NCBI GenBank assembly: GCA_017512095.1
Contig: JAFWHC010000002.1
Location: 1-64,000, forward strand
From: Candidatus Saccharimonadota bacterium
Lineage (GTDB): Bacteria > Patescibacteriota > Saccharimonadia > Saccharimonadales > Saccharimonadaceae
DNA length: 64,000 bases
Reading direction: 5' to 3'
In this document: positions 1 to 64,000 of the stretch, in pieces
Layout: each line of letters opens with the position of its first letter
How positions within the stretch are numbered: position 1 is the first letter of the stretch
The notes under the pieces: model-generated
What the model saw: only the letters and a program-made list of their open reading frames with translations
What the model was told of the DNA's origin: nothing
Databases searched by the model: none
Made by a program: the position numbers and the translations under genes

Positions 1-131
1 CACCGCCCGTCAAACCATGAGAGTCACCAACACCCGAAGTCCGTCTAGGCGGCCTAAGGTGGGGGAGATGATTGGGGTTAAGTCGTAACAAGGCATCGGT
101 ACGAGAACGTGTCGATGGATTACCTCCTTTC
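1..131 (+). rRNA. rrs: 16S ribosomal RNA, 3' end (partial)
   Basis: The window opens with the universal 16S segment CACCGCCCGTC, followed by AAGTCGTAACAAGG and the 3' terminal GGATTACCTCCTTT containing the anti-Shine-Dalgarno core CCTCC. The 5' part lies outside the window. Helix 45 reads GTACG-AGAA-CGTGT, so its loop is AGAA instead of the usual GGAA; the two adenines normally dimethylated by KsgA are kept. No 23S, 5S or spacer tRNA follows directly; the next gene is a methylase behind a terminator, so 16S appears unlinked from the rest of the rRNA operon. Confidence 0.97.
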
Positions 132-189
132 TTGAGAAGGATAAGAAGCGCACGAAGGCAAAAGCCCGCGTGTAGCTAGGTCGGTCGTG

Positions 190-217
190 ATTGTGTAGTG
201 TAAGCTTAATACACAAT
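190..217 (+). other. Hairpin in 16S 3' flank
   Basis: ATTGTGTA and TACACAAT form an 8-bp stem in the 160-base trailer between the 16S end and the terminator. It probably belongs to the trailer of the rRNA precursor. Nothing else gene-like is visible between 132 and 294. Confidence 0.5.
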
Positions 218-294
218 TTTACCCATAAGGGTGCGACAGGAAGCTTAAACGACGAACTTGGATGAGATTGATTGCACAATTAAATTGTTAATGG

Positions 295-322
295 AAAAAT
301 TGCCCAAACGGGCAATTTTTTG
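295..322 (+). terminator. Rho-independent terminator after 16S
   Basis: AAAAATTGCCC and GGGCAATTTTT form an 11-bp stem with a short loop, ending in a T run. It closes the 16S transcript about 165 bases after the mature 3' end. The -10 box of the next gene (TATAAT, 323-328) begins at the next base. Confidence 0.9.
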
Positions 323-336
323 TATAATATATTTTT

Positions 337-870
337 ATGAACGATACAAGAAATTTGATAGACGAGTACAAGGGCATGACGAATGAACAAGTTTTTGATG
401 CATTGAATAAGAAAAGAAATGAGCTTGAAGTGGCCATTGAAAATGTTGAACACGATTTTAATATTGGAACAATTGTAAGAAGTGCGAATAGCTTTAATGT
501 GCGCAGAGTGCATATAATAGGGAGGAAGAAATATAATCGTAGAGGGGCAATGTGTACAGACAAATATATTGAAATTATACATTGGGAGAGATGTGAAGAT
601 TTTGTGCGCGACCAACAAAAACGCGGGCGGGAAATAGTAGCAATCGAGAACAACACGCCAAGGGCGCGTGGTTTAGTGAATAAAAAATTTATACAGAAGA
701 CGACGTTAGTATTCGGAAGCGAAGGGGGAGGAATTACTCCGGAGCTGCTCGAGGCCGCAGAAGATGTGCGCTTTATTGAGAGTTTTGGCTCGACGCGAAG
801 CGTGAATGTGGGCGTTGCGGCTGGTATAGCAATGTATGAGTGGGCAAGACAGTGTGTTTTAGGCGGCTAA
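337..870 (+). CDS. TrmH/SpoU-family RNA 2'-O-ribose methyltransferase
   Basis: A 177-residue SPOUT methyltransferase that transfers a methyl group from S-adenosylmethionine to a ribose in tRNA or rRNA. The three family motifs are visible: the N-terminal motif with NIGTIVRSANSF (about residues 43-54), TLVFGSEGGGI (about 123-133), and RSVNVGVAAGIAMYEW near the C-terminus, which form the knotted cofactor site. It is the short form without the N-terminal substrate-binding extension of RlmB. TATAAT at 323-328 ends eight bases before the ATG and there is no Shine-Dalgarno, so the mRNA is probably leaderless. Its 3' end overlaps the convergent small membrane gene by four bases. The exact target nucleotide cannot be read from the sequence. 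Confidence 0.88.
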   Translation: MNDTRNLIDEYKGMTNEQVFDALNKKRNELEVAIENVEHDFNIGTIVRSANSFNVRRVHIIGRKKYNRRGAMCTDKYIEIIHWERCEDFVRDQQKRGREIVAIENNTPRARGLVNKKFIQKTTLVFGSEGGGITPELLEAAEDVRFIESFGSTRSVNVGVAAGIAMYEWARQCVLGG

Positions 871-1100
871 CGGCTGCCTGGGAAGATAAGACGAACAAGT
901 CCTTCAAGAATGACAGTGTGGAGGTTGGTCATTATGAGAAAGCCAAGGGCGATGGCAATAATGCCGAAAAGCTTAACATGGTCATAGGAATGCACGCCGT
1001 TAGCGATGTTGTCACCGATTTGCCGATAAAAGATAACGCAGGCGCCGCCGGCGGCGAGGATGATAAAGCCAATGATGAGGGCGCCAAGATTGAATGACAT
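867..1100 (-). CDS. Small two-helix membrane protein, unknown function
   Basis: A 77-residue protein with two hydrophobic segments: one near the N-terminus (LGALIIGFIILAAGGACVIF) and one at about residues 45-70, joined by a short polar loop with a Tyr-Asp-His. I do not recognise a named family. TATAAT on the minus strand lies six bases before the ATG, typical of the leaderless genes here. It is convergent with the methylase gene and overlaps its end by four bases. Confidence 0.7.
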   Translation of the reverse strand: MSFNLGALIIGFIILAAGGACVIFYRQIGDNIANGVHSYDHVKLFGIIAIALGFLIMTNLHTVILEGLVRLIFPGSR

Positions 1101-1139
1101 AGAAGTATTATATATTTTTTCTTAAACTGTGGCAAGGGG

Positions 1140-1168
1140 TTGAAATATTTTCATAAATAGGGTAAAAT
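1140..1168 (+). promoter_or_regulatory. Promoter of tRNA-Ala
   Basis: TTGAAA (-35), 17-base spacer, TAAAAT (-10), ending ten bases before the tRNA 5' end. Confidence 0.7.
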
Positions 1169-1178
1169 GGTTGCTGTT

Positions 1179-1255
1179 GGGGTAATAGCTCAGTTGTTTA
1201 GAGCGCCGCCTTTGCAAGGCGGAGGTCCAGGGTTAGAGTCCCTGTTACTCCACCA
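1179..1255 (+). tRNA. tRNA-Ala (anticodon TGC)
   Basis: Full cloverleaf: acceptor GGGGTAA pairs with TTACTCC, D arm AGCTCAGTTGTTTAGAGC, anticodon stem CCGCC/GGCGG with loop TTTGCAA (anticodon TGC), T arm with GGTTAGAGTCC. The G3-U70 wobble, the identity mark of alanine tRNA, is present. A73 and an encoded CCA end follow. In many bacteria this tRNA sits in the 16S-23S spacer; here it is about 1 kb after 16S with its own promoter. Confidence 0.97.
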
Positions 1256-1264
1256 TTTTTATTG

Positions 1265-1286
1265 AGAACCGAAAGGTTCTTTTTTC
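1265..1286 (+). terminator. Terminator after tRNA-Ala
   Basis: AGAACC-GAAA-GGTTCT hairpin followed by TTTTTC. Confidence 0.85.
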
Positions 1287-1297
1287 ATAAAAAAGAA

Positions 1298-1372
1298 CGA
1301 AACCGCCGAGGACTCGGGCGGTTTCGCAAGGTCAATATTTGAACAACCTCGCAGTTTGTTGATTGTTCAAAT
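1298..1372. other. Two perfect 10-bp hairpins upstream of the KGG gene
   Basis: CGAAACCGCC pairs with GGCGGTTTCG (1298-1307 with 1317-1326), then ATTTGAACAA pairs with TTGTTCAAAT (1337-1346 with 1363-1372). Neither is followed by a T run. They lie upstream of the promoter at 1421, so they are either a further read-through terminator structure or protein-binding sites. Function unknown. Confidence 0.5.
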
Positions 1373-1420
1373 CACCCCTAGTATATATCATGTTACGAAT
1401 AATGTCAAGAAAAAATTAAC

Positions 1421-1449
1421 TTGACAAAACGGAAGCAGTATGATAAAAT
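1421..1449 (+). promoter_or_regulatory. Strong promoter of KGG stress-protein gene
   Basis: Consensus TTGACA (1421-1426), 17-base spacer, TAAAAT (1444-1449). Confidence 0.8.
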
Positions 1450-1512
1450 AAGCATAATCATCCAAAAAGGGTGGGTTTAGTAAAAATCGGTGGGCAGAAG
1501 GAGAGAACCAGA

Positions 1513-1716
1513 ATGGCTGGAACTAAAGCTGGTGGTCTTAAGGCTGCCGCAACCAATAAGGCTAAATACGGCAAAGAGTTTTATGCTAATATTGGCCGTA
1601 AAGGTGGTCAAAATGGCCACACCGGTGGTTTTGCCGCTAACCCTGCGTTAGCAAAAATCGCTGGTGCGAAGGGCGGACGTATTTCACGTCGTGGTCCTGC
1701 AAAAAAACACGCCTAG
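1513..1716 (+). CDS. KGG-motif (Con-10/YciG-like) stress protein
   Basis: A 67-residue basic, glycine-rich protein with repeated GG motifs: GGLKAAATNKAKYG, then FYANIGRKGGQNGHTGGF, then AGAKGG. This matches the KGG repeat of conidiation-10 and YciG-type stress-induced proteins. I chose the ATG at 1513 because AAGGAGA lies eight bases upstream; an in-frame GTG at 1471 would add 14 residues but has no ribosome site. It stands alone between a strong consensus promoter and a terminator, as expected for a highly expressed general stress protein. Molecular role in this group is unknown. Confidence 0.8.
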   Translation: MAGTKAGGLKAAATNKAKYGKEFYANIGRKGGQNGHTGGFAANPALAKIAGAKGGRISRRGPAKKHA

Positions 1717-1728
1717 GAATAATAATAT

Positions 1729-1755
1729 AAAAAACCTCTTTACGAGGTTTTTTTG
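1729..1755 (+). terminator. Terminator after KGG gene
   Basis: AAAACCTC-TTTAC-GAGGTTTT-type hairpin with a run of T. Confidence 0.88.
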
Positions 1756-1790
1756 ATGTGATAATCTATAGAGGTAGAAAGGAGGTAAAA

Positions 1791-2126
1791 ATGAACGAGT
1801 ACCAGACTCAAGCGGCTGAATATGACCTATTTAAAGCAACAGGGAATTACAGCACGGTGGCGTTTGTGGAGAAGGTTTTGGGGCTCGTTGGTGAGGCCGG
1901 CGAAACCGCGGATAAGATAAAGAAAGTTCTTCGAGACAAGGACGGGGTGATTTCCGATACGGATAAGATTGAGATAGTGAAAGAGCTAGGGGATGTGCTA
2001 TGGTATGTCGCAAATATAGCTCGCTATCTTAACATGCCCTTGCAAGATGTCGCCAAAATAAACCTTGAAAAACTCGAAAGTAGAAAACAACGTAATTTAC
2101 TTCATGGAAAAGGAGATAATAGATAA
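1791..2126 (+). CDS. MazG-like nucleotide pyrophosphohydrolase
   Basis: A 111-residue all-helical protein that probably hydrolyses (d)NTPs to the monophosphate and pyrophosphate as a house-cleaning enzyme. The metal-binding acidic motifs are VGEAGETADKIKK (about residues 33-45) and EIVKELGDVLWYVANIA (about 65-81). It is the single-domain form, about half of E. coli MazG. The start is fixed by the full Shine-Dalgarno AAAGGAGGT just before the ATG at 1791. Its stop codon overlaps the ATG of a possible 26-codon ORF (TAATG). It could alternatively serve phage or toxin-related nucleotide depletion, but nothing nearby supports that. Confidence 0.82.
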   Translation: MNEYQTQAAEYDLFKATGNYSTVAFVEKVLGLVGEAGETADKIKKVLRDKDGVISDTDKIEIVKELGDVLWYVANIARYLNMPLQDVAKINLEKLESRKQRNLLHGKGDNR

Positions 2127-2206
2127 TGTGGTTCCAGATTCCGCTTTGGACAATTAGGCTGTTCTTTGCGCCATCAACGAGGCGAAATACAATCGTTTGG
2201 GCTTAA
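2126..2206 (+). CDS. Possible coupled 26-codon ORF, hydrophobic and basic peptide
   Basis: The mazG stop and this ATG share bases (TAATG), and AAGGAG lies about 11 bases upstream. The peptide begins MWFQIPLWTIRLFFAP and ends in a basic stretch (STRRNTIVWA). No family is recognisable. Translation coupling is suggestive, but the length is short enough to arise by chance. Confidence 0.25.
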   Translation: MWFQIPLWTIRLFFAPSTRRNTIVWA

Positions 2207-2697
2207 GATCGTTTGATAATCTTTTGACAAAAAGGACAGAAAAGACTCTCTGAAGATATTTCGAGACAGGTGGCGCCACAAGTTTTGCAGAGAGTTTTTT
2301 GATGAACCCAGTCGCGATAGGTGTCGAGTTCGGTTTCGGCGAGAGATTCGTCAAAGGTAACGCCATGAGTTTCGCAAAGTTCGCGTGTTTTTGCCCAGGC
2401 GTCACGTTCGATAGTCAAGCGTTCAAGAGAGCGGTTAAAGGTAAAATGTCCAAGAAGGGCATGAGCAAGTTCATGAAGAAGGAGGAGGCGGAAATTCTCG
2501 TTCGATTCGAGATAAAAAATAGATTTTGGAGGGCGAAAGAGGAATTTGCGACCGGGTTTAAAGGAAAAGTTTGGGTAGGCAGACTTGAGATTATCGAGAA
2601 AAGCAAGGTTCTTTTCTGAGAGCGGAGATGTAGCGTCGGGCAGACGAGGGGGAGTTTTTTGTTCGCGGACGTTATCTGAAAAAATTGAAGCGGGCAT
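2203..2697 (-). CDS. Small HExxH zinc-metallopeptidase-like protein with C-terminal zinc ribbon
   Basis: A 164-residue protein. The motif HELAHALLGH at about residues 74-83 is an HExxHxxxxH zinc site like those of ImmA/IrrE or SprT-like peptidases. The C-terminal 30 residues carry two CxxC pairs (CKTCG and CPFC), a zinc ribbon. No signal peptide, so it is probably cytoplasmic. It follows the ROK kinase gene with only four bases between, so the two share a transcript. ImmA/IrrE proteins often cut a repressor, but no partner repressor lies beside it, and a SprT-like DNA-repair role is also possible. Confidence 0.65.
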   Translation of the reverse strand: MPASIFSDNVREQKTPPRLPDATSPLSEKNLAFLDNLKSAYPNFSFKPGRKFLFRPPKSIFYLESNENFRLLLLHELAHALLGHFTFNRSLERLTIERDAWAKTRELCETHGVTFDESLAETELDTYRDWVHQKTLCKTCGATCLEISSESLFCPFCQKIIKRS

Positions 2698-2701
2698 GAA
2701 G

Positions 2702-3532
2702 CTATTTCTGGTAATTTTGTTTGGAGTATAGATAAGCGCCGTAAATAGTAGAGTCAGTGGGGCGACGAGCGCGTTTGAGTCTTAGGAGTTTGTCGGCCGT
2801 GTCAGAACGGAGCTTTTCGAGAAGAGGCTTTTTAATCTTTTGGAAGAGAAAAGCAAGGGGGCCGCCAATAATGAGAGTTTCGGGAGACTCTTGATTGATG
2901 ATGTCGATTAGGCCTAGAGAGAGGCGAGCAAGAAGATCTTCGAGAGTAACGTCATCGAGGACGAGATGCTGAAGACTGTCGCAATGATAAGTATCAATGA
3001 GGGCCTTAGCGGAGGCAAGATCTTCCCATTCGAGTTTTTGGCCTTTATAGTCGTATTTGACATGGCCCGGTTCGAAAGCATCGGAATTTTGGAGAAGTTC
3101 GCCGTTTTTGGCGATGCCGCCGCCGATGCCGGTTGAAAAGGTGAGGTAAATGGATTTACTGGATTTTAAACCTAGGCGGGTTGATTCATAAAGAGTCGCA
3201 AGATTGGCGTCGTTGGCGAAGAAAATTTTACAATCGAACAAGTTTTTTATTGGGGTTATGAGGTCAATTTTGGGCCAGTCGAGGTTGCCAAACTTGAACG
3301 AACAAGAATCTGGTTCAATTTTGACGACGCCGGGAATGGCCACGGTGATAGCTTTGACGTGTCTGCGGCAGAATGGCTTTGGTAGGAAGATTTGAAGGTT
3401 TTTTGAGAGGGTTTGCTCAAAAATGCGGGGGTCTTTTTCAGTGGGAAATTTAAGGCGTTTAAGACAAAGGCCATGAGGTGAAAAGAGAGCGAGTAATGTT
3501 TTGGTGCCTCCAATGTCGATAGATAAAAACAT
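2702..3532 (-). CDS. ROK-family sugar kinase-like protein
   Basis: A 276-residue protein of the ROK (actin-like ATPase) fold. The phosphate loop DIGGTKT (residues 6-12), the catalytic-region FANDANLATLYE (about 104-115) and STGIGGGIAKNGE (about 132-144) are clear. After GHVKYDYKG the usual CxCGxxGCxE zinc site is missing, replaced by KLEWEDLAS, as seen in a minority of ROK kinases. This makes the substrate uncertain; glucose or an N-acylated hexosamine are the usual ones. TATAAT ends six bases before the ATG on the minus strand, so the mRNA is probably leaderless. Confidence 0.78.
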   Translation of the reverse strand: MFLSIDIGGTKTLLALFSPHGLCLKRLKFPTEKDPRIFEQTLSKNLQIFLPKPFCRRHVKAITVAIPGVVKIEPDSCSFKFGNLDWPKIDLITPIKNLFDCKIFFANDANLATLYESTRLGLKSSKSIYLTFSTGIGGGIAKNGELLQNSDAFEPGHVKYDYKGQKLEWEDLASAKALIDTYHCDSLQHLVLDDVTLEDLLARLSLGLIDIINQESPETLIIGGPLAFLFQKIKKPLLEKLRSDTADKLLRLKRARRPTDSTIYGAYLYSKQNYQK

Positions 3533-3570
3533 GGTTTAATTATATAGCATAAAGCTAAAGGGTGCAAACC

Positions 3571-3599
3571 TTTACTTTTATGTATTAATTTGATAAAAT
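3571..3599 (+). promoter_or_regulatory. Promoter of rpsA
   Basis: TTTACT, 17-base spacer, TAAAAT. The transcript would start near 3606, leaving a leader of about 70 bases that holds the hairpin at 3611-3658. Confidence 0.7.
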
Positions 3600-3610
3600 A
3601 AAGAGATATT

Positions 3611-3658
3611 CGGGCTTGCTCAAGAGGTGTTTTGACGGACGCTTGTTGAGTAAGCCTG
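3611..3658 (+). promoter_or_regulatory. 13-bp leader hairpin upstream of rpsA
   Basis: CGGGCTTGCTCAA (3611-3623) pairs base for base with TTGAGTAAGCCTG (3646-3658), including two G-U pairs, around a 22-base loop. The stem ends three bases before the Shine-Dalgarno GGAAGG. Its position between promoter and ribosome site suggests autogenous control of S1 translation, as known for rpsA in E. coli, though the structure is not the E. coli one. Confidence 0.6.
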
Positions 3659-3677
3659 AAGGAAGGAATAATAACTA

Positions 3678-4745
3678 ATGGCTGATGCCAAAAAACTAAG
3701 TTTTGATGAGCTTCTTAGCGAAAATGCAGAGCTCGCAAAAAGAACCGCAGTGGGCGATACGATTAAGGGTATTGTTACTTCGGTGAAAAAACATGAAATT
3801 TTAATCGACCTGGGTGTTCAGGGAACTGGGTTAGTTTCTCGCAAGGAGGCTAGCTTCGCTCGGAATCTTAAGGTTGGCGACGAAGTGACCGCTTCGGTTG
3901 TTGACTCGGAGATGCCGGATGGTACTGTTTTGCTATCGCTTCGTAAGGCCGTAAAAGATAAGGGTTGGGATGAAATCCAGGTTAAGTTCGACAATGCAGA
4001 AATTGTTGAGGTGCAACCGTTCGATGCGAACCGCGGTGGTTTGCTCGTGGAATACGAAGGAATCCGTGGCTTTTTGCCAGTTTCCCAGCTTTCCGCAGAG
4101 CATTATCCTCGTGTTGGTTCCGCTGATAAGGACGAAATCTTACAGCGTTTGAACTCTCTTGTTGGAAAACCGATTCGCGTGCGCATTCTTGATGCAAATA
4201 AGAAGGAGAACAAGTTAATCTTTTCTGAAAAAGAAGCGATTAAAGATGGTCTTGCGGCTAGGTTTGCTGAGCTTACCGTTGGCGATGTCGTAAAAGGCGT
4301 CGTGACGGGCGTAGTGGACTTTGGTGTGTTTGTGAATGTTGACGGTATCGAAGGCTTGATTCATATTTCTGAGATTTCTTGGGAAAGAGTGAATAATCCG
4401 GCTGACTATGTGAAGGTTGGTGATGTAGTTGATGCGAAAATTATCGCAATCGATAAAGAACGACTTTCGCTTTCTATGAAGCAGCTTGTTGAAGACCCGT
4501 GGCTTTCTGAAGTTGCTGGGCTTAAGAAGGGATCGAAAGTTGAGGGAACTGTGACGAGAATTACGCCGTTTGGCGCATTTGTGCAGATTTCTCCGGCCGT
4601 AGAGGCTCTTGTTCATGTGTCTGAACTTGGTGAAGGTTCTGACGTTGATCCGGAGAAGGTGTTCACGCTCAATGAACGCAAGAACTTCAAGGTGCTTGAT
4701 ATTGATAAAGAAGGTAGAAAAATTTCTCTTTCAATTGCAAAATAA
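3678..4745 (+). CDS. rpsA: 30S ribosomal protein S1
   Basis: A 355-residue protein made of four S1 RNA-binding domains at about residues 20-90, 103-175, 190-260 and 277-345, each with the typical GxVxxVxxxGxxV pattern, for example VGDVVKGVVTGVVDFGVFV and GSKVEGTVTRITPFGAFV. It binds mRNA on the 30S platform and helps initiation. E. coli S1 has six domains; four is common in other phyla. The start ATG at 3678 follows GGAAGG by ten bases. The leader carries a long hairpin. The gene stands alone and ends at a strong terminator. Confidence 0.95.
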   Translation: MADAKKLSFDELLSENAELAKRTAVGDTIKGIVTSVKKHEILIDLGVQGTGLVSRKEASFARNLKVGDEVTASVVDSEMPDGTVLLSLRKAVKDKGWDEIQVKFDNAEIVEVQPFDANRGGLLVEYEGIRGFLPVSQLSAEHYPRVGSADKDEILQRLNSLVGKPIRVRILDANKKENKLIFSEKEAIKDGLAARFAELTVGDVVKGVVTGVVDFGVFVNVDGIEGLIHISEISWERVNNPADYVKVGDVVDAKIIAIDKERLSLSMKQLVEDPWLSEVAGLKKGSKVEGTVTRITPFGAFVQISPAVEALVHVSELGEGSDVDPEKVFTLNERKNFKVLDIDKEGRKISLSIAK

Positions 4746-4754
4746 CTTGAAGAT

Positions 4755-4785
4755 AAAAAAGCCCCTTGAAAAGGGGGCTTTTTTG
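4755..4785 (+). terminator. Terminator after rpsA
   Basis: AAAAAAGCCCC and GGGGGCTTTTTT form a strong hairpin followed by T. The -10 box of the tRNA operon (TATAAT at 4789-4794) starts a few bases later. Confidence 0.92.
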
Positions 4786-4809
4786 GGGTATAATGGAGAG
4801 GTCCTTTAT

Positions 4810-4884
4810 TCCCGGGTAGCTCAATGGTGGAGCAAGAAGCTGTTAACTTCGAGGTTGCTGGTTCGAGCCCAGTCCCGGGAGCCA
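4810..4884 (+). tRNA. tRNA-Asn (anticodon GTT)
   Basis: Acceptor TCCCGGG pairs with CCCGGGA, G73 and encoded CCA. Anticodon loop CTGTTAA gives GTT. T loop TTCGAGC. The first anticodon-stem pair is A-G (27-43), a mismatch. It is preceded by a TATAAT box and followed after 11 bases by tRNA-Ile. Confidence 0.95.
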
Positions 4885-4895
4885 ATTAGGATTAT

Positions 4896-4972
4896 GGGGT
4901 TATAGCTCAGCTGGTTAGAGCGCGTCACTGATAATGACGAGGTCTGTGGTTCAAGTCCACATAACCCCACCA
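4896..4972 (+). tRNA. tRNA-Ile (anticodon GAT)
   Basis: Acceptor GGGGTTA pairs with TAACCCC, A73, encoded CCA. Anticodon stem CGTCA/TGACG with loop CTGATAA gives GAT. It shares a transcript with tRNA-Asn. Together with tRNA-Ala(TGC) it is the classical pair of the 16S-23S spacer, here dispersed within 5 kb of the 16S end. Confidence 0.97.
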
Positions 4973-5023
4973 ATCGTTTACGAAGAACGCCCGAGAGGGT
5001 ATTTTTTCTTGCGGCTTGAAGTA

Positions 5024-5052
5024 TTGGTTATTATTAAGGTTTGTGGTATAAT
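5024..5052 (+). promoter_or_regulatory. Promoter of infB
   Basis: TTGGTT, 17-base spacer, TATAAT (5047-5052), then AAAGGAG before the ATG at 5084. Confidence 0.7.
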
Positions 5053-5083
5053 TAACTGATAGTAAAAGAAAGGAGCGTTTTTG

Positions 5084-6859
5084 ATGGCAGAAGCAGAAGC
5101 TAAGGTGATTCAGATTGCCGGTTCAATTACGGTTGATGAGCTTGCGAAGGCGCTCGGGCTTTCGGTTACTTCTTTGATTGGCGAATTGTTTAAAGAGGGG
5201 ATTGTGGCGACAATTAATCAGAGACTTGATTATGATACTGCCGCAATTATTCTTGATGAGCTTAAGATTAAGGGTGTGAAACTGGAGCGAAAAAATACTG
5301 CGACGCAAACTTCGGAGCATAGAAGGGAATTGTCGAACAAGGCAGTTCCGAGGCCGCCGGTAGTGGCAGTGATGGGGCATGTTGATCATGGTAAGACGAC
5401 GTTGCTTGATACGCTGTTCAAGAAAAAGACGGTTGAGGGGGAAGCTGGGGGAATTACGCAGCATATTTCTGCGTATCAGCTTGAATATGAAGGCAGAAAA
5501 ATCACATTTCTTGATACGCCTGGGCACGAGGCATTTGCGGCGATTCGGCAGCATGGAGCAATGCTTACGGATATTGTGATTATTGTGGTGGCGGCGGACG
5601 ATGGAGTGAAGCCGCAAACTGTAGAAGCGATTAAATTTGCACAGGGGGCGAATGCGAAAATTATTGTAGCGATTAATAAAATTGACCGTGAAGGGGCGGA
5701 TGTCCCACGAACGATGGCAGATTTGTCACAGCATGGGTTGCAGCCAGAAGAATGGGGCGGAGATATCACCATGGTGCCGATTTCTGCGAAGCGCGGGGAT
5801 AACCTTGAAAAACTGCTTGATATGGTTCTTTTGACGTCGGATATTGAAGAGCTTAAGGCGGATGTAGATATCCCGAGTGAAGGTCTTGTGATTGAGAGCC
5901 ATATGGAAATGGGGAAAGGTTCGGTAGTGAATCTGTTGGTGACGGGCGGAGAATTGAAGACGGGCGAATTTATCGTGGCCGGGACGACGTACGGTAAGAT
6001 TCGAACGATGCTCGATTTTAGAGGTAAACCAAAAGGAAAGGCGACGCCTTCAACGCCAGTGACGGTGACAGGGTTCAAAGAGTTGCCGAACTTTGGTGAT
6101 TCGTTTGTTGAGGTTAAAGATGAAAAAACGGCGCGAAAGATGGCACTTTTGAATGCACAGGCTCAGCAGAATGCTAGTGCGAGTGCCAATGTTACGTCGA
6201 CGGATTTGCTCAGAATGATGAATGTGGCGGATAACTCTAAAGTGTTTAACGTGATTATTAAGGGTGATGTGCTAGGTTCGGTGACGAGCGTAGTGGATTC
6301 TTTGAAGATGATTGACACGAAGGGGGAGATTACGCTTAATATAGTAGCAACGGGCGTAGGCGACATAACTGAGAATGATGTATATATGGCGGAGGGTGGA
6401 GAAACGGTGATTTATGGTTTTAACGTGACGGTGCCGACGAATATTGCGAAGATGGCAGCGAGAGATAATGTTAAGATTAAAACTTTCCGAGTAATCTATG
6501 AACTTTTAGATGACGCAAAGAGTGAGATGGAAGAGTTGCTGCCGGCGGAGGTAATCGAAGAAGACAAGGGCGAGATGAAAGTGCTTGGGGTGTTTAGGAC
6601 GGAGCGAACTTCGATTATTGCGGGTGGGGAAGTGCTCAAGGGTGAGGTGAAACCAAAAATGTTAGCACGTGTGATGCGTGGAAAAGATTTAATTGGTGAA
6701 GTTGAAGTCGAAAGTGTGCAAAAAGAAAAAATGGCTGTAGATTCGCTTGTGGCCGGTGAGACAGGTGGGATTGCTTTGAAGCTTGAGAAGCGTTTAACGA
6801 TTGAGATTAATGATAGACTAAAATTCTTTACGAGAGAGCTTAAGAAGAGGAAATTATAA
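5084..6859 (+). CDS. infB: Translation initiation factor IF-2
   Basis: A 591-residue GTPase that brings initiator fMet-tRNA to the 30S subunit and promotes subunit joining. A short IF2-N domain (about residues 8-60) leads into the G domain: GHVDHGKTT (about 98), DTPGHEAF (about 146), NKID (about 199), followed by the two beta-barrel domains and the C-terminal fMet-tRNA-binding region. The long N-terminal extension of many bacterial IF-2 proteins is absent. The ATG at 5084 follows AAAGGAG with good spacing; an in-frame TTG three bases upstream is less likely. The downstream small gene follows after 13 bases with its own ribosome site, so both are one operon. Confidence 0.95.
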   Translation: MAEAEAKVIQIAGSITVDELAKALGLSVTSLIGELFKEGIVATINQRLDYDTAAIILDELKIKGVKLERKNTATQTSEHRRELSNKAVPRPPVVAVMGHVDHGKTTLLDTLFKKKTVEGEAGGITQHISAYQLEYEGRKITFLDTPGHEAFAAIRQHGAMLTDIVIIVVAADDGVKPQTVEAIKFAQGANAKIIVAINKIDREGADVPRTMADLSQHGLQPEEWGGDITMVPISAKRGDNLEKLLDMVLLTSDIEELKADVDIPSEGLVIESHMEMGKGSVVNLLVTGGELKTGEFIVAGTTYGKIRTMLDFRGKPKGKATPSTPVTVTGFKELPNFGDSFVEVKDEKTARKMALLNAQAQQNASASANVTSTDLLRMMNVADNSKVFNVIIKGDVLGSVTSVVDSLKMIDTKGEITLNIVATGVGDITENDVYMAEGGETVIYGFNVTVPTNIAKMAARDNVKIKTFRVIYELLDDAKSEMEELLPAEVIEEDKGEMKVLGVFRTERTSIIAGGEVLKGEVKPKMLARVMRGKDLIGEVEVESVQKEKMAVDSLVAGETGGIALKLEKRLTIEINDRLKFFTRELKKRKL

Positions 6860-6872
6860 AAAAGGAGACAAA

Positions 6873-7163
6873 ATGGAGGTAACTGAAGGTTTCTTGCGCG
6901 AAGTAGGGCTGAGTGCTATGCCAGAGGGTGAAAGACGGGCTTTTTTGGACTATGTGCAGGAAGAGCTCGAAGTGAGAGTGGGCGAGGAAATTGCGGCGGG
7001 AATGACTGAGGAAAAGATGCGAGAGTTTGAGGCGGCGAAAACGGACGAAGAGACGGAGAAGTGGTTAAACGAAAATAAGCCGAATTATCGAGAGTTGGTT
7101 GAAAAAACGGTACGCGAGCTTAAAGAAGAGATTTCTAGAAATCGGGATAAGATTTTAGCTTAG
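6873..7163 (+). CDS. Small acidic helical protein (DUF5663-like), unknown function
   Basis: A 96-residue, strongly charged, helical protein with many Glu and Lys and no membrane segment. The pattern (FLREVGLSAMPEGERRAFL, then a helical EELEVRVGEEIA with a later MTEEKMREFE) resembles the small DUF5663-type proteins common in CPR genomes; this assignment is from memory and tentative. AAAGGAG lies before the ATG. It is co-transcribed with infB and overlaps the convergent fmt gene by four bases. Confidence 0.7.
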   Translation: MEVTEGFLREVGLSAMPEGERRAFLDYVQEELEVRVGEEIAAGMTEEKMREFEAAKTDEETEKWLNENKPNYRELVEKTVRELKEEISRNRDKILA

Positions 7164-7948
7164 TGTCTTAAGCCGTTCAAAAAAGATTTTGCGTCCATAG
7201 GTTTGCGCGAGAGCGGCTGGAGGCGATCGACGACGATATAATTATTATCGGCGCATTTGATGAATAAATTTTTTGTTGGTTCTGGACAAGCGGTTTCAAT
7301 GTGGGCGGATAAAATTATTACTTCTTGTTCAAAGAAAGTGTATTTTGGCTTTGGAAATCCTTGGTAAGCGATGATTTTGCGAAGAGTCTGGGTGGCAGTG
7401 TCGGATGTGGGGGTGAGGCGAGACATGGACTTGTCGAGTTTTTTGGTGAAGGTGGCTGAATCATTATTTTGTTCAATTGGGGCGGGCAAGTTGTTAAGAT
7501 TTTTTACAATCCAGGTTGCGCCGGAGGTGGCTAGGGCGTGATAGATTTCGGTTTTGTCTAGAGGGAGATTTTTGATAGTTTCTTGGTGATAAACTGGACC
7601 GGCATCGCAAGCGGAGACAAGTTTCATGACCGAGACGGAAAAATCAGTGTCGCCGTTTAGAATGGCGGATTCGATAGGGGAAGCGCCACGGTATTTAGGA
7701 AGAAGGGAAGGATGAATGTTTAAAATGCCTTCGGGCTCGAAGAGATCAAGGACGTCTTGTTTGATGATGACGCCAAAAGAGGCTAAGATGCCATGAGCTT
7801 CAGGATGCTCTTTTTTGAGCCGTTTAACGGTTTCGAGGTCTTCCTTTGTGCGGGCGTGGAAGATGATGTTGGCGGCAGGAGCGAGAACTGCAAGCGCGGA
7901 CTCGGCAAGCAGGCCGTTGCCAAAAAAGATGACACTTGGTTTATTCAT
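7160..7948 (-). CDS. fmt: Methionyl-tRNA formyltransferase
   Basis: A 262-residue enzyme that formylates Met-tRNA-fMet with 10-formyl-tetrahydrofolate. The N-terminal Rossmann domain shows FFGNGLLAES at the start and the catalytic NIHPSLLPKYRGASPI (about residues 78-93); the C-terminal anticodon-side beta barrel is recognisable at KIIAYQGFPKPK. The ATG at 7948 has GGGGAG upstream and overlaps the end of def by eight bases, so translation is coupled. Fmt and Def act at the two ends of the same cycle, adding and later removing the formyl group, and are often paired. Confidence 0.92.
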   Translation of the reverse strand: MNKPSVIFFGNGLLAESALAVLAPAANIIFHARTKEDLETVKRLKKEHPEAHGILASFGVIIKQDVLDLFEPEGILNIHPSLLPKYRGASPIESAILNGDTDFSVSVMKLVSACDAGPVYHQETIKNLPLDKTEIYHALATSGATWIVKNLNNLPAPIEQNNDSATFTKKLDKSMSRLTPTSDTATQTLRKIIAYQGFPKPKYTFFEQEVIILSAHIETACPEPTKNLFIKCADNNYIVVDRLQPLSRKPMDAKSFLNGLRH

Positions 7949-8516
7949 CTTCTCCCCAAAGAGTGTGGTTGTTTTTGATTTCTTTGTCATAATCGACAGG
8001 CTCGAGGTCACCCTTGTCATTCATGCGGTAAAAAGCTGTTGGGTCATCCTTGATGTGGTCGATGAAAAGAACTCCGTTTAGGTGGTCAATTTCGTGAAGA
8101 AGAGTGCGCGCAAGGGAATCTTCGGCTTTGATGCGGACGGGGGTGCCGTCTTCGAGCAGGGCTTTGATTTTGACTTTGTAAGGACGCGGAACCTTGCCAT
8201 AAATGGCGGGAACGGAGAGACAACCCTCATAGTCTTTGGTGATTTTGCCTTCGGTTTTGATGACTTCAGGGTCGATGAGGGCGGTGAAAGTTTTGTTCTT
8301 TTTGTCGTCGAGATCGTCACGGACGATAATGATGCGGCGATCAAAACCAAGCTGCGGTGCGGCCATGGCAGCGGAAAGTTCGAATGGATGAGACTTTTCC
8401 CATTCGAGTGAGGCCTTGCGCATTTCGGCGATGATTTCCAGGGCTTCATCAGTGATTTTGTTGACTTTGCGGCATTTCTGACGAAGGCGCGGGTCGGGCG
8501 TGGTGACGATATTCAT
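7941..8516 (-). CDS. def: Peptide deformylase
   Basis: A 191-residue metallo-hydrolase that removes the formyl group from new proteins. All three motifs are present: AMAAPQLG (usually GxGLAAxQ, about residues 48-55), EGCLSVP (about 98-104) with the metal-binding Cys, and LLHEIDHLNG (about 139-148) with the HExxH. TATAAT lies seven bases before the ATG and there is no Shine-Dalgarno, so the mRNA is probably leaderless; the -10 box falls in the 13-base gap after priA. It is coupled to fmt. Confidence 0.95.
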   Translation of the reverse strand: MNIVTTPDPRLRQKCRKVNKITDEALEIIAEMRKASLEWEKSHPFELSAAMAAPQLGFDRRIIIVRDDLDDKKNKTFTALIDPEVIKTEGKITKDYEGCLSVPAIYGKVPRPYKVKIKALLEDGTPVRIKAEDSLARTLLHEIDHLNGVLFIDHIKDDPTAFYRMNDKGDLEPVDYDKEIKNNHTLWGEDE

Positions 8517-8529
8517 GTGCTATATTATA

Positions 8530-10593
8530 TCATAAGAGCGAAGGTGGGTCGAGAGTAACCTTAGCGTCGACCCCGGATAAAAGTTTTAACAGGTTTTGTC
8601 GTGAAGTGGACTTGATAATGATTTGCCAGGAATAGCCGGAGGGTGTATGCTCATGGAAAGCAGGCATGGGTGGGGAGATTTTAATAGAGGTGAAGTGGTT
8701 TTGAGCAATAAAATTGTTCAATGATTTAGAGAGAGCGCGAATTTTTTTAACCGTGGTCTGTTCGGTTCTGTAAGTGATGGTGAGCTTAGCGAGATAGGTA
8801 AACGGCGGGAGCTGTTGTGTTCGGCGTTTTTTGATAAGGTAGTTGTAAAAGCCGACATAATCAGAATTGATGGCGAAGTTAATAACTGGCGAGTCGGGAC
8901 GATAGGTTTGGATAAAAACAGAAGCAACGTCTAGGTGCCCACGGCCAACCCGGCCGATAACCTGAGTGAGAAGTTCGAAAGTTTTTTCTTCGGAAGAGAA
9001 GTCTGGGAGCGAGAGGCCAGCGTCAGCCTGGACGATGCCGATGGTGGCGAGATGTGGGAGGTCGAGTCCGCGGGAGACGGTTTGAGTGCCAATCAAGATG
9101 TCGATTTGGCCGGTCTTGACGTCGTTGTAAAGAGTGTCGAGTGAGTCGTTTTTCTTGTTGTCGGCGTCAAAACGGGCAATCGTGGCCTCGGGGAAAAGCT
9201 TTTTTAGTTCGGTTTCAAGAAGTTTGGTGCCAAAACCTTTATGAAGGATGCTGGGGTGATGACAGTTGGGGCAACTGGTTGGGATTTTTTCTTGATGACC
9301 GCAGGTGTGGCAAATGAGGGAATAAGAGTCGGAATGGAGCGTGAGGGGCAAGAAACAATCAGGGCAAAGAGCTTGCCAACCGCAGTTTTCGCAGATGGTC
9401 ATGGGGGCGGAGCCGCGACGGTTGTGATAGATGAGGGTTTGGTAGCCATTTTTAAGGTTTTCTTGAATAGCGGCTAGAAGCGGAGTAGAGAAGTAGCGAT
9501 TTTTTGTAAAAAAATCACGAGATTTAAAATCGATGACTTTGGTCGTAGGCTCTATGGCGGTGGACTTGGCTTTTTCGGTTAGGGAGACAAGGGAGTTTTT
9601 GGATTTAGCCAGATAAAAGTCGGATACCGAAGGGGTAGCGGTGCCGAGAAGGCAAGGGATTTTAAGGTTGCTGGCAATTGACGAAGCGAGGCGAAGAGCA
9701 GAGTATTTGGGGCTGTTTTCTTGGTAGTAGGTTGATTCGTGGGCCTCGTCGATGATGATGAGACCGAGGTTCTTGACAGGGGCAAAAAGGGCGGAGCGAG
9801 GACCAATGATGATTTGAGGAGTTATTGAGGTTAGAATGGATTCCCAGGCGATGTGTCGTTCGGCTTCGGTTTGTTTGGAGTGAAGTAGGGTGACCTGTCT
9901 GTCGAAGGTTTGTTCGAAAATTTGGACAAGTTGGGAAGTGAGGGCGATTTCGGGAACGAGTAGAATAACAGATTGGTTTTTTGTTAGAGTTTCCTGAGCG
10001 AGTTTGAGGTAAATGTTGGTTTTGCCGGAGCCGGTGATGCCGAAGAGAAGTTTGGTGGGGTTTTTGATAGATTTTAGTTCTTGAAGGGCTCTTTGTTGAG
10101 CGTTGTTGAAGGCGACTTCACATTCGGTTTTTGTCCTGGGCTTCGACCCGCAGTCGTCAGAAATACAACAATCAGTCCTGCGCTCGTCGACGACGTCACC
10201 TCGAACTCGCTTGGTGATTGTTGTGTTTCTGACTGCTGGGGTCTGCAGATTCGGACAAAGAACCGAACATGAATTCGCCTTCTTGCGATGCTTTTCTATA
10301 CCGATGGGCAAGAGTAAATTAGCCACTACCGGTAATTCCGCTAAGTAGTAGGAGGAGAGCCAGAGGGCGGATTTGAGGAGGTGAGAGGGGAGGGGGGTGG
10401 AGTAGAGGAGTTTGATGATTGGCTTGCAGGGGAAAGAGGGTTTGGGGACTTTTTTGAGGACGATACCGACACAAGAAGTCTTGCCGAGGGGAATAGTGAC
10501 GATATGCCCCGGTTCTAGCTTTAGATCGGAGGCGTAAGTGAGCGCGCTGGAGCCGTTACGGTAGATTTTGGTTGGTATTACCTCATAGAACAT
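8530..10593 (-). CDS. priA: Primosomal protein N' (replication restart helicase PriA)
   Basis: A 687-residue superfamily 2 helicase that reloads the replisome at stalled forks. After an N-terminal 3'-end-binding domain (residues 1-105) come the Walker A motif GITGSGKT (about residue 184), IIIDEAHEST (about 280), and a cysteine-rich zinc region (CENCGWQALCPDC, CHTCG, CPNC, about 395-440) typical of PriA. Residues about 109-157 are unlike the family, contain many Cys, Thr and Arg, and are encoded by a 145-bp imperfect palindrome in frame, so they look like an insertion. A TACAAT box lies nine bases before the ATG. Confidence 0.93.
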   Translation of the reverse strand: MFYEVIPTKIYRNGSSALTYASDLKLEPGHIVTIPLGKTSCVGIVLKKVPKPSFPCKPIIKLLYSTPLPSHLLKSALWLSSYYLAELPVVANLLLPIGIEKHRKKANSCSVLCPNLQTPAVRNTTITKRVRGDVVDERRTDCCISDDCGSKPRTKTECEVAFNNAQQRALQELKSIKNPTKLLFGITGSGKTNIYLKLAQETLTKNQSVILLVPEIALTSQLVQIFEQTFDRQVTLLHSKQTEAERHIAWESILTSITPQIIIGPRSALFAPVKNLGLIIIDEAHESTYYQENSPKYSALRLASSIASNLKIPCLLGTATPSVSDFYLAKSKNSLVSLTEKAKSTAIEPTTKVIDFKSRDFFTKNRYFSTPLLAAIQENLKNGYQTLIYHNRRGSAPMTICENCGWQALCPDCFLPLTLHSDSYSLICHTCGHQEKIPTSCPNCHHPSILHKGFGTKLLETELKKLFPEATIARFDADNKKNDSLDTLYNDVKTGQIDILIGTQTVSRGLDLPHLATIGIVQADAGLSLPDFSSEEKTFELLTQVIGRVGRGHLDVASVFIQTYRPDSPVINFAINSDYVGFYNYLIKKRRTQQLPPFTYLAKLTITYRTEQTTVKKIRALSKSLNNFIAQNHFTSIKISPPMPAFHEHTPSGYSWQIIIKSTSRQNLLKLLSGVDAKVTLDPPSLL
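10123..10267. repeat. Long imperfect palindrome inserted in frame in priA
   Basis: The outer arms, 10123-10174 and 10214-10267, are about 80 percent complementary (for example TCAGAAATACAACAATCA against TGATTGTTGTGTTTCTGA, and TTCGGTT against AACCGAA). The inner part (GCGCTCGTCGACGACGTC and following) continues the dyad, so almost the whole 145 bp folds on itself. It adds about 48 codons to priA without a stop, in the manner of Rickettsia palindromic elements that live inside genes. Confidence 0.8.
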
Positions 10594-10632
10594 CGTAAGA
10601 ATATTGTATCAAAAAATTTTGTAAATATTACG

Positions 10633-10661
10633 TTGTTAAAAATACTTTTTTGATATATAAT
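10633..10661 (+). promoter_or_regulatory. Promoter of winged-helix/recJ operon
   Basis: TTGTTA, 17-base spacer, TATAAT (10656-10661). Confidence 0.7.
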
Positions 10662-10693
10662 CTTTATTTAGAAGTAAGAGAGGTAAAAATTAC

Positions 10694-10990
10694 ATGTTAG
10701 ATGTCTTTATTACATCGAGAGTTCGTAGGAAGATTTTAGTGGTTTTTGCGAAATATCCGGATTTTAAGACGCATGTGAGAGGACTTTCGAAACTAATAAA
10801 AGAAGACCCTGGAAATATTCAGAGAGAGTTGAATCGGCTTGAGAAGGGGAAGTTTTTGTTGATGACGAAGAGTGGGAATACGAAGATTTATCAGACAAAT
10901 AAGCAATTTCCGATTTTGAAGGAGTTGCAGAGTATGGTGATTAAGAGCCAACAGATGTCGGCGAGTAAACCAAACAAAACAATAGGTTAA
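10694..10990 (+). CDS. Winged-helix DNA-binding protein (ArsR/MarR-like)
   Basis: A 98-residue protein with the layout of a single winged helix: an N-terminal helix pair (ITSRVRRKILVVFAKYPDF), the turn-helix HVRGLSKLIKEDPGNIQREL (about residues 32-51), then the wing with GKFLLMTKSGNTKIYQTN. It probably regulates transcription as a dimer; the ligand or target is not visible. It is the first gene of an operon with recJ, two bases apart. Confidence 0.72.
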   Translation: MLDVFITSRVRRKILVVFAKYPDFKTHVRGLSKLIKEDPGNIQRELNRLEKGKFLLMTKSGNTKIYQTNKQFPILKELQSMVIKSQQMSASKPNKTIG

Positions 10991-10992
10991 TA

Positions 10993-12639
10993 ATGAGCAA
11001 ACTGTTTGAGGAACTCGTTAGAAAGCGAGGCTTTTCCGATCGATTTTTGAAGCCGGAGTATGAAGATTTACCGAGTCCGTGGCTTTTGCCGGATATGCGG
11101 GAAGCGGTTCGACGAATTCAAAAAGCAGTACGCGATGATGAGCGGGTGATTATTTATGGTGATTATGATGCGGATGGCGTGACGGCAAGCACGGTGATGC
11201 GAGAAGCGCTAAAATTGGCTGGAGTGAAGGAAGTTTTAACGATGCTGCCGGATAGGTTTAAGGATGGTTACGGAATGAGCGAGAAGGTGGTTGAGGAAGC
11301 GAAAAAGACGGGGGCGTCACTGGTGGTTACGGTGGACTGTGGAAGCGGAAACGAAGAGATAGTCGAGATGCTGAGCGAAATTGGAGTAGAGACAGTTGTG
11401 ACGGATCATCATGAATGCCCGGAGAATTTGCCGAAAGCAGTGGCGGTAGTAAACCCGAAACGGAGAGATGTGGCTAAAAAAGTGCCAGAGTTTGAAAAGC
11501 ACTTGGACGAGCTAATGCGATTGCGTGATCTTGCTGGGGTTGGAGTAGCTTTTATGGTGGCACGAGGAATGACGGAAGAAGGAATGATTCCGGAAGGGCA
11601 AGAGAAATGGCTTCTAGACTTGGTCTTGATTGGAACGATTTGCGATTCAATGCGCATGAGTGAGGTGAATCGAATTTTATGCTTCTATGGGACGAAGGTG
11701 CTGGGAAAGACACGGCGAGCGGGGATTCGAGAACTGATGCGAGTATCGCAGACACATAAAATTACGTCGGAGACGATTGGGTTCCAGCTAGGGCCGAGAC
11801 TAAACGCGGCGGGACGAATGGCGAGTCCGCTGATTGCTTTGAATTTGTTGCAGGCGCCAAATAAAATTGAGGGTGCGAGCCTGGCGCTACAGCTAGAGAA
11901 GCTGAATGAGGAGCGGAGGAACCAACAACATTTGGCGATGAAAGAATTTGAAGAAAATGGCGTGCCAGAAGACGATGTGCTAGTAATGACAGGGAAGTGG
12001 CATGAGGGAGTGCTTGGGATTATTGCGGGCAGACTAGTGGATGATTATAAACGGCCGGCGTTCGTGCTTTCTGAGGTTGAAGACGGGATTTTTAAGGGTT
12101 CGGGAAGGAGTTTTGGTGATTTTAGTTTGGCGGATGCGCTTCGGGCGTGTTCGGATTCAATTATTGGCGGTGGCGGACATGCTGGGGCGGCTGGCGTAAA
12201 AGTGATGAAGGGAAAAATAGCGGAGTTTAGGGACCGCATCAATGAATATTATCAGTCATTGGGGCTTTCAAATCAGGAGAGGTATTTTGAACGAGAAGCC
12301 GACATCGAAGTGAGGGATTTGGGTGAGTTTACATTAGATTTTTTGGCGGAATTGGAGAGTCTAGAGCCGTATGGACCAGGTAACGAGATGCCGATATTTG
12401 GACTGTCCGAGGTGTTTGTTTTGGATAAAAAATTAATGGGGGCGGATGGGCAGCATTTGAGACTTTTGGTGCGTGGAGAAGATGGGGAGACTCTGAAGTT
12501 GGTGGCGTTTGGGGTGCCGGAAGAGTGGCGAGGGGTCGAGAACGGTGAGAGGATAAACGTCTTGACGCAGGTTGAGGAAAATGAATGGAACGGATTGAAG
12601 AGCGTCCAAGGGAGAATTTTGGATTTAAGGGGTTGTTAG
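10993..12639 (+). CDS. recJ: Single-stranded-DNA-specific exonuclease RecJ
   Basis: A 548-residue DHH-superfamily nuclease that digests 5' ends in recombination and mismatch repair. The DHH domain shows YGDYDADGV (about residues 53-61), VVTVDCGSGN (about 110-119) and TDHHE (about 138-142); the DHHA1 domain shows GGGGHAGAAG (about 393-402); an OB-fold-like domain ends the protein. It starts two bases after the winged-helix gene. The -35 box of rpsU overlaps its stop codon. Confidence 0.93.
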   Translation: MSKLFEELVRKRGFSDRFLKPEYEDLPSPWLLPDMREAVRRIQKAVRDDERVIIYGDYDADGVTASTVMREALKLAGVKEVLTMLPDRFKDGYGMSEKVVEEAKKTGASLVVTVDCGSGNEEIVEMLSEIGVETVVTDHHECPENLPKAVAVVNPKRRDVAKKVPEFEKHLDELMRLRDLAGVGVAFMVARGMTEEGMIPEGQEKWLLDLVLIGTICDSMRMSEVNRILCFYGTKVLGKTRRAGIRELMRVSQTHKITSETIGFQLGPRLNAAGRMASPLIALNLLQAPNKIEGASLALQLEKLNEERRNQQHLAMKEFEENGVPEDDVLVMTGKWHEGVLGIIAGRLVDDYKRPAFVLSEVEDGIFKGSGRSFGDFSLADALRACSDSIIGGGGHAGAAGVKVMKGKIAEFRDRINEYYQSLGLSNQERYFEREADIEVRDLGEFTLDFLAELESLEPYGPGNEMPIFGLSEVFVLDKKLMGADGQHLRLLVRGEDGETLKLVAFGVPEEWRGVENGERINVLTQVEENEWNGLKSVQGRILDLRGC

Positions 12640-12661
12640 ATTGAGGGAAATTTGGTATAAT
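12633..12661 (+). promoter_or_regulatory. Promoter of rpsU, giving a leaderless mRNA
   Basis: TTGTTA (inside the recJ stop region), 17-base spacer, TATAAT (12656-12661). The predicted start near 12668 is about four bases before the ATG at 12672. Confidence 0.75.
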
Positions 12662-12671
12662 ATAGGGCAAT

Positions 12672-12890
12672 ATGGCAATTAAAGTTACTAGAAAAGATCA
12701 GTCTGAGGCGAACGAGAACATTATTCGCCGTTTTAACCGTAAGGTTCTTCAGAGTGGTGTGATGCCACTTGCGAAGTCGCAACTTCGTTTTTCTAAGCCG
12801 ATTTCGAAGCGTGAGCGCCGCGTGAAAGCTATTTTGCGTGAGCAACGTAAGGCTGAGAAGACTGAGAAAATTAAGTTAGGCTTGCGGTAG
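12672..12890 (+). CDS. rpsU: 30S ribosomal protein S21
   Basis: A 72-residue, very basic protein of the small subunit platform near the anti-Shine-Dalgarno end of 16S. The family pattern is clear: VTRKDQSEANENIIRRFNRK, then SGVMPLAKSQLRFSKP and a basic C-terminal helix with KRERRVKAILREQRK. It has no Shine-Dalgarno and a -10 box ten bases upstream, so the mRNA is probably leaderless. A large palindrome abuts its stop codon. Confidence 0.95.
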   Translation: MAIKVTRKDQSEANENIIRRFNRKVLQSGVMPLAKSQLRFSKPISKRERRVKAILREQRKAEKTEKIKLGLR

Positions 12891-13062
12891 GAAGTTCCGA
12901 AAGCTCCCTTTCGGAACGGGAGCCTCACCGCAATCGTAAAAAATAACTTGGCAGCCTATTTCCTCCGCGCGGAGACAAGCTCGTGCTCGGAAATGGTATC
13001 AAGTTATTTTTTACTGTTGGTTTCGGCTCTTTACTGTTCCGAAAGAGACTTTCGGAACTTCC
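12890..13062. repeat. Long palindromic element between rpsU and adk, entering adk
   Basis: The arms GGAAGTTCCGAAAG and CTTTCGGAACTTCC are exact complements at the outer ends. Further in, GTAAAAAATAACTTG matches CAAGTTATTTTTTAC exactly, and ATTTCC with GGAAAT flank the centre. The right arm supplies the last ten codons and stop of adk on the minus strand. It sits between convergent genes and may also terminate both transcripts. Confidence 0.8.
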
Positions 13063-13600
13063 TGGTGCGCTGTTTATTATTTTTAAATAATTCTTGTTCT
13101 AATTTTTTTGTGACTGTTTCTATTGAGCCTAATCCTGATATCTTTTTTGTGGTAATATTTTTCTTTTCAAGTTCTTTAAGGATGCCTTGGAGGTTTTTTT
13201 CGACAATGTCGAAGCGTTTTTCGACGGCTTCACGAGTGTCGTCTTCGCGGCCGCGAGCCATGATGCGGACAAGGAGTTCGTCTTTAGGGACGTCGAGGAC
13301 AACGGCGGCCTTAATGTCTTTGGCGAGATTTTTGGCGACCCATTTGGCTTGCCAAATGTCGCGCGGGAAGCCGTCGAGGATGAGGTCTTTTCCGGTTTTT
13401 TGAACTGTTTGGATTTTTTCGTGCATGATTTCAACGACTTTTTCGTCGGGAACAAGTTCACCTTTTTTGAGGATTTTGTCGAACTTGCCGGTGTCGCGGA
13501 GGACTTGACCAACTGATAGCCAAACGAGACCGTGCTTTTTGGCGAGGATTTGGCCTTGGGTGGATTTGCCGCTGCCGGCGAGGCCGAACAATATAATCAT
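13031..13600 (-). CDS. adk: Adenylate kinase-like nucleoside monophosphate kinase
   Basis: A 189-residue kinase interconverting ATP plus AMP with two ADP. The P-loop GLAGSGKST is at residues 6-14, LDGFPRDIWQAKW at about 73-85 is the AMP-site signature, and RGREDDTREAVEKRF is the lid region, of the short type without zinc cysteines. The C-terminal tail RKFRKSLSEQ is encoded by the arm of the palindromic element at 12890-13062 and is not part of the family core. A TATAAT ends six bases before the ATG, so transcription may start on the start codon itself. Confidence 0.9.
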   Translation of the reverse strand: MIILFGLAGSGKSTQGQILAKKHGLVWLSVGQVLRDTGKFDKILKKGELVPDEKVVEIMHEKIQTVQKTGKDLILDGFPRDIWQAKWVAKNLAKDIKAAVVLDVPKDELLVRIMARGREDDTREAVEKRFDIVEKNLQGILKELEKKNITTKKISGLGSIETVTKKLEQELFKNNKQRTRKFRKSLSEQ

Positions 13601-13643
13601 ATTTTGATTATAACACTTATGTTTGTATAAATAAAGGCTGTGG

Positions 13644-13672
13644 TTGAATAAAGTTTGTAAAAAGTATATAAT
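13644..13672 (+). promoter_or_regulatory. Promoter of map
   Basis: TTGAAT, 17-base spacer, TATAAT (13667-13672), eleven bases before the ATG. Confidence 0.7.
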
Positions 13673-13683
13673 ATATAGTTATT

Positions 13684-14436
13684 ATGGATGAACAAAAAAA
13701 TAGTGCAATGCGCGAAGGCGGAAAGATTTTAGGAAACCTTTTGCGTGATCTTAAAGAATATGTAAAACCAGGAATGACAGGGAAAGAAGTGGACGCTTGG
13801 GTTAGGAGCGAGATTGTGAAGCGAGGTGCAGGTGTGGCTTATGATATGTTACCTAAGAAAGAGGCGTTTCCGGGGGCGATTTGTATTTCGGTTAATGATG
13901 CAATTATTCATGGTACGCCGAACGATGAGCCGTTTGAAGAAGGTGATAAGGTGTCGTTTGACCTTGATGTGTATTATAAAGGGTATTTTACTGATTCGGC
14001 GGTGACGATGATTGTAGGAGAAAAGGGGAATCCGGCAGTGAAGAAAATGATTTCGGTAACAGAGAGCGCGATGTGGGAAGGGATTGAACAGGTGAAGCCA
14101 GGGGCGCACATCGGAGATGTTTCTGCGGCGGTTGAGAAGGTGCTTCGCGCGGGGAAACTCGGAGTGATTGAAAATTATGTCGGGCATGGAATTGGAAAAA
14201 AGATGCATGAAGATCCAGAAGTGCCGAATTATGGCAAAAAGGGACGTGGGTATAAACTTAAGGCCGGAGATGTGATTTGTATTGAGCCGATGAGCTGTCT
14301 TGGGAAGCCAAAGAATTATACCGATAAGTCAGACGGATGGACTGTGAAGCTGAAGGACGGTTCAATCGGCTGTCACTGTGAGCATACGGTGCTCGTGACT
14401 GATTCTGGATATGAAGTTTTAACTTTGCCAGACTAG
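13684..14436 (+). CDS. map: Methionine aminopeptidase, type I
   Basis: A 250-residue dinuclear metallopeptidase that removes the initiator Met after deformylation. Metal ligands are visible in FDLDVYYKGYFTDSA (two Asp), GHGIGKKMHEDP (His), CIEPM (Glu) and HCEHTVLVTD (Glu). The substrate-side His is in IIHGTPND. It acts directly after Def in N-terminal processing. There is no Shine-Dalgarno; the -10 box is eleven bases upstream. Its stop overlaps the convergent ftsA stop (CTAG). Confidence 0.94.
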   Translation: MDEQKNSAMREGGKILGNLLRDLKEYVKPGMTGKEVDAWVRSEIVKRGAGVAYDMLPKKEAFPGAICISVNDAIIHGTPNDEPFEEGDKVSFDLDVYYKGYFTDSAVTMIVGEKGNPAVKKMISVTESAMWEGIEQVKPGAHIGDVSAAVEKVLRAGKLGVIENYVGHGIGKKMHEDPEVPNYGKKGRGYKLKAGDVICIEPMSCLGKPKNYTDKSDGWTVKLKDGSIGCHCEHTVLVTDSGYEVLTLPD

Positions 14437-15653
14437 AATTTGAATTTTTTGAACAAATTTTTTAAGAAGCCAGAGCTTTCGCCTTTGGCTTTCTTTTGAG
14501 CGCTTTTGATAGGGCGAGAATCGGAGTCAGCGGCGAAGAGCATGAGACCGATGGTGGCGGAGTATTCGGGCTTTTCAATAGACGAGCCGACGCCGCCGAG
14601 ACCCTTTGGACAGCCGAGGCGAACGGACATTTCGAGTTCTTGTTTGGCAAAGATGTCGAGATCGCGCATCTTCGAGCCGCCACCAATGAGGACGGCGCCT
14701 TCGGGAAGGCGTTTTTCGTATCCGGCTTTTCGGAGCTCTTTTTTGACTTTGTCAAAAATTTCGGCGAGACGAGCTTTGACGACTTCGTTGACTTGCTCGC
14801 GGCTGAAGGTGTGCTCTTCGCGGTTCATTTTTATCACAATGTCTTTGCCGTCTTCAAAGGCTCCGGTGACATAGCGTTTTTTGATTTCTTCGGCGACATC
14901 GGTGCTGGTTTCTAGGCAGATAGCTAGGTCATTAGTGATGTTGATAGAGCCGGCAGGAATGACGCCGACATATTGGAGGTCGCCTTCTTCGTAGATGGCG
15001 ACGCTGGTTGTGGCAGCGCCAAGGTCGATAACAGCAACGCCGTTTTCTTTTTGTCGTTCATTCAAGACGGCGCGAGAACCGGCGACGACGGAGGGAACTA
15101 GGCGTTCGGTGGCGACTTTGGCGCCTTCAAGGGATTTACGGAGATTGTCGCAGTTTGGCTGGAGGGCGGAAACAACGTTGGCGCGCATTTCGAGGCGAGC
15201 ACCGGTCATGCCGAGCGGGTCGCGGACGCCTTCTTGTCCGTCGATGGAATAGCCAAAGGGGATAACGTCGAGGATTTCACGATTGGCGGGGACGCGGCCA
15301 GTGACGGCGACGTCTTCGACGCGATATAAATCTTCTTCGTTGATTTCGTGTTCGATGGTGCCGACGGCAATCATGCCTTCGGTTTTGGTGGTTAAAAGTT
15401 GGGAACCGTTGACCGAGACGACGGCGGAATGAATTTCGTAGCCGGACATGCGCTCGACTTCGCCGAGCATGTGGTCGATGGCGTCAGCAGGACCGGCAAG
15501 ATTGGCTAAAATGCCTTTGCGCATGCCTGAGTTTTTGGCTTCGTTGTAGCCGACGACAGAGAGTTTTCCGGCGCGGTCGATTGAGGCGACAACGGCTCTT
15601 ACGTTTTCTGTTCCTACATCTAGCCCTACGGCATATCTAACGGTTTCATCCAT
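14433..15653 (-). CDS. ftsA: Cell division protein FtsA
   Basis: A 406-residue actin-fold protein that tethers FtsZ to the membrane and recruits later division proteins. Motifs: phosphate 1 GLDVGTENVRAV (residues 10-21), phosphate 2 VIDLGAATTSVAIYE (about 206-220), adenosine motif VLIGGGSKMRDL (about 322-333). The C-terminal SGFLKNLFKKFKF is the amphipathic membrane-targeting helix. FtsZ normally follows FtsA, but here the next gene is convergent map, and no ftsZ is in the window, so the pair has been split. The remaining division genes are 14 kb away. Confidence 0.92.
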   Translation of the reverse strand: MDETVRYAVGLDVGTENVRAVVASIDRAGKLSVVGYNEAKNSGMRKGILANLAGPADAIDHMLGEVERMSGYEIHSAVVSVNGSQLLTTKTEGMIAVGTIEHEINEEDLYRVEDVAVTGRVPANREILDVIPFGYSIDGQEGVRDPLGMTGARLEMRANVVSALQPNCDNLRKSLEGAKVATERLVPSVVAGSRAVLNERQKENGVAVIDLGAATTSVAIYEEGDLQYVGVIPAGSINITNDLAICLETSTDVAEEIKKRYVTGAFEDGKDIVIKMNREEHTFSREQVNEVVKARLAEIFDKVKKELRKAGYEKRLPEGAVLIGGGSKMRDLDIFAKQELEMSVRLGCPKGLGGVGSSIEKPEYSATIGLMLFAADSDSRPIKSAQKKAKGESSGFLKNLFKKFKF

Positions 15654-15734
15654 AGTTAAATATTAGCATTAAGAAATGAAAAAGTAAAGGAATCTGTTGA
15701 TTTGACTTTTTTGCAAAATAAAGCATAAACATTG

Positions 15735-15763
15735 TTGACAAAATTGAAGAAGTGTGCTATACT
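15735..15763 (+). promoter_or_regulatory. Strong promoter of the 15839 gene
   Basis: Consensus TTGACA, 17-base spacer, TATACT, followed by an A-rich leader of about 70 bases with almost no secondary structure. Confidence 0.78.
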
Positions 15764-15838
15764 CAAAGCAAGTTAGGAAATAAAATAAAAAACCTAGCAA
15801 ACAAAAATAAAAAATAATAAACACAAAAAGGCAAAACA

Positions 15839-16141
15839 ATGGAAACAGAAAATATCAAAATTAACGAAAGGAGTGAAGGCGAGGGGAATGAAGCCCTCGA
15901 AGAAATTAGTTTGCCAAACGAAGTTTATAACGCTAATTGGCGAGACGATATTATCGACGAAGCTGAAGATGAAACAAAGGCAGTAACCAGCTTTGAGCCG
16001 TATGAAAACGAGCAAGAGTATCAGTCGAAAGAAATCGTGTCCCCGGAAGCGGAAAACTTAATTTGGGCGTTCGACCGAGCAAAGAAACGCGAGTTTGGTA
16101 AAAAAGTGCTTAGTCTTGATGTGTTTAGGGAAGTAGCGTAA
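15839..16141 (+). CDS. Acidic protein of unknown function
   Basis: A 100-residue hydrophilic acidic protein with no signal peptide or membrane segment, rich in Glu and Asn and probably disordered in its first half; the C-terminal 35 residues (LIWAFDRAKKREFGKKVLS) look helical. No family recognised. It has its own strong promoter, an A-rich leader and a terminator, so it is expressed alone. It opens a group of four proteins of similar acidic character up to 19.7 kb. Confidence 0.65.
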   Translation: METENIKINERSEGEGNEALEEISLPNEVYNANWRDDIIDEAEDETKAVTSFEPYENEQEYQSKEIVSPEAENLIWAFDRAKKREFGKKVLSLDVFREVA

Positions 16142-16219
16142 GCCGATGTAATCTAAGAAGAATAAAACAAACAATTAAAAGTTTTAGGGAAAAGAAAGAA
16201 GGTAGAGTATAAGAAGATG

Positions 16220-16247
16220 AAAGCCCCCGAATTTGGGGGCTTTTTTG
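16220..16247 (+). terminator. Terminator after the 15839 gene
   Basis: AAAGCCCCC-GAATTT-GGGGGCTTT hairpin with T run. Confidence 0.92.
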
Positions 16248-16298
16248 TTGATTTTTCATAACCTTTATGGTAAGCTTAAGTAAAATAGGGAGATTAAT

Positions 16299-16658
16299 AT
16301 GAAAATAAACAATAAAATCAAGGAGGGGAATGATAAAATCGTGGAGTTTGCGCACGATTTGGTCGTGCGAAATAAGGTGGCTGAAGCCGAGCAGGGCGCA
16401 GAGCAGGAAAAGCTCGAGCAGATGATTGTCACGAAAATTTTAGACGAAGCTTTGACGGCGCTGCCAGAAGACGACATTGCGGAACTTGAAGCGGAAGAGG
16501 AAGTGACAAGCGAGAAATTGAATTCGATGTTGTTTGTGGCGGGAGTGAGACCAGAGAGTATTATTGGGAAAGTGTTTAGAGAAGTTGAACGCGAGTACTT
16601 GGGTGTCGAAAATGTTGAATCCGATGAAACATTAATGGAAGCGGGGGAGGAGGAATAA
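16299..16658 (+). CDS. Acidic helical protein of unknown function
   Basis: A 119-residue, highly acidic, probably helical protein (Glu-rich, ends MEAGEEE). It has no membrane segment. GGGAGA precedes the ATG. It ends one base before the start of the next gene, whose ribosome site lies within its last codons, so the two are translated together. Not recognised. Confidence 0.65.
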   Translation: MKINNKIKEGNDKIVEFAHDLVVRNKVAEAEQGAEQEKLEQMIVTKILDEALTALPEDDIAELEAEEEVTSEKLNSMLFVAGVRPESIIGKVFREVEREYLGVENVESDETLMEAGEEE

Positions 16659-16659
16659 G

Positions 16660-18360
16660 ATGGAAAGGCAATTCGGTGATTATGGCGGGTTTGAGTATGC
16701 TGGAAGCTATGATGATATAGCGGAGGCAAACGCCGAGAAGAAAAATGAGACGGTGGAGACGCCGGTCGAGATGACGCGAGAACAGTCGCAAGAAGTCGGT
16801 AAAGGGGCGCTTGAAGTTTTGGCGAAGCAAGAAGCCGAGAATAAGGCCGAGCAGGTTGGAGAGAAGAAAACTTTACGCGAACGTGCGCGCGTGATTCGCG
16901 AGAAGATGATGACTGGCTATACAGAGTTTAAGGAGAAAATTAAGCAGGCGGACTGGGGGAAGGTTGCAAAAAGAGGGATTGCGACGGCGCTGCTAATTGC
17001 TAAACTTGGTAGCGCGGGCGACGGGAAGGAAACGGCTAAGGGGGAAGGTAATCCAGACGCAGAGTTGCCACAAGAGCCGAGGATTGAAGAGCGAACCGAG
17101 ACGGCGAGCTATGATGATGAAGAAGATTTGAGTATTGAAGATGTTTTGGAATTCCAGAATGAGGAGCGGATTCGTGGGCGGGAGTTTTCGCACGTTGGCA
17201 GCGTAGAAACGCAAGATGGGACGGTTGACGTGTATCACCACGTTGGCGGTTATAATCAGCAGAATGATCCGTTCTATAAATATTGGGACGATAATGAAAA
17301 AGACCACCTGGAGTCTTGGGGGACAAGCTGGGAATCGGAGTCGCCGGCGGAGATGGCGACGGCCGAGATTCGAGAGATGACAGATAGTGCGCACCAGATG
17401 GCGATGTGGGAATGGAGATTGAAACGCACCTCGCATGATTCGTTTGACTCGTTGACGCGAAGAGCGGAAGAGATCAAAGCTATGGCGGTGGATGATTACG
17501 ATGAGCTTGCAAATGGTCTTGTGGATGAGATTATGGGGCAGATGAAGGGCGGGAAAATTAACGTAACAAAGAGCTGGGGCTTTGAGATTCCGCAAGGGCC
17601 GACGGACGCGATTGTGGCGGAGACGCCAGGAATGTGGTCACGCGAGATGTCGGACGACGACAGAGGGAAGAACGCAGACTTGTTGGTTGACTATGTGAGT
17701 GCGGAAGGGGAGCAGCTGTTCCAGAATCCAGAGATTTATGAAGTGGCAGCAAGAGAAGCGGGAATCAACCCGAGCAAGTATGGCGATAAAATTTATGACG
17801 ACGCAAAGGAAGGGTTTGCGCTGAAGTTTAAGAAAGGTTCGACACCGGCTAAGGTTACGCCGACGCCGACATCGACGACGACGCCGGAGGTAACACCGGA
17901 GCCAGTAATTACGCCGGAGCCGACGCCGGTAGTGACGGAGGAACCGACGCCAACCCCAACGGAGAAACCGACACCGACGCCTGAACCGGTGGTAACGCCC
18001 ACTCCAACTGAGAAGCCGACACCAACACCGGAACCAGTAATAACGCCGACGCCGACGGAAAAACCAACTCCAGTGCCGACAGAAAAACCGACTCCAGAGC
18101 CAACGCCGGTGCCAACGGAGAAACCGACGCCAGAGCCGACGCCAGTGGTGACTCCTGAACCGAAGCCGACGAAAGACCCTGAAGCGGTTGCCGAACCGGT
18201 GCAGCAGGTCGAACAGCAAGAGCATGTCCAGCAGACTGTAGAGCCAGTGAGTGAGCAGGGGCCGAGTGATAGGCCGGAAAGCATTGGGCAGAGGACGGAG
18301 CCAGAAACGACGACGCCACCGGATACTTTGGCGGACCAGTTAGCGGATTTAGGATTATAA
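16660..18360 (+). CDS. Large acidic protein with Pro-Thr repeat region
   Basis: A 566-residue protein. The first 115 residues are charged and helical with a weak hydrophobic stretch (GIATALLIAKLGSAG, about residues 107-121); the middle is acidic with His, Trp and Tyr; residues about 393-510 are a low-complexity tract of PTPTEKPTPTPEP-type repeats, followed by a Gln-rich end. There is no clear signal peptide, so export is uncertain. Pro-Thr tracts usually span cell walls or act as stalks in surface proteins. The LPXTG protein follows 16 bases later, so a shared surface function is likely. Confidence 0.6.
   Translation: MERQFGDYGGFEYAGSYDDIAEANAEKKNETVETPVEMTREQSQEVGKGALEVLAKQEAENKAEQVGEKKTLRERARVIREKMMTGYTEFKEKIKQADWGKVAKRGIATALLIAKLGSAGDGKETAKGEGNPDAELPQEPRIEERTETASYDDEEDLSIEDVLEFQNEERIRGREFSHVGSVETQDGTVDVYHHVGGYNQQNDPFYKYWDDNEKDHLESWGTSWESESPAEMATAEIREMTDSAHQMAMWEWRLKRTSHDSFDSLTRRAEEIKAMAVDDYDELANGLVDEIMGQMKGGKINVTKSWGFEIPQGPTDAIVAETPGMWSREMSDDDRGKNADLLVDYVSAEGEQLFQNPEIYEVAAREAGINPSKYGDKIYDDAKEGFALKFKKGSTPAKVTPTPTSTTTPEVTPEPVITPEPTPVVTEEPTPTPTEKPTPTPEPVVTPTPTEKPTPTPEPVITPTPTEKPTPVPTEKPTPEPTPVPTEKPTPEPTPVVTPEPKPTKDPEAVAEPVQQVEQQEHVQQTVEPVSEQGPSDRPESIGQRTEPETTTPPDTLADQLADLGL
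17850..18170 (+). repeat. Pro-Thr coding minisatellite
   Basis: Imperfect tandem units built on ACGCCGACG/CCGACGCCA encode TPTP, TPEP and TEKP repeats. Length variation by slippage is likely. Confidence 0.75.
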
Positions 18361-18376
18361 AGGGAGAAAATAAAAC

Positions 18377-19726
18377 ATGAAGGACAAAAAGAATAAAAAG
18401 AAAATTTATGTGAGCGCAATCGTGGCAGCGTTGCTGGGGGGAGCGCTGGTTAATGTTGTAAATTTTACAACATTTGTTAATGCTTGGGGGCCAGAGCGCC
18501 AAACATGGACGATGGCAAATCCGGCAGATTACGCGACGTTCAACTCGATTACGGATAACTCGTCGATTGGGGATGAGCGAGAATTTGTGCGCGTGGCTGA
18601 GGCTGTGAATGAGGGGTCGAGCACGGCGCTTGGTGAGATACATGTTCAAGGTGGGAAAGATTATGTAGTGACGATTTATTATCATAACGATGCGGCGTCG
18701 ATTTATAATAAGGTTGACTATAATTATAAGGGTGTGGCGCAAAAAACAAGACTTTCGGTGGCGTTTCCGGACAGTTTGGAGGCGGGCGAAAAAGGGCAAG
18801 TCGATGCGCTGATTTATTCTTTGACGGCAAATCCAGAAGAGGTTTGGGACGAGGCGTTTTTGATTGCGGATGAGAAAGTAAAGTTGAGCTATATTACCGG
18901 GAGTGCGAAAATTTATAACGATTGGGCGTTGTCTGGAAGCGAAGTGAATAGTGCGGAATTGTTTTCGGCGGACGGTACGTATCTTGGTGTAAAAGAGTTT
19001 AACGGTCTGATTCCTGGTTGCGCAGAGTACTCGGGTATGGTTGTGTTTAGGATTCACGCGGAGAGTGTTGCGGAGCCGACCTCGACGTTTGAGATGGATA
19101 AGAAAGTAAGCGTGGACGGCGGGGCGACTTGGGTTGATAACGTGACGATGAACATGGGGCAAGAAGCGGAGTTTAGAATCACTTATCGAAATACTGGCAA
19201 CATGACGCAGTCGATTACGGTGTTCGATACGCTTGAAAACGGGAAGGGAATGGAATATGTGCCGGGGAGTGCAAGAATCGTAGCGAATGGCGCAGAGACG
19301 ATTGTCCGAGATGAGGATGGTGGCGATTTGTTTAAGAGCGGCGTTGTCGTTGGTGAAATTAAGGCGGGGGAGACGGCAGAGATCTATTATAAGGTGAAGA
19401 TTAGCGAGGGGGACGCGATTGCTTGCGGAAAGACCTTAATGTATAACCTGGCTGGGGTTAGCAGTACGCCAGTGGCGGCAGATGGGACTGCGGCTGGCGG
19501 GGTAGCGACGCAACATGATAAGGTTCAGGTTGAAGTGAACCGTAACGACAACAAATGTTTGCCGAGCGAATTGCCAAGCACAGGGCCAGCGGAAATGGTG
19601 CTGGCGGGCATAATTATTGCGGGGCTGATTGTGGGCGTCTTCTACTATGTGAATAGTAAGCGAACGCTTAAGAAGATGCAACAGGAGTCGCTTGGCGGAC
19701 CTCTTGATAAAACTCCAGAGATGTGA
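18377..19726 (+). CDS. LPXTG-anchored surface protein with DUF11-like domain
   Basis: A 449-residue exported protein. The N-terminus has a basic stretch (KDKKNKKK), a hydrophobic core and a likely signal-peptidase site near VNA-WG (about residue 37). Residues about 235-350 resemble a DUF11 domain (KKVSVDGGATWVD, FRITYRNTGNMTQSITVFDT). The C-terminus has LPSTG, a hydrophobic segment (MVLAGIIIAGLIVGVFYYV) and a basic tail KRTLKK, the sortase sorting signal, although the tail is about 15 residues longer than usual. It would be attached to the cell wall, perhaps for host contact. The sortase is not in this window. Confidence 0.78.
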   Translation: MKDKKNKKKIYVSAIVAALLGGALVNVVNFTTFVNAWGPERQTWTMANPADYATFNSITDNSSIGDEREFVRVAEAVNEGSSTALGEIHVQGGKDYVVTIYYHNDAASIYNKVDYNYKGVAQKTRLSVAFPDSLEAGEKGQVDALIYSLTANPEEVWDEAFLIADEKVKLSYITGSAKIYNDWALSGSEVNSAELFSADGTYLGVKEFNGLIPGCAEYSGMVVFRIHAESVAEPTSTFEMDKKVSVDGGATWVDNVTMNMGQEAEFRITYRNTGNMTQSITVFDTLENGKGMEYVPGSARIVANGAETIVRDEDGGDLFKSGVVVGEIKAGETAEIYYKVKISEGDAIACGKTLMYNLAGVSSTPVAADGTAAGGVATQHDKVQVEVNRNDNKCLPSELPSTGPAEMVLAGIIIAGLIVGVFYYVNSKRTLKKMQQESLGGPLDKTPEM

Positions 19727-19756
19727 TAAAATAGCCTAGATTAAACAAAGGAATTT

Positions 19757-20065
19757 ATGAAACAAGCAGTCATTTTAGTAGGCGGCAAGCAATACGTTGC
19801 AGCCGAAGGTGAGACCCTGCGGGTGGACCTCCTCCCGGAAGGAACAAAAGAGCTCGAGACTGATGCTTTGCTTCTTATCGACGGCGACAAAACGACCGTT
19901 GGTACGCCAACTGTTAAGGGCGTGAAAGTGAAAGCTGTGGTGACCGAGCCGGAAGTTAAAGGCGAGAAGGTGCGTGTGATTCGATACCATTCGAAGAAGC
20001 GCGTGCATAAAGAAAATGGTCATCGCCAACGCTATTCCGAAATTAAAATCGAAAGCATAAAATAA
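19757..20065 (+). CDS. rplU: 50S ribosomal protein L21
   Basis: A 102-residue ribosomal protein. The N-terminal VGGKQYVAAEGETLRVDLLP and the C-terminal KGEKVRVIRYHSKKRVHKENGHRQRYSEIKI are the family signatures. AAAGGA lies before the ATG. The usual partner rpmA (L27) does not follow; a terminator and convergent parB do. Confidence 0.95.
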   Translation: MKQAVILVGGKQYVAAEGETLRVDLLPEGTKELETDALLLIDGDKTTVGTPTVKGVKVKAVVTEPEVKGEKVRVIRYHSKKRVHKENGHRQRYSEIKIESIK

Positions 20066-20076
20066 GAAAAGAAAGA

Positions 20077-20105
20077 AAATTGGTTAGCTCTCGCTAACCA
20101 ATTTT
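20077..20105. terminator. Bidirectional terminator between rplU and parB
   Basis: AAATTGGTTAGC-TCTC-GCTAACCAATTT is a perfect 12-bp stem followed by T on the plus strand and by T (complement of the AAAA upstream) on the minus strand. It covers the last codons of parB. Confidence 0.9.
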
Positions 20106-20945
20106 TTCTAGTAGACTTTCTAATTCTTTGTTGTTTTTGAAGGTGATGGTGATGGACTTTGAAGTGATTTTAACTTTTTTAGCCTTGAGTTTGCTCGTGA
20201 GTTCTTGTTCGCGGTCGTAGTTGAGTGAAGCTTTGACGACGGCGGCGGAAGATTTGGCTTTTCTGATTTTTAGATATTCTTCGACCTTTTTGACGGTCCA
20301 GCCTTCTTCGATGATGCGAGGGAGGAGGCGTGCGATTTGGTCATCGGGAAGAGGAACGAGCGGGCGCATGACGGCTTCGGAAAGGTTGTGTTCGACCATG
20401 GCTTTTTTGGCAAAATCGGGAAGCTCAAGAAGGCGGAGGGTGTTTTTGACGGAGGATTCGGATTTGCCGATGCGAGTGCCGATTTCTTTGAGGGAGAGGT
20501 TGAACTGAGTTTGGAGTTTGGCATAAGCGGTGGCAAGTTCGATGGCGTTTAAATCTTCGCGCTGGGCATTTTCTATGACGGAAAGCTCGAGGCGGTTTTG
20601 GTCGTCTAGAGTTCGGACAATAGCCGGAATCTTGTCGAGGCCGGCGAGTTTGGCGGCGCGGAAACGACGTTCGCCAGCAACGATTTGATAGCCGTCTTTA
20701 TGACGGACAACGACGATAGGCTGAAGAACGCCACTTACCTTGATTGAGCTGGCAAGGGAGTTAAGCGCTTCGGCGTCGAAGTTCTTGCGTGGCTGGTTTG
20801 GATCGACGGAGATTTTTTCGAGGGGAAGGTCGAGAAGTTTTGAGAGTTTTTCGTCTTCGAGGGAAGTGGGGTCGAATTCTTCATCGACGAGATCGGTGGG
20901 GATGAGGCTAGCGAAGCCACGGCCGAGGCCTTTTCCTTGTGACAT
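20094..20945 (-). CDS. parB: Chromosome partitioning protein ParB
   Basis: A 283-residue parS-binding CTPase. The N-terminal domain shows DPNQPRKNFD (about residues 48-57), GYQIVAGERRFRAAKLAGL (about 87-105, CTP-binding GERRxRA) and ENAQREDLNAIE; the central helix-turn-helix is at LKEIGTRIGKSESSVKNTL (about 155-173); a short C-terminal dimer domain ends the protein. Its ATG overlaps the parA stop (TAATG). No parS-like 16-bp palindrome was seen in this window. Confidence 0.94.
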   Translation of the reverse strand: MSQGKGLGRGFASLIPTDLVDEEFDPTSLEDEKLSKLLDLPLEKISVDPNQPRKNFDAEALNSLASSIKVSGVLQPIVVVRHKDGYQIVAGERRFRAAKLAGLDKIPAIVRTLDDQNRLELSVIENAQREDLNAIELATAYAKLQTQFNLSLKEIGTRIGKSESSVKNTLRLLELPDFAKKAMVEHNLSEAVMRPLVPLPDDQIARLLPRIIEEGWTVKKVEEYLKIRKAKSSAAVVKASLNYDREQELTSKLKAKKVKITSKSITITFKNNKELESLLEKIG

Positions 20946-21721
20946 TATCTTGTTCCTTTCTGAGTTCTTAATTCGACTTCGCGAGCGAGGTCTTTATAGG
21001 CGCGAGCGCCTTTGCTGAATTTATCGTATTCGCCGACGGGGGCACCGTGGCTGGGAGCTTCGGCGATACGCACGTTGCGCGGGATGGTGGTTTCGAAAGT
21101 GAGGTCTTTGAAGTATTTTTTGATTTCGGTGAGGACCTGGGCGGAGAGGGAAGTGCGTTTGTCGTACATGGTGGCAAGGACGCCGAGAAGCTGGAGATTT
21201 GGATTCATGGCTTTGCGGACGAGTTTCATGCTCTCGAGGAGCTGCGCAACGCCTTCTAGAGCGTAAAATTCGGTTTGGACGGGGAGAAGGAGATAATTTG
21301 AAGCAATCATGCCATTGACGGTTAAGAGGGAAAGAGAAGGAGGAGAGTCGATGATAATGTAATCATAATCGTTGGCGACACGAGCGAGGGCGTTTCTCAA
21401 AATTGTAAATTTGCCCTTTTGAGAAACAAGTTCAACTTCGGCGTTAGCGAGTTCGGGGGTGGTGGGAACGAGGTCGAGATTTTTATGCTTTGTGGGGACG
21501 ATGGCGCCTTCGAGGGCGATGGAACCTTGCATGACTTCAACCATGCCTGCTTCGAGTTCGGCTTTGTCTAGCCCAAGTCCAGAAGTGGCGTTTCCCTGAG
21601 GGTCGAAGTCGACAATAAGCGTGCGGTATTTGTCCTTGGCGAGATAATAGCCAAGGTTAACCGCGGTAGTGGTTTTACCGACACCTCCTTTTTGATTCGT
21701 AACACAGATTACGATAGCCAT
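20945..21721 (-). CDS. parA: Chromosome partitioning ATPase ParA (Soj)
   Basis: A 258-residue deviant Walker ATPase. KGGVGKTTT (residues 10-18) is the deviant Walker A, DFDPQGNATSGLG Walker A', and DYIIIDSPPSL Walker B. It lacks the N-terminal HTH of plasmid-type ParA, as expected for a chromosomal Soj. I chose the ATG at 21721, where homology begins; TATAAT ends seven bases upstream, so it is probably leaderless. Upstream in-frame codons run into the relA gene and are not used. Confidence 0.94.
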   Translation of the reverse strand: MAIVICVTNQKGGVGKTTTAVNLGYYLAKDKYRTLIVDFDPQGNATSGLGLDKAELEAGMVEVMQGSIALEGAIVPTKHKNLDLVPTTPELANAEVELVSQKGKFTILRNALARVANDYDYIIIDSPPSLSLLTVNGMIASNYLLLPVQTEFYALEGVAQLLESMKLVRKAMNPNLQLLGVLATMYDKRTSLSAQVLTEIKKYFKDLTFETTIPRNVRIAEAPSHGAPVGEYDKFSKGARAYKDLAREVELRTQKGTR

Positions 21722-21743
21722 ATACGTTATTATAACATAAATA

Positions 21744-23183
21744 TTATTGTTTTGGGAGCATTTGGCGAAGTTTTTGGCGAGCATGAGAGGTGATAATTTT
21801 TTCGAACCAAGATTCATGCGGGACTTGGTTTTTGGCGGTTAAAATTTCGACAACGTCGCCCTGCTCGAGACGGCGGTTTAAGTTGCTCATTTTGCCGTTG
21901 ATTTTGACGCCGGAAACGTGGCCACCAATTTCGCTGTGGAGGCGGAAGGCGAAGTCGAGCGGAAGGGAACCTTTCGGAAGGTCGATAATGTCGCCCTTTG
22001 GCGTATAGACGAAGATTTTGTCCGCGAAGAGGTTGAGACGGAGCTTTTTGAGATCGACTTTTTTGCCTTCGCGAAGTTTGGCGGCGGCGTCTTGGAGTTC
22101 GGTAATCCAGAGAAGATTGGTCGGGAGATGTTGGATTTTGCCTTGTTTATAGTTTTCGGTGAGCTTTTGCTCGTTGTAGTAGAAACTGGCGGCGAGACCG
22201 CGTTCGGCGTATTCGTGCATTTCGCGAGTGCGAATCTGGAACTCGACGATTTTCTTTTTGGGGGTGATGACGGTTGTGTGGAGAGATTGGTAACCGTTTT
22301 GCTTTGGTTTGGCGATGTAATCTTTGATGCGTTCGTTCATTGGAGTGTAGAGGGAATGGAGAAGACCGAGAGCGAGATAGCAACTCGTAACGTCGGGGAC
22401 GATAATGCGGAGGGCGGTGAGATCGTAGATTTCGCCTAAGTTTTGGTTGTGTTTAGCGAGCTTTTTGTGAAGGGAATAAACGGATTTGATACGGCCGGAG
22501 ATTTCGGCGTCGAGTTTTTCTTTTTTGAGGAGGTCTTTAACTTCCTTCTCGATTTCTTTGAGAGCCTTTGCGGCTTGTTTGTTGTTTTCTTCGATAAGGT
22601 TTTTGAGATATTCAAAACGTTTTGGGTCGACGTAGGAGAAGGCGATGTCGGCGAGCTCGACGCGGAGGCGACCCATGTTAAGGCGGTCGGCGAGCGGGGC
22701 AAAAATTTCCAAGGTTTCGGTGGCGATTTTCTTTTGTTTGTCGGGCGGGAGAGCGGAGAGAGTGCGAGCGTTATGAAGGCGGTCGGCGAGCTTGATGATG
22801 AGAACGCGGATGTCGTTGCCGGTGGCAATCATGAGACGAAGGAAGTTGTCTTTTGTTTCGGGGAGATAAGTGTCGAGGTTGTCCATGTTTTTGCGAACCT
22901 GACCGAGTTTAGTAACGCCATCGACGAGAAAAGCAACGGATTCGCCGAATTCTTTTTTAATGTCATCTAAGGTTAAATCGGTATCTTCGACGGTGTCATG
23001 GAGAATGCCGGCGATGATGGTGTCTTCGTCCATATGCCATTCTTCGAGAATCTTTTTGACGGCAAGAGGGTGAATGATGTAAGGTTCACCGGTTTTACGG
23101 AGCTGGTTTTTGTGCGCTTCGGTCGCGATGGCGACGGCGCGTTCGATACGTTCGGAATTGGCGGGTTTTTTATTGTCTGGCAT
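21744..23183 (-). CDS. RelA/SpoT-family (p)ppGpp synthetase/hydrolase
   Basis: A 479-residue stringent-response enzyme. The HD hydrolase domain keeps its metal motif (IIAGILHDTVEDTD, about residues 59-72), the synthetase domain shows GRIKSVYSLHKKL and IYDLTALRIIV, and a TGS domain follows (KIFVYTPKGDIIDLPKGS). The C-terminal ACT/RRM part of long RSH proteins is missing, so the regulatory half is shortened. I start it at the ATG at 23183, with TATAAT nine bases upstream. Its start is only 17 bases from the divergent rnhA start. Confidence 0.9.
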   Translation of the reverse strand: MPDNKKPANSERIERAVAIATEAHKNQLRKTGEPYIIHPLAVKKILEEWHMDEDTIIAGILHDTVEDTDLTLDDIKKEFGESVAFLVDGVTKLGQVRKNMDNLDTYLPETKDNFLRLMIATGNDIRVLIIKLADRLHNARTLSALPPDKQKKIATETLEIFAPLADRLNMGRLRVELADIAFSYVDPKRFEYLKNLIEENNKQAAKALKEIEKEVKDLLKKEKLDAEISGRIKSVYSLHKKLAKHNQNLGEIYDLTALRIIVPDVTSCYLALGLLHSLYTPMNERIKDYIAKPKQNGYQSLHTTVITPKKKIVEFQIRTREMHEYAERGLAASFYYNEQKLTENYKQGKIQHLPTNLLWITELQDAAAKLREGKKVDLKKLRLNLFADKIFVYTPKGDIIDLPKGSLPLDFAFRLHSEIGGHVSGVKINGKMSNLNRRLEQGDVVEILTAKNQVPHESWFEKIITSHARQKLRQMLPKQ

Positions 23184-23200
23184 TATGATAAAATTATAGC
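23184..23200. promoter_or_regulatory. 17-base divergent leaderless promoter region
   Basis: The only sequence between the divergent starts of the RelA/SpoT gene and rnhA. On the minus strand TATAAT (23193-23198) serves relA; on the plus strand TATGAT or TAAAAT (23184-23194) serves rnhA. The two -10 regions overlap, so each -35 must lie in the other gene. Confidence 0.65.
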
Positions 23201-23629
23201 ATGACAAAAGTTTTGTGGACAGATGGAAGTGCGGACCCAAATCCGGGGCCGGGTGGATATGCTGTGATAGAAAGTGGCAAGCCAGTACGGCTTGGACGTG
23301 AGGCGAACACGACAAACATACGCATGGAGGGGGCGGCGCTGACAGCAGCGATGGAATATGCCGGCGAAGAGGGGTGTGAAATTTGGACAGATTCACAGTT
23401 TTGGGTGAACGTTTTGACGCAGTGGGCGAAAGGGTGGGAAGCACGCGGTTGGACGAAAAAGGGTGGGGAGATTAAAAATTTGCCAATGGTGAAGAAACTC
23501 TGGGAATTATATAATAAATATCCCGTTGAATTGCACTTTACGCGGGGACATGTTGGGACGGAGATGAATGAACTTGCGGATAAGTGGGCAAATAAGGCGC
23601 GGATGGGTGCGGAAGTGCCAAAGGACTAA
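23201..23629 (+). CDS. rnhA: Ribonuclease HI
   Basis: A 142-residue nuclease that cuts the RNA of RNA-DNA hybrids. Catalytic residues: Asp in WTDGSADPNPGPGG (residues 6-19), Glu in NIRMEGAALTAAM, Asp in IWTDSQFWVN, His in FTRGHVGTEMNELAD with the final Asp. Length matches the family. The next gene follows after nine bases with its own ribosome site. Confidence 0.93.
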   Translation: MTKVLWTDGSADPNPGPGGYAVIESGKPVRLGREANTTNIRMEGAALTAAMEYAGEEGCEIWTDSQFWVNVLTQWAKGWEARGWTKKGGEIKNLPMVKKLWELYNKYPVELHFTRGHVGTEMNELADKWANKARMGAEVPKD

Positions 23630-23638
23630 GGAGGAAAG

Positions 23639-24172
23639 ATGAAAAAAGTGGTTGTGAAGATGAAGCTTGGCAGTCGTGAGGCGTTTGAGAAAAGGCTGGA
23701 TGAGATGGGAATGGAGTTTGCGCCAGTGTTTTGGCAACACGACCGTGTGTTTGTGCCGAGAACTTATCGACGTGGAAACGGATATCCGCGACTTGTGATG
23801 CGAACAGAAATGAAGGCGGTGGATAAGCCAGCGAAATATAGCTTGATTTTGAAACGGCACATTGAAGATGCGAACGTGGAGATTTTTGATGAGACGAAGG
23901 TGGCGGATTATACCGAAGCGGCAAATATCATTTTGCAGCTTGGGTTCCGTCAAGAAGCGGAGATTTCTCGACGAAGGCAAGAGATTAAAATGAGCGACGG
24001 CGTAACCTTATACTTAGACAAAGTCGAAGGTTTGAGCGGATATTTTGCGAAGATTGAAGCGGAGCTTAAGGAGAACGAATCTTCGGCGGCGTTACGTTCG
24101 GAGATTATTAAGACGTTTGAAAGTTTAGACCAAAAGAATGAAGTTATACAGACATATTCTGAATTATTATGA
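23639..24172 (+). CDS. CYTH-domain protein (CyaB/ThTPase-like)
   Basis: A 177-residue protein with the triphosphate-tunnel layout: an N-terminal charged strand (VVVKMKLGSREAFEKRL), paired basic strands (DRVFVPRTYR, PRLVMRTEM, YSLILKRHI) and later LRLD-type strands (ISRRRQEIKM, VTLYLDKVEGLSGYFAKIEAEL). The ending GYFAKIEAE is typical of CYTH proteins. Members cut triphosphates such as thiamine triphosphate or PPPi, or make cAMP; which applies here cannot be told. AAGGAGGAAAG precedes the ATG and it is co-transcribed with rnhA. Confidence 0.78.
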   Translation: MKKVVVKMKLGSREAFEKRLDEMGMEFAPVFWQHDRVFVPRTYRRGNGYPRLVMRTEMKAVDKPAKYSLILKRHIEDANVEIFDETKVADYTEAANIILQLGFRQEAEISRRRQEIKMSDGVTLYLDKVEGLSGYFAKIEAELKENESSAALRSEIIKTFESLDQKNEVIQTYSELL

Positions 24173-24193
24173 TTATTGTGATATAATCGAGGA

Positions 24194-25774
24194 ATGAAGA
24201 AGAAGAAATTGATCGAAGGGGGGAATGATAACTATCAAGTTCGAATCGGGCGGGCGCTAGAAAAAGCGCGACTCGAAAAGGGGTGGACGCAGGCGGAGCT
24301 AGCTGAAAAAGCCGGAACAAGTCAGTCGGCGATTCACCGGATTGAAAAAGGACAACAGAACGTTTCGCTCGACATGGTGAAGCGCCTTAGCGAGATTTTG
24401 GAGCGGCAAATTCTTTCGGTGGCGGACGAGGCGTCGCAAAGCTATGTGATTCATGGCGGGAAAGAACTTAAAGGTTCGATTGCGGTGAACACGAGTAAAA
24501 ATGCGGCGGTGGGGCTTCTTTGTGCGTCGCTTCTTAATGAAGGGAAGACGGTTTTAAAGGGGCTTGCTAAGATTGAGGAAGTTTATCGGATTATTGAGGT
24601 TCTTGAATCGATTGACGTGAAGATAAATTGGGTGAATGACGGAAAAGATTTGGAAATTATATCACCAGACGAATTGAGATTGGATAAGTTGAACGTGGAA
24701 GCGGCGAGACGGACGCGGTCGATTTTGATGTTTATGGGGCCGCTTTTACATAAGTTTTCTGAGTTTGAGTTGCCGTATGCGGGAGGATGCTCGCTCGGGA
24801 CGCGGACGATTGAGCCACATCTAAAAGCTCTTTCGGAATTTGGACTGAGAGTTGATGCAAAGGGAAGAAGCGGATTTTATAAAGCAACGGTTGACCGTGA
24901 AAAATTGGTTGCGACAGGGGCAGATGGAATATTTGACCCGAAGAAGATTGTGCTCATCGAGCGGGGTGATACGGTGACGGAAAATGCATTGATGGCGGCA
25001 GCGAAGTATCCAGGGGTGACGCGGATTGTGGGGGCAAGTCCGAACTATATGGTGCAGGACTTGTGCTTTTTCTTGGAAAAGTTGGGCGTGAAAATTAAGG
25101 GAGTGGGGACGACGACGCTCGAGGTGACTGGGGTTGCGAAAATTGATGCGGATGTAGAATATTGTCCAAGCGAGGATCCGATTGAAGCGATGTCGCTAAT
25201 TGCGGCGGGGATTGTGACGAAGTCGGAGATTGAAATTCGGAGAGCGCCGATTGAGTTTCTTGAAGTTGAGCTGGAAGTTTTGAAAGATATGGGAGCTCAG
25301 ATTTCCCGAAGCGAAGAATATACGTCACGGAATGGGCGAACGCGGTTAGTTGATTTGAGGATTAAAAAGTCGCGACTTAGGGCGCCGGCGGATAAGATTC
25401 ATCCGATGCCGTTTCCGGGGCTTAATATTGATAATTTGCCATTTTTCTCGGTGATTGCGGCGACGGCGAAGGGGCGAACGTTGATTCATGATTGGGTGTT
25501 TGAGAATCGAGCAATCTACATAACCGAGCTTGCTAATTTGAATGTTAAAGTTGAGCTGCTTGATGCGCACAGAGTTTATGTCGAGGGGGAGACGAATTTC
25601 CGACCAGCAGAGATGATGGCACCGCCAGCACTGAGGCCGGCGGTGGTGGTTCTTCTTGCGATGCTCGCGGCGCCGGGAAAGTCGATTCTCCGTAATGTTT
25701 ATATGATTAAACGCGGATATCAGGATTTTTCTGCGAGACTTAAGACGCTTGGAGCGGATATTGAGGCGCTGTAA
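24194..25774 (+). CDS. Helix-turn-helix domain fused to MurA-type enolpyruvyl transferase
   Basis: A 526-residue fusion. Residues about 10-75 form an XRE-type helix-turn-helix (KGWTQAELAEKAGTSQSAIH RIEKGQQNV). From about residue 95 it is UDP-N-acetylglucosamine 1-carboxyvinyltransferase: NTSKNAAVG (Lys-Asn substrate site), AGGCSLGTRTIEPH with the active-site Cys, and C-terminal MIKRGYQDFSARLKTLGADI. It catalyses the first committed step of peptidoglycan synthesis. The HTH suggests that the enzyme also binds DNA or is tethered to a regulator. TATAAT ends six bases before the ATG. Its stop overlaps the helicase start (TAATG). It may be one of two MurA paralogues, so the symbol is left open. Confidence 0.85.
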   Translation: MKKKKLIEGGNDNYQVRIGRALEKARLEKGWTQAELAEKAGTSQSAIHRIEKGQQNVSLDMVKRLSEILERQILSVADEASQSYVIHGGKELKGSIAVNTSKNAAVGLLCASLLNEGKTVLKGLAKIEEVYRIIEVLESIDVKINWVNDGKDLEIISPDELRLDKLNVEAARRTRSILMFMGPLLHKFSEFELPYAGGCSLGTRTIEPHLKALSEFGLRVDAKGRSGFYKATVDREKLVATGADGIFDPKKIVLIERGDTVTENALMAAAKYPGVTRIVGASPNYMVQDLCFFLEKLGVKIKGVGTTTLEVTGVAKIDADVEYCPSEDPIEAMSLIAAGIVTKSEIEIRRAPIEFLEVELEVLKDMGAQISRSEEYTSRNGRTRLVDLRIKKSRLRAPADKIHPMPFPGLNIDNLPFFSVIAATAKGRTLIHDWVFENRAIYITELANLNVKVELLDAHRVYVEGETNFRPAEMMAPPALRPAVVVLLAMLAAPGKSILRNVYMIKRGYQDFSARLKTLGADIEAL

Positions 25775-27726
25775 TGGACAATTTGAACGAGCAACAACAT
25801 GAGGCGGTAAAAACTCTTGAGGGGCCACTACTGATTCTTGCGGGTGCGGGGTCGGGGAAGACGAAGACACTGACTTGCAGGATAGCGAATCTTTTGAAAC
25901 ATGGCGTGCGCGAGGAGAATATTCTTGCTGTGACGTTTACGAATAAGGCGGCGAACGAGATGCGCGAGAGGCTTTGGGGCTTGCTTGCGGTAGATGGCCC
26001 GTCCTCTCAACCGCCGCGGAATTTTATGCCGTATATGGGGACGTTCCATGGGATTTGTGTGCGGATTTTGCATCTTGAATACGAGGCGGCGGGGCTCGAT
26101 CGGAATTTTACAATTTATGATGCGGACGATCAAGTTTCTTTGATTCGGCGAACAATGAAGAATTTGAAGGTGGACAACAAAATGTTGAAACCGAAGAGTG
26201 TGCTTTCGATGATTTCAAAAGCGAAGAACGATGGCGTAACGCCTGATGAGTATGCCGAGACGGCGTTTTATCCGAATCAGAAAGCGGTGGCGAAGATTTA
26301 TAAAGCTTATGAACGCGAGAAAGAGGAAGCGGCTGCGCTTGACTTTGACGACTTATTATTACGAGCGTTGAAACTTTTTCGAGAAAATGCAAATGTAAGG
26401 GAAAAATGGCGGGAGCGATTTAAGTATATTTTGATTGACGAGTATCAGGACACGAATCACGTGCAATATCAGTTGATAAAGCTGCTTGTGAATAAGCAGC
26501 ACAACATATGCGTGGTGGGGGATGACTGGCAATCGATTTATTCTTGGCGAGGAGCAGACTTTACGAACATTTTGAACTTTACGAAGGATTTCCCGGAAGC
26601 GAAAGTGATTAAGCTGGAACAGAATTATCGGTCGACGGGGAATATCCTGGAAGCAAGTCAGAAAATTATTAACCAAAATAAGCAAAGATCAGAGAAGGTA
26701 CTTTATACCGAGGCGGGAGATGGCGATCCGATCGAGATTAAGACGACGCGAGACGAGGCGGACGAGGCGAATTTTGTGGCAAGACAGATTATAAAAATGA
26801 GTGAGACAAGGTCGTTTTCTGATTTTGCGGTTTTGTACCGGACGAATGCGCAGAGCTATGCTTTTGAGAAGGCGTTTATTAATAACCGGATTCCGTACAA
26901 GATTGTGGGTGGGGTGCGTTTCTATGACCGGAGAGAAGTAAAAGACGTGCTTGCGATTTTGCATTTGTTGGTTAATCCGCGCGATAAAGTGAGCCTTGAG
27001 AGGGTGGCGAAGAATGTGTTGGCGGGGCTTGGCGAGAAAAGTCTTGAGAAGATTTTTGCGCATCTTGAGCAGGGGGGAAGACTTGGAGACGAGGAGCTGA
27101 TGAACAACTTGGCGGGGAAGGCAAGGGCGGCGGTGACGAGGTTAGTGAACTTTTTGGCGCAAGTTAATTTGGAGAGTGAGAGCGCGACGGAGATTATTGA
27201 GTTGATTGTGAAGTATTTTGATTTCGCGACGTTGCTTGACGATGGAACGCCGGCAGGGAAGGAAAGAATAAACAACCTTGTGGTCTTGGCGGATAATGCG
27301 TCGAGGTACGATACGCTGGAGGAATTTTTGGCAGATGCGGCACTGATGTCGAGTGCGGACGAAACGTCAGGGAAGAACAGCGTAACGCTAATGACGCTAC
27401 ACGCGGCGAAGGGGCTGGAGTTTCCAGTGGTGTTTATGGTTGGGCTTGAGGAGGGATTGTTTCCAAGTTCAAGGGCGGAAGAGGAAGCGGACATGGAAGA
27501 GGAACGGAGGCTCGCGTACGTCGGGATGACGCGAGCGATGCAGGATTTGTTCCTAACCTGGGCGCAGAGCCGGTTTGCTTTCGGGGGGCGAAACTATACA
27601 ATGCCGTCGAGGTTTTTGACGGAGCTTGGATTTGACCCGTATGGGGCGAACGATTACGACGAGATGGGCGATTCGGAGGATGATTTTGACCCGTTCCCGG
27701 ATGATGATTTGCCAGTGTGGACGTAA
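25774..27726 (+). CDS. UvrD/PcrA-family superfamily 1 helicase
   Basis: A 650-residue 3'-5' DNA helicase for repair and replication-fork upkeep. Motifs in order: Q-motif LNEQQHEAV (residues 4-12), Walker A GAGSGKT (about 23-30), AVTFTNKAANEMRERL (Ia), IDEYQDTN (II), VGDDWQSIYSWRGAD (III), QNYRST (IV), VTLMTLHAAKGLEFPVVFM (V) and YVGMTRAMQDL (VI). Length is a little shorter than E. coli UvrD. It overlaps the HTH-MurA stop and is translated with it. Confidence 0.92.
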   Translation: MDNLNEQQHEAVKTLEGPLLILAGAGSGKTKTLTCRIANLLKHGVREENILAVTFTNKAANEMRERLWGLLAVDGPSSQPPRNFMPYMGTFHGICVRILHLEYEAAGLDRNFTIYDADDQVSLIRRTMKNLKVDNKMLKPKSVLSMISKAKNDGVTPDEYAETAFYPNQKAVAKIYKAYEREKEEAAALDFDDLLLRALKLFRENANVREKWRERFKYILIDEYQDTNHVQYQLIKLLVNKQHNICVVGDDWQSIYSWRGADFTNILNFTKDFPEAKVIKLEQNYRSTGNILEASQKIINQNKQRSEKVLYTEAGDGDPIEIKTTRDEADEANFVARQIIKMSETRSFSDFAVLYRTNAQSYAFEKAFINNRIPYKIVGGVRFYDRREVKDVLAILHLLVNPRDKVSLERVAKNVLAGLGEKSLEKIFAHLEQGGRLGDEELMNNLAGKARAAVTRLVNFLAQVNLESESATEIIELIVKYFDFATLLDDGTPAGKERINNLVVLADNASRYDTLEEFLADAALMSSADETSGKNSVTLMTLHAAKGLEFPVVFMVGLEEGLFPSSRAEEEADMEEERRLAYVGMTRAMQDLFLTWAQSRFAFGGRNYTMPSRFLTELGFDPYGANDYDEMGDSEDDFDPFPDDDLPVWT

Positions 27727-27766
27727 GTGTGCTATACTTTTTACAAAGCTTTAAGAGAGGTAATAT

Positions 27767-28804
27767 ATGGAAGATAATTCCGATAAGACAGAAAATGCAG
27801 AAGCGCAAGAGACGCAGGAAGTTCAGAGAGGGTTTTTTGATGTATTCCAATGGGCGAATGAGGTTGATGAAGTTAAAAACAACGTGAGTGTTGAGCTGTT
27901 TTTGTTTAATAAAAACTATACGCCATATAAAGTTCGATATAGCGATAAGCTGACGGCGAGCGTTAAAGCGATGTTTATGCAAGAAGCGACGAGCTATATT
28001 ATCAAAGAAGCGGACAAGGGGCTTGAGTGTCGCGAGTATGAAAAAAGTGACGGCGAAGACAAGGTGATTTATCGTACGAAACTTGAGAATGTTGGACGGG
28101 CGGAGACGCTGATCCATCTCATTGAAAACGAATATAAGGACATTGATTTCTTTTCTGATAACGAATATGAGTTTAAGAAGGTGAAGGGGATTATCGCGAA
28201 GTTTAGCTATCCTGGCGGGGAAGATGGAACGAAGACGTTTTATATCGCAAAGGCGCTGTCGGCGAGCGCGGCGCTCAAAGGTGCGACAAGCTGGGAGCTG
28301 AACGGAGAGAGCTTTGAGCCATTTTCGGCGGAAGTTGCAATTAAAATGCCGGAAGATAATCAGGTAGCGATTATTGACGGGAATATTGTGGTGTTTAATC
28401 AGACGAAGTTTGAAGCGTTGTTCCAGTATGATTATAAGTCGCAGGTGCTGGCTGAGGCGAAGGCGAGGGAACTGCAGGAGAAATATAAACTCAGCTTTTC
28501 TGAAGGTTTGACGCTTGATGTGCTCCTTCAGGACAAGAAGCCGCTTCTCAAGAAGATTCAGAATATCGATATTAATGAGGCGATGACGCAAGAGCAGATG
28601 CTTGATTATTCGGACGAGATGCAACTTGACCTCATGACCGATGACGATAAGTCGATTATTATCATGGACGATAAAGATTTGACGATGTTTGTAAATCTTT
28701 TAAATGAGGATTATTATGTGTCGCCGGTGACGGGGCTAAGATACGAAATAAAATCCAAAAAATTGATGGGGGAGCCGGACGGTGGCGAGCCGCCACGTGG
28801 ATAG
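27767..28804 (+). CDS. DUF4868 (KwaB-like) protein
   Basis: A 345-residue soluble protein. It resembles the DUF4868 family, which includes KwaB of the Kiwa anti-phage system: an acidic N-terminus, a middle with EVAIKMPEDNQVAIIDGNIVVFNQTKFE, and the closing MFVNLLNEDYYVSPVTGLRYEIKSKK, which is the family's typical C-terminal pattern. No KwaA-like four-helix membrane gene lies beside it. AGAGAGGTAAT precedes the ATG, and a TATACT box lies upstream. The assignment is from recognition of the C-terminal pattern, not from a search. Other DUF4868 proteins have no known role. Confidence 0.6.
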   Translation: MEDNSDKTENAEAQETQEVQRGFFDVFQWANEVDEVKNNVSVELFLFNKNYTPYKVRYSDKLTASVKAMFMQEATSYIIKEADKGLECREYEKSDGEDKVIYRTKLENVGRAETLIHLIENEYKDIDFFSDNEYEFKKVKGIIAKFSYPGGEDGTKTFYIAKALSASAALKGATSWELNGESFEPFSAEVAIKMPEDNQVAIIDGNIVVFNQTKFEALFQYDYKSQVLAEAKARELQEKYKLSFSEGLTLDVLLQDKKPLLKKIQNIDINEAMTQEQMLDYSDEMQLDLMTDDDKSIIIMDDKDLTMFVNLLNEDYYVSPVTGLRYEIKSKKLMGEPDGGEPPRG

Positions 28805-28826
28805 TTATCCACAGGGTTGTGGAAAA
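28805..28826. promoter_or_regulatory. Inverted pair of DnaA boxes
   Basis: TTATCCACA (28805-28813) is a perfect consensus DnaA box; TTTTCCACA on the minus strand (28818-28826) is a second, four bases away. A third (TTTTCCACA, 30898-30906) lies just before the DGR target gene. Without dnaA, dnaN or an AT-rich unwinding region nearby, I do not call an origin. Confidence 0.5.
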
Positions 28827-28842
28827 GTTGAAGGAAAATTCT

Positions 28843-28874
28843 AAAAAATCAGGCCGAAAAGGGCTTGATTTTTT
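28843..28874 (+). terminator. Terminator after the DUF4868 gene
   Basis: AAAAAATCAGGCC-GAAAA-GGGCTTGATTTTTT hairpin. The -35 box of the next promoter lies in its right arm. Confidence 0.88.
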
Positions 28875-28893
28875 AATTGAAAATGGTTATACT
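28865..28893 (+). promoter_or_regulatory. Promoter of the 28.9-kb structured RNA / cell-wall cluster leader
   Basis: TTGATT (28865-28870), 17-base spacer, TATACT (28888-28893). It drives a transcript with no ORF for about 370 bases. Confidence 0.68.
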
Positions 28894-28899
28894 AATAGC

Positions 28900-29231
28900 A
28901 AGTAGAAAGTCATAAACAAAAACGAAAAACAAAAAACTATCTACGAACGAACATTAATATCTGTTTGAGAACGGTTAACAGGGAGTTTTGGCGCGCGGTT
29001 ACCTTTTGCGATACGCGTCAACAAAATCGTCTGTACATTCTAAAACTAACACCTCCCAATTAAAACTCTAAAGACGGTTTCGGCTCTAGGGTCGGGATTA
29101 GTCTTAGCAACCATTTACACAATAATCTCTCAACGGCCACAAGATTCTTGTGGTGGATCTAGTGTAAAAGGAACAAACAAAAATCGAACAAAAACAAAAA
29201 CGCTGAAATTTCTTGTTAAGCGTTCTCAAAC
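28900..29231 (+). ncRNA. Candidate structured RNA or long leader upstream of rsmH
   Basis: GTTTGAGAACGGTTAAC (28963-28979) pairs with GTTAAGCGTTCTCAAAC (29215-29231), 16 of 17 positions, closing a domain of about 270 bases. Inside, TTGGCGCG pairs with CGCGTCAA, GGGAG with CTCCC, and CCACAA with TTGTGG. A-rich, unpaired stretches flank the domain. There is no coding potential. It could be a stable RNA or the leader of the division cluster; mraZ, which usually occupies this position, is absent. I could not match it to RNase P, tmRNA, SRP or 6S RNA. Confidence 0.45.
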
Positions 29232-29272
29232 GAACGAAAGAGCATGTCACTATATGTTATAATATAGGAGAT

Positions 29273-30151
29273 ATGGAAGAACTTCATAAACCCGTGTTAT
29301 TATCAGAAGTGCTCGAGGTTCTCAAGCCTCAGACCGGTGAGTCGTATTTGGATCTCACGGCTGGGTATGGAGGACATGCGAGTGAAGTTTTGGATTTGAC
29401 ACAGAATTATAAAGGGTCGGTCCTTGTTGACCGAGATAAGTTTGCGACGGAGTATCTTAGAGAGAAGTACCAGAATGGTGAATCTCCAAGAATCGTGAAT
29501 AAAGATTTTTATAGTTCAGTGTTAGACTTAGTAGAGTGTGGTAAGACTTTTGATTTGATACTGGCGGATTTTGGAGTGTCTTCCCCGCAATTAGACAGAC
29601 AGGAACGTGGTTTTTCTTTCCTTAAAGATGGGCCGCTCGACATGAGAATGGACAGGACGCAGGAGTTGACGGCGGAGAGGGTGGTTAATCATTACCCAGA
29701 ATGGAAGCTTGCAGAGATTTTTGTGAAGTATGGAGAGGAAAGACCAGGCAATGCGAAAAGATTAGCTCGAGAGATTGTACATGCGCGGCCGTTTAGGACG
29801 ACGCTTCAGCTCGCGGATTTTGTAAAAAGTAAATCGCGATATTCAAAGACGCATCCGGCGACGCGAGTGTTTCAGGCGATACGGATTGAAGTGAACGATG
29901 AACTTGGGCTGATTGAGAAAACGTTGCCGCTTCTTACGAAGGTTTTAAAACCCGGAGGGAGAGTCGCGATTATTACGTTTCATAGTCTTGAGGACCGGCT
30001 GGTTAAGCAGTATTTTAAGGAAGCGAGTGAGTATGGAGAGGAGTCAGAACTGGAAGTTTTAACAAAGACGCCAATTGTTGCGGGCGAAATTGAATTAGTT
30101 AACAATCCTAGGGCTAGGAGTGCGAAACTGAGAGCTGCGAGACGAAGATAA
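29273..30151 (+). CDS. rsmH: 16S rRNA (cytosine1402-N4)-methyltransferase RsmH (MraW)
   Basis: A 292-residue methyltransferase that modifies C1402 of 16S rRNA in the decoding centre. HKPVLLSEVLEVL opens the protein, YLDLTAGYGGHASEVL (about residues 24-39) is the SAM-binding motif I, and the C-terminal half shows HPATRVFQAIRIEVNDELG and ITFHSLEDRLVKQYF, both diagnostic. It is the usual first or second gene of the division and cell-wall cluster. I chose ATG 29273, with TATAAT nine bases upstream and a GGAG in between. Confidence 0.94.
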   Translation: MEELHKPVLLSEVLEVLKPQTGESYLDLTAGYGGHASEVLDLTQNYKGSVLVDRDKFATEYLREKYQNGESPRIVNKDFYSSVLDLVECGKTFDLILADFGVSSPQLDRQERGFSFLKDGPLDMRMDRTQELTAERVVNHYPEWKLAEIFVKYGEERPGNAKRLAREIVHARPFRTTLQLADFVKSKSRYSKTHPATRVFQAIRIEVNDELGLIEKTLPLLTKVLKPGGRVAIITFHSLEDRLVKQYFKEASEYGEESELEVLTKTPIVAGEIELVNNPRARSAKLRAARRR

Positions 30152-30259
30152 ACTGCGGAAAGATGCAAGAAGTAGAGTGTGGAGCAACTTGAAGTAGAGT
30201 GAGCCTTTAACCTTAGATTTGTTAAAACAAAAAATAAAACAAAAATAAAAGGAGGCTAT

Positions 30260-30325
30260 ATGCCAAAGCAAATCGTTGTGTCGAATAAATCCCGTGCACA
30301 AAAAATCAAGGTACATTTCTTCTAA
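30260..30325 (+). CDS. Possible 21-codon leader peptide
   Basis: MPKQIVVSNKSRAQKIKVHF plus a final Phe. A perfect AAGGAGG lies seven bases before the ATG, stronger than that of most genes here. Its stop codon lies inside a 15-bp hairpin (30315-30348), so a ribosome reaching the stop would melt that hairpin. This is the layout of a leader ORF controlling a downstream gene, here the FtsL-like gene. The basic peptide itself is not recognised. Confidence 0.45.
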   Translation: MPKQIVVSNKSRAQKIKVHFF

Positions 30326-30348
30326 ACCCGAGCGGGTTTAGGAGAAAT
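30315..30348 (+). promoter_or_regulatory. 15-bp hairpin covering the leader-peptide stop codon
   Basis: ATTTCTTCTAAACCC pairs without a gap (one G-U) with GGGTTTAGGAGAAAT around the loop GAGC. No T run follows, so it is not a simple terminator. Confidence 0.7.
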
Positions 30349-30365
30349 GGGGGGATGGGGGAGAC

Positions 30366-30495
30366 ATGGCCCGAAAAGGGCTGCCACAACTATAATCTGG
30401 TTGCGGAGTCTTAAAACAAAGAGTGTGTTAATTTATGACCTTCCCGAGGCGGGAGCTGTGGTTACTTATAGCTCTGCCTAGCTTGACCGCCTCGG
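30366..30495 (+). promoter_or_regulatory. Further structured leader elements before the FtsL-like gene
   Basis: GGCCC-GAAAA-GGGCT forms a small hairpin near 30366-30381. CCGAGGCGG (30444-30452) pairs perfectly with CCGCCTCGG (30487-30495), enclosing GAGCT/AGCTC. Together with the upstream hairpin, the 400 bases between rsmH and the FtsL-like gene are strongly structured and A-rich at their ends; no other gene is visible. Confidence 0.5.
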
Positions 30496-30552
30496 ACTAA
30501 GTTACATGCATCAAACATAAAAACAAAAAAAGGAAAAATTGCGAGAAAAAAA

Positions 30553-30870
30553 ATGCGAGAGTCTAGTTCTAGTTGGGTCCGGAATCGGAATACTGTCCGC
30601 CATACCCCGAAAACCTTAGGAAGTGTGTCGCAGAGTGTGATTTTAGGGATCTTGGTTCTTGTGATTGGTTTGATTTATGTAACTCAGGGAACAAAGGCGA
30701 CGAGTTATGATTATGAGCTGAGCGAGATTGAGACGGAGATTGCGGAGCTTGAGGCGAAGAAAGAGGATTTGGCGGTTGAGAGGGAAAAGTTGAAGAGTAT
30801 TGCGACGGTGAACACGAGCGAAGTGGCGGCGAATATGCAGGCTGGGCAAGTTTCTGGCTACGCCGAGTAA
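30553..30870 (+). CDS. FtsL/DivIC-like division protein
   Basis: A 105-residue bitopic protein: a short basic N-terminus, one membrane helix (SVILGILVLVIGLIYVTQG, about residues 28-46) and an external coiled coil rich in Glu, Lys and Leu (ELSEIETEIAELEAKKEDL). This layout and the position between rsmH and the transpeptidase gene match FtsL, which scaffolds FtsB and FtsQ in the divisome. Sequence conservation in this family is very low, so the call rests on layout and context. Confidence 0.72.
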   Translation: MRESSSSWVRNRNTVRHTPKTLGSVSQSVILGILVLVIGLIYVTQGTKATSYDYELSEIETEIAELEAKKEDLAVEREKLKSIATVNTSEVAANMQAGQVSGYAE

Positions 30871-30979
30871 GTATTTGTATTTTGGTGAACTTCACGCTTT
30901 TCCACAATTAAAGCACTGGGTTTTTAGAGTGAACAACGTGGTTTTCTTTTAGCAACCCGAAAAAAATCGGGAAATTGTC

Positions 30980-31009
30980 TTGACACCCACGACATAAGCG
31001 GGTTATAAT
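30980..31009 (+). promoter_or_regulatory. Promoter of the DGR target gene
   Basis: TTGACA (30980-30985), 18-base spacer, TATAAT (31004-31009). Both boxes are consensus. The predicted start falls at or one base before the ATG at 31017. Confidence 0.82.
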
Positions 31010-31016
31010 AGAGCTT

Positions 31017-34000
31017 ATGAATAGGAGGACAATGAAAGCTAATAGGAAGCTTGGAAAAATAAAAGAAACTATTATTTTTGGGCGGTTGCTCAGAGGAAGT
31101 CTGACTGCGACCGCCGTTTTTGTGATGGCGTTTGTGTTTATGCCATACATTTTGGCGGAAGCCAATGCCGCGAACCGTGTGGATGCGGATATTCGCTGGA
31201 GCGCGATTGACCTTACGTTTGACCCGGACGTCGAGGCGACGAATGATGCGTTGGTGACGGCAGCGGAAGCAGCTGGAAAAACGGGCGGAAAGACGATTGA
31301 ACAGATGACGGATGAGGAACGCCAAGCTGCAATTGCACAGTTGACAGATGAAGAACGTCAAACCGTGATTAGCACAACGCTCGCCGATTCGACGCATGGC
31401 GATGTGGACTTTGGAACGATTGTGCCGACGGCAAAGCTTAATGGTAACTATGGCACTATGGTTGTTAAGAAGAAGACGATTGGCGTAACAACTCGCGGAA
31501 AATATTATGCAGTTTATCTTTCTATGTTGAACAACGATGTGACTGCTGGTGACGGGTCGGCATCTGCTCTTACTTATGAAGGTGCGAGCGATACAACCAT
31601 GAAGATTTCCTCCACTTCTGGTACTTGGGATGCGCCGAAGACTGTCATTGAGAACGGCAACAGCGGTTGGGGCTATATGGTGCCAGGAACCGCAGTAAAG
31701 AAAAGTGACGGAACAACTACAAGCGCCTTTGGCGGTTTGACTAGGACCAGCGTTGCAACTACTTTTGAAGGACTTCTCGATCAAAGTATTTATAGTACTA
31801 ACGGCGCAGCTTACACTTCCTCCATCTGGGCAGGTGTGCCAGCCAAATCTGCACCGCAGCAAATCTGGAAAGGTCTAAACTCAGCGGGTTATTCCAGCCA
31901 AGATACCTTTGACGTGTATTATGCAATCAACGTCGATAACGATGTAATGGCGGGAAGCTATGAGAACCAAATTGTTTATACTGCTCTTGCTTCGGCAGAA
32001 TCACTCGATTCCGTCTCTAACAACTTGACCCGTAATGTTAAGTTCGGGATGACCGGAACGGTGCAGACGATTTATTTCGATCTTGCGCAAACGGCGGCAA
32101 ATATCGTAAACGGAGATACGGTTAAAGTTCATCTTGTGCCTCACGATGTGATGGCTGCGGCGAACTATGATATTAGCCAGCTTTCTGCAACTGATAAACA
32201 GACTTATTCTGGCGACGCATACGAATGTGAAGTCGACCCGAGCAGCTTTACGACTGTAACGACACAGCAAGCTGTGACGGAAGGTTCACTTAGCTCGATT
32301 CAGTGCGAGATGCCGGTGGCGCAAGAAGCACAGGAATATGACTACTGGCTGGAAGTGACTGGTTATGGGTTTAACTATGCTAGCAAGATTGATAACGGCA
32401 ATGAACCGGCGTTCGTCTATGCCGGGCTTCAGACAAAACGCTCGAACGGCACTTTCTATGTAACGACCATGCAGGACATCTCTTCGGGGGTTTGCTCGAA
32501 CACAAACATTTGGAAAGATGGACTCGGTTCAGAGGCGAAGCTTTACAATCCGGACGGTACGACGGAAATCAAGACTGTGGCAGAAGGCGGTCAATTGCCT
32601 AATAACTATGCTACAGCAACTACGGCTGATGGTATCGGTACCTTTGCCCTTAGAGATACTCGCGATGGTAAGCGCTATACAGTGCGACGTCTCGCTGATG
32701 GTAACTGTTGGATGGTGCAGAACCTTAACCTTGACCTTTATTCCGGTATGACTCTCACTGCGAGCGATACCGACCTTAACTCACGTGATTCTTGGACACT
32801 TGCCGTGGACGCAGAGAAGACGAATGACGAAATCACAAACAATATGACCGCTGAAGGAAGTCGAACATGGATTGCTGATACTGGTTCTGCCTCGAAAGCT
32901 TGGCAAACCGCGCACGGTGTAGAAACGGTGACTTTGAAGCAATATACATATACCGAACCGACAGGTGGAACAACTCCTGGAGAAGGTGAAGGTGAAGAAA
33001 TCGATTCTAATTGGTCAGAGTTGACGCTTGCTGAATGTACCGGTGGCACCGCACAAAGGCCATGCTTTGCGACGGCGACGTCAGTTGCATACAATAAGGT
33101 TATTGCTACGCAAGCGGATGTTGACGCAAATCGTGCAACGGCAGTCGGGGAGATAATGACTACGCCAGTCAGCGTAACCGCGGCAGTTGCTCTTGCGGAT
33201 GGTTACAAGACAGACGATACAACGGGTTCGCCAGTTCGCGGGTTCGCTGCAGGTGCGTATTACGCCACGGTGGCTTATCAAGTTCGTAAACTAAACGCGC
33301 CGAACCTCACGACTTCAGGTAATGCCTACTCGTCGGAGAATATTGGGTCGACCTGTACGTATAGCTATTATAACGATCATTTGAAGGAAGGCACAGCCTG
33401 TGTCATCGAGACGAGCGGCGAACCGATGATTACACAATTTTCTAACGATGGCACCAGTGTTGGGATGGACTCGACGGAGATTCCGAGGCTTGCAATCAGC
33501 AAAGACCATCTCGGCAATACGATTGATTTTATGAACAACACGAGCACGAGTACTGCCTTCGAATACTCCGACGCAACCTATACATTGTTCCCGATGAGCA
33601 CAACTGGTGCGGATTATCGCTGGGCAAGAAACGGACGCGATGGTGCACACGTGATGGATACCGGACCAATGTACTTTAACGTTAGCTATACTGAAGAAGA
33701 AACGACCGTTGACGAAGAAACAAAGACTTATTACAGAGTGACTGCTGGTAACGGTAATGCTCGCTGTGCAAACTTTGGTACGGTGCAAGGAACTTTGACT
33801 GACCCGGCGACTGGAAATCCTTATAACTTTGTGTCCTGCATGGATGCGGAAGATAACACGCTTGCGATGGCAGATACGAGAACGGACGGCAACTGGTATA
33901 ACTGGTATGCAGCGGTGGCGGGTAGCACGCATCCGTCAAACGGCGCAACTTCCAGAGCGGCGGACTCCATCTGCCCGAAGGGCTGGAAGCTGCCATCTAA

Positions 34001-34331
34001 TAACGGCGACCAGGACTTCTATGGATTAATTGATGGCGGGTATAGTATTGGTAATAACACCCGCGGTAACCAAGCGACTAATACCTTAACTTCCAATGCT
34101 ACAGATGCAAAGATACGTGTGTTCCCGCTCTCCTTCCTGCGTAGTGGCTACTACTTCTGGAACTCTGGCGGCCTGAACACTCGCGGTAGCTACGGCTACT
34201 ACTGGTCGGCTGGTAGCGCCTCTGCGACTAACTCGTACGGCCTGAGCTTCTACTCTACCCTCCTGCACCCGCGGAGCAGCAACTACAAGGGCTACGGCTT
34301 CGCAGTGCGGTGCGTCGCGGCGGCGGAGTAG
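31017..34331 (+). CDS. DGR target: large membrane-targeted protein with variable C-type-lectin-like end
   Basis: A 1104-residue exported protein. A basic N-terminus and one hydrophobic segment (SLTATAVFVMAFVFMPYIL, about residues 37-55) form a signal peptide or anchor. From about residue 550 it shows the FISUMP-type pattern (RYTVRRLADGNCWMVQNL), then SICPKGWKLPS (about 980) and a final GYYWSAG...YGFAVRCV, which places the end in the formylglycine-enzyme/C-type-lectin fold used by DGR targets. Residues 1045-1093 are the variable part. The ATG at 31017 coincides with the predicted transcript start; an in-frame ATG at 31032 follows AGGAGG but with only three bases between. No sorting signal is present, so the N-terminal helix probably anchors it. 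A ligand-binding adhesin role is inferred. Confidence 0.85.
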   Translation: MNRRTMKANRKLGKIKETIIFGRLLRGSLTATAVFVMAFVFMPYILAEANAANRVDADIRWSAIDLTFDPDVEATNDALVTAAEAAGKTGGKTIEQMTDEERQAAIAQLTDEERQTVISTTLADSTHGDVDFGTIVPTAKLNGNYGTMVVKKKTIGVTTRGKYYAVYLSMLNNDVTAGDGSASALTYEGASDTTMKISSTSGTWDAPKTVIENGNSGWGYMVPGTAVKKSDGTTTSAFGGLTRTSVATTFEGLLDQSIYSTNGAAYTSSIWAGVPAKSAPQQIWKGLNSAGYSSQDTFDVYYAINVDNDVMAGSYENQIVYTALASAESLDSVSNNLTRNVKFGMTGTVQTIYFDLAQTAANIVNGDTVKVHLVPHDVMAAANYDISQLSATDKQTYSGDAYECEVDPSSFTTVTTQQAVTEGSLSSIQCEMPVAQEAQEYDYWLEVTGYGFNYASKIDNGNEPAFVYAGLQTKRSNGTFYVTTMQDISSGVCSNTNIWKDGLGSEAKLYNPDGTTEIKTVAEGGQLPNNYATATTADGIGTFALRDTRDGKRYTVRRLADGNCWMVQNLNLDLYSGMTLTASDTDLNSRDSWTLAVDAEKTNDEITNNMTAEGSRTWIADTGSASKAWQTAHGVETVTLKQYTYTEPTGGTTPGEGEGEEIDSNWSELTLAECTGGTAQRPCFATATSVAYNKVIATQADVDANRATAVGEIMTTPVSVTAAVALADGYKTDDTTGSPVRGFAAGAYYATVAYQVRKLNAPNLTTSGNAYSSENIGSTCTYSYYNDHLKEGTACVIETSGEPMITQFSNDGTSVGMDSTEIPRLAISKDHLGNTIDFMNNTSTSTAFEYSDATYTLFPMSTTGADYRWARNGRDGAHVMDTGPMYFNVSYTEEETTVDEETKTYYRVTAGNGNARCANFGTVQGTLTDPATGNPYNFVSCMDAEDNTLAMADTRTDGNWYNWYAAVAGSTHPSNGATSRAADSICPKGWKLPSNNGDQDFYGLIDGGYSIGNNTRGNQATNTLTSNATDAKIRVFPLSFLRSGYYFWNSGGLNTRGSYGYYWSAGSASATNSYGLSFYSTLLHPRSSNYKGYGFAVRCVAAAE

Positions 34332-34376
34332 TCCTCGCCCCTCTGGGCCGGTTCCTCTCTTTCCGGTCCCCCAGGT
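34131..34376 (+). repeat. DGR variable region (VR)
   Basis: The last 66 codons of the target gene plus 45 bases after its stop. It is identical to the template at 34734-34979 except at 19 positions, all of which are A in the template: nine A to T, six A to G, four A to C. They alter 15 codons between 34149 and 34295, nearly all AAC in the template (to Tyr, Phe, Thr, Ala, Gly, Ser, Leu, His). The invariant 3' part is GC-rich and holds a CTGGG...CCCAG hairpin, in the place of the initiation-of-homing element of known DGRs. Confidence 0.95.
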
Positions 34377-34733
34377 TTCTGGAACGACGTTCGGAAAGCA
34401 GCTGGAAAGGAAAACAAAAAAGCTCTTTGACACAAAAACTGAAGAATCTCTCCGGTCGGCGTGAGCCGACCGGGGTTTAGAGGCTTCAGCCCCATCCTGG
34501 AGAACCTATGGGGTCCAGGACGGAGCTGACGTCTCTAAGAGAGGCGTCTTGTTCTTCTACGGAGCGTCCTGGCTACACACATGACAGCTCCAAGAAAAAA
34601 GAACTTAGAGAAACCAGGAGCCCACTCTTATTTAGAGTTCTATGGGAGAGCAATCTCCTTGGTCGGAGCCTACGGGCGCTTGACCTGAATGAGCGACTCC
34701 TTGGGCGGATGCCCGCTCAGTGCGCTTCGTTGG
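34377..34733 (+). other. Structured spacer between VR and TR
   Basis: 357 bases without a convincing gene. CCGGTCGGC-GTGA-GCCGACCGG (34452-34473) is a perfect 9-bp stem with a GNRA loop. AGCCCCAT can pair with ATGGGGT, or TCCTGG with CCAGGA, as alternative folds near 34488-34520. GACGTCTC pairs with GAGAGGCGTC (34528-34548). TGAGC...GGGC-GGAT-GCCC-GCTCA (34690-34719) ends 14 bases before the template. It probably belongs to the DGR RNA. No terminator lies between the target gene and the template, so read-through is possible. Confidence 0.6.
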
Positions 34734-34979
34734 TCCTTCCTGCGTAGTGGCAACTACAACTGGAACTCTGGCGGCCTGAACAATCGCGGTAGCAACGGCA
34801 ACTACTGGTCGGCTGGTAGCAACTCTGCGACTAACTCGTACAACCTGAACTTCAACTCTACCAACCTGAACCCGCGGAACAACAACAACAAGGGCAACGG
34901 CTTCGCAGTGCGGTGCGTCGCGGCGGCGGAGTAGTCCTCGCCCCTCTGGGCCGGTTCCTCTCTTTCCGGTCCCCCAGGT
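34734..34979 (+). repeat. DGR template region (TR)
   Basis: A copy of the VR placed 603 bases downstream, same orientation. Between 34752 and 34898 it holds 18 AAC codons and one AAT (47 adenines in all); AAC cannot mutate to a stop by changes at its two adenines, a hallmark of DGR templates. It ends with the same GC-rich segment and hairpin as the VR. It is followed 17 bases later by a bidirectional terminator, so the template RNA has a very short 3' part. Confidence 0.95.
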
Positions 34980-34995
34980 CTCTCTAGTTCGGTGT

Positions 34996-35034
34996 AATAA
35001 TCCCCGTTAGAATAGCGGGGATTATTGTTTTTTT
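34996..35034. terminator. Bidirectional terminator between TR and RT
   Basis: AATAATCCCCG and CGGGGATTATT form a perfect 11-bp stem; T run on the plus side, and the A/T-rich left flank serves the minus side. It ends both the template transcript and the convergent RT transcript. Confidence 0.88.
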
Positions 35035-35040
35035 GGTCTT

Positions 35041-36189
35041 TTATTTGTTGTAGCTCCAGCCAAAGTCTTCAAAAAGTTCAGTTAGGTATTTAGTGTCGTT
35101 GAGATTTTTGAGAAGGCCGAGATAGGAAACCACGGATTGAAGGTCTTTGTGCCCGGCTTCAAATTCACGGATACAGGTGCGGAAGTTTTTGTCGATGCGC
35201 GGACCGGTGACGATATGGCCGGGATAAATCACGGCGCCAAGAAAGGGAACACCACGCTCGATAGGCTGGATGTAGCGTTTTTTAGGATGGAGCGTGAGCC
35301 CGAGGTCTTTGAGAAAGGACTCGATTTTTTTGATGTCGGCGAGGGCTTTGTTCAAATCTTCTTTTTTGACGAAAAAGTAGAAGTCGTCGACGTAACGGCC
35401 ATAATGTTTGTAGCCGAGAGTGATGGTCATATAGCGGTCGAGAGCGGAGAGATAGATGTTTGAGAGGAGCTGGGATGAGAGATTGCCGATGACGATGCCT
35501 TTGCCAGGCGGTTGGCAGAAAAGACTCTTGGCGCGAGGAAGATCGCGCCAGTCGCGCGGGCTGCCTTTTTTGATGACGTCTTTAACTGGATTGTCGAAAA
35601 TGATTTTAGACCAGAGAAAACGGAGCGTGTCGTAGAGCTGGTCTTTTTCTGGGAACTGACAATCAAGTCCCCAACAGACGCGTTCAAAAAGCCGGTCACG
35701 CGAGAGAGACATGAAATAACCGCGAATGTCGAGTTTGATGACATAAGTCGGGGTCTTGTAGTTGTTTGAGGCGGAGCGCATATGCTTTGAGAGACGGTAA
35801 ATGCCGTACCAAGTGCCCTTGCCGATGCGACAAGAGTAACAGTCGGGAATGAGTCGCCGATCCCACCATTCGGCGACGCTGTTGAAAAGAAAGTGATGGA
35901 CAACACGATCGCGGAAGGGGGCGGCGAAGATTTCCCGGATGACTGGTTTTCTGGTGACGAAGGCGATGCCTCGAGAAGGAATATAAGTGCGATCGACGAT
36001 GCTGTCTCGGAGGTTAATTAGGTTTTCTTGCGCGTTCATTTCGAAAATATGTTCGTCGCCCGTTGTGCGCTTGCCCTTGCGGGCGGCAAGGTAAGCAAGG
36101 CCAAGCTCGACGAGGAGCCAGTCGCGGAAGGGAAGATTGCTTTCTTGGAAAGAGGTGAGGCTGTCGGGGTTTGCGATATGGCTAGACAC
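35041..36189 (-). CDS. DGR reverse transcriptase
   Basis: A 382-residue reverse transcriptase that makes the adenine-mutagenised cDNA of the template. Motif A is VIKLDIRGYFMSLS (catalytic Asp), the motif before the palm is GIVIGNLSSQLLSNIYL with the IGNxxSQ signature of DGR enzymes, motif C is YGRYVDDFYFF (catalytic Asp pair), and ERGVPFLGAVI is the thumb-side motif. There is no maturase or endonuclease domain, which argues against a group II intron, and the retron-specific NAXXH/VTG motifs are not seen. It starts at a GTG that overlaps the accessory gene by eight bases (GTGTCTAG), so translation is coupled. Confidence 0.93.
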   Translation of the reverse strand: MSSHIANPDSLTSFQESNLPFRDWLLVELGLAYLAARKGKRTTGDEHIFEMNAQENLINLRDSIVDRTYIPSRGIAFVTRKPVIREIFAAPFRDRVVHHFLFNSVAEWWDRRLIPDCYSCRIGKGTWYGIYRLSKHMRSASNNYKTPTYVIKLDIRGYFMSLSRDRLFERVCWGLDCQFPEKDQLYDTLRFLWSKIIFDNPVKDVIKKGSPRDWRDLPRAKSLFCQPPGKGIVIGNLSSQLLSNIYLSALDRYMTITLGYKHYGRYVDDFYFFVKKEDLNKALADIKKIESFLKDLGLTLHPKKRYIQPIERGVPFLGAVIYPGHIVTGPRIDKNFRTCIREFEAGHKDLQSVVSYLGLLKNLNDTKYLTELFEDFGWSYNK

Positions 36190-36994
36190 GAGATTTGCTC
36201 CCTGTGCTGCTGATTTTTAGGTGGGCACGTTTAATATGGCGAATTAGAGCGATACAATCGTCCCAAATGTGAGTGATGGGGGCGATGGGGCACATTTTGC
36301 GTTCGACCATGGTGTTGAGATTGTAAGAAACGTGGCGAGCATAGGAATAGATTTTCTGCCAGCCGGTAGGTTCGGAAGTTAGGCCGTCGTTCATTTCGTA
36401 ATAGGTGGTGAACATGGCGTGAGCGAGGTTGCAGGTTTCTAGGCCGAGACATTCGCGGTCGAATGCGTTGAGCTTGCGGACCTCCTCATAAATTCGAGAG
36501 TCGAGGTGGCGAATGTAGCTGAAAGCTTCTGGGTCGAGGGAAGATTTGGGGCGGACGACGGCAAGGGCTTCTTCGCGGGATTTGATAAGGCTGGCGCGGA
36601 GCTCGTTTAGTGTTTCTAGAGAGAGTGAGATGTTGAGCTCGTAGACGACGACGCGTTTGCTAACGCGTTTTTCTTTGAGGACCTGGGCGAGGGTGAGGCG
36701 TTTTTCTAGAACGTTGAGGCCGCGAACGCAGATTACACCTTCGGGAAAAGTGGCGGTGGAGAAGTCAGTGTCGGACTGAATTGAGGGGTGAAGGTTGAGG
36801 ATTTTTTGGCAGACCTCGAAATAGTAAAGTAAAAGAGAGTTGCCGCCGATTTTGTGCCATTCGCCTTTGGCATCGCTTTGAAAAGCGATGATGCGGGATG
36901 TGTTTTGTTTTTCTAGCTCGATGACTTTTGTTTTTACGGCATCATAAAGCTGGCGCGAAGCGCGCAGCGAAGATTTTGAAAGTTGTTCGTTCAT
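36182..36994 (-). CDS. DGR accessory protein, Avd-like helical bundle with N-terminal extension
   Basis: A 270-residue protein. The C-terminal half has four predicted helices (around SRIYEEVRKLNAFDRE, LETCNLAHAMFTTYYEM, WQKIYSYARHVSYNLNTM and THIWDDCIALIRHIKRAH) and a basic tail, the layout of Avd, the four-helix subunit that works with DGR reverse transcriptases. Avd is normally about 125 residues; the extra 150 N-terminal residues (including IGGNSLLLYYFEVCQKIL and VICVRGLNVLEKRL) are not recognised. It is upstream of and coupled to the RT gene. AAGGAG precedes the ATG. The call rests on position and helix layout. Confidence 0.65.
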   Translation of the reverse strand: MNEQLSKSSLRASRQLYDAVKTKVIELEKQNTSRIIAFQSDAKGEWHKIGGNSLLLYYFEVCQKILNLHPSIQSDTDFSTATFPEGVICVRGLNVLEKRLTLAQVLKEKRVSKRVVVYELNISLSLETLNELRASLIKSREEALAVVRPKSSLDPEAFSYIRHLDSRIYEEVRKLNAFDRECLGLETCNLAHAMFTTYYEMNDGLTSEPTGWQKIYSYARHVSYNLNTMVERKMCPIAPITHIWDDCIALIRHIKRAHLKISSTGSKSRV

Positions 36995-37045
36995 TTTTCT
37001 CCTTTTTAAATTTGTTTGGGGTCGCAGTCCAAATCTAAATCTAAA

Positions 37046-37061
37046 AGGAGTAATTACTCCT
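37046..37061. promoter_or_regulatory. Perfect 16-bp palindrome in the accessory/RT leader
   Basis: AGGAGTAATTACTCCT, about 50 bases upstream of the accessory ATG and downstream of its -10 box. It could be a repressor site, or in RNA a hairpin whose arm mimics or masks a ribosome site. Confidence 0.6.
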
Positions 37062-37103
37062 CACGTACGGAAAGTGCTTCTGAGCGAAAGCCTAGATAGT
37101 TAT

Positions 37104-37148
37104 ATTATAGCAGAATCGGAATGTTTTTACTGCTATGGAAGTAGAATC
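37104..37148 (-). promoter_or_regulatory. Promoter of accessory/RT operon with operator copy 1
   Basis: On the minus strand TATAAT lies at 37104-37109. The -35 position is occupied by a copy of the repeat GTTTTTAC-n10-GTAAAAAC (here 37123-37148, right half degenerate: GTAGAATC) rather than a consensus hexamer. The same repeat occurs twice upstream of the neighbouring ATPase promoter, so an activator or repressor may act on both. Confidence 0.55.
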
Positions 37149-37179
37149 TTTTGTGAGGAGGTATAGACGGGGTATGTGA

Positions 37180-38394
37180 CTAGAGGTCGTTTAAGATGAA
37201 ATCGGGGAGGTATCGATGAATGATGCCGTTTTGGTTTTTCGAGAAAGAAGTATCTTTGTCGAGTGAGACAACGTATTTGGGGAAGTTGTCGTCTATACCT
37301 TCGAAAGCGCTAAACTCGCGTTCGGTTGTGGCGGAGTCGGTGAGCTTGTATGAAACTTGCATGTAGAGTTTTTCATGGTTTTTTTCGGCGATAAAGTCAA
37401 TCTCTCTTTCGCCGTTTTTTCCGAGATTTACGGTGTAGCCTTTGGAAATTAGCTCGTGATAGACGAGGTTTTCCAAGATTCCGCTTAAATATGAGCTGTT
37501 GCGTCCGTTAATGGCGTACAATAATCCAATGTCGCCAAGGAAGAATTTTTCTTGAGTTTTTAGGAAGGCTTTGCCACGAAGGTCATAGCGGGATACACGT
37601 TCGATTAGAAAAGTTTCTTCGAGCCAGGTTAGGTAATTGTAAATTGTTTCGGGGTTTAGGCTACGGCGCTCGTTTTTTAAGTATTCGCTGATGCTGTTGG
37701 CGGAGAATATATTACCAATATTATCGAAGATGTATTTGACTATGCGGGATAAAAGCTCTGTGTTGCGGATATTGTGGCGCTCGACGAGATCGCGGAAGAG
37801 AATTGAGGAATAAATATCTCGAACAATTTGGTCGCATTGCGCGATGCCTTGTTCGGCGATGTGGAGTGCGGGGAAACCACCTTTTTCGAGGTATTCTGTG
37901 AATAAAGTTTCGATGTTACTAACGTCTTCTCCGCGAGCGCGTTTGAAGTCGATAAATTCGGAGAAATTTAAAGTGGAGATGCGAATGTTGATGTAGCGGC
38001 CGGTTAGGAAGGTGGAAAGTTCTCTCGATAGGAGCTTCGAGTTGCTTCCGGTGAGGTAAATGTCGGTATCGCCTTCAGCGTAGAGAGCGCTGATAACCTC
38101 ATCCCATTTTTCGATATTCTGGATTTCGTCGAGAAGAAAATAGCGTTTGCCGTCTTTGTAGAGCTGGCGAACGAGGGCCAGAAAGCTGGACTTGTCTTGT
38201 ATGTCGGTATATTCGAGAGTGTCAAAGTTGATATGGACGATTTGGTCGGGTTTCTTGCCTTGTTCCAAAAGGAGATTTTGGACACATTCCAAAATTGTTG
38301 ATTTGCCGGCGCGGCGAATCCCGACAAGGATCTTAATTTGAGGCTTGTCGATGAACGGGGTGATTTGGTCTAGATAAAGTGGTCTCGTAATCAT
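37180..38394 (-). CDS. AAA (AAA_14) ATPase with DUF4143 domain
   Basis: A 404-residue protein of a widespread but functionally unknown family. Walker A GIRRAGKST (about residues 25-33), Walker B YFLLDEIQ (about 90-97), sensor-like YLTGSNSKLLS, a winged-helix middle (ISEYLKNERRSLNPETIYNYL) and a C-terminal restriction-endonuclease-like fold (ILENLVYHELISKGY, REIDFIAEK, YMQVSY). It has a full promoter (TTGACA at 38436-38441, TATTAT at 38413-38418, minus strand), a GGAG ribosome site, and two operator-like repeats upstream. It lies directly behind the DGR RT operon, in the same direction. Confidence 0.88.
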   Translation of the reverse strand: MITRPLYLDQITPFIDKPQIKILVGIRRAGKSTILECVQNLLLEQGKKPDQIVHINFDTLEYTDIQDKSSFLALVRQLYKDGKRYFLLDEIQNIEKWDEVISALYAEGDTDIYLTGSNSKLLSRELSTFLTGRYINIRISTLNFSEFIDFKRARGEDVSNIETLFTEYLEKGGFPALHIAEQGIAQCDQIVRDIYSSILFRDLVERHNIRNTELLSRIVKYIFDNIGNIFSANSISEYLKNERRSLNPETIYNYLTWLEETFLIERVSRYDLRGKAFLKTQEKFFLGDIGLLYAINGRNSSYLSGILENLVYHELISKGYTVNLGKNGEREIDFIAEKNHEKLYMQVSYKLTDSATTEREFSAFEGIDDNFPKYVVSLDKDTSFSKNQNGIIHRYLPDFILNDL

Positions 38395-38412
38395 GGTTGC
38401 TCCTTTTCTTTT

Positions 38413-38441
38413 ATAATAGCAAAAAGATAGGGTTTTGTCAA
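38413..38441 (-). promoter_or_regulatory. Promoter of the 37180-38394 ATPase gene
   Basis: Minus strand: TTGACA, 17-base spacer, TATTAT. The repeat copies 2 and 3 begin one base upstream of the -35 box. Confidence 0.8.
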
Positions 38442-38442
38442 T

Positions 38443-38510
38443 GTTTTTACTGCTATGGAAGTAAAAACTATTTGATTTTTGGAAGTTTTTACTGCTATGG
38501 AAGTAAAAAC
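38443..38510. repeat. Operator-like repeats, copies 2 and 3
   Basis: Two identical 26-base copies (38443-38468 and 38485-38510, 42 bases apart) of GTTTTTAC-n10-GTAAAAAC, where the ten-base centre is TGCTATGGAA. The half-sites are inverted, as for a dimeric regulator. Copy 1 lies at 37123 beyond the ATPase gene, in the accessory/RT promoter. Confidence 0.8.
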
Positions 38511-38534
38511 TTTTGGGAAGATGGTAAAATCTAT

Positions 38535-38568
38535 TTTACTATCTTTATAAAAGTAGTAAGATAGTAAA
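38535..38568. promoter_or_regulatory. Inverted repeat upstream of the 38622 ATPase gene
   Basis: TTTACTATCTT (38535-38545) and AAGATAGTAAA (38558-38568), perfect 11-bp arms with a 12-base centre, about 30 bases before the TATAAT of the 38622 gene. Possible operator. Confidence 0.6.
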
Positions 38569-38621
38569 GTGAGCTTTACGTTTTGCGAAACATGTGCTAT
38601 AATGCTTATAGAAAGGGAAAT

Positions 38622-39824
38622 ATGATAGAAAGAACTGAATATCTTGATAAACTCAAGAGCCTTCGAGAGAAGAAGGTTATTAAGATTGCCACTGGCATCC
38701 GTCGTTGTGGTAAGTCAACTTTGTATAGCCAATTTGTGGATTATCTTAAGCAAGATGGTGTAGATGAAGCGCAGATTACTCATTTTCGATTGACGGATGG
38801 CGAACATGATTTTATTACCACTCATTCGGATTTATTTGCTTTCGTAAAAAAGCGTCTTGTCCCTGGTAAAATGAATTATATTTTTCTTGATGAAGTCCAG
38901 GAGGTAAAAGAATTCCAAAAAGCCGTTAATAGTCTTTTTGAGCTACCTAACACCGACGTTTACATTACTGGTTCTAACTCCAAACTTTTGTCCAGTGAGT
39001 TCGCCACCTACCTGACCGGTCGTTACGTGGAGATTAAAATGCTTCCTTTGTCATTTAAGGAATATCTTTCTGTCAAAGGTAATACCGATATCCTACGTAA
39101 ATATAATGATTATATCACTACCACATCTTTTCCGGCGGGCATGGATTTTGATACCCCTTCTGATATTCGCTTTTATCTCGAAGGTATTTATAGCTCGATT
39201 GTCCTTAAAGATGTAGTTGCTAGACATCACATTTCTGACGTTGCTAGCTTGAACCGGGTCGTTAAGTTTCTTTATGATAACATTGGCAACCCGAACTCTT
39301 CAAAGTCCATCGCTAATGCTCTCAATGAATCTAATAAGTCTATCTCTGCCCCAACGGTAGATAGCTATATTGAAGCTCTCAAATCTGCCTACGTTGTCTA
39401 TGAAGCTCAACGTTATGATATCAAAGGAAAAGAATACCTCAAGGCTCCTACAAAATATTATATTCCTGATATCGGACTTCGCTTCTATCTCCTTGGCAGT
39501 AAGCCGTCGGACACTGGCAGAATTCTAGAAAATGTAGTTTTTCTTGAACTTTATCGCCGTGGCTATGAAATTGCTATCGGAAAGGTCAATAATCACGAAG
39601 TTGATTTTATTGCCACCGACGAGAACCGCGAACCGATATACATTCAGGTCGCTGAAGATGCTAGGGATCCGGAGACTCTAAAGCGTGAACTTGCTTCGCT
39701 CCAGGAGATTAATGATAATTATCCAAAGGTTCTCTTAAGTCTTGATGAGACGCCATATGCCTCCTATGGTGGCATTAAAAAGCTCAATGTGCTCGATTGG
39801 CTTGTCGGCAATGTGTCTTTCTAG
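38622..39824 (+). CDS. AAA (AAA_14) ATPase with DUF4143 domain, second copy
   Basis: A 400-residue paralogue of the divergent neighbour: Walker A GIRRCGKST, Walker B YIFLDEVQ, TGSNSKLLSSEFATYLTGR, and nuclease-like VFLELYRRGYE and HEVDFIATDE. TATAAT at 38598-38603 and AGAAAGGGA precede the ATG at 38622. The codon use differs clearly from neighbours: many CGT, CTT, ATC and ACC codons instead of the G-ending and purine-rich codons of the flanking genes, which suggests recent arrival. It separates the DGR block from the cell-wall genes. Confidence 0.88.
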   Translation: MIERTEYLDKLKSLREKKVIKIATGIRRCGKSTLYSQFVDYLKQDGVDEAQITHFRLTDGEHDFITTHSDLFAFVKKRLVPGKMNYIFLDEVQEVKEFQKAVNSLFELPNTDVYITGSNSKLLSSEFATYLTGRYVEIKMLPLSFKEYLSVKGNTDILRKYNDYITTTSFPAGMDFDTPSDIRFYLEGIYSSIVLKDVVARHHISDVASLNRVVKFLYDNIGNPNSSKSIANALNESNKSISAPTVDSYIEALKSAYVVYEAQRYDIKGKEYLKAPTKYYIPDIGLRFYLLGSKPSDTGRILENVVFLELYRRGYEIAIGKVNNHEVDFIATDENREPIYIQVAEDARDPETLKRELASLQEINDNYPKVLLSLDETPYASYGGIKKLNVLDWLVGNVSF

Positions 39825-39852
39825 ACATTTTGTGTGATATAATAAGCGTAAG

Positions 39853-41607
39853 ATGAATGACGAGACGCAGAAGAAGCGGTTAAAAGTTTTGAAGTATGCG
39901 CTTTTTGTGGTTGCTGGGGTGATTTTGGTGCGGTTGTTTATGATTCAGATTATTCAGAAAGAAGAATGGGTGGCAAAGGCGGAAGCGCAGCATACGTTTG
40001 AGAACACGATTAAGGCGAAGCGGGGGGAGATTTATATGATGGACGGGAGTGAGCCGGTCGCGGTTGTGATGAACGAGAAGGCGTGGACGGTGATTTTGGA
40101 CCCGATGGTTGCGGAAGAGAAAGAGCTGGCTGATGCGGTTTTTACGGAAGAGATGAAGCCGTATTTGACGGTTGATTCGGCGACGGAAGTTTTGAAAGAC
40201 CGGACGCGGAGATATTTTGTGGTGGCGAAAAATGTGCCGAGAAAACTTGCGCTCGAGCTGCGCGAGAAAGAAGTGACGGGAATGATAATGCAGGAGGGGA
40301 CAAAGCGAGTGTATCCCGAAGGGACGCTTGCGGCGAGACTGCTTGGGTTTGTAAATATGGACGGGGACGGACAGTATGGTGTGGAAGGGTCGCTCGATGA
40401 GGAGCTTAAGGGCAAGGACGGAAGACTGAAAACGATTGCGGATGTGAATAATGTGGCGCTTTCGATTGGGAAGGATAATATCCGGGTGCCGGCGGAAGAT
40501 GGGAAAAATGTGGTGCTGACGGTCGACCGGAATGTGCAGGCGAAGGTGGAGGAAATTTTGCAACGGAGGATGACGGAATTTGGAAAAGACCAGGCGAGCG
40601 CGTTAGTGATGGACCCGAGGACGGGGGAGATTTTAGCGATGGCGAATTTGCCGGGATATGACCCGGGGAACTATGGGGAAGTTGAGGATGCGAGCGTATA
40701 CGTAAATAGGGTAACGGATGACCCGTATGAGCCAGCAAGCGTGTGTAAGTCGTTTACGTTTGCGACGGGGATTGAACTCGGAGTTTTGGATGCGAATACG
40801 ATGTTTTATAACAACGGATACGAAGTGATTGATGGTTGGCAAATAAAGAACTCGACGTATGGGCAGGCGAATTTGCTTGGGCCGACGTCGATACAAAATG
40901 CGTTAAATTGGAGCTTGAACACGGGGAGCATTCATGCGCTTAAGTTGATTGGCGGAGATGCGACGCAAATAAATGAGCAGGGAAGAAAGACGTTATATGA
41001 TTTTTATGTGAATCATTTTGGGCTCGGGAAGGAGACGGGGATTGAACTTTATGAGGCGACGGGGCTGATAAACGATCCGGTGGAGGGGGACGGGCGCGAT
41101 TCGCTCTATGCGAACATGACGTTTGGGCAAAATATGTTGGTGACCATGCTCCAAGTTGCGAGCGGATATTCGGCGCTCGTGAATGGCGGGGAATATCATC
41201 ATCCGACGATTGTGAAGGGGTATATGGAGGGCGGGGTTTTGGTTGAGAAAGAGCGAGCCGGGGCGGCGTGGCGCGCGGTATCGGAAGACACGAGTCGGCA
41301 GATGCGTGAGATGCTTTGGGGAACGAGGAGTTTGATGCGGGCGACGGGAGTGGACCGAGATGGGTATTTTGTGGGAGGGAAGACGGGGACGGCGCAGGTG
41401 ATTCGAGATGGGGCGTATTCGATGGATGAATGGGTGGCGACGTATGTTGGGTTTGGCGGGGCGACGGGAGAAATGCCGGAGTATCTCGCGATGGTCCGGA
41501 TTTGGAAGGACGGGGAAACAACGGGTGCGGAGCAATATGCGCAGCCGGTGTTTAACGATATTTCTGATTTTATGATTGATTATTTGAAAATTAAGCCCGG
41601 GGCGTAG
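39853..41607 (+). CDS. ftsI: Class B penicillin-binding protein (FtsI/PBP2-like transpeptidase)
   Basis: A 584-residue peptidoglycan transpeptidase. A short cytoplasmic tail and one membrane helix (ALFVVAGVILVRLFMIQII, residues 16-34) precede a dimerisation domain and the catalytic domain with SVCK (nucleophile Ser, in YEPASVCKSF), SLN (NWSLNTG) and KTG (VGGKTGTAQ). With FtsW it makes septal wall. TATAAT ends eight bases before the ATG and there is no Shine-Dalgarno. It resumes the cell-wall cluster after the DGR block and its stop codon overlaps the -10 region of mraY. Confidence 0.9.
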   Translation: MNDETQKKRLKVLKYALFVVAGVILVRLFMIQIIQKEEWVAKAEAQHTFENTIKAKRGEIYMMDGSEPVAVVMNEKAWTVILDPMVAEEKELADAVFTEEMKPYLTVDSATEVLKDRTRRYFVVAKNVPRKLALELREKEVTGMIMQEGTKRVYPEGTLAARLLGFVNMDGDGQYGVEGSLDEELKGKDGRLKTIADVNNVALSIGKDNIRVPAEDGKNVVLTVDRNVQAKVEEILQRRMTEFGKDQASALVMDPRTGEILAMANLPGYDPGNYGEVEDASVYVNRVTDDPYEPASVCKSFTFATGIELGVLDANTMFYNNGYEVIDGWQIKNSTYGQANLLGPTSIQNALNWSLNTGSIHALKLIGGDATQINEQGRKTLYDFYVNHFGLGKETGIELYEATGLINDPVEGDGRDSLYANMTFGQNMLVTMLQVASGYSALVNGGEYHHPTIVKGYMEGGVLVEKERAGAAWRAVSEDTSRQMREMLWGTRSLMRATGVDRDGYFVGGKTGTAQVIRDGAYSMDEWVATYVGFGGATGEMPEYLAMVRIWKDGETTGAEQYAQPVFNDISDFMIDYLKIKPGA

Positions 41608-41621
41608 TATAATATAGTAAT

Positions 41622-42653
41622 ATGTGGAAAACAGAACTTAACAACGAAATGTTTTATGGCTTGATTTTGGCGCTTGGGGCGTTTTTGCTGGCGATGTTTT
41701 TGACGCCGGTTTATACCTATTTTGCGTACAAATATAAGTTTTGGAAAAAGCAGAAAAAGACAACGGCGGACGGGTCGGCTTTGCCGATTATGACGAAGTT
41801 GCATGCGCATAAGTTTAAACGACATTTCCCGACGATGGCGGGGATTATTGGTGTGGTTGTGGTTGCGGTTGTGACGATTGTTTGCAATCTTGACCGTGGG
41901 CAAACTTGGCTTCCGCTCGCGGGGTTTCTTGGTGGAGCAGCGGTTGGATTTATCGACGATTTGATTAACGTGTTTGGGAGCGGGGAAGGAGCAGCGGGGC
42001 TGCGCGCGGGCTCGAAGATGTTGCTTATTTCTATTGTGGGGGCGGCGCTTGGATGGTTCTTTGCGACGAAGTTGGGTTGGACGGAAGTCATGGTGCCGTT
42101 TGTGGGGAGTTTTGATATTGGCGTGGTTGGGATGATTTTCTTGTTTACGTTTGCAGTGGTGGCGACGGGGAATGCGACGAATATTTCTGATGGGCTTGAT
42201 GGGCTTGCGGGCGGACTAATGATGATTGCGTATGGAGCGTACGGTGTGATTGCGCTGTTCCAGGGGCAGTGGATGCTGTTTGCGTTTTGCATGACGGTGG
42301 TTGGCTGGCTGTTGTCTTATATTTGGTTTAACGTGCCGCCGGCGCGGTTTATGATGGGAGATACGGGTTCGTTTGCGCTTGGGGCTGGGCTTGGTGTGGT
42401 GGCGATGATGACGAATGCGTTTTTGCTGTTGCCGGTGATTGGGCTTATGCTTGTTATCGAGGCGGGGTCGTCATTGATTCAGATGGCGTCGAAGAAGTTT
42501 TTCCATCGGAAGATTTTTATTTCTGCGCCGATTCATCATCATTACGAAGCGAAGGGGTGGGGAGAAGCGAAGATTGTGATGAGGTTTTGGGTTATAGCCG
42601 GCATTGCTGCGGTGCTCGGGATGTTTATTGCGAGCGCTTCAGGAATCGCATAA
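41622..42653 (+). CDS. mraY: Phospho-N-acetylmuramoyl-pentapeptide transferase
   Basis: A 343-residue integral membrane enzyme with about ten helices that joins phospho-MurNAc-pentapeptide to undecaprenyl phosphate, giving lipid I. Signatures: GFIDDLINVFG (about residues 108-118), NATNISDGLDGLAGG (about 184-198) with the catalytic Asp, MMGDTGSFALG (about 243-253) and HHHYEAKGW. TATAAT lies eight bases before the ATG, just behind the ftsI stop, so a leaderless mRNA is likely despite the operon position. Confidence 0.95.
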   Translation: MWKTELNNEMFYGLILALGAFLLAMFLTPVYTYFAYKYKFWKKQKKTTADGSALPIMTKLHAHKFKRHFPTMAGIIGVVVVAVVTIVCNLDRGQTWLPLAGFLGGAAVGFIDDLINVFGSGEGAAGLRAGSKMLLISIVGAALGWFFATKLGWTEVMVPFVGSFDIGVVGMIFLFTFAVVATGNATNISDGLDGLAGGLMMIAYGAYGVIALFQGQWMLFAFCMTVVGWLLSYIWFNVPPARFMMGDTGSFALGAGLGVVAMMTNAFLLLPVIGLMLVIEAGSSLIQMASKKFFHRKIFISAPIHHHYEAKGWGEAKIVMRFWVIAGIAAVLGMFIASASGIA

Positions 42654-42687
42654 TTTTGGCGTTCTTCATGGTATAATTATAAGCATA

Positions 42688-43899
42688 ATGAGAAAACATC
42701 GTGGCGATCGAGTGATTGCGATTATGACGTTTGTGTTGCTCATGGCTGGGCTCATAATTATTTATGCGATTGGGCCGATGCGAGCGAATTTTTTGAACGC
42801 GGCGTATGGTGGTAATATTTCTGAGAGTCACTTTTTCACAAGGCAGCTTGTGAATGTTTTGTTGTCTATTGTGGCGTTTGTGGTGGCGTTTAAGGTGCCG
42901 TATGAGAAAATAAGGAAGTATGGAAAGTGGGTTCTTGTGCTTGGGTTGGTTCTGTCGGCGGGGCTTTGGGTGCTGGCGAAAGCGGGGTCGGGGCTGGCAA
43001 AGTGTGAGCTTGGGGCGTGTCGGTGGATTAATATCGGGAGTTTTGGAAGTTTGCAGCCGGCGGAGTTTTTGAAACTGGGGCTTGTGCTTTATTTGTCGCA
43101 GCTTGCGGCGAGCCGGAAGGCGGAAGGGAAGCTTAATAAAAGTGATTTTTGGTTGCCGGCGGGAGTGTTCTCGCTTTTGTCGTTGTTTTTTGTCGTGGTG
43201 GTGCAGAAGGACCTCGGGACGGGCGTGGTTTTGATTGCGATTATACTCGCGACGATTTTTGCGAGCGGGGTGGAGCTGAAACGGTTTGCGCTGGTTTGTG
43301 CGGGGATTTTGGTGGCGGCGGTGTTTGTGACTGTGACGAGCCCGCATCGAGTTGAGCGCGTGAGGACGTTTTTGAACGGGGAAGGGGCGGATACTTACCA
43401 TATCGAGAATGCGATGATGGCGATTGGTACGGGCGGACTGACGGGAGTTGGGGTGGGAAATTCGGTGCAGGCGACGGGGTATTTGCCGGAGAGTATTAAC
43501 GATTCGGTTTTTGCGATTATGGGGGAGACGTTTGGGTTTTTGGGGCTTACGATGGTTGTGGCGCTGTTTGTGGTGATGTTGATGAGGGTTCTGAAGGTGG
43601 CGGAGCTTGGGGCGGATGAAGAAAAACGGCTGGTGGCGGTTGGGGTGTTTGCGTGGATTGCGGTGCAGATGGCGGTGAATATAATGGCGATGACGGGGCT
43701 GATACCTTTGACAGGGATTACGTTGCCGTTACTTTCTTATGGTGGGACGAGTATGATGTTTGTGACGGTTGCACTTGGGCTTGTGACGCAACTTTCGTGC
43801 TATACTAAAAGGGAGAGGGAATTAAAACAAGTGAAATTTTCTAATTCACATTTGAAGAAGGGAAGGCTCCATGAAAGTACTAGTAGTCGGAGGGGGTAG
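42688..43899 (+). CDS. ftsW: Septal peptidoglycan polymerase FtsW
   Basis: A 403-residue SEDS glycosyltransferase with about ten membrane helices. Family motifs: ACRWINIGSFGSLQPAEF (about residues 110-127), VVVVQKDLGTGVVL, and GLIPLTGITLPLLSYGGTSM near the C-terminus. It polymerises lipid II with the class B PBP encoded two genes upstream. I use the ATG at 42688 with TATAAT ten bases upstream; earlier in-frame codons lie inside mraY. It overlaps murG by 29 bases. Confidence 0.93.
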   Translation: MRKHRGDRVIAIMTFVLLMAGLIIIYAIGPMRANFLNAAYGGNISESHFFTRQLVNVLLSIVAFVVAFKVPYEKIRKYGKWVLVLGLVLSAGLWVLAKAGSGLAKCELGACRWINIGSFGSLQPAEFLKLGLVLYLSQLAASRKAEGKLNKSDFWLPAGVFSLLSLFFVVVVQKDLGTGVVLIAIILATIFASGVELKRFALVCAGILVAAVFVTVTSPHRVERVRTFLNGEGADTYHIENAMMAIGTGGLTGVGVGNSVQATGYLPESINDSVFAIMGETFGFLGLTMVVALFVVMLMRVLKVAELGADEEKRLVAVGVFAWIAVQMAVNIMAMTGLIPLTGITLPLLSYGGTSMMFVTVALGLVTQLSCYTKRERELKQVKFSNSHLKKGRLHESTSSRRG

Positions 43900-45133
43900 C
43901 GGGGGGCACGTAACGCCGGCGATTGCGGTGGTTAGAGAGATTTTGGCGAAAAGTCCGCGAGCGAGGATTGAATTTTGGACGGACCGAAAATATTATAAAA
44001 ATGTTTTGAAGTTGACTGTGCTTGGAAAGAAGGGGGGCGACTTGAACATGAAAGTGCGGAAGGTTTGGTCGGGGAAGTTTAGAAGGTATGCGGGCTGGAA
44101 AATTTCTGATTATTTTACGGCGTGGCGAGTGACGATTTTTGATTTGATTTTGAAGAATATTGCGGGGCTGTTTGGGTTTTTGGCTGGAGTTTTGCAGAGC
44201 TTTTTTAGGTTTTTGTTTATGAAAGAGCGGCCAGACGTGGTGTTTCTTAAGGGCGGATTTGTGGGGCTGCCGGTTGGGATTGCGGCGAGGGCGTTTAAAA
44301 TTCCGTATGTGATACACGAGAGTGATGCGACGCCGGGACTTGCGAACCGACTTTTGATGCGGAGAGCGGCGAAGGTGGCGATGGGGGCGAAGTTCGACAC
44401 GGAGACGCCGGGGCGAGAGAAGTGGGTGTGGACGGGAACACCAATTTCTGAGGAGTTTAGGAAGGTGTCGCCGGCGAGGCAAGCGAGTTTAAGAAAAGCG
44501 TTCGGTTTTTGTTCTAAAAAGCCTTTGGTGGTGGTGACGGGCGGAAGCCAGGGGGCGAAGCATATCAATCAGGCTGTGACGCAGATTTTGCCGGAGCTTC
44601 TGAAGCAGGTTGACGTTGGGCTGGTTGCGGGGAGGAAACATTATGAGGAGATGACGGAGCTTAAGAAATATGAAGTTTGGGAAGATGCGGAGCTTAAGAG
44701 CGGGTTTAGGATGTGGGAGTTTAACTCAAACATGGCGGAGCTGCTTGGGGCGGCGGATTTGGTGGTGTCGCGGGCGGGGGCGACGACGATTGCGGAGTTA
44801 GCGAGCCTTTCGAAGGCGGTGATTTTGGTGCCGTTTGGAGAGCTTGCGGGTGGGCATCAGACGAAGAATGCAGAGAGATTGGCGGAGCTTGGGGCGGCGA
44901 AGGTGGTTGATGATGAGAAAATGGTGAAGAAGCCAAAGCTGCTGCTTGAGATGATTTTGGAGCTTGCAGGGAAGCCGGCGGAGCGGGAAAAATTGGCGAC
45001 TGCGCTGCACGAAGAAGCAAAGTTTGACTCGGCTAAGGTGCTTGCGGAAATTGTGCTTGAGGCTGGTCGAAACAGGGGTGGAGGCGTGATTGGAGCGCGG
45101 GAGCAAGTTCCGCAAAAAAGAGGGGTGAAATAA
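43871..45133 (+). CDS. murG: UDP-GlcNAc:lipid I N-acetylglucosaminyltransferase MurG
   Basis: A 420-residue GT28 enzyme that converts lipid I to lipid II at the inner membrane face. The N-terminal GGGSGGHVTPAIAV (residues 7-20), VIHESDATPGLANR (about 154-167), VVTGGSQGAKHINQ (about 221-234) and the donor-site LVVSRAGATTIAELASL (about 297-313) are diagnostic. A hydrophobic insert at about residues 85-120 is longer than usual and may strengthen membrane contact. GAAGG precedes the ATG, within ftsW. Its stop overlaps the next ATG (TAATG). Confidence 0.93.
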   Translation: MKVLVVGGGSGGHVTPAIAVVREILAKSPRARIEFWTDRKYYKNVLKLTVLGKKGGDLNMKVRKVWSGKFRRYAGWKISDYFTAWRVTIFDLILKNIAGLFGFLAGVLQSFFRFLFMKERPDVVFLKGGFVGLPVGIAARAFKIPYVIHESDATPGLANRLLMRRAAKVAMGAKFDTETPGREKWVWTGTPISEEFRKVSPARQASLRKAFGFCSKKPLVVVTGGSQGAKHINQAVTQILPELLKQVDVGLVAGRKHYEEMTELKKYEVWEDAELKSGFRMWEFNSNMAELLGAADLVVSRAGATTIAELASLSKAVILVPFGELAGGHQTKNAERLAELGAAKVVDDEKMVKKPKLLLEMILELAGKPAEREKLATALHEEAKFDSAKVLAEIVLEAGRNRGGGVIGAREQVPQKRGVK

Positions 45134-45672
45134 TGCAGGCGGGCAAGACGATTGCGGCGAAAAGGGAACGAATGACATCCGACTCGGAGAGGGAACGGGT
45201 GCGAAAAACGATTAGGAAGCGGAAAGTGCTGTCGATTGCGGCAGTTTTGATGCTTGGGGCGACGATGATTTATCTTGGAGTGAAAGCGTTTACGGAGTGG
45301 ATTCGATGGATGTCGAAGAGGGAAGAAGTGGTTTTGGTGGAACCGGAACCGAGCGTGGAGATTATCGACGACTCGACGGGGCGACGAGCGGAAAAGGTGA
45401 GCTCGCGCGTGAAAGAGCTGGTTTTTAATCTTGAAGAAGAGTTTGTTTTGAAAGAGATGAAAGTGACGAGAGCGCATATTCCAGAGGATAAGATACGGGA
45501 GATTGACTTGGAAGTTGAGGGGTTTTCTGGGCTTGTGAAAGTTTCGATGGATAGAAATGCGGCGGTGACGGCGGAAGATGCTTCTCGGATGATTGCGTAT
45601 TTGAAGGGGCAGGGAATTGAGGACTGCGAATATATAGACGTGAGGATTGAGCGGAAGGCGTACTGGAAGTAG
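45133..45672 (+). CDS. Bitopic membrane protein at FtsQ position
   Basis: A 179-residue protein: a basic cytoplasmic head of about 30 residues, one membrane helix (VLSIAAVLMLGATMIYLGVK, residues 33-52) and an external domain of about 120 residues. Topology and place after murG match FtsQ/DivIB, but no POTRA or FtsQ motif is recognisable and the external part is shorter, so the call is by position only. It is translationally coupled to murG. Confidence 0.6.
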   Translation: MQAGKTIAAKRERMTSDSERERVRKTIRKRKVLSIAAVLMLGATMIYLGVKAFTEWIRWMSKREEVVLVEPEPSVEIIDDSTGRRAEKVSSRVKELVFNLEEEFVLKEMKVTRAHIPEDKIREIDLEVEGFSGLVKVSMDRNAAVTAEDASRMIAYLKGQGIEDCEYIDVRIERKAYWK

Positions 45673-45769
45673 TTGCGGTTTGGTGGGGTGGATTTTTTGC
45701 GGGAAATGTGTTATAATAGTAATGCTATGGTTCTTTAAAATCAGTTAGTTGAAATTTAGGAGGGGTAAG

Positions 45770-46108
45770 ATGTTTCTGAAGGCGCTTTTGTTGTCGGTTT
45801 TGTTTGTGGCGTTTGGCGGGTTTTTGTTCTGGGCGATTTATCGGATGGCTGTGCATGATCGTAGAGAGCAGATTAAGATGGTTGCGAGATGGGAGCTTCA
45901 GGATGAGATGTCCGAATCGATAACTAGCGCGCCGTCGCTGCTGAACAAGTCGAAGAGATGGGAAATGAGTGAAGATGAAAAGCTTTATGAGCTTACTGAG
46001 TCGGGGCAACGCCTGAAGAAGATTGATGAGGACGGGAAATGGGCGATGATGATTGGCGCTTTGGTTGCGCTGGTTGTTGTGGTCTGTTATTGGAAGTTTT
46101 ATATGTGA
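45770..46108 (+). CDS. Two-helix membrane protein, unknown function
   Basis: A 112-residue protein with helices at both ends (LLLSVLFVAFGGFLFWAIY, residues 6-24, and MMIGALVALVVVVCYWKF, about 92-109) and a charged loop between. The ATG at 45770 follows GGAGGGG; TATAAT at 45713 is its own promoter. A two-codon mini-ORF (ATGGTTCTTTAA) sits in the leader. Last gene of the cluster; ended by a terminator. Not recognised. Confidence 0.65.
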   Translation: MFLKALLLSVLFVAFGGFLFWAIYRMAVHDRREQIKMVARWELQDEMSESITSAPSLLNKSKRWEMSEDEKLYELTESGQRLKKIDEDGKWAMMIGALVALVVVVCYWKFYM

Positions 46109-46158
46109 CGCATGAGGGAATTAGACTGAGTATGAAGGCTGACTGATGAAATTTAAAC

Positions 46159-46188
46159 GACCTTGGTGAAAACCGAGGTCTTTTTTTG
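46159..46188 (+). terminator. Terminator of the cell-wall cluster
   Basis: GACCTTGG-TGAAAA-CCGAGGTC followed by seven T. Confidence 0.9.
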
Positions 46189-46849
46189 GCTTGAGTGGTG
46201 GTGGGTTGGCTGGAGCGAGGTTTTGTGGCGGTGGCGATTAACGGGTTTATTTTTTTATATTTCCCTATTTTGTTCGGTTTCTGTTCAGGCGGTTTATGAA
46301 ATTTTTAGAATCGTGTTTTTAGAGTGTGGGCGGTTGGCGAGATTTTTTCTCGAGAACAGCAGGGAAGTGGGGAAAAGCGGAATTTGGCGAATTTTTAGCG
46401 GATGTTCGGAAAAGCGGCTCGGAACCCGAACAAAGGCCGTTAAAACCCGAACTGGGGCCGAAAATGGGGGCAACAAGGCTGACGGCAACAGTATTTTCGC
46501 GGCTCGTTCCGCGCCTAATCCTCACGGGTGTCGTTGGTCTCCACCGGAGACCAACCCCCACGCCCGCAGCCCGTTCGGATTGGGCTTCACCGGCGTGCGC
46601 AAGCGCACCCGATTTAGATCCGCGAGAAATACCGTCGCCTAGCCTTGTCTTGGTTTTAGAACAGCAAGACAGCTCATAATCTGTTTTTTACGGGGCGGCA
46701 AGTTGCTTGCTTATTAAGAAGACGATTGAGTTATCGTCCTTTAAGCATAAGTGTAATGTCTTAAAAGAGTTATTGTGCGACATTAAAACTGTGCGGGAAA
46801 AAGGATCCGTGAATGGACGGTTTTGCGTGAAGTTGGCTTAAAGTGGTGC
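46189..46849. other. 660-base intergenic region
   Basis: No convincing gene on either strand; open frames here have atypical composition and follow the palindromic element. Apart from that element (46473-46649) I see only a T-rich stretch at 46680-46760. Confidence 0.5.
46473..46649. repeat. Long intergenic palindromic element
   Basis: The outer arms match imperfectly: ACAAGGCT and AGCCTTGT, and GTATTTTCGCGG with CCGCGAGAAATAC. Inside are perfect hairpins GTTGGTCTCC-ACC-GGAGACCAAC (46534-46556) and GTGCGC-AA-GCGCAC. It is GC-rich compared with its surroundings. Similar in size and build to the elements in priA and adk, but not in sequence. Confidence 0.72.
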
Positions 46850-47005
46850 TTATTTTTTGGTTTTCGTTTGTGCTTTTATGAGGGTTTCTAAGAGTTCGGT
46901 CTGTTTTTCAAGTTGGGCTGAAATTTTCTCGAGGAGCTCGTTTGAGCGCCTCAGCTCACCGAGTTTAGTCCCTGGGGCGCCAGAGGGCGTATAGGTTAAA
47001 GGCAT
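46850..47005 (-). CDS. 51-residue coiled-coil protein
   Basis: The peptide begins MPLTYTPSGAPG and continues as one amphipathic helix with regular Leu/Ile spacing (LGELRRSNELLEKISAQL, then LLETLIKAQTKTKK). TAAGGAG lies nine bases before the ATG and TATAAT about 25 bases upstream, both good matches. Four TTCCCT/AGGGAA motifs surround the promoter and the upstream terminator. It lies behind the VirD4-like gene in the same direction. Not a recognised family; probably a small oligomer. Confidence 0.62.
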   Translation of the reverse strand: MPLTYTPSGAPGTKLGELRRSNELLEKISAQLEKQTELLETLIKAQTKTKK

Positions 47006-47067
47006 ATATTTTTCTCCTTAATTCCCTATATTATATAACAGAGAGGGAACAGAGGTAAAGCATGAAC

Positions 47068-47098
47068 AAAATTAGGGAACCATTAATTCCCTAATTTT
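47068..47098 (-). terminator. Terminator after the VirD4-like gene
   Basis: AAAATTAGGGAA and TTCCCTAATTTT form a perfect 12-bp stem across the stop codon; the minus-strand right arm ends in TTTT. Confidence 0.8.
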
Positions 47099-49988
47099 CT
47101 GATTCGTGATTCCCTTTTTGTTGTTCTTCGAGGAGTTTGCCGAGGTCTTTTAAGGTTGGGCGGTCGGATTTGTCTTCGGCGGTGTTAGGGGAGATTCTTT
47201 GATCGCGGAAGGCTTGTTGAGGGGTTTGGGGACGTCGATTGCGATTTTTGTGTTTTTTGTTTTTGTTCGGTCTTTGTTCGGAATAAGAATTAAGTGGAGG
47301 GGTGTTCCTGCTGGCTGGATTGTTGCTAATAGACGTTTCTGGGCGTTCTGGAGCGAGTTTAGGTGAATCTTGGGCGATGAGGCGGTTATTTTCATAGGAC
47401 GTTTTCTGGGCGGTCTGAGCGGCCTTTTCACGGGCAGCTGCGGGTTTAAAAGACTTTGACTCATTGATACGCGAGCTTTGGAATTGGAATGTGGCGCCGG
47501 AATAATCGTTCGTGTTTCCCTGTTCGCCGGCGGCGCGACCAGAGTCGGAGAGCTCTTTTTTGTATTTTTCGCTTGCTTCGATGGTTTCACGAATTTCTTC
47601 TTCGACTTCGGCGCGAGGACGAGAATATTTCTCACGGGAGCTGGCAACGATAGCGTCGAAGTTGTCGCTAGGTGGTTCTGGGATGGAAAGAGTGGTAGCG
47701 GAGAAGGCGGGAACTTTTTCGCCATTGATAATCATGCTGATAATGAAGTGGCGATTGCTCATTTGGAGAAGGTCAGAGGCGTCAAAGGTCGGCTCAAATT
47801 GTTTAACGAGGACAGGAGCGTCATCGGCGGAAACGCGGAAAGAAATAGTTGTGCCAACGTTGCCGAAGACGGCGTCGCGGACCGATTCGGTCATCTGGGC
47901 GGTGTATTGGTTGGCAACTGTGAGGTTAAGGCCGTATTTGCGTGCCTCGGAAAGGATAACGGCGAAGGAGTCGGTGGCGAAGTTTTGGAACTCGTCGACA
48001 TAAAGATAGAATGGGCGACGATCTTTAACGTCGGGGATGTCGGAGCGCGACATGGCGGCGAGCTGGACCTTGGTAACCAGGAAGGCGCCGAGGATGCCGG
48101 CATTATCTTCGCCGATGAGGCCCTTGCTGAGATTGACAACGAGGATTTTGCCTTCGTCCATGATTTTTCTGACGTCAAAGCTGGACTTTGGCTGACCGAT
48201 GATATTTCTGATAATTGGGTTAGCCGTGAAGGCGCCGACTTTGTTCAGGACCGGAGCGATAGATTCGGTAACCTGTTTGTCGCCCCAGGTGCCGAACTCT
48301 TGTTTCCAGAACTGGAGAACGGTGACGTCTTTGCAATAGTCGAGGGTTTCTTTGCGGAATTCTTTGTCGGTGAGCATGCGGGAGATGTCGAGGAGGGTGG
48401 TCTCTGGACGGTCAAGAAGGGCGAGGAGAGTGTAGCGGAGAATGTGCTCGAGACGTGGGCCCCAGCTTTCGCCGAACATACGTTTCAAGACGCCAATGAC
48501 TTCGGAGCTGACATTTGGTTTTCTGGCGGGGTCGGAGAGCTCAAGTGGGTTAAAAGCAACGGGGTGGGCTGTGTCAGCCGGGTTGAAATAGACAACGTCT
48601 TTAATGCGTGATTCGGGGATGAAACGCAAGTTGTTGATAGCGAAATCGCCGTGTGGGTCGATGATACAATAACCTTGGTTATAGAAGATGTCAGAAAGCG
48701 CGAAGAGCTCGAGGAGTCCGGATTTGCCGGCGCCGGTTTGACCAATAACGTAGACGTGGCGGGAACGGTCGCGTCTTAGGAGGCCAAATTGGTGGTTTAT
48801 GCCGCGGAAATTGGTGAGACCAAAGGCGGAAATGTTTTCGTCCTCGGCGGGGTTTCCAGTCAGAACTGGGAGTTTAGCGGGAGGTTCGGCGGTTTTAGAG
48901 CTGGCCCAGACGATATTGGGGGTTTCGACAGAAGTGTGAGGGAGGTGGTAAACCGAGGCAAGCTCGCTAATGTTTAAGATGAAGCCGTGGTCAGTGAATT
49001 GACGAAGTTTGTAGGCGTCGAGAGCGTCGGGTTCGAAGGTGGAACCTTCAACTTTGAAGCCGTTGAGGTTGGTTGAATTGAATTGTTTGAAAGTGCCAAC
49101 GAGGGCTTGCATGTTGAGTTTGGCATTGATTTCGTCGGCGCCAAGGTAGGCAAGACGAATTTTGACTTCATAGCCGAGTTTGGTGGCTTTTTCTTCGGCC
49201 TTAGCTATGCGAGTTTTGTCGCGTTCGGAGATTTCTGCGGTTTTTTCGCCGGAGCCGCCGATGCCGCCCTCGGGCGGTTTCCAAAGCGCTGCAAAAATTT
49301 GGCCGAGCCAGCTTAGATCGATGCCGGTGCCGAGGAAGCCGGTCTTGCCGCCGCTTTTAATGCGGGAAATCCATTTGTCGGTCGTGTTTTTATGCCAATC
49401 ATCGGCGAGCGGGCGAGTAAGGATTTGGATCCAAAGTTCTTCGCCCCGGTCGGCGTCGAGTTTGGCAAGCGTGCCCGTGATGCCGGCGAGCGGGTCTACC
49501 TCGAAGGAATCGAAGGTTTTGATGGGGAGGGCAGAATCTTCTGTCAAAGTGAGCTCGGAAGAATAGACAATGGTATGTTTGTGGCGGTTATCGACATAGT
49601 CTTCATCGCATTTGTAGATTTGGACGGTTGGGTATTGAGAATAAATTTGGCCTTCAACGAAGGATTGGAGGATTTTAGGAACCCAAACGTAAAAGCGGAT
49701 TTGGCCCTTAGCGGAGACGATTTCGAAGCTCAAATGTTCTTGGACGCCACCAGAGTTTTTGAGTTCGTTTTTGTCACGCAAAATGCCGTGGAGCGAAGCG
49801 AAAAGCTGTTCGGCGGCAAGCTCTTTTTTGTCGTTGGTGCGAGGGATTTCTAGCATCAATAAAACGGAGTCGACGTTGAGGACTTGGAGCTGGTTTTGCT
49901 TTTTGTAGTTGCGGTAAGTTAAGAAGGCAAAGAGACCAACAAGTGGCAGCCAAACGAAGGGAGAAAGAATGATACTTATAAGTGACAT
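47091..49988 (-). CDS. VirD4/TraG-like type IV secretion ATPase
   Basis: A 965-residue membrane-anchored ATPase. One N-terminal helix (ILSPFVWLPLVGLFAFLTY), a 380-residue N-terminal domain, then Walker A GQTGAGKSGLLEL (about residue 416), CIIDPHGDFA (Walker-B-like in the DUF87/TraD style), and PFYLYVDEFQNFATDSF (about 665-681, the true Walker B) followed by TVANQYTAQM. The last 200 residues are disordered, rich in Asn, Gln, Arg and Pro. It would drive DNA or protein through an envelope channel. Such proteins are common in Saccharibacteria with a reduced type IV machinery; no other T4SS gene is in the window. A TAAAAT box lies seven bases before the ATG. Confidence 0.8.
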   Translation of the reverse strand: MSLISIILSPFVWLPLVGLFAFLTYRNYKKQNQLQVLNVDSVLLMLEIPRTNDKKELAAEQLFASLHGILRDKNELKNSGGVQEHLSFEIVSAKGQIRFYVWVPKILQSFVEGQIYSQYPTVQIYKCDEDYVDNRHKHTIVYSSELTLTEDSALPIKTFDSFEVDPLAGITGTLAKLDADRGEELWIQILTRPLADDWHKNTTDKWISRIKSGGKTGFLGTGIDLSWLGQIFAALWKPPEGGIGGSGEKTAEISERDKTRIAKAEEKATKLGYEVKIRLAYLGADEINAKLNMQALVGTFKQFNSTNLNGFKVEGSTFEPDALDAYKLRQFTDHGFILNISELASVYHLPHTSVETPNIVWASSKTAEPPAKLPVLTGNPAEDENISAFGLTNFRGINHQFGLLRRDRSRHVYVIGQTGAGKSGLLELFALSDIFYNQGYCIIDPHGDFAINNLRFIPESRIKDVVYFNPADTAHPVAFNPLELSDPARKPNVSSEVIGVLKRMFGESWGPRLEHILRYTLLALLDRPETTLLDISRMLTDKEFRKETLDYCKDVTVLQFWKQEFGTWGDKQVTESIAPVLNKVGAFTANPIIRNIIGQPKSSFDVRKIMDEGKILVVNLSKGLIGEDNAGILGAFLVTKVQLAAMSRSDIPDVKDRRPFYLYVDEFQNFATDSFAVILSEARKYGLNLTVANQYTAQMTESVRDAVFGNVGTTISFRVSADDAPVLVKQFEPTFDASDLLQMSNRHFIISMIINGEKVPAFSATTLSIPEPPSDNFDAIVASSREKYSRPRAEVEEEIRETIEASEKYKKELSDSGRAAGEQGNTNDYSGATFQFQSSRINESKSFKPAAAREKAAQTAQKTSYENNRLIAQDSPKLAPERPETSISNNPASRNTPPLNSYSEQRPNKNKKHKNRNRRPQTPQQAFRDQRISPNTAEDKSDRPTLKDLGKLLEEQQKGNHESEN

Positions 49989-50035
49989 TTATATAATTTT
50001 ACCATAAATCTGGCAAAATTGCCAAAGTTTATGCT

Positions 50036-51067
50036 TTATTTGTGGATGGTAAAAGAGTTTTTGTCGACTTTGTCGTAGAGTTTTTTGTTCTGGAGGTTTA
50101 GGAGGATGGTGGTTTCCTTAACCTTGCGGGATTTCATAACTTCGACGACAATTTCTTCGCGTGTGAGTGGGCGGCCAGCTTCCTTTAGGACGGCGGTGAT
50201 AATTTCAGAGACAGTTCCCTTTTTATAGCCCCAAGTGTCAAGGGCGTAGATGCCGCGACCGATCAATACAAAGCGAGGGTCTTTGATGAGCTCGTTGTGG
50301 ATGGCTTGTGTGGTGACGTTTTTGCGCTTAAAGTCGGATTCGGCGATGGCGGCGGCGATGTCGTTGAAGTGCATCGGTTTCTTTTGAGACTCAAGGATGA
50401 CGTAGATTTTGTCGCGAATGTTCTTTGGGTTGACTTCTGGCCATTTGGCGAGACCCCAGAGACCGTTTAAGGTGGCAAGCTGTTTAGAAACAGAAGCGAT
50501 GGCGGCGATTTGGGAGGGGTGTTCGTAGCTTAGTTGGGCGTCGAGTTCGTCAAGAGAAAGAGGTTTTTTGTTGGTCTTGATTAACTTGACGATTTCGTCG
50601 ACCTTGGTTTTGATTCCCTTTTCGTCGCCAACGTCGGCGATAGCGACGGCGTTAAAGTATTGGTCGTTTTCGGAGACAACGGTGAGGCCGGCAGAAATGT
50701 CGGCGAGGAAAGCAAGAGCCGCACGATTGGAATTTGTGGCCTTGTCGCCGAAGATTTTGTTGGCGAGGTCAACGACTCTGGCGGTGCGGCCAAGTTCGGC
50801 GAGATTACGAATGATGGTTTTTTCGGCCGCAGGGAGATTTGGGATTTGATTTTGTTTGGCGGCGATGCGGAGACGGACAAGAATGACTTTTTCCAATTGA
50901 CGAACGCGTTCTCGAGTGACGGAAAGGGTTTCTCCGATTTGTTCGAGAGTCTCTTTTTGACCGCTGAGTCCGAATCGTTTTTCGACGATTGTTCGTTCGC
51001 GGTCTTGGTCGATTATGCTGAGACTACCTTTGATTGCTTTCGCAATAAGGTCAGCGTTTTGTTCCAT
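50036..51067 (-). CDS. Sigma-70 region 4 domain fused to HARE-HTH domains
   Basis: A 343-residue regulator-like protein. Residues 1-75 hold a sigma region 4-type helix-turn-helix (ERTIVEKRFGLSG, then ETLEQIGETLSVTRERVRQLE), the part of sigma that contacts -35 DNA, but no region 2. Later, repeats around KIYVILESQKKPMHFNDIA and ITAVLKEAGRPLTREEIV are HARE-HTH winged helices, as in the RNA polymerase delta subunit. It may bind RNA polymerase or promoters. ATG 51067 follows AAGGAAAA; a GTG at 51088 is possible. It has a consensus promoter. Confidence 0.8.
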   Translation of the reverse strand: MEQNADLIAKAIKGSLSIIDQDRERTIVEKRFGLSGQKETLEQIGETLSVTRERVRQLEKVILVRLRIAAKQNQIPNLPAAEKTIIRNLAELGRTARVVDLANKIFGDKATNSNRAALAFLADISAGLTVVSENDQYFNAVAIADVGDEKGIKTKVDEIVKLIKTNKKPLSLDELDAQLSYEHPSQIAAIASVSKQLATLNGLWGLAKWPEVNPKNIRDKIYVILESQKKPMHFNDIAAAIAESDFKRKNVTTQAIHNELIKDPRFVLIGRGIYALDTWGYKKGTVSEIITAVLKEAGRPLTREEIVVEVMKSRKVKETTILLNLQNKKLYDKVDKNSFTIHK

Positions 51068-51118
51068 TGGCTTTTTCCTTATTTCCACCCCGGTTAATAT
51101 TAAGAAAACTTGAATATA

Positions 51119-51147
51119 ATAATATCATAAAATTTGATTTGTGTCAA
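51119..51147 (-). promoter_or_regulatory. Promoter of the sigma4-HARE gene
   Basis: Minus strand: TTGACA (51142-51147), 17-base spacer, TATTAT (51119-51124). Leader about 45 bases. Confidence 0.8.
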
Positions 51148-51268
51148 ACAATTTTTATAATTTTATTATCGAATTTAAGGTGCGCGTTCATCTTTTCGTA
51201 TTATTGTAGCACAAATTTTACGAAAATTGCAAGAAAATTATAGAAAAGTTTACTTTTTATGCTTATTG

Positions 51269-53623
51269 TTATTTTGCGCTTGTGGTTTTACGAGTAGATT
51301 TTCTGGTTTTTGAAGGAGTGGTTTTTGTCTTTTTTGTGGTCTTCTTGAGAGCGTCTTTCCCTGGTAGGGCTTTGGTGCCGAATCTTTTGAGGAGCATTTC
51401 TTCGGCTTGTTTTTTGGTGATTTTTTTAGCGTCAGTGTCCTTTGGGACTTTGAGATTGTTGCGACGGCCGCAGCCTTTAATATAAGGCCCGTAGGCGCCG
51501 TTTAAAATCATAATACCATTGCCGAAATCCTTGATGACGGATTTGAGTTTTTCTTCATAAAGAAGGCTGGCTTCGTCGAAGGTGATAGTATAAGGGTTCT
51601 TCCCTTTGATGGTAATGTTGTATTTACCAGCTTTTAGATAAGGGCCGAAGGGGCCGGAGGCAGCGATGATTTCGGTGCCATCCTTGGCTTTGCCGAGACT
51701 GCGTGGGAGCTCGGGGAGCGCGAGTTGTTTCAAGGCGTCTTCAAAAGTAACGGTTTTGACGGTTTTGCCTCTTGGCAGCGGGGCGAAGCGAGGTTTTTCG
51801 CCGCAATCTTTTTCGTTTTCGCCAAGTTGAATGAAGCCGCCGTTTTTGCCGATTTTGGCGAAGATAGGTTTGCCGGTTTTTGGGTCGGTTCCGAGTTCGG
51901 TGGCGGAGTTATAACGGTCGATAAAGGAAGAGTGGTCGATAAGTTCGGAGAAAGGCGTGTAAAAGTCGCGGAGCATCTTGACGCGTTCGAGCTTTTTCTC
52001 GGCGATGAGGTCGAGTTTTTGTTCGACGTCGGCTGTGAAGCCATAGTCGACGATTTGGTCGAAATGATCTGTGAGAAAGTCGGAGACGAGTTCGCCGATG
52101 GGAGTTGGGATAAGCTTGCCTTTAGTGGCGCCGGTTTTTTCTTCAGCGGTGCCCTTGATGACTTGGTTGTTTTCTAGTTTTAGTTCGATAACTTTGCGGT
52201 TCTTCCCTTCGGACTCGCCTTTTTTGACGTAGCCGCGAGATTGGATAGCGGTCATGATTGAAGCGTAAGTTGACGGACGGCCGATGCCGAGTTCCTCGAG
52301 TTTTTTAACGAGGGAGCCTTCGGTGTAGCGGGCAGGGGGTTTGGCGAAAGTTTGACGGGCGATGATTTGGAGGGCGTTTAGCTTGTCGCCTTTTTGAAGC
52401 GAGGGGAGCTCGAGGTCCTTTTGTTTGCCATAGACCTTGAGAAAGCCGTCGAAGATAACGATTTCGCCGGTGGCCTTGAAGATTTTAGCAGGAGCTTTGT
52501 CGGGCTTTAGGCTGATGGTGGTCTTAGCGACGCGGGCGTTGGCCATTTGGGTTGCGAGGGTGCGAGAGCGGATGAGATGGTATAACTTGCGCTCAAAATC
52601 GTTGGCGCCGGCAATTTCTTGTTCGATGTGGGTTGGGCGGATAGCTTCGTGGGCTTCTTGGGCGCCGGCGGATTTGGTTTTGAAATGACGAACATGGAGA
52701 TATTCTTTTCCGAAAGTTTTTTCGATGTAGGCGGCCATGGCGGCGAGAGCTTGTTTTGAGAGATTTAGGGAGTCGGTACGGTGGTAGGTGATGTGGCCGG
52801 CTTGGTAGAGACCTTGGGCGGCACGCATGGTGGTGCTCGATGAAAATCCGAGGCGGGCGTTGGCCTCAATTTGGAGCGCAGCAGTTGCGAAAGGAACGGG
52901 ATTTGGTTTGTCGGTTTCGGTTTTATCGATTTTGTCGACCGTGAAGGCGGAGCCGTTTAGAGAATTTAGCAATGACTCGGCGTCTTCTTCGGTTTGAGGA
53001 GCGTTTTTGTCAAGAACACCAGAGAATTCTTCGTTTTTGGAGGTTGCGAAGTTGCCGGTGACTTTGAAGGAAAATTTTTCCTTAGTGTTTTCGATTTCGC
53101 GTTCTTTTTCGACGATGAGACGGAGTGCGGGGCTCTGGACGCGACCGGCGGAGACGGCGCCTGGGACTTTGCGACGGACGACGCCGGAAAGGTCGAAACC
53201 GACGAGCATGTCGAGAGTTTGGCGAGCTTGCTGAGAGCTGACCATGGCCATGTCGACGGTGCGAGGGTGTTTGATGGCTTCTTCTAGGGCGGGTTTAGTG
53301 ATTTCGTGGAAAGTAATTCTATGGGTTGATTCGGGGAGCTTTAGAACTTCGAGAAGGTGCCAAGAAATAGATTCGCCTTCGCGGTCTTCATCGGTTGCAA
53401 GCCAGACGGTGTCGGCGGACTTAACGGCTTTTTTGAGCTCGTTTACGACTTTGGTGTGGCCGGGGTCGATTTCGTAAGTGACGGCGAAGTCGTTTTTGAT
53501 GTCGACTTTAGTATCTTTACGGATATGGCCGACGCTTGATAAGACATGAAAATCCTTGCCGAGATATTTTTCGATGGTTTTAGCCTTGGCAGGAGACTCG
53601 ACGATGACTAGATTCTTGGACAT
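51269..53623 (-). CDS. topA: DNA topoisomerase I
   Basis: A 784-residue type IA topoisomerase that relaxes negative supercoils. TOPRIM domain at the start (VIVESPAKAKTIEKYLG, then ATDEDREGESISWHL with DxDxE), the active-site Tyr in ITYHRTDSLNLS (the usual YMRTDS reads YHRTDS), and RPSTYASIMTAI. The C-terminal part carries TOPRIM-C-type repeats (GPFGPYLKAGKYN, GAYGPYIKGCGRR) instead of zinc fingers and ends in a long Lys/Thr tail. It follows dprA after 22 bases in one operon. Confidence 0.95.
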   Translation of the reverse strand: MSKNLVIVESPAKAKTIEKYLGKDFHVLSSVGHIRKDTKVDIKNDFAVTYEIDPGHTKVVNELKKAVKSADTVWLATDEDREGESISWHLLEVLKLPESTHRITFHEITKPALEEAIKHPRTVDMAMVSSQQARQTLDMLVGFDLSGVVRRKVPGAVSAGRVQSPALRLIVEKEREIENTKEKFSFKVTGNFATSKNEEFSGVLDKNAPQTEEDAESLLNSLNGSAFTVDKIDKTETDKPNPVPFATAALQIEANARLGFSSSTTMRAAQGLYQAGHITYHRTDSLNLSKQALAAMAAYIEKTFGKEYLHVRHFKTKSAGAQEAHEAIRPTHIEQEIAGANDFERKLYHLIRSRTLATQMANARVAKTTISLKPDKAPAKIFKATGEIVIFDGFLKVYGKQKDLELPSLQKGDKLNALQIIARQTFAKPPARYTEGSLVKKLEELGIGRPSTYASIMTAIQSRGYVKKGESEGKNRKVIELKLENNQVIKGTAEEKTGATKGKLIPTPIGELVSDFLTDHFDQIVDYGFTADVEQKLDLIAEKKLERVKMLRDFYTPFSELIDHSSFIDRYNSATELGTDPKTGKPIFAKIGKNGGFIQLGENEKDCGEKPRFAPLPRGKTVKTVTFEDALKQLALPELPRSLGKAKDGTEIIAASGPFGPYLKAGKYNITIKGKNPYTITFDEASLLYEEKLKSVIKDFGNGIMILNGAYGPYIKGCGRRNNLKVPKDTDAKKITKKQAEEMLLKRFGTKALPGKDALKKTTKKTKTTPSKTRKSTRKTTSAK

Positions 53624-53645
53624 ATTTATTATAATAACACACGTG

Positions 53646-54527
53646 TCAAGCTAATGTCCAATAATTTGCGCCAAGTGATTTAACGGCGCCCTTGATTTCG
53701 AGCATGGTGATAGTTTGGTTGAAAGTGACAATGTCCATGCCGAGGCGATCGAGAATTTCGTCACCATCGCGGACTTCGGCGGAAAGTAAGGTGAGAATGT
53801 CCTTTTCTTCCTGGGTGTCGGCGAAGAGGGAGATTTGGTCTTGGCGGGCCTTTTTTGAGCGGGATTTGGCGGTCGGGAATAGGTATTTGATGAAGTCTTC
53901 GACGCCGAGGTAAGGGTTGGCGCCGTTTAAGATAAGGCGGTTGCAACCTTGGCTGGTTTGGCGATTGATGTCACCCGGGACGGCGAAGAGGTCTTTGCCC
54001 TGGGCGATGGCATGCGAGGCGGTGTTTAGGGAGCCGGATTTTTCGCGAGCTTCAACAACGACGACGGCGTCGGCGAGGCCAGAGATGATGCGGTTTCTTT
54101 GAAGAAAAGAGGATTTATGATCATATAATTCGTCGCCGAAATGGTATTCGCTGGCAACGACGCCGCCTTTTGCGACGATTTCTTCGGCAAGTTTGGTGTG
54201 TTCGGCGGGGTAGATGCGCTCAATGATAGTGCCGAGGATGGCGATAGTTTTGCCGCCGCCGGCGAGGGCGCCTCTTGCTGCGATTGAGTCGATGCCGTAG
54301 GCGAGACCAGAAACGACGATAATTCCCTTCTCAGCGAGGGCCTTAGCCAAGTTGAAGGCGACCTCTTCGCCGTATCTAGTGTTTTTGCGGGCGCCAACGA
54401 TAGCGACGGATTTTATGCGTTCTTTTGGCCATTCGCCATAGTAATATAATAATTTAGGCGTAAGCGCAATAGTCTGTAATACCTTGGTATATTCGTTGTC
54501 TTGGGGTCGGATTTCGTTGATTTTCAT
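53646..54527 (-). CDS. dprA: DNA processing protein DprA
   Basis: A 293-residue Rossmann-fold protein that loads RecA on incoming single-stranded DNA in transformation. AIVGARKNTRYGEE, GIIVVSGLAYGIDSIAARGAL (split: SGLAYGIDSIAARGAL about residues 90-105), ILGTIIERIYPAEH, SEYHFGDE and FLQRNRIISGLADAVVVVEA are the family core. A short winged helix (EILDRLGMDIVTFNQTITML) ends it. It suggests natural competence, reported for Saccharibacteria. Upstream of topA. Confidence 0.93.
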   Translation of the reverse strand: MKINEIRPQDNEYTKVLQTIALTPKLLYYYGEWPKERIKSVAIVGARKNTRYGEEVAFNLAKALAEKGIIVVSGLAYGIDSIAARGALAGGGKTIAILGTIIERIYPAEHTKLAEEIVAKGGVVASEYHFGDELYDHKSSFLQRNRIISGLADAVVVVEAREKSGSLNTASHAIAQGKDLFAVPGDINRQTSQGCNRLILNGANPYLGVEDFIKYLFPTAKSRSKKARQDQISLFADTQEEKDILTLLSAEVRDGDEILDRLGMDIVTFNQTITMLEIKGAVKSLGANYWTLA

Positions 54528-54546
54528 AAAAAATGTGAAAAAAGTG

Positions 54547-54575
54547 TTGACTTTTTCTTTTTCCTGTGATATAAT
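54547..54575 (+). promoter_or_regulatory. Strong promoter of the 54.6-kb RNA
   Basis: TTGACT, 17-base T-rich spacer, TATAAT (54570-54575). No ORF with a ribosome site follows. Confidence 0.8.
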
Positions 54576-54581
54576 GTATCT

Positions 54582-55040
54582 AAGTTAAGGCTTATTGTCT
54601 TGGGCCTTAAACTGTACCTAAAAAAACTTTAACTGAAGTTACACTTATAGTGTAACAGATGTTGCGTGCTTTTGAAACCCCCTCGGACTTTTAATTTCTT
54701 CTTCAATGGTTTTAAGTCTTATAAGTATTACCTCCACTTTGAGAGGATCTTTCGAAGGCACAGCAACCCCTACGACCGGCGGGCCCCAATTTTGTGTGAG
54801 GTGGGTTACGCTTCCGGGGTCCTCCCGGTATCTCAAGGAAGTGTCGCAGGGTGAAAAAGGCCCTTGGTGCAGGATAGGTGATGCCCACCCTTACCTATCT
54901 TGCATTGAGGGTCTTTTTGGTTTTGAAATATTCTTCAGTCTTCGTTGTCAGCGGATGCGTTGCTCATTCGGCGTATGTTTAATACGCCTCATTCCGCTAC
55001 TCCCGCTTCCTAGAATACTTTTGAATATTTCAAAAGTACG
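54582..55040 (+). ncRNA. Candidate abundant structured RNA of about 460 nt
   Basis: A strong promoter is followed by a non-coding, highly foldable stretch. AGTTAAGGC pairs with GCCTTAAACT; GTTACACT-TAT-AGTGTAAC is perfect; CTTTGAGA pairs with TCTCAAGG and CCGG..CCCC with GGGG..CCGG in one long arm; AAAAAGGCCCTTGGTGCAGG pairs over about 26 bp with the segment ending AGGGTCTTTTT; GGCGTAT-GTTTA-ATACGCC sits inside AGCGGA/TCCGCT. The last stem (TACTTTTGAA/TTCAAAAGTA, 55016-55038) covers the end of convergent pth. Size and expression signals suit RNase P RNA or a similar house-keeping RNA, but the conserved RNase P and tmRNA cores were not recognised. Confidence 0.6.
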
Positions 55041-55548
55041 AATTTAAACGATGGGAAATATCTTTGAGGATTTCTGGTAGTTTGGCTTTTTCTGTGTCGG
55101 TGAATTTAGAGAGGACGAAGTCGACGTCGCCGATTTTTTTGCGGAGCTCGTCGTTCCCTGTGCCGAGGCGGAGGCGTGGGAAGTTTTCGGTTTTCAGGCT
55201 GGCGATGATGGATTTAAGACCGTTGTTGCCGCCGGCAGAGCCTTTTTGTCTTTCGCGGATGGTGCCTAATTCGAGGTTGAAGTCATCGCAGATGACGAGG
55301 ATGTTTTCTGGGGGGATTTTGTAGAAATCGGCGAAGGCCTTGACGGCTTGACCGACGTCGTTATAGAAAGTTTGGGGTTTGATGAATATGGTATTGTCAG
55401 TTTTTTTCCAGATGGCGTTAAATTTTTCGTGCGGTTCCCATTCGAGGTGGTTGACTTTGAAATAAAAATCAAGCGCCAAAAAGCCGAAGTTGTGGCGGGT
55501 GAAGTTGTACTGGGAGCCGGGGTTCCCGAGGGCGACGATTAAGTTCAT
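55030..55548 (-). CDS. pth: Peptidyl-tRNA hydrolase
   Basis: A 172-residue esterase that frees tRNA from stalled peptidyl-tRNA. Signatures: ALGNPGSQYNFTRHNFGF (residues 6-23, with the Asn and catalytic His), KPQTFYNDVGQAV, VICDDFNLELGTIRERQKGS (catalytic Asp) and GGNNGLKSI. Shorter than E. coli Pth by about 20 C-terminal residues. TATAAT lies six bases before the ATG, so it is probably leaderless. Confidence 0.94.
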   Translation of the reverse strand: MNLIVALGNPGSQYNFTRHNFGFLALDFYFKVNHLEWEPHEKFNAIWKKTDNTIFIKPQTFYNDVGQAVKAFADFYKIPPENILVICDDFNLELGTIRERQKGSAGGNNGLKSIIASLKTENFPRLRLGTGNDELRKKIGDVDFVLSKFTDTEKAKLPEILKDISHRLNSYF

Positions 55549-55576
55549 GGGAAAATTATAGCACGAAACGGGGATG

Positions 55577-55888
55577 TTAGATGAATTTTACGGCCGTGCC
55601 GTAGACCATGACTTCGGAAGCTTGTTGGGTGATGGAGGATGAGGCGTAGCGAACGCCAACGATGGCATCGGCGCCAACGTCCTCGGCGGATTTAATCATG
55701 CGATCGGTGGCGATTTTGCGAGCGTCGTCCATCATCTCGGTGTAGCGTTTGAGCTCTCCACCGACGAGGTTTTTGAGACCACTTCCGAAGTCGCGGAAGA
55801 GGTTGACGGTCTGGACTGTGCCGCCGCTAACTACGCAAAGCTCCTCGATTTTTTTACCGTTGATTGTGTCTGTTGTAACTAAAAGCAT
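55577..55888 (-). CDS. YbjQ/UPF0145 family protein
   Basis: A 103-residue protein. LLVTTDTINGKKI opens it, then VVSGGTVQTVNLFRD, and DVGADAIVGVRYASSSI closes the core; these are the family marks. Members form pentameric rings and may bind metal, but the role is unknown. AAGGAG lies before the ATG and a TATAAT box further upstream. It ends 28 bases before the pth promoter. Confidence 0.85.
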   Translation of the reverse strand: MLLVTTDTINGKKIEELCVVSGGTVQTVNLFRDFGSGLKNLVGGELKRYTEMMDDARKIATDRMIKSAEDVGADAIVGVRYASSSITQQASEVMVYGTAVKFI

Positions 55889-55948
55889 ATTTATCTCCTT
55901 AGGATAATTATAATATGGTTTATCTAAAAAAGAAAGTAAAGATGGAGA

Positions 55949-56021
55949 TAAAAAAAGAACCTTGAGGCTAATCGGGTAAGAGATAACTCTCTAAAAAATA
56001 GGCGACCGATTAAAAGGTTCT
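55949..56021 (-). terminator. Elaborate minus-strand terminator
   Basis: On the minus strand AGAACCTT pairs with AAGGTTCT, enclosing AATCGG/CCGATT and AGAGAGTT/AACTCTCT stems, and is followed by TTTTTTT. It ends the 56116-56946 gene. Confidence 0.75.
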
Positions 56022-56115
56022 GCATATATGATATACTATGTTTGTGAAATTAGCAAGAGGATTTTTAAATATTTTAAGTGCTGGTGGCAAAGACGGTACT
56101 TGTGAGAGATCGGTA

Positions 56116-56946
56116 TTATTTATTGCGGAGCTTCTGGAGTTTGTCCTTAGCTTTGTCGTAATCTTTTTCCAGTATAAAAAGTAAGATTGCTTCATATAGA
56201 GCGTCGTACCAGTATTCTTGCTCTACGTCAGTGAGATTTGAAGCATAATCATTCTTATCTTTGCCTACCGTGTTATTGTGCCTAACGTTGAAATTGTTGG
56301 CGATGTCGTCTATCCTATTAGCTACGTCGTGAAGTCTGTTTTTTGTGCCGTTCTTTTTAGCGGTTTGAATTTCTGGAGCCAATGTTGAAAGAATATTGCA
56401 TAGGATTTGTTTTTTATCATTAAGGTCGTTTTTGTAGTGTTTATATTTGTACAATAAAATGCCGAGAGATTCATCGACTTTTTTGATGACTTCTTCTGCG
56501 GTTTGATCTTCTTGGATAACAATCTTGCCTTTTGGCGTTTTAACTAACTTACAGTTGGTTGCGGAAAGAATTCCGTTTATGCAATTAATTAAATTTTTGA
56601 ACGAATTACTATTGTGACGATAGGGAAAGCTTACTTGGCTCATCAAAGTATCGTAACAGCACATTATAAATTCTATGAACAGAAAGACGTCATCGAAACT
56701 CTTTTCCCCAGATAAATTATTAAGTCCAATGTCTTTCATTAAATCTGAGAGATTAATTTGACCGGCATTTCTGATGGGTAATATTTCAAACGCATACAGC
56801 TCAACCAGTTTTTTGAACGATTGTTGATACCCCCAGTCGTCTTCGATGATTATATCGCGTTCGTAATAATAGCGTAGTCTGGCGAATGCTACGGTTGGCT
56901 TCAATTCGTTCTCTTCGATTATGTCGTATAAAGTTTTTCTTGCCAT
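56116..56946 (-). CDS. Helical protein of unknown function, possibly abortive-infection-like
   Basis: A 276-residue, soluble, mostly helical protein with low G+C and many Asn, Lys and Ile codons, unlike the neighbouring housekeeping genes. The C-terminal FNVRHNNTVGKDKNDYAS and the closing helices (YWYDALYEAILLFILEKD) resemble the ends of some abortive-infection C-terminal domains, where an Arg-Asn/His motif precedes the last helices. I do not recognise a named family with certainty. It stands alone with its own terminator, next to an intergenic region with decayed reading frames, which suits an acquired gene. Confidence 0.6.
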   Translation of the reverse strand: MARKTLYDIIEENELKPTVAFARLRYYYERDIIIEDDWGYQQSFKKLVELYAFEILPIRNAGQINLSDLMKDIGLNNLSGEKSFDDVFLFIEFIMCCYDTLMSQVSFPYRHNSNSFKNLINCINGILSATNCKLVKTPKGKIVIQEDQTAEEVIKKVDESLGILLYKYKHYKNDLNDKKQILCNILSTLAPEIQTAKKNGTKNRLHDVANRIDDIANNFNVRHNNTVGKDKNDYASNLTDVEQEYWYDALYEAILLFILEKDYDKAKDKLQKLRNK

Positions 56947-56982
56947 AAGAAGATTGTATCATATTACTATAGGATTAAAAGC

Positions 56983-57312
56983 TTAAGCGGAATGCGGGTA
57001 GGTGGTGGAGGAAGGAGGAGAGGGATGGATGTGAGTTTGTGGGAGAGTTTGATGAGGAGGGGGCGGTTGAGGAAGACGGAAAAGGACGAGAGCGAGGAAG
57101 AGGGCGAGAATGTGGGTGGTGGTGCCGGAGAGGTAGTAGAGGAAGGCGGCGAGGCGAATGAGGGGCTATTTTGAGGGTTGGGGTTTGATATGGCGGTGGG
57201 GGAGTAGGATTGAAATGCGGCGTTTGAGTTCGAGAAAGTCGTTTCTGAATAACATTATGACTAGGATGGAGGAGACGCCGGTGGTGATTGTGGCACAGAT
57301 GATTGAGCGCAT
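56983..57312 (-). pseudogene. Possible broken small membrane-protein gene
   Basis: On the minus strand an ATG at 57312 opens MRSIICATITTGVSSILVIM and reaches a TAG after 48 codons (57166-57168). The same frame then stays open for 60 codons and begins PLIRLAAFLYYLSGTTTHIL, ALFLALVLF, a second membrane-like segment. An interrupted two- or three-helix membrane gene would explain this. No ribosome site is visible, the second part is oddly C-rich, and chance cannot be excluded. The rest of the 56947-57448 gap holds only the TATAAT of the next gene (about 57413). Confidence 0.22.
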
Positions 57313-57448
57313 ACGAGAGAAATTAAGAGTAACTATGGTTTTGATGAGTTTTTTAGGGGGCGTCGCGGCAGTTGGCGAGGAGTAAAAATTTTTGGTGGTG
57401 TTTTTTCGTGTATAATTGTGTTGTAAATTTGAATAAAAGGAGAAAAAT

Positions 57449-57970
57449 ATGAGCGAAGGAATAATTGTGGCAATCATAAGTGGCTTAGTGGCTATAGCGT
57501 CCATGACTACTTCGACTTTGACATCGATTTTTGCGCCAAGAAGAGAACATAAAAAACAAAAGCTATTTGATACACAGTGGGAAGTTCTGGCTAAGATGTA
57601 TAGTCTGATTCCCGAGACTGATTCTGCCTTTGAACTACATATGAGTCCTTTAACGGAGATGAAGTATACTGACGATGAGCAGAGAAGAATTAATGAAGCT
57701 GCGGCGGGGGCGTTTAATAACATGACTGACTATTATTTGAAAAACAGGATATTCATTCCATTGGAGGCCGCCGACAAGCTTGAGGCGTTGATAAAAAAGA
57801 TGCACCATAATATATGGGAATATGATCGAATTAAGAGTAAGAACGAGCGTAGGGCCGACGTGGATTACGATAAGATGTACGAGATTTGGGAAGAACAGAG
57901 GAATGGAAAGATAAAAGATATAAAATGCGATATAGAGAAGGCTTTTCGAAGAATATTGGGAGCAAACTAG
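57449..57970 (+). CDS. Membrane-anchored helical protein, unknown function
   Basis: A 173-residue protein: an N-terminal membrane helix (IIVAIISGLVAIASMTTSTL, residues 5-24), a basic stretch (PRREHKKQK) and a long cytoplasmic helical domain with many charged residues (MYEIWEEQRNGKIKDI). AAAAGGAGAAAA precedes the ATG. Not recognised; single-helix proteins of this build occur in phage and defence neighbourhoods but also elsewhere. Confidence 0.65.
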   Translation: MSEGIIVAIISGLVAIASMTTSTLTSIFAPRREHKKQKLFDTQWEVLAKMYSLIPETDSAFELHMSPLTEMKYTDDEQRRINEAAAGAFNNMTDYYLKNRIFIPLEAADKLEALIKKMHHNIWEYDRIKSKNERRADVDYDKMYEIWEEQRNGKIKDIKCDIEKAFRRILGAN

Positions 57971-58027
57971 TTGGAGAAAGATTTGGGGGAGAGGGCGAGG
58001 CGGCGGAGAGATGAGAGAGGGGTGAGG

Positions 58028-59212
58028 CTAGTCGCGGGAGAAGAGGTCGCGGGTGTAGACTTTTTGTTTGACGTCTTTGAGGTCGTCGGTGAGGCGGTTG
58101 GCGACGATGATGGAGCTGGTTTCTTTGAAGCTGGTAAGATCGCTGGTGACGGGGCAATCGTTAAACTCGGGCTCGTTTAGAGACGGTTCGTAAATGAGAA
58201 CGCTTTTACCTTCGGTTTTAATGAATTTGATGACATCTTGAATAGCGGAAGCGCGGAAGTTGTCGGAATCGGACTTCATTGTGAGGCGATAAATACCAAC
58301 AACGTCGGGGTTCTGTTTTAAGATGTCGTCTGCAATAAAGTGCTTGCGCGTGGTATTGGACTTGACGATGGCTTCGATGAGGTTTTGAGGGACGTCTTTG
58401 TAGTTTGCGAGGAGTTGTTTAGTGTCTTTTGGAAGGCAGTAGCCACCATAGCCAAAAGATGGGTTGTTGTAATGGGAACCAATACGGGGGTCGAGAGAGA
58501 CGCCGTCGATGATGTTTTTGGTGTTAAGGCCTTTGGTGGCGGCATATGTATCGAGCTCATTAAAGTAGGCGACGCGAAGAGCTAGATAAGTATTCGCAAA
58601 GAGTTTGACAGCCTCAGCTTCGGTGCTGTCCATAAAGATAACAGGAGCGTCTTTTTTCTCGCAGGCATCGAGGAGGAGGTTGGCAAATTCTTTGGCGGCT
58701 TCGGTATTGGCGCCAACAATAATGCGGGATGGATAGAGATTGTCGTAGAGGGCTTTCCCTTCGCGGAGAAATTCAGGAGAGAAGAAAATATTTTCTATGC
58801 CGTATTTTTTGCGGATGGAATTGATGTAGCCGACGGGAATGGTGGATTTGATAACCATGGTGACACCTTTGTCGCCATACTTGAGCGTTTTTTCGATAAT
58901 GTCTTCGACGGAGGAAGTGTCGAAGAAGTTACGCTCGTCGTCGTAATTAGTCGGAGTAGAGATGACGACGAATTTGGCGCCTTTTAGGGCGGCTTTATAG
59001 TCGAGCGTTGCGGTCAGGTTGAGATTTTTGTTTCCAGCTTTGGCCTCCGCGAAGAATTTCTCGATATACTCGTCTTGGATAGGTGAGATAAACTCGTTGA
59101 TCATGCGAACTTTTTCTGGAATGATGTCGAGCGCAACAACTTCGTTGTTTTGGCTTAAAAGAGTGGCGAGCGAGAGCCCGACGTAGCCGGTGCCGGCGAT
59201 GGCGATTTTCAT
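58028..59212 (-). CDS. ugd: UDP-glucose 6-dehydrogenase
   Basis: A 394-residue NAD-dependent enzyme oxidising UDP-glucose to UDP-glucuronate. N-terminal Rossmann motif [14 protein letters not shown] (residues 7-20), [29 protein letters not shown], and the catalytic Cys in [12 protein letters not shown] (about residues 250-261). It is of the short type found in capsule clusters. Its product is the substrate of the epimerase encoded upstream, so together they feed uronic acids into a surface polysaccharide. Confidence 0.92.
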
Positions 59213-59278
59213 GTATGTAATTCCCTGTTAGTTTGGTGAAGTAATTACTTAATATATTACACTATTTTTGGAGATTTG

Positions 59279-60337
59279 TCAATTTTGGACGGAGTAGTAG
59301 GATTTGTACCATTCGGCGAATTTGCGGAGACCTTCGCGAAGCGGAGTGTGAGGTTTGAAGCCGAAGTCGCGTTCTAGCGGGGTGGTGTCAGCGAAGGTGA
59401 CGGGGACGTCGCCTGGTTGCATTGGGACAAGCTCTTTGTGAGCTTCAAAATTGTAGTCCTTTGGCAGAACGCCGGCGCGGATGAGTTCTTCTTGGAGAAT
59501 TTGAACGAAGTTAAGGAGGTTTTCTGGGTTAGAGTTGCCGATGTTGTAGACTTTGTAAGGCGGGAGTGGAAGACCATCTTTGCCGGTTTGCTTTTCAGGA
59601 GCCTTGGTCATGACACGGATGATGCCTTCGACGATGTCGTCGATGTAGGTGAAGTCGCGTTTGCAGTGGCCGTAGTTGAAGATTTTGATAGTTTCGCCTT
59701 TGATGAGTTGGTTAGTAAAGCCGAAATAGGCCATGTCGGGGCGACCGGCGGGGCCGTAGACGGTGAAGAAACGGAGGCCGGTGGAGGGGATGTTGTAGAG
59801 TTTGGAGTAGGCGTGGGCGAGGAGCTCGTTGCTCTTTTTGGTGGCGGCGTAAAGGGAGACGGGGTTATCGACTTTGTCGTCAGTGCTGAATGGGACTTTT
59901 TTGTTGCCGCCGTAGACGGAGCTACTGGAGGCGTAGACGAGGTGTTCGGGAGTGTGGTGGCGGCAGGCTTCGAGGATGTTGTAGAAGCCGATGAGGTTAG
60001 ATTCGATGTATGCGTCGGGGTGGTCGATGCTGTAGCGAACGCCGGCTTGAGCGGCGAGGTTGACGACGATGTTAAAATGGTTTTCTGCAAAAAGTTTTTC
60101 TATGGCGACTTTGTCGGCGAGGTTGCCTTTGACAAAGGTAAAGTTTTTGTGTTGCTTGAGGTTTTCTAGGCGGTGTTGTTTGAGCTTTGGATCATAATAG
60201 TCATTGAGGCTGTCGAAGCCGATGATTTTGGCTTCTGGGTTTTCTTGGCAGAGACGGTCGGAAAGGTAGCTACCAATGAAGCCGGCTGCACCGGTGACTA
60301 AGATAGTTTTGCCATTAAAAAAATTAGGAGTGTTCAT
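59279..60337 (-). CDS. UDP-glucuronate 4-epimerase-like NAD-dependent epimerase
   Basis: A 352-residue extended short-chain dehydrogenase. VTGAAGFIGSYLSDRL (residues 14-29) binds NAD; SSSSVYGGNKKVPF holds the catalytic Ser and SLYAATKKSNELLAHAY the Tyr-x3-Lys; GPAGRPDMAYFGFT and CKRDFTYIDDIVEGI match UDP-glucuronate epimerases that make UDP-galacturonate. Position beside ugd supports this. TATAAT ends eight bases before the ATG (leaderless). Confidence 0.87.
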   Translation of the reverse strand: MNTPNFFNGKTILVTGAAGFIGSYLSDRLCQENPEAKIIGFDSLNDYYDPKLKQHRLENLKQHKNFTFVKGNLADKVAIEKLFAENHFNIVVNLAAQAGVRYSIDHPDAYIESNLIGFYNILEACRHHTPEHLVYASSSSVYGGNKKVPFSTDDKVDNPVSLYAATKKSNELLAHAYSKLYNIPSTGLRFFTVYGPAGRPDMAYFGFTNQLIKGETIKIFNYGHCKRDFTYIDDIVEGIIRVMTKAPEKQTGKDGLPLPPYKVYNIGNSNPENLLNFVQILQEELIRAGVLPKDYNFEAHKELVPMQPGDVPVTFADTTPLERDFGFKPHTPLREGLRKFAEWYKSYYSVQN

Positions 60338-60420
60338 TAAGCATGATTATAGCATAAATTTGGAAAAAGCTATGGATAAAGAAGATAAAAAGCGAGTCGA
60401 GAGGAAGAGATGCATATGAG

Positions 60421-61857
60421 CTAATGGCGAGGTGGACGAGAAAACTTCAGTTTTTTGAGGTTGAGGAGGGAGGAGATGTAGCGGAAGTTGAGGAGGGAGG
60501 AGATGACGATGCCGGCGAGGATTTGAGCGGCGAGGCGGACGTAGGGGTTGAGGTTGACTAGGTTGAGAGGGTAGATGAAGCCGAGCATAATGATAGCTTT
60601 GATTAGGAATGGAAGCGATTGTTTTAGATATTGGCGGATTGGTAATTCGTTCCTGATGGCGAAGGCTTGGTAGGCCATGACGATAAACTCGGCGGCAATA
60701 GTGCCGAAGCAGGCGCCGATACTGCCGTAGGGCGGAATGAAGATTAAATTCATGATTAAGTTGATGGCGGCACCGAGAAAGACGGATTTGATGTAGATTT
60801 TGTCTTTTTCTTTTGGGATGAGGAATTGGGTGCGGAGAACGTTGGCGAAGGAAATCATTGGCAATGTAGAAGATAACATCATAATTAGTGTACCGGTTTT
60901 TCTAAATTCTTCACCAAAGAAGAGTGGTGCAAAATTTCTGCCCACAGCAGCTAAACCAGCGAACATGGCGAGGGACGCAAACATGACAAAGCTTATAGAC
61001 TTGGAGATGTATGTGCTGGCTTGTTTGGTGTTTCCCTTTGCGATGATGTTTGACATGCGTGGAAGCATTACGGTACCAAGCGCCGTAATTAGCATGAGGG
61101 GGATGCTTGTTATTTTTTCTGCATTTTCGTAGAAACCAACTTCGGTCATGCCAGAAATTGAGCCGAGCATGATTTTGTCCATCATCTTGTAGAGGCTAAC
61201 AGCGATGACTGGTATGAACAGAATGAGATTTGGTTTGATGTGGGCTTTGATGTCTCGGATTTTTATGAGAACGAATTTTATTTTTTTTCTGGCGAATCCC
61301 CAAAGGACTAGCTGGCTGATGCAAGTCATGCCGGACATGATGAGAGTGTATTTCCAGACGTCGGAGCTGTCTTTTACGAATAGAAATATGAAGACTACAT
61401 TGCAAAGTTTAACGATGCTGTTTCGCGTAACGGTCTTTTTAAATTCTTCCAAGCCGAAGAATAGCCAGTTAATGTCCAATATTGCAGAAACAATAAAGAG
61501 AGATTGAATCATGGAAATTATTGGGTATTGGTTTTCAAGTAGTGCGACGTAGCCTAAGTATAGGAGTAACATAATTGTGCCGACACAAAGCTGTAGGGAG
61601 TAAATGCTCCAGAAAGTTTTAGAAAGTTTTTCTTTGTCGTCGCGGACTTTTGCGATAGTTCTGTTGCCATAATTGTTGATGCCGAGCATTGTTAGCAGCA
61701 TGAAATAGTAGACGATGGAGTGCGTGTAGGAATATGTGCCGATGCCAGCCGCCCCAAGTGTTCTGGCGAGGTATGGAGCCGTCAAAATCGGGATTATCAT
61801 AGCGAGGACTTGATAAACTAGATTATAGACAAAATTTTTCTTAGGACTTGGCTTCAT
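60421..61857 (-). CDS. Oligosaccharide flippase (Wzx/MATE-type)
   Basis: A 478-residue membrane protein with about 12-14 helices. The start FVYNLVYQVLAMIIPILTAPYLARTLG is the usual Wzx opening (split: LVYQVLAMIIPILTAPYLAR), and LGAAGIGTYSYTHS follows. It would flip lipid-linked repeat units across the membrane before polymerisation. It sits between the sugar-nucleotide genes and the glycosyltransferase, all on the minus strand. Confidence 0.85.
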   Translation of the reverse strand: MKPSPKKNFVYNLVYQVLAMIIPILTAPYLARTLGAAGIGTYSYTHSIVYYFMLLTMLGINNYGNRTIAKVRDDKEKLSKTFWSIYSLQLCVGTIMLLLYLGYVALLENQYPIISMIQSLFIVSAILDINWLFFGLEEFKKTVTRNSIVKLCNVVFIFLFVKDSSDVWKYTLIMSGMTCISQLVLWGFARKKIKFVLIKIRDIKAHIKPNLILFIPVIAVSLYKMMDKIMLGSISGMTEVGFYENAEKITSIPLMLITALGTVMLPRMSNIIAKGNTKQASTYISKSISFVMFASLAMFAGLAAVGRNFAPLFFGEEFRKTGTLIMMLSSTLPMISFANVLRTQFLIPKEKDKIYIKSVFLGAAINLIMNLIFIPPYGSIGACFGTIAAEFIVMAYQAFAIRNELPIRQYLKQSLPFLIKAIIMLGFIYPLNLVNLNPYVRLAAQILAGIVISSLLNFRYISSLLNLKKLKFSRPPRH

Positions 61858-61874
61858 TTTTCTTGATATCTTTT

Positions 61875-62852
61875 CTAAACTTTGAAGAATTGTTTGAATT
61901 TTTTATAATAGCTCGATAGGTATATCATTTTAAACATTTTTTTGATTTTATATGTCTTAGTTACTCTTTGGAATTTTGCATTCATTTTTTTATACCTGTT
62001 TTCTATTTTTAATTTTTTTATGTAATAATCGAAATAATTATAGATAAACTTTTTGTCTGTTTTCCTGTCGAACATTTCTATTTTATTCATTTGGGCACTA
62101 TAGTTTAGAAATGCGATAGCATCAATGATGCTCATGTTTTTAATATGATTTATTTTATAAAAATGTCTAACGCAATCGATACTTTTGACGATGTCGAACA
62201 TATTGGAGCTGGGCTTTCTCGTCATCCCGGCATTATTAATTCTGTAGTTATATGTATATTTTTCGATAGTGGTTATTTTGTTGCATACGGCTAGGTATTT
62301 TAGGTAGAAGTTTAGATCTTGTCCGATATCCACATTGTCGAAGTATATGTTATGTTCGTGTATTATTTCTGCTCGATAGAGTTTGTTTGTTGGAACGGCC
62401 GACACGAATGCGTATTTTTCAATAATGTCTTTCCCGTTTTTCGCTATATCGTCGTTGATACGATATTGTCCTATGACGACGTTTTTTTCATTAATTATTT
62501 TATAGTTACTGATCAATAAATCATTGCGTCGTATATTGCTCACCATGTTTTCGAGCGATTCTTCATCGTTAAGGTGGTCATCTCCATCAAGAAAGAGCAT
62601 AAACTCCCCTGATGCTTCGTCAATGCCTCTATTTCTTGCAACTGATGCATTTTGATTGTATTGTTTGATTAGTTTTATCTTATTATTGTCTTTTATTGTG
62701 GATTCTATAATTTTTATAGAATCGTCAAAGCTTCCGTCATCAATAATAATCATTTCGTAATCAGTGAAAGTCTGTTTTAGTACGGATTGGATACATTGCT
62801 TTATATACTTCTCGTTGTTGTAGTTTGGTATTATTATGCTCAATTTAACCAT
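61875..62852 (-). CDS. Family 2 glycosyltransferase
   Basis: A 325-residue GT-A enzyme. LSIIIPNYNNEKYIKQCIQS opens the nucleotide-binding fold, MIIIDDGSFDDS carries the first Asp motif, ARNRGIDEASGEFMLFLDGDD holds the DxD-type metal site (LFLDGDDHLND, about residues 90-100). It adds a sugar during repeat-unit assembly. Very AT-rich codons set it apart from the housekeeping genes. It overlaps the membrane protein gene upstream by eight bases. Confidence 0.88.
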   Translation of the reverse strand: MVKLSIIIPNYNNEKYIKQCIQSVLKQTFTDYEMIIIDDGSFDDSIKIIESTIKDNNKIKLIKQYNQNASVARNRGIDEASGEFMLFLDGDDHLNDEESLENMVSNIRRNDLLISNYKIINEKNVVIGQYRINDDIAKNGKDIIEKYAFVSAVPTNKLYRAEIIHEHNIYFDNVDIGQDLNFYLKYLAVCNKITTIEKYTYNYRINNAGMTRKPSSNMFDIVKSIDCVRHFYKINHIKNMSIIDAIAFLNYSAQMNKIEMFDRKTDKKFIYNYFDYYIKKLKIENRYKKMNAKFQRVTKTYKIKKMFKMIYLSSYYKKFKQFFKV

Positions 62853-64000
62853 TATTTTTCGTTCCCTTATCGTTCAGTATGCTATTGATTAAACAGAATA
62901 GTGTTGGTCCGACGACATAGTGGACAGACGCTATATATGTTTCTACGAAACCAGATAATAACATTATTATTAAAATGCAGGTGGCAATACTTTTTTCTTT
63001 ATTTGCGGTAAGTCTGATTTTATTTATGATATCTTTGAAAATTTTACCATATGCCAAGAACCCAACAAGCCCATATTTGATTAAAATGTTCACATATGCC
63101 ATTTCTACACTTGCATCCCATCCAAGATAGTTCCTCATATTGACGACATAATCCAAGCCCGTATTTGCATATGCAATATCTTGAAACCCGAATAGGAGTT
63201 TTGCAGGGTTATTTATTGCTAAATTGAATAGTTTGTCCATGCCTTTGATTCTATAAGCATATGTAGGTACGTTTGCTAAAACGTCGCTATAGACGTAGGC
63301 GGCTAACAATATGATTGCCACAATCAAAGCAAAAGTGAAGAACTTTTTTTCGCGAGTTTCTTTAAATTCTATCGTTTTGTTGAAAAACATATAGAGATTA
63401 AATACTATTGCGAGGAAGCATGCTCCTTTTGAACTGCTTAGCAAGATTAAGAGAAACAATAGGATGAATCTTAGTCGGTGTTTTAGAAGCGTTCCGTTGC
63501 GATAATAATATGCATAATATAAGAGATAGATAGTTAGCCATACCCCCCCACAGTAGTTTTTTATTTTCATCCCACACAAAAACAGTACTTTTAGAATAGA
63601 TGCATTAGAGCCGATACTTAGGCCTAGGGTTCCGGTGACGACACCTACGATAGCGTTTGTGATCATCCCGAACAATAATGCATCTCCAAGTGTTTTTATT
63701 AACGCATTTTCGGAAATGAAGTGCTTGGAGAATTTAGGATAGCTTATTAGTAGGAATGTAGATAGCGCAATCGTTGCTTTTGTCCCGTTTGAAATGTCGC
63801 TCAGAAAGGCTCCGCACGACATAATTAAGCCAAAAACAATGATTCCTGTAAGCTCTTTTATTGGTCTCTTTCCTGTGATTATTTCAAATATAACACTTGC
63901 TAATAATAGTCCTAATCCGATATACTCGATGCTATGGCCAAATGTGCTTATGGCGAATTTTCCATTCCCGATAGTTAGCAAGAAAAAAACTATAAATATT
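62845..64000 (-). CDS. Polysaccharide polymerase-like (Wzy/O-antigen ligase-type) membrane protein, 5' end outside window
   Basis: At least 378 residues with about ten hydrophobic segments and a large loop (YAYRIKGMDKLFNLAINNPA, ...FGFQDIAYANTGLDY) before the last helices, the layout of Wzy polymerases or O-antigen ligases. The frame remains open to the window edge, so the start lies beyond base 64000. AT-rich, like the overlapping glycosyltransferase gene. With the flippase it completes a Wzx/Wzy-type pathway. Confidence 0.75.
   Translation of the reverse strand, partial: IFIVFFLLTIGNGKFAISTFGHSIEYIGLGLLLASVIFEIITGKRPIKELTGIIVFGLIMSCGAFLSDISNGTKATIALSTFLLISYPKFSKHFISENALIKTLGDALLFGMITNAIVGVVTGTLGLSIGSNASILKVLFLCGMKIKNYCGGVWLTIYLLYYAYYYRNGTLLKHRLRFILLFLLILLSSSKGACFLAIVFNLYMFFNKTIEFKETREKKFFTFALIVAIILLAAYVYSDVLANVPTYAYRIKGMDKLFNLAINNPAKLLFGFQDIAYANTGLDYVVNMRNYLGWDASVEMAYVNILIKYGLVGFLAYGKIFKDIINKIRLTANKEKSIATCILIIMLLSGFVETYIASVHYVVGPTLFCLINSILNDKGTKNNG

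Follow-up and report, generated by a model that had tools for sequence, protein, structure and literature searches.

Two nearly identical repeats whose differences are confined to adenines lie beside a reverse transcriptase (RT) gene read from the opposite strand. This raised the question of whether the locus is a complete diversity-generating retroelement (DGR), and whether its unusual layout is a property of the element or an accident of this genome. The locus was studied in a stretch of 64,000 nt (contig JAFWHC010000002.1, positions 1 to 64,000), referred to here as the window. The host, a Saccharibacterium, belongs to the Nanosyncoccus genus, and its genome (G000) comprises 625 kb in 8 contigs and is 92% complete. 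With a probability of about 0.9, we consider the element to be a complete DGR of this host, belonging to a type that is specific to the genus and has its template antisense to the RT. As read from the sequence, the locus contains a pair of template repeat (TR) and variable repeat (VR), a DGR RT gene, a gene for an accessory protein in which an Avd domain is predicted, a target gene, a structured leader and a terminator. The DGR is genuine, and its genus-wide architecture and RNA leader are of greater interest than the TR/VR pair.

Repeat pair and target gene

A direct repeat was located at 34131-34380 and 34734-34983 on the forward strand, with a start-to-start spacing of 603 nt and a gap of 357 nt. 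The upstream copy is the VR (34131..34376) and the downstream copy the TR (34734..34979). The initial annotation had described two 246-base copies 603 bases apart, and these were found as described. Within the 246 bases there were 19 mismatches, every one an A in the TR (9 A>T, 6 A>G and 4 A>C), and our recount gave the same result as the earlier one. Template adenines were changed at 19 of 52 positions and other bases at 0 of 194 (Fisher p = 7e-15). The earlier claim that no non-A position differs is thus right for the 246 bases; a single C/T difference at 34377/34980 falls just outside that span, and the homology goes on to 34380. The number of altered AAC/AAT codons, 15 of 19 (18 AAC, 1 AAT), was also unchanged on recount. 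Adenines of AAY triplets were changed at 19 of 38 positions and other adenines at 0 of 14 (p = 7e-4). No third copy of the repeat and no other VR was found in the window's genome beyond chance-level short matches.

Ordinary gene duplication followed by selection for diverse residues, with no reverse transcription involved, might be proposed for such adenine-specific differences. Since the changed adenines are confined to AAY codons, selection on residues may indeed shape the pattern. Nevertheless, the absence of any change at the 194 non-A positions and the recurrence of the same pattern in 64 loci refute this proposal in practice. A DGR RT gene and an Avd-fold gene are adjacent, and the TR has no evident coding role. 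We regard duplication with selection as having a negligible chance of being correct, and read the two repeats as the TR and VR of a DGR.

The product of the target gene (31017..34331, forward strand) is 1104 aa long and has a hydrophobic segment in its N-terminal part and, in its C-terminal part (residues about 943-1101), a Fib_succ_major/FISUMP domain. The domain matched PF09603 (E 7e-10) and TIGR02145 (E 1e-12, over the curated cut-off), and it covers the VR. The gene is intact with the VR at its 3' end in the window, and a genus-wide check agreed with this. The initial annotation was right to place the upstream copy in the 3' end of this gene; the copy does not end with the gene, as had been stated, and extends 45 bases past the stop codon (34329-34331). 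The protein is probably exported. A sequence search with the FISUMP domain, made as a test for a C-type-lectin or Ig-like fold, gave no solved relative.

Just 3' of the VR, at the position of the BPP-1 stem-loop, the window has a 4-bp hairpin only. Stems of at least 7 bp followed the VR in 15 of 64 loci and the TR in 3 of 64. A conserved cruciform after the VR was rejected as not general.

Reverse transcriptase and accessory protein

The RT gene (35041..36189, reverse strand, 382 aa) is convergent with the TR, and its stop codon lies 61 nt from the repeat end. The product has an RVT_1 domain and the motifs YVDD and IGNLSSQ, the latter satisfying the motif (L/I/V)GxxxSQ of DGR RTs (PMC3521204). 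It matched phrog_1423 among the PHROG profiles (E 1e-79), and its top match in the PDB was the BPP-1 DGR RT 8ub7 (E 6e-24).

The accessory gene (36182..36994, reverse strand, 270 aa) overlaps the RT start by a few bases. Its product was without a family match in domain and profile searches, and a Foldseek search with the full-length model gave no match with E < 0.001. The AlphaFold (AF2) model, made from 54 aligned relatives, had a pLDDT of 94 and consisted of an N-terminal alpha/beta domain of about 150 residues and a C-terminal four-helix bundle of Avd type (residues about 151-262). When residues 153-262 were compared with the Avd chain of the BPP-1 complex 8ub7, 107 residues were aligned with Z 14.3 and rmsd 2.1. 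Because helical bundles often reach Z up to 13 by chance, the assignment to Avd leans partly on the position beside the RT. The accessory ORF adjoins the RT in 78 of the 80 genome_contigs loci, and in the 2 exceptions the RT is near a contig end. The likeness is one of fold and not of sequence, the bAvd profile being matched by 2 of 54 members with a best E of 0.18. The C-terminal half is thus far a predicted Avd four-helix bundle.

The judgement of the initial annotation that the DGR is complete was correct, as the adenine-specific pair lies beside a DGR-class RT gene and an Avd-fold accessory gene. The opposite-strand RT, the accessory gene, the RNA leader, the terminator and the overall layout were absent from it.

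In structure comparison, domain I of MutS and MSH2 ranked among the best matches of the N-terminal alpha/beta domain but was weak (Z 4.5, tied with unrelated folds), and HHalign against MutS domain I was weak as well (probability 4%, P 0.011). No meaningful match was obtained in a PDB sequence search. Wu et al. 2018 reportedly described a MutS-like DGR accessory protein whose N-terminal domain is a homologue of MutS domain I. For the present protein such a kinship may exist, the likeness being suggestive but weak by fold and by profile. A helix-turn-helix domain (HTH_3) was present in 4 of 54 accessory proteins (alignment A2).

Layout of the locus across the genus

Relatives of the RT were found in 65 genomes of the Nanosyncoccus genus, often two to four in each, and ruminant-gut Saccharibacteria were the source of most of them. 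A first set consisted of 40 loci and the window, and an automatic search found the pair in 37. A second set, mostly overlapping the first, consisted of 80 genome_contigs loci and the window, 65 with a TR/VR pair. Among these 65, the TR was antisense to the RT in 63 and both antisense and downstream in 62, usually within about 110 nt of the RT end; in one exception, L141, it was 1.6 kb away. TR and VR were on opposite strands in 47 loci, where the target precedes the accessory gene on the RT strand (one of the 47, L103, has a short, ambiguous pair). In 15 loci, the window included, the target and VR lie beyond the TR on the TR strand, so that both are antisense to the RT. As a control, 66 IMG/VR viral relatives with a pair were examined. 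The TR was on the RT strand in all 66 of them and upstream of the RT in 65, and the VR was on the RT strand too in 65.

A tree was made of 89 RTs, and the 81 from loci of the genus fell into one supported group (100/97), apart from the same-order relatives with a sense TR. The arrangement of the window needs about 10 changes on this tree, which indicates, as far as the sequences tell, that the target has changed sides repeatedly around a constant core of accessory gene, RT and antisense TR.

It might still be argued that the element is a canonical DGR of BPP-1 type whose RT gene was inverted by an incidental local rearrangement. DGRs with an inverted RT are on record as rare cases (PMC3521204), and the window has TR and VR on the same strand, as they do. 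TR and VR were also both opposite to the RT in 5 of 13 classified loci among the more distant ones sampled. The near-constancy of the antisense TR in the genus (63/65) and the single supported group of 81 RTs nevertheless largely refute an incidental event; moreover, the 47 loci have TR and VR on different strands, and the leader stays with the TR. We consider incidental rearrangement very unlikely and prefer a type peculiar to the genus, in which the template is antisense.

Schillinger et al. 2012 defined a group 4 of 'inverted' DGRs with three elements (Shewanella, Vibrio and Photobacterium) whose RTs cluster together (PMC3521204). As in the window, the RT of this group is on one strand and TR, VR and target are on the other. 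The Nanosyncoccus loci differ in that the antisense TR is fixed across the whole genus and the VR is on the RT strand in most loci. The same authors regarded opposite strands for TR and VR as theoretically possible, and knew of them only for remote extra VRs (PMC3521204). Yan et al. 2019 distinguished 122 patterns of DGR cassettes, with the RT inverted in one of the commoner ones (PMC6642488). Cellular DGRs are known and abundant in CPR bacteria (clade 2 of Roux et al. 2021; PMC8144416). The present loci differ from the more distant Patescibacteria/CPR loci sampled, of which all but one have TR and VR on a common strand and none gave a match to the leader model. DGRs of Patescibacteria/CPR are said to have been treated by Paul et al. 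2017. No literature linking Nanosyncoccus with retroelements was found; the layout may have been noticed earlier in the large surveys (Wu 2018, Paul 2017).

Closer comparison was possible with DGRs of Saccharibacteria from the same order (L283-L287). Like the genus loci, they have the TR beside the RT 3' end and a structured 5' leader (P1, P2 and a UACG-type P3), and their RTs are 49-53% identical. Unlike the genus loci, they have target, RT and TR all on one strand and no accessory gene between VR and RT.

Some single loci departed from these patterns. In L128 (1790-4531) the TR is on the RT strand and precedes the accessory gene, and the VR follows the RT and is on the opposite strand. This looks like the outcome of a flip of the accessory-RT segment between inverted TR and VR, but may also be an assembly effect. 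The closest RT relatives, L076 (68%) and L077 (65%), had no TR/VR pair in the DNA fetched; the variable repeat may have been lost or may lie far away.

RNA leader of the template repeat

Upstream of the window TR, a stretch of 304 nt (34430..34733, forward strand) is predicted by RNA folding to form a structured 5' leader, with a folding z-score of -5.4 and 0 of 100 shuffles as stable. A conserved element within it (34614..34703) has a P1 helix around P2 and a P3 hairpin. P3 carries a UACG loop at 34668-34677, and the P1 of the window contains one C-A mismatch. An Rfam search of window positions 28000-40000 gave no match.

Nine leaders, picked by eye, had a common P1 helix with three covarying pairs. 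A P1-only covariance model, R1, was used to search both strands of 1.08 Mb of locus sequence. The leader of the window, which is part of the seed, scored 48.5 bits in the covariance model. Of the non-seed matches in TR-bearing loci, 9 of 13 sit 7-105 nt upstream of the TR on the same strand; E < 0.01 was reached by the top three non-seed matches only. R1 had no match in 55 control loci. A blind P1-only search was positive in 26 of 61 loci compared with 21 in shuffles, which is not significant, and because P1 by itself is not significant the leader is proposed from R1 and the positions of its matches.

Four of the same-order loci (L283, L284, L286 and L287), in which the TR is sense to the RT, were aligned independently. 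Their leader showed P1 around P2 and a P3 hairpin together with a further long-range helix, and P3 closed on UACG in 2 of the 4. Nine pairs were changed on both sides yet kept, which was equalled by 1 of 500 shuffles. Because these sense-TR loci have the same leader plan, the leader is most likely older than the inversion of the TR and part of the TR unit. The basis for a putative homology between genus and same-order leaders is this common plan, and not a model match.

Probable transcription of the template repeat

No sigma-70 promoter was found before the TR in the window. The target gene reads towards the TR, and read-through from it is a possible source of the TR RNA. In the relatives, exact TATAAT sequences on the TR strand within 400 nt before the TR numbered 51 compared with 13.8 in shuffles, most of them >160 nt upstream. 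In most relatives the TR RNA probably has its own promoter.

An intrinsic terminator in the TR direction (34994..35028, forward strand) begins 15 nt after the window TR. Only 7 of the 61 loci searched, counting the window, have such a terminator, so a short 3' tail with a defined end is no general feature. A long 3' spacer as in BPP-1 was not evident, as the 61 nt to the RT stop codon contain the terminator. Antisense RT mRNA was considered as a hidden 3' spacer and rejected, since no excess synonymous conservation was seen at the RT 3' end.

Homing activity

When 64 distinct genus loci were pooled, 1391 of 3786 template adenines were changed and 105 of 10626 other bases. In AAY triplets the first A was changed in 64% and the second in 40% of cases, compared with 8-10% elsewhere. 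The BPP-1 enzyme shows a strong AAC context effect (PMC12875486), and selection on residues may add to the AAY preference.

Sister loci gave the strongest evidence for repeated homing. The TRs of the near-identical loci L135 and L136 differ at 3 non-A sites, and all three were copied into the respective VRs; the 24 further differences between the VRs are all at template adenines. The same trend was seen in L119/L146 and L131/L137. All three pairs are relatives, of species other than that of the window. As the VR follows changes of the TR yet diverges only at template adenines, homing is taken from these alignments to recur in the DGR family of the genus.

The possibility that the DGR of the window is decayed or silenced, and the pair a fossil of past homing, was also weighed. 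The lack of a consensus promoter before the TR would agree with silencing. Against it, the RT, accessory and target reading frames are all open, no non-A difference exists between VR and TR, and sister loci show repeated homing. A silenced element is improbable in our judgement, though slightly less so than incidental rearrangement. The DGR of the window is genuine and probably active. The initial annotation had inferred probable or recent activity, and for the window's genome this is well supported because no non-A VR/TR difference has accumulated; the sister loci and the pooled genus data agree.

A search of the window's genome, at its 92% completeness, revealed no MutS_I domain, so MutS mismatch repair of homing intermediates may be absent from it.

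Proposed mechanism and comparison with BPP-1

For the window we infer not only activity but also the ends of the RNA and the role of the leader, and the following steps are proposed. The TR RNA, consisting of the leader, the TR and a short tail, would be transcribed convergently to the RT gene and would be bound by the RT and the Avd-domain protein, probably via the folded leader. The TR would then be copied with misincorporation at adenines, mostly in AAY triplets. The cDNA would replace the VR, homing being anchored in the A-poor, pyrimidine-rich 3' end common to TR and VR. The FISUMP-domain protein, which is probably exported, would thereby have up to 19 Asn codons rewritten at its C-terminus, presumably a ligand-binding surface towards the host bacterium or its phages.

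The DGR of Bordetella phage BPP-1 (mtd-avd-TR-brt) shares with the window the adenine-specific transfer from TR to VR, the DGR RT, the Avd-fold partner and the VR at the target C-terminus. In BPP-1 the TR lies between avd and brt, and a structured 3' spacer recruits bRT-Avd and primes cDNA (PMC12875486). The TR of the window is antisense, convergent with and downstream of the RT, whereas that of BPP-1 is upstream on the RT strand. The conserved folded RNA is 5' of the TR in the window, while the structured spacer of BPP-1 is 3' of it. The accessory protein differs from BPP-1 Avd by its additional N-terminal domain of about 150 residues.

A broader idea is offered tentatively, and we think it rather more doubtful than probable. 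In saccharibacterial DGRs a conserved 5' leader fold might recruit RT-Avd and control cDNA synthesis, replacing the 3' spacer. The TR would thus be a free-standing, strand-independent RNA gene that is invertible against the RT. To our knowledge, the mechanism of DGRs is known almost wholly from one phage. The genus offers a natural set, with antisense TR, opposed TR/VR, 5' leader and enlarged Avd-domain partner, that tests which parts are essential, be it the 3' spacer, co-transcription or TR orientation. It also shows that animal-associated episymbionts with small genomes retain between one and four systems for targeted hypermutation. The proteins they act on are probably exported, and such systems could plausibly serve to track the surfaces of host or phage.

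Genomic neighbourhood

The DGR and two AAA_14/DUF4143 genes are embedded in a cluster of division and cell-wall genes (window 29213-45133), with rsmH and an ftsL-like gene on one side and an ftsI-like gene, mraY, ftsW and murG on the other. Just upstream of this cluster is a KwaB-like (DUF4868) gene (27767-28804); KwaB is part of the Kiwa defence system. A 965-aa protein encoded at 47091-49988 weakly matched type IV coupling proteins (TrwB/TraG).
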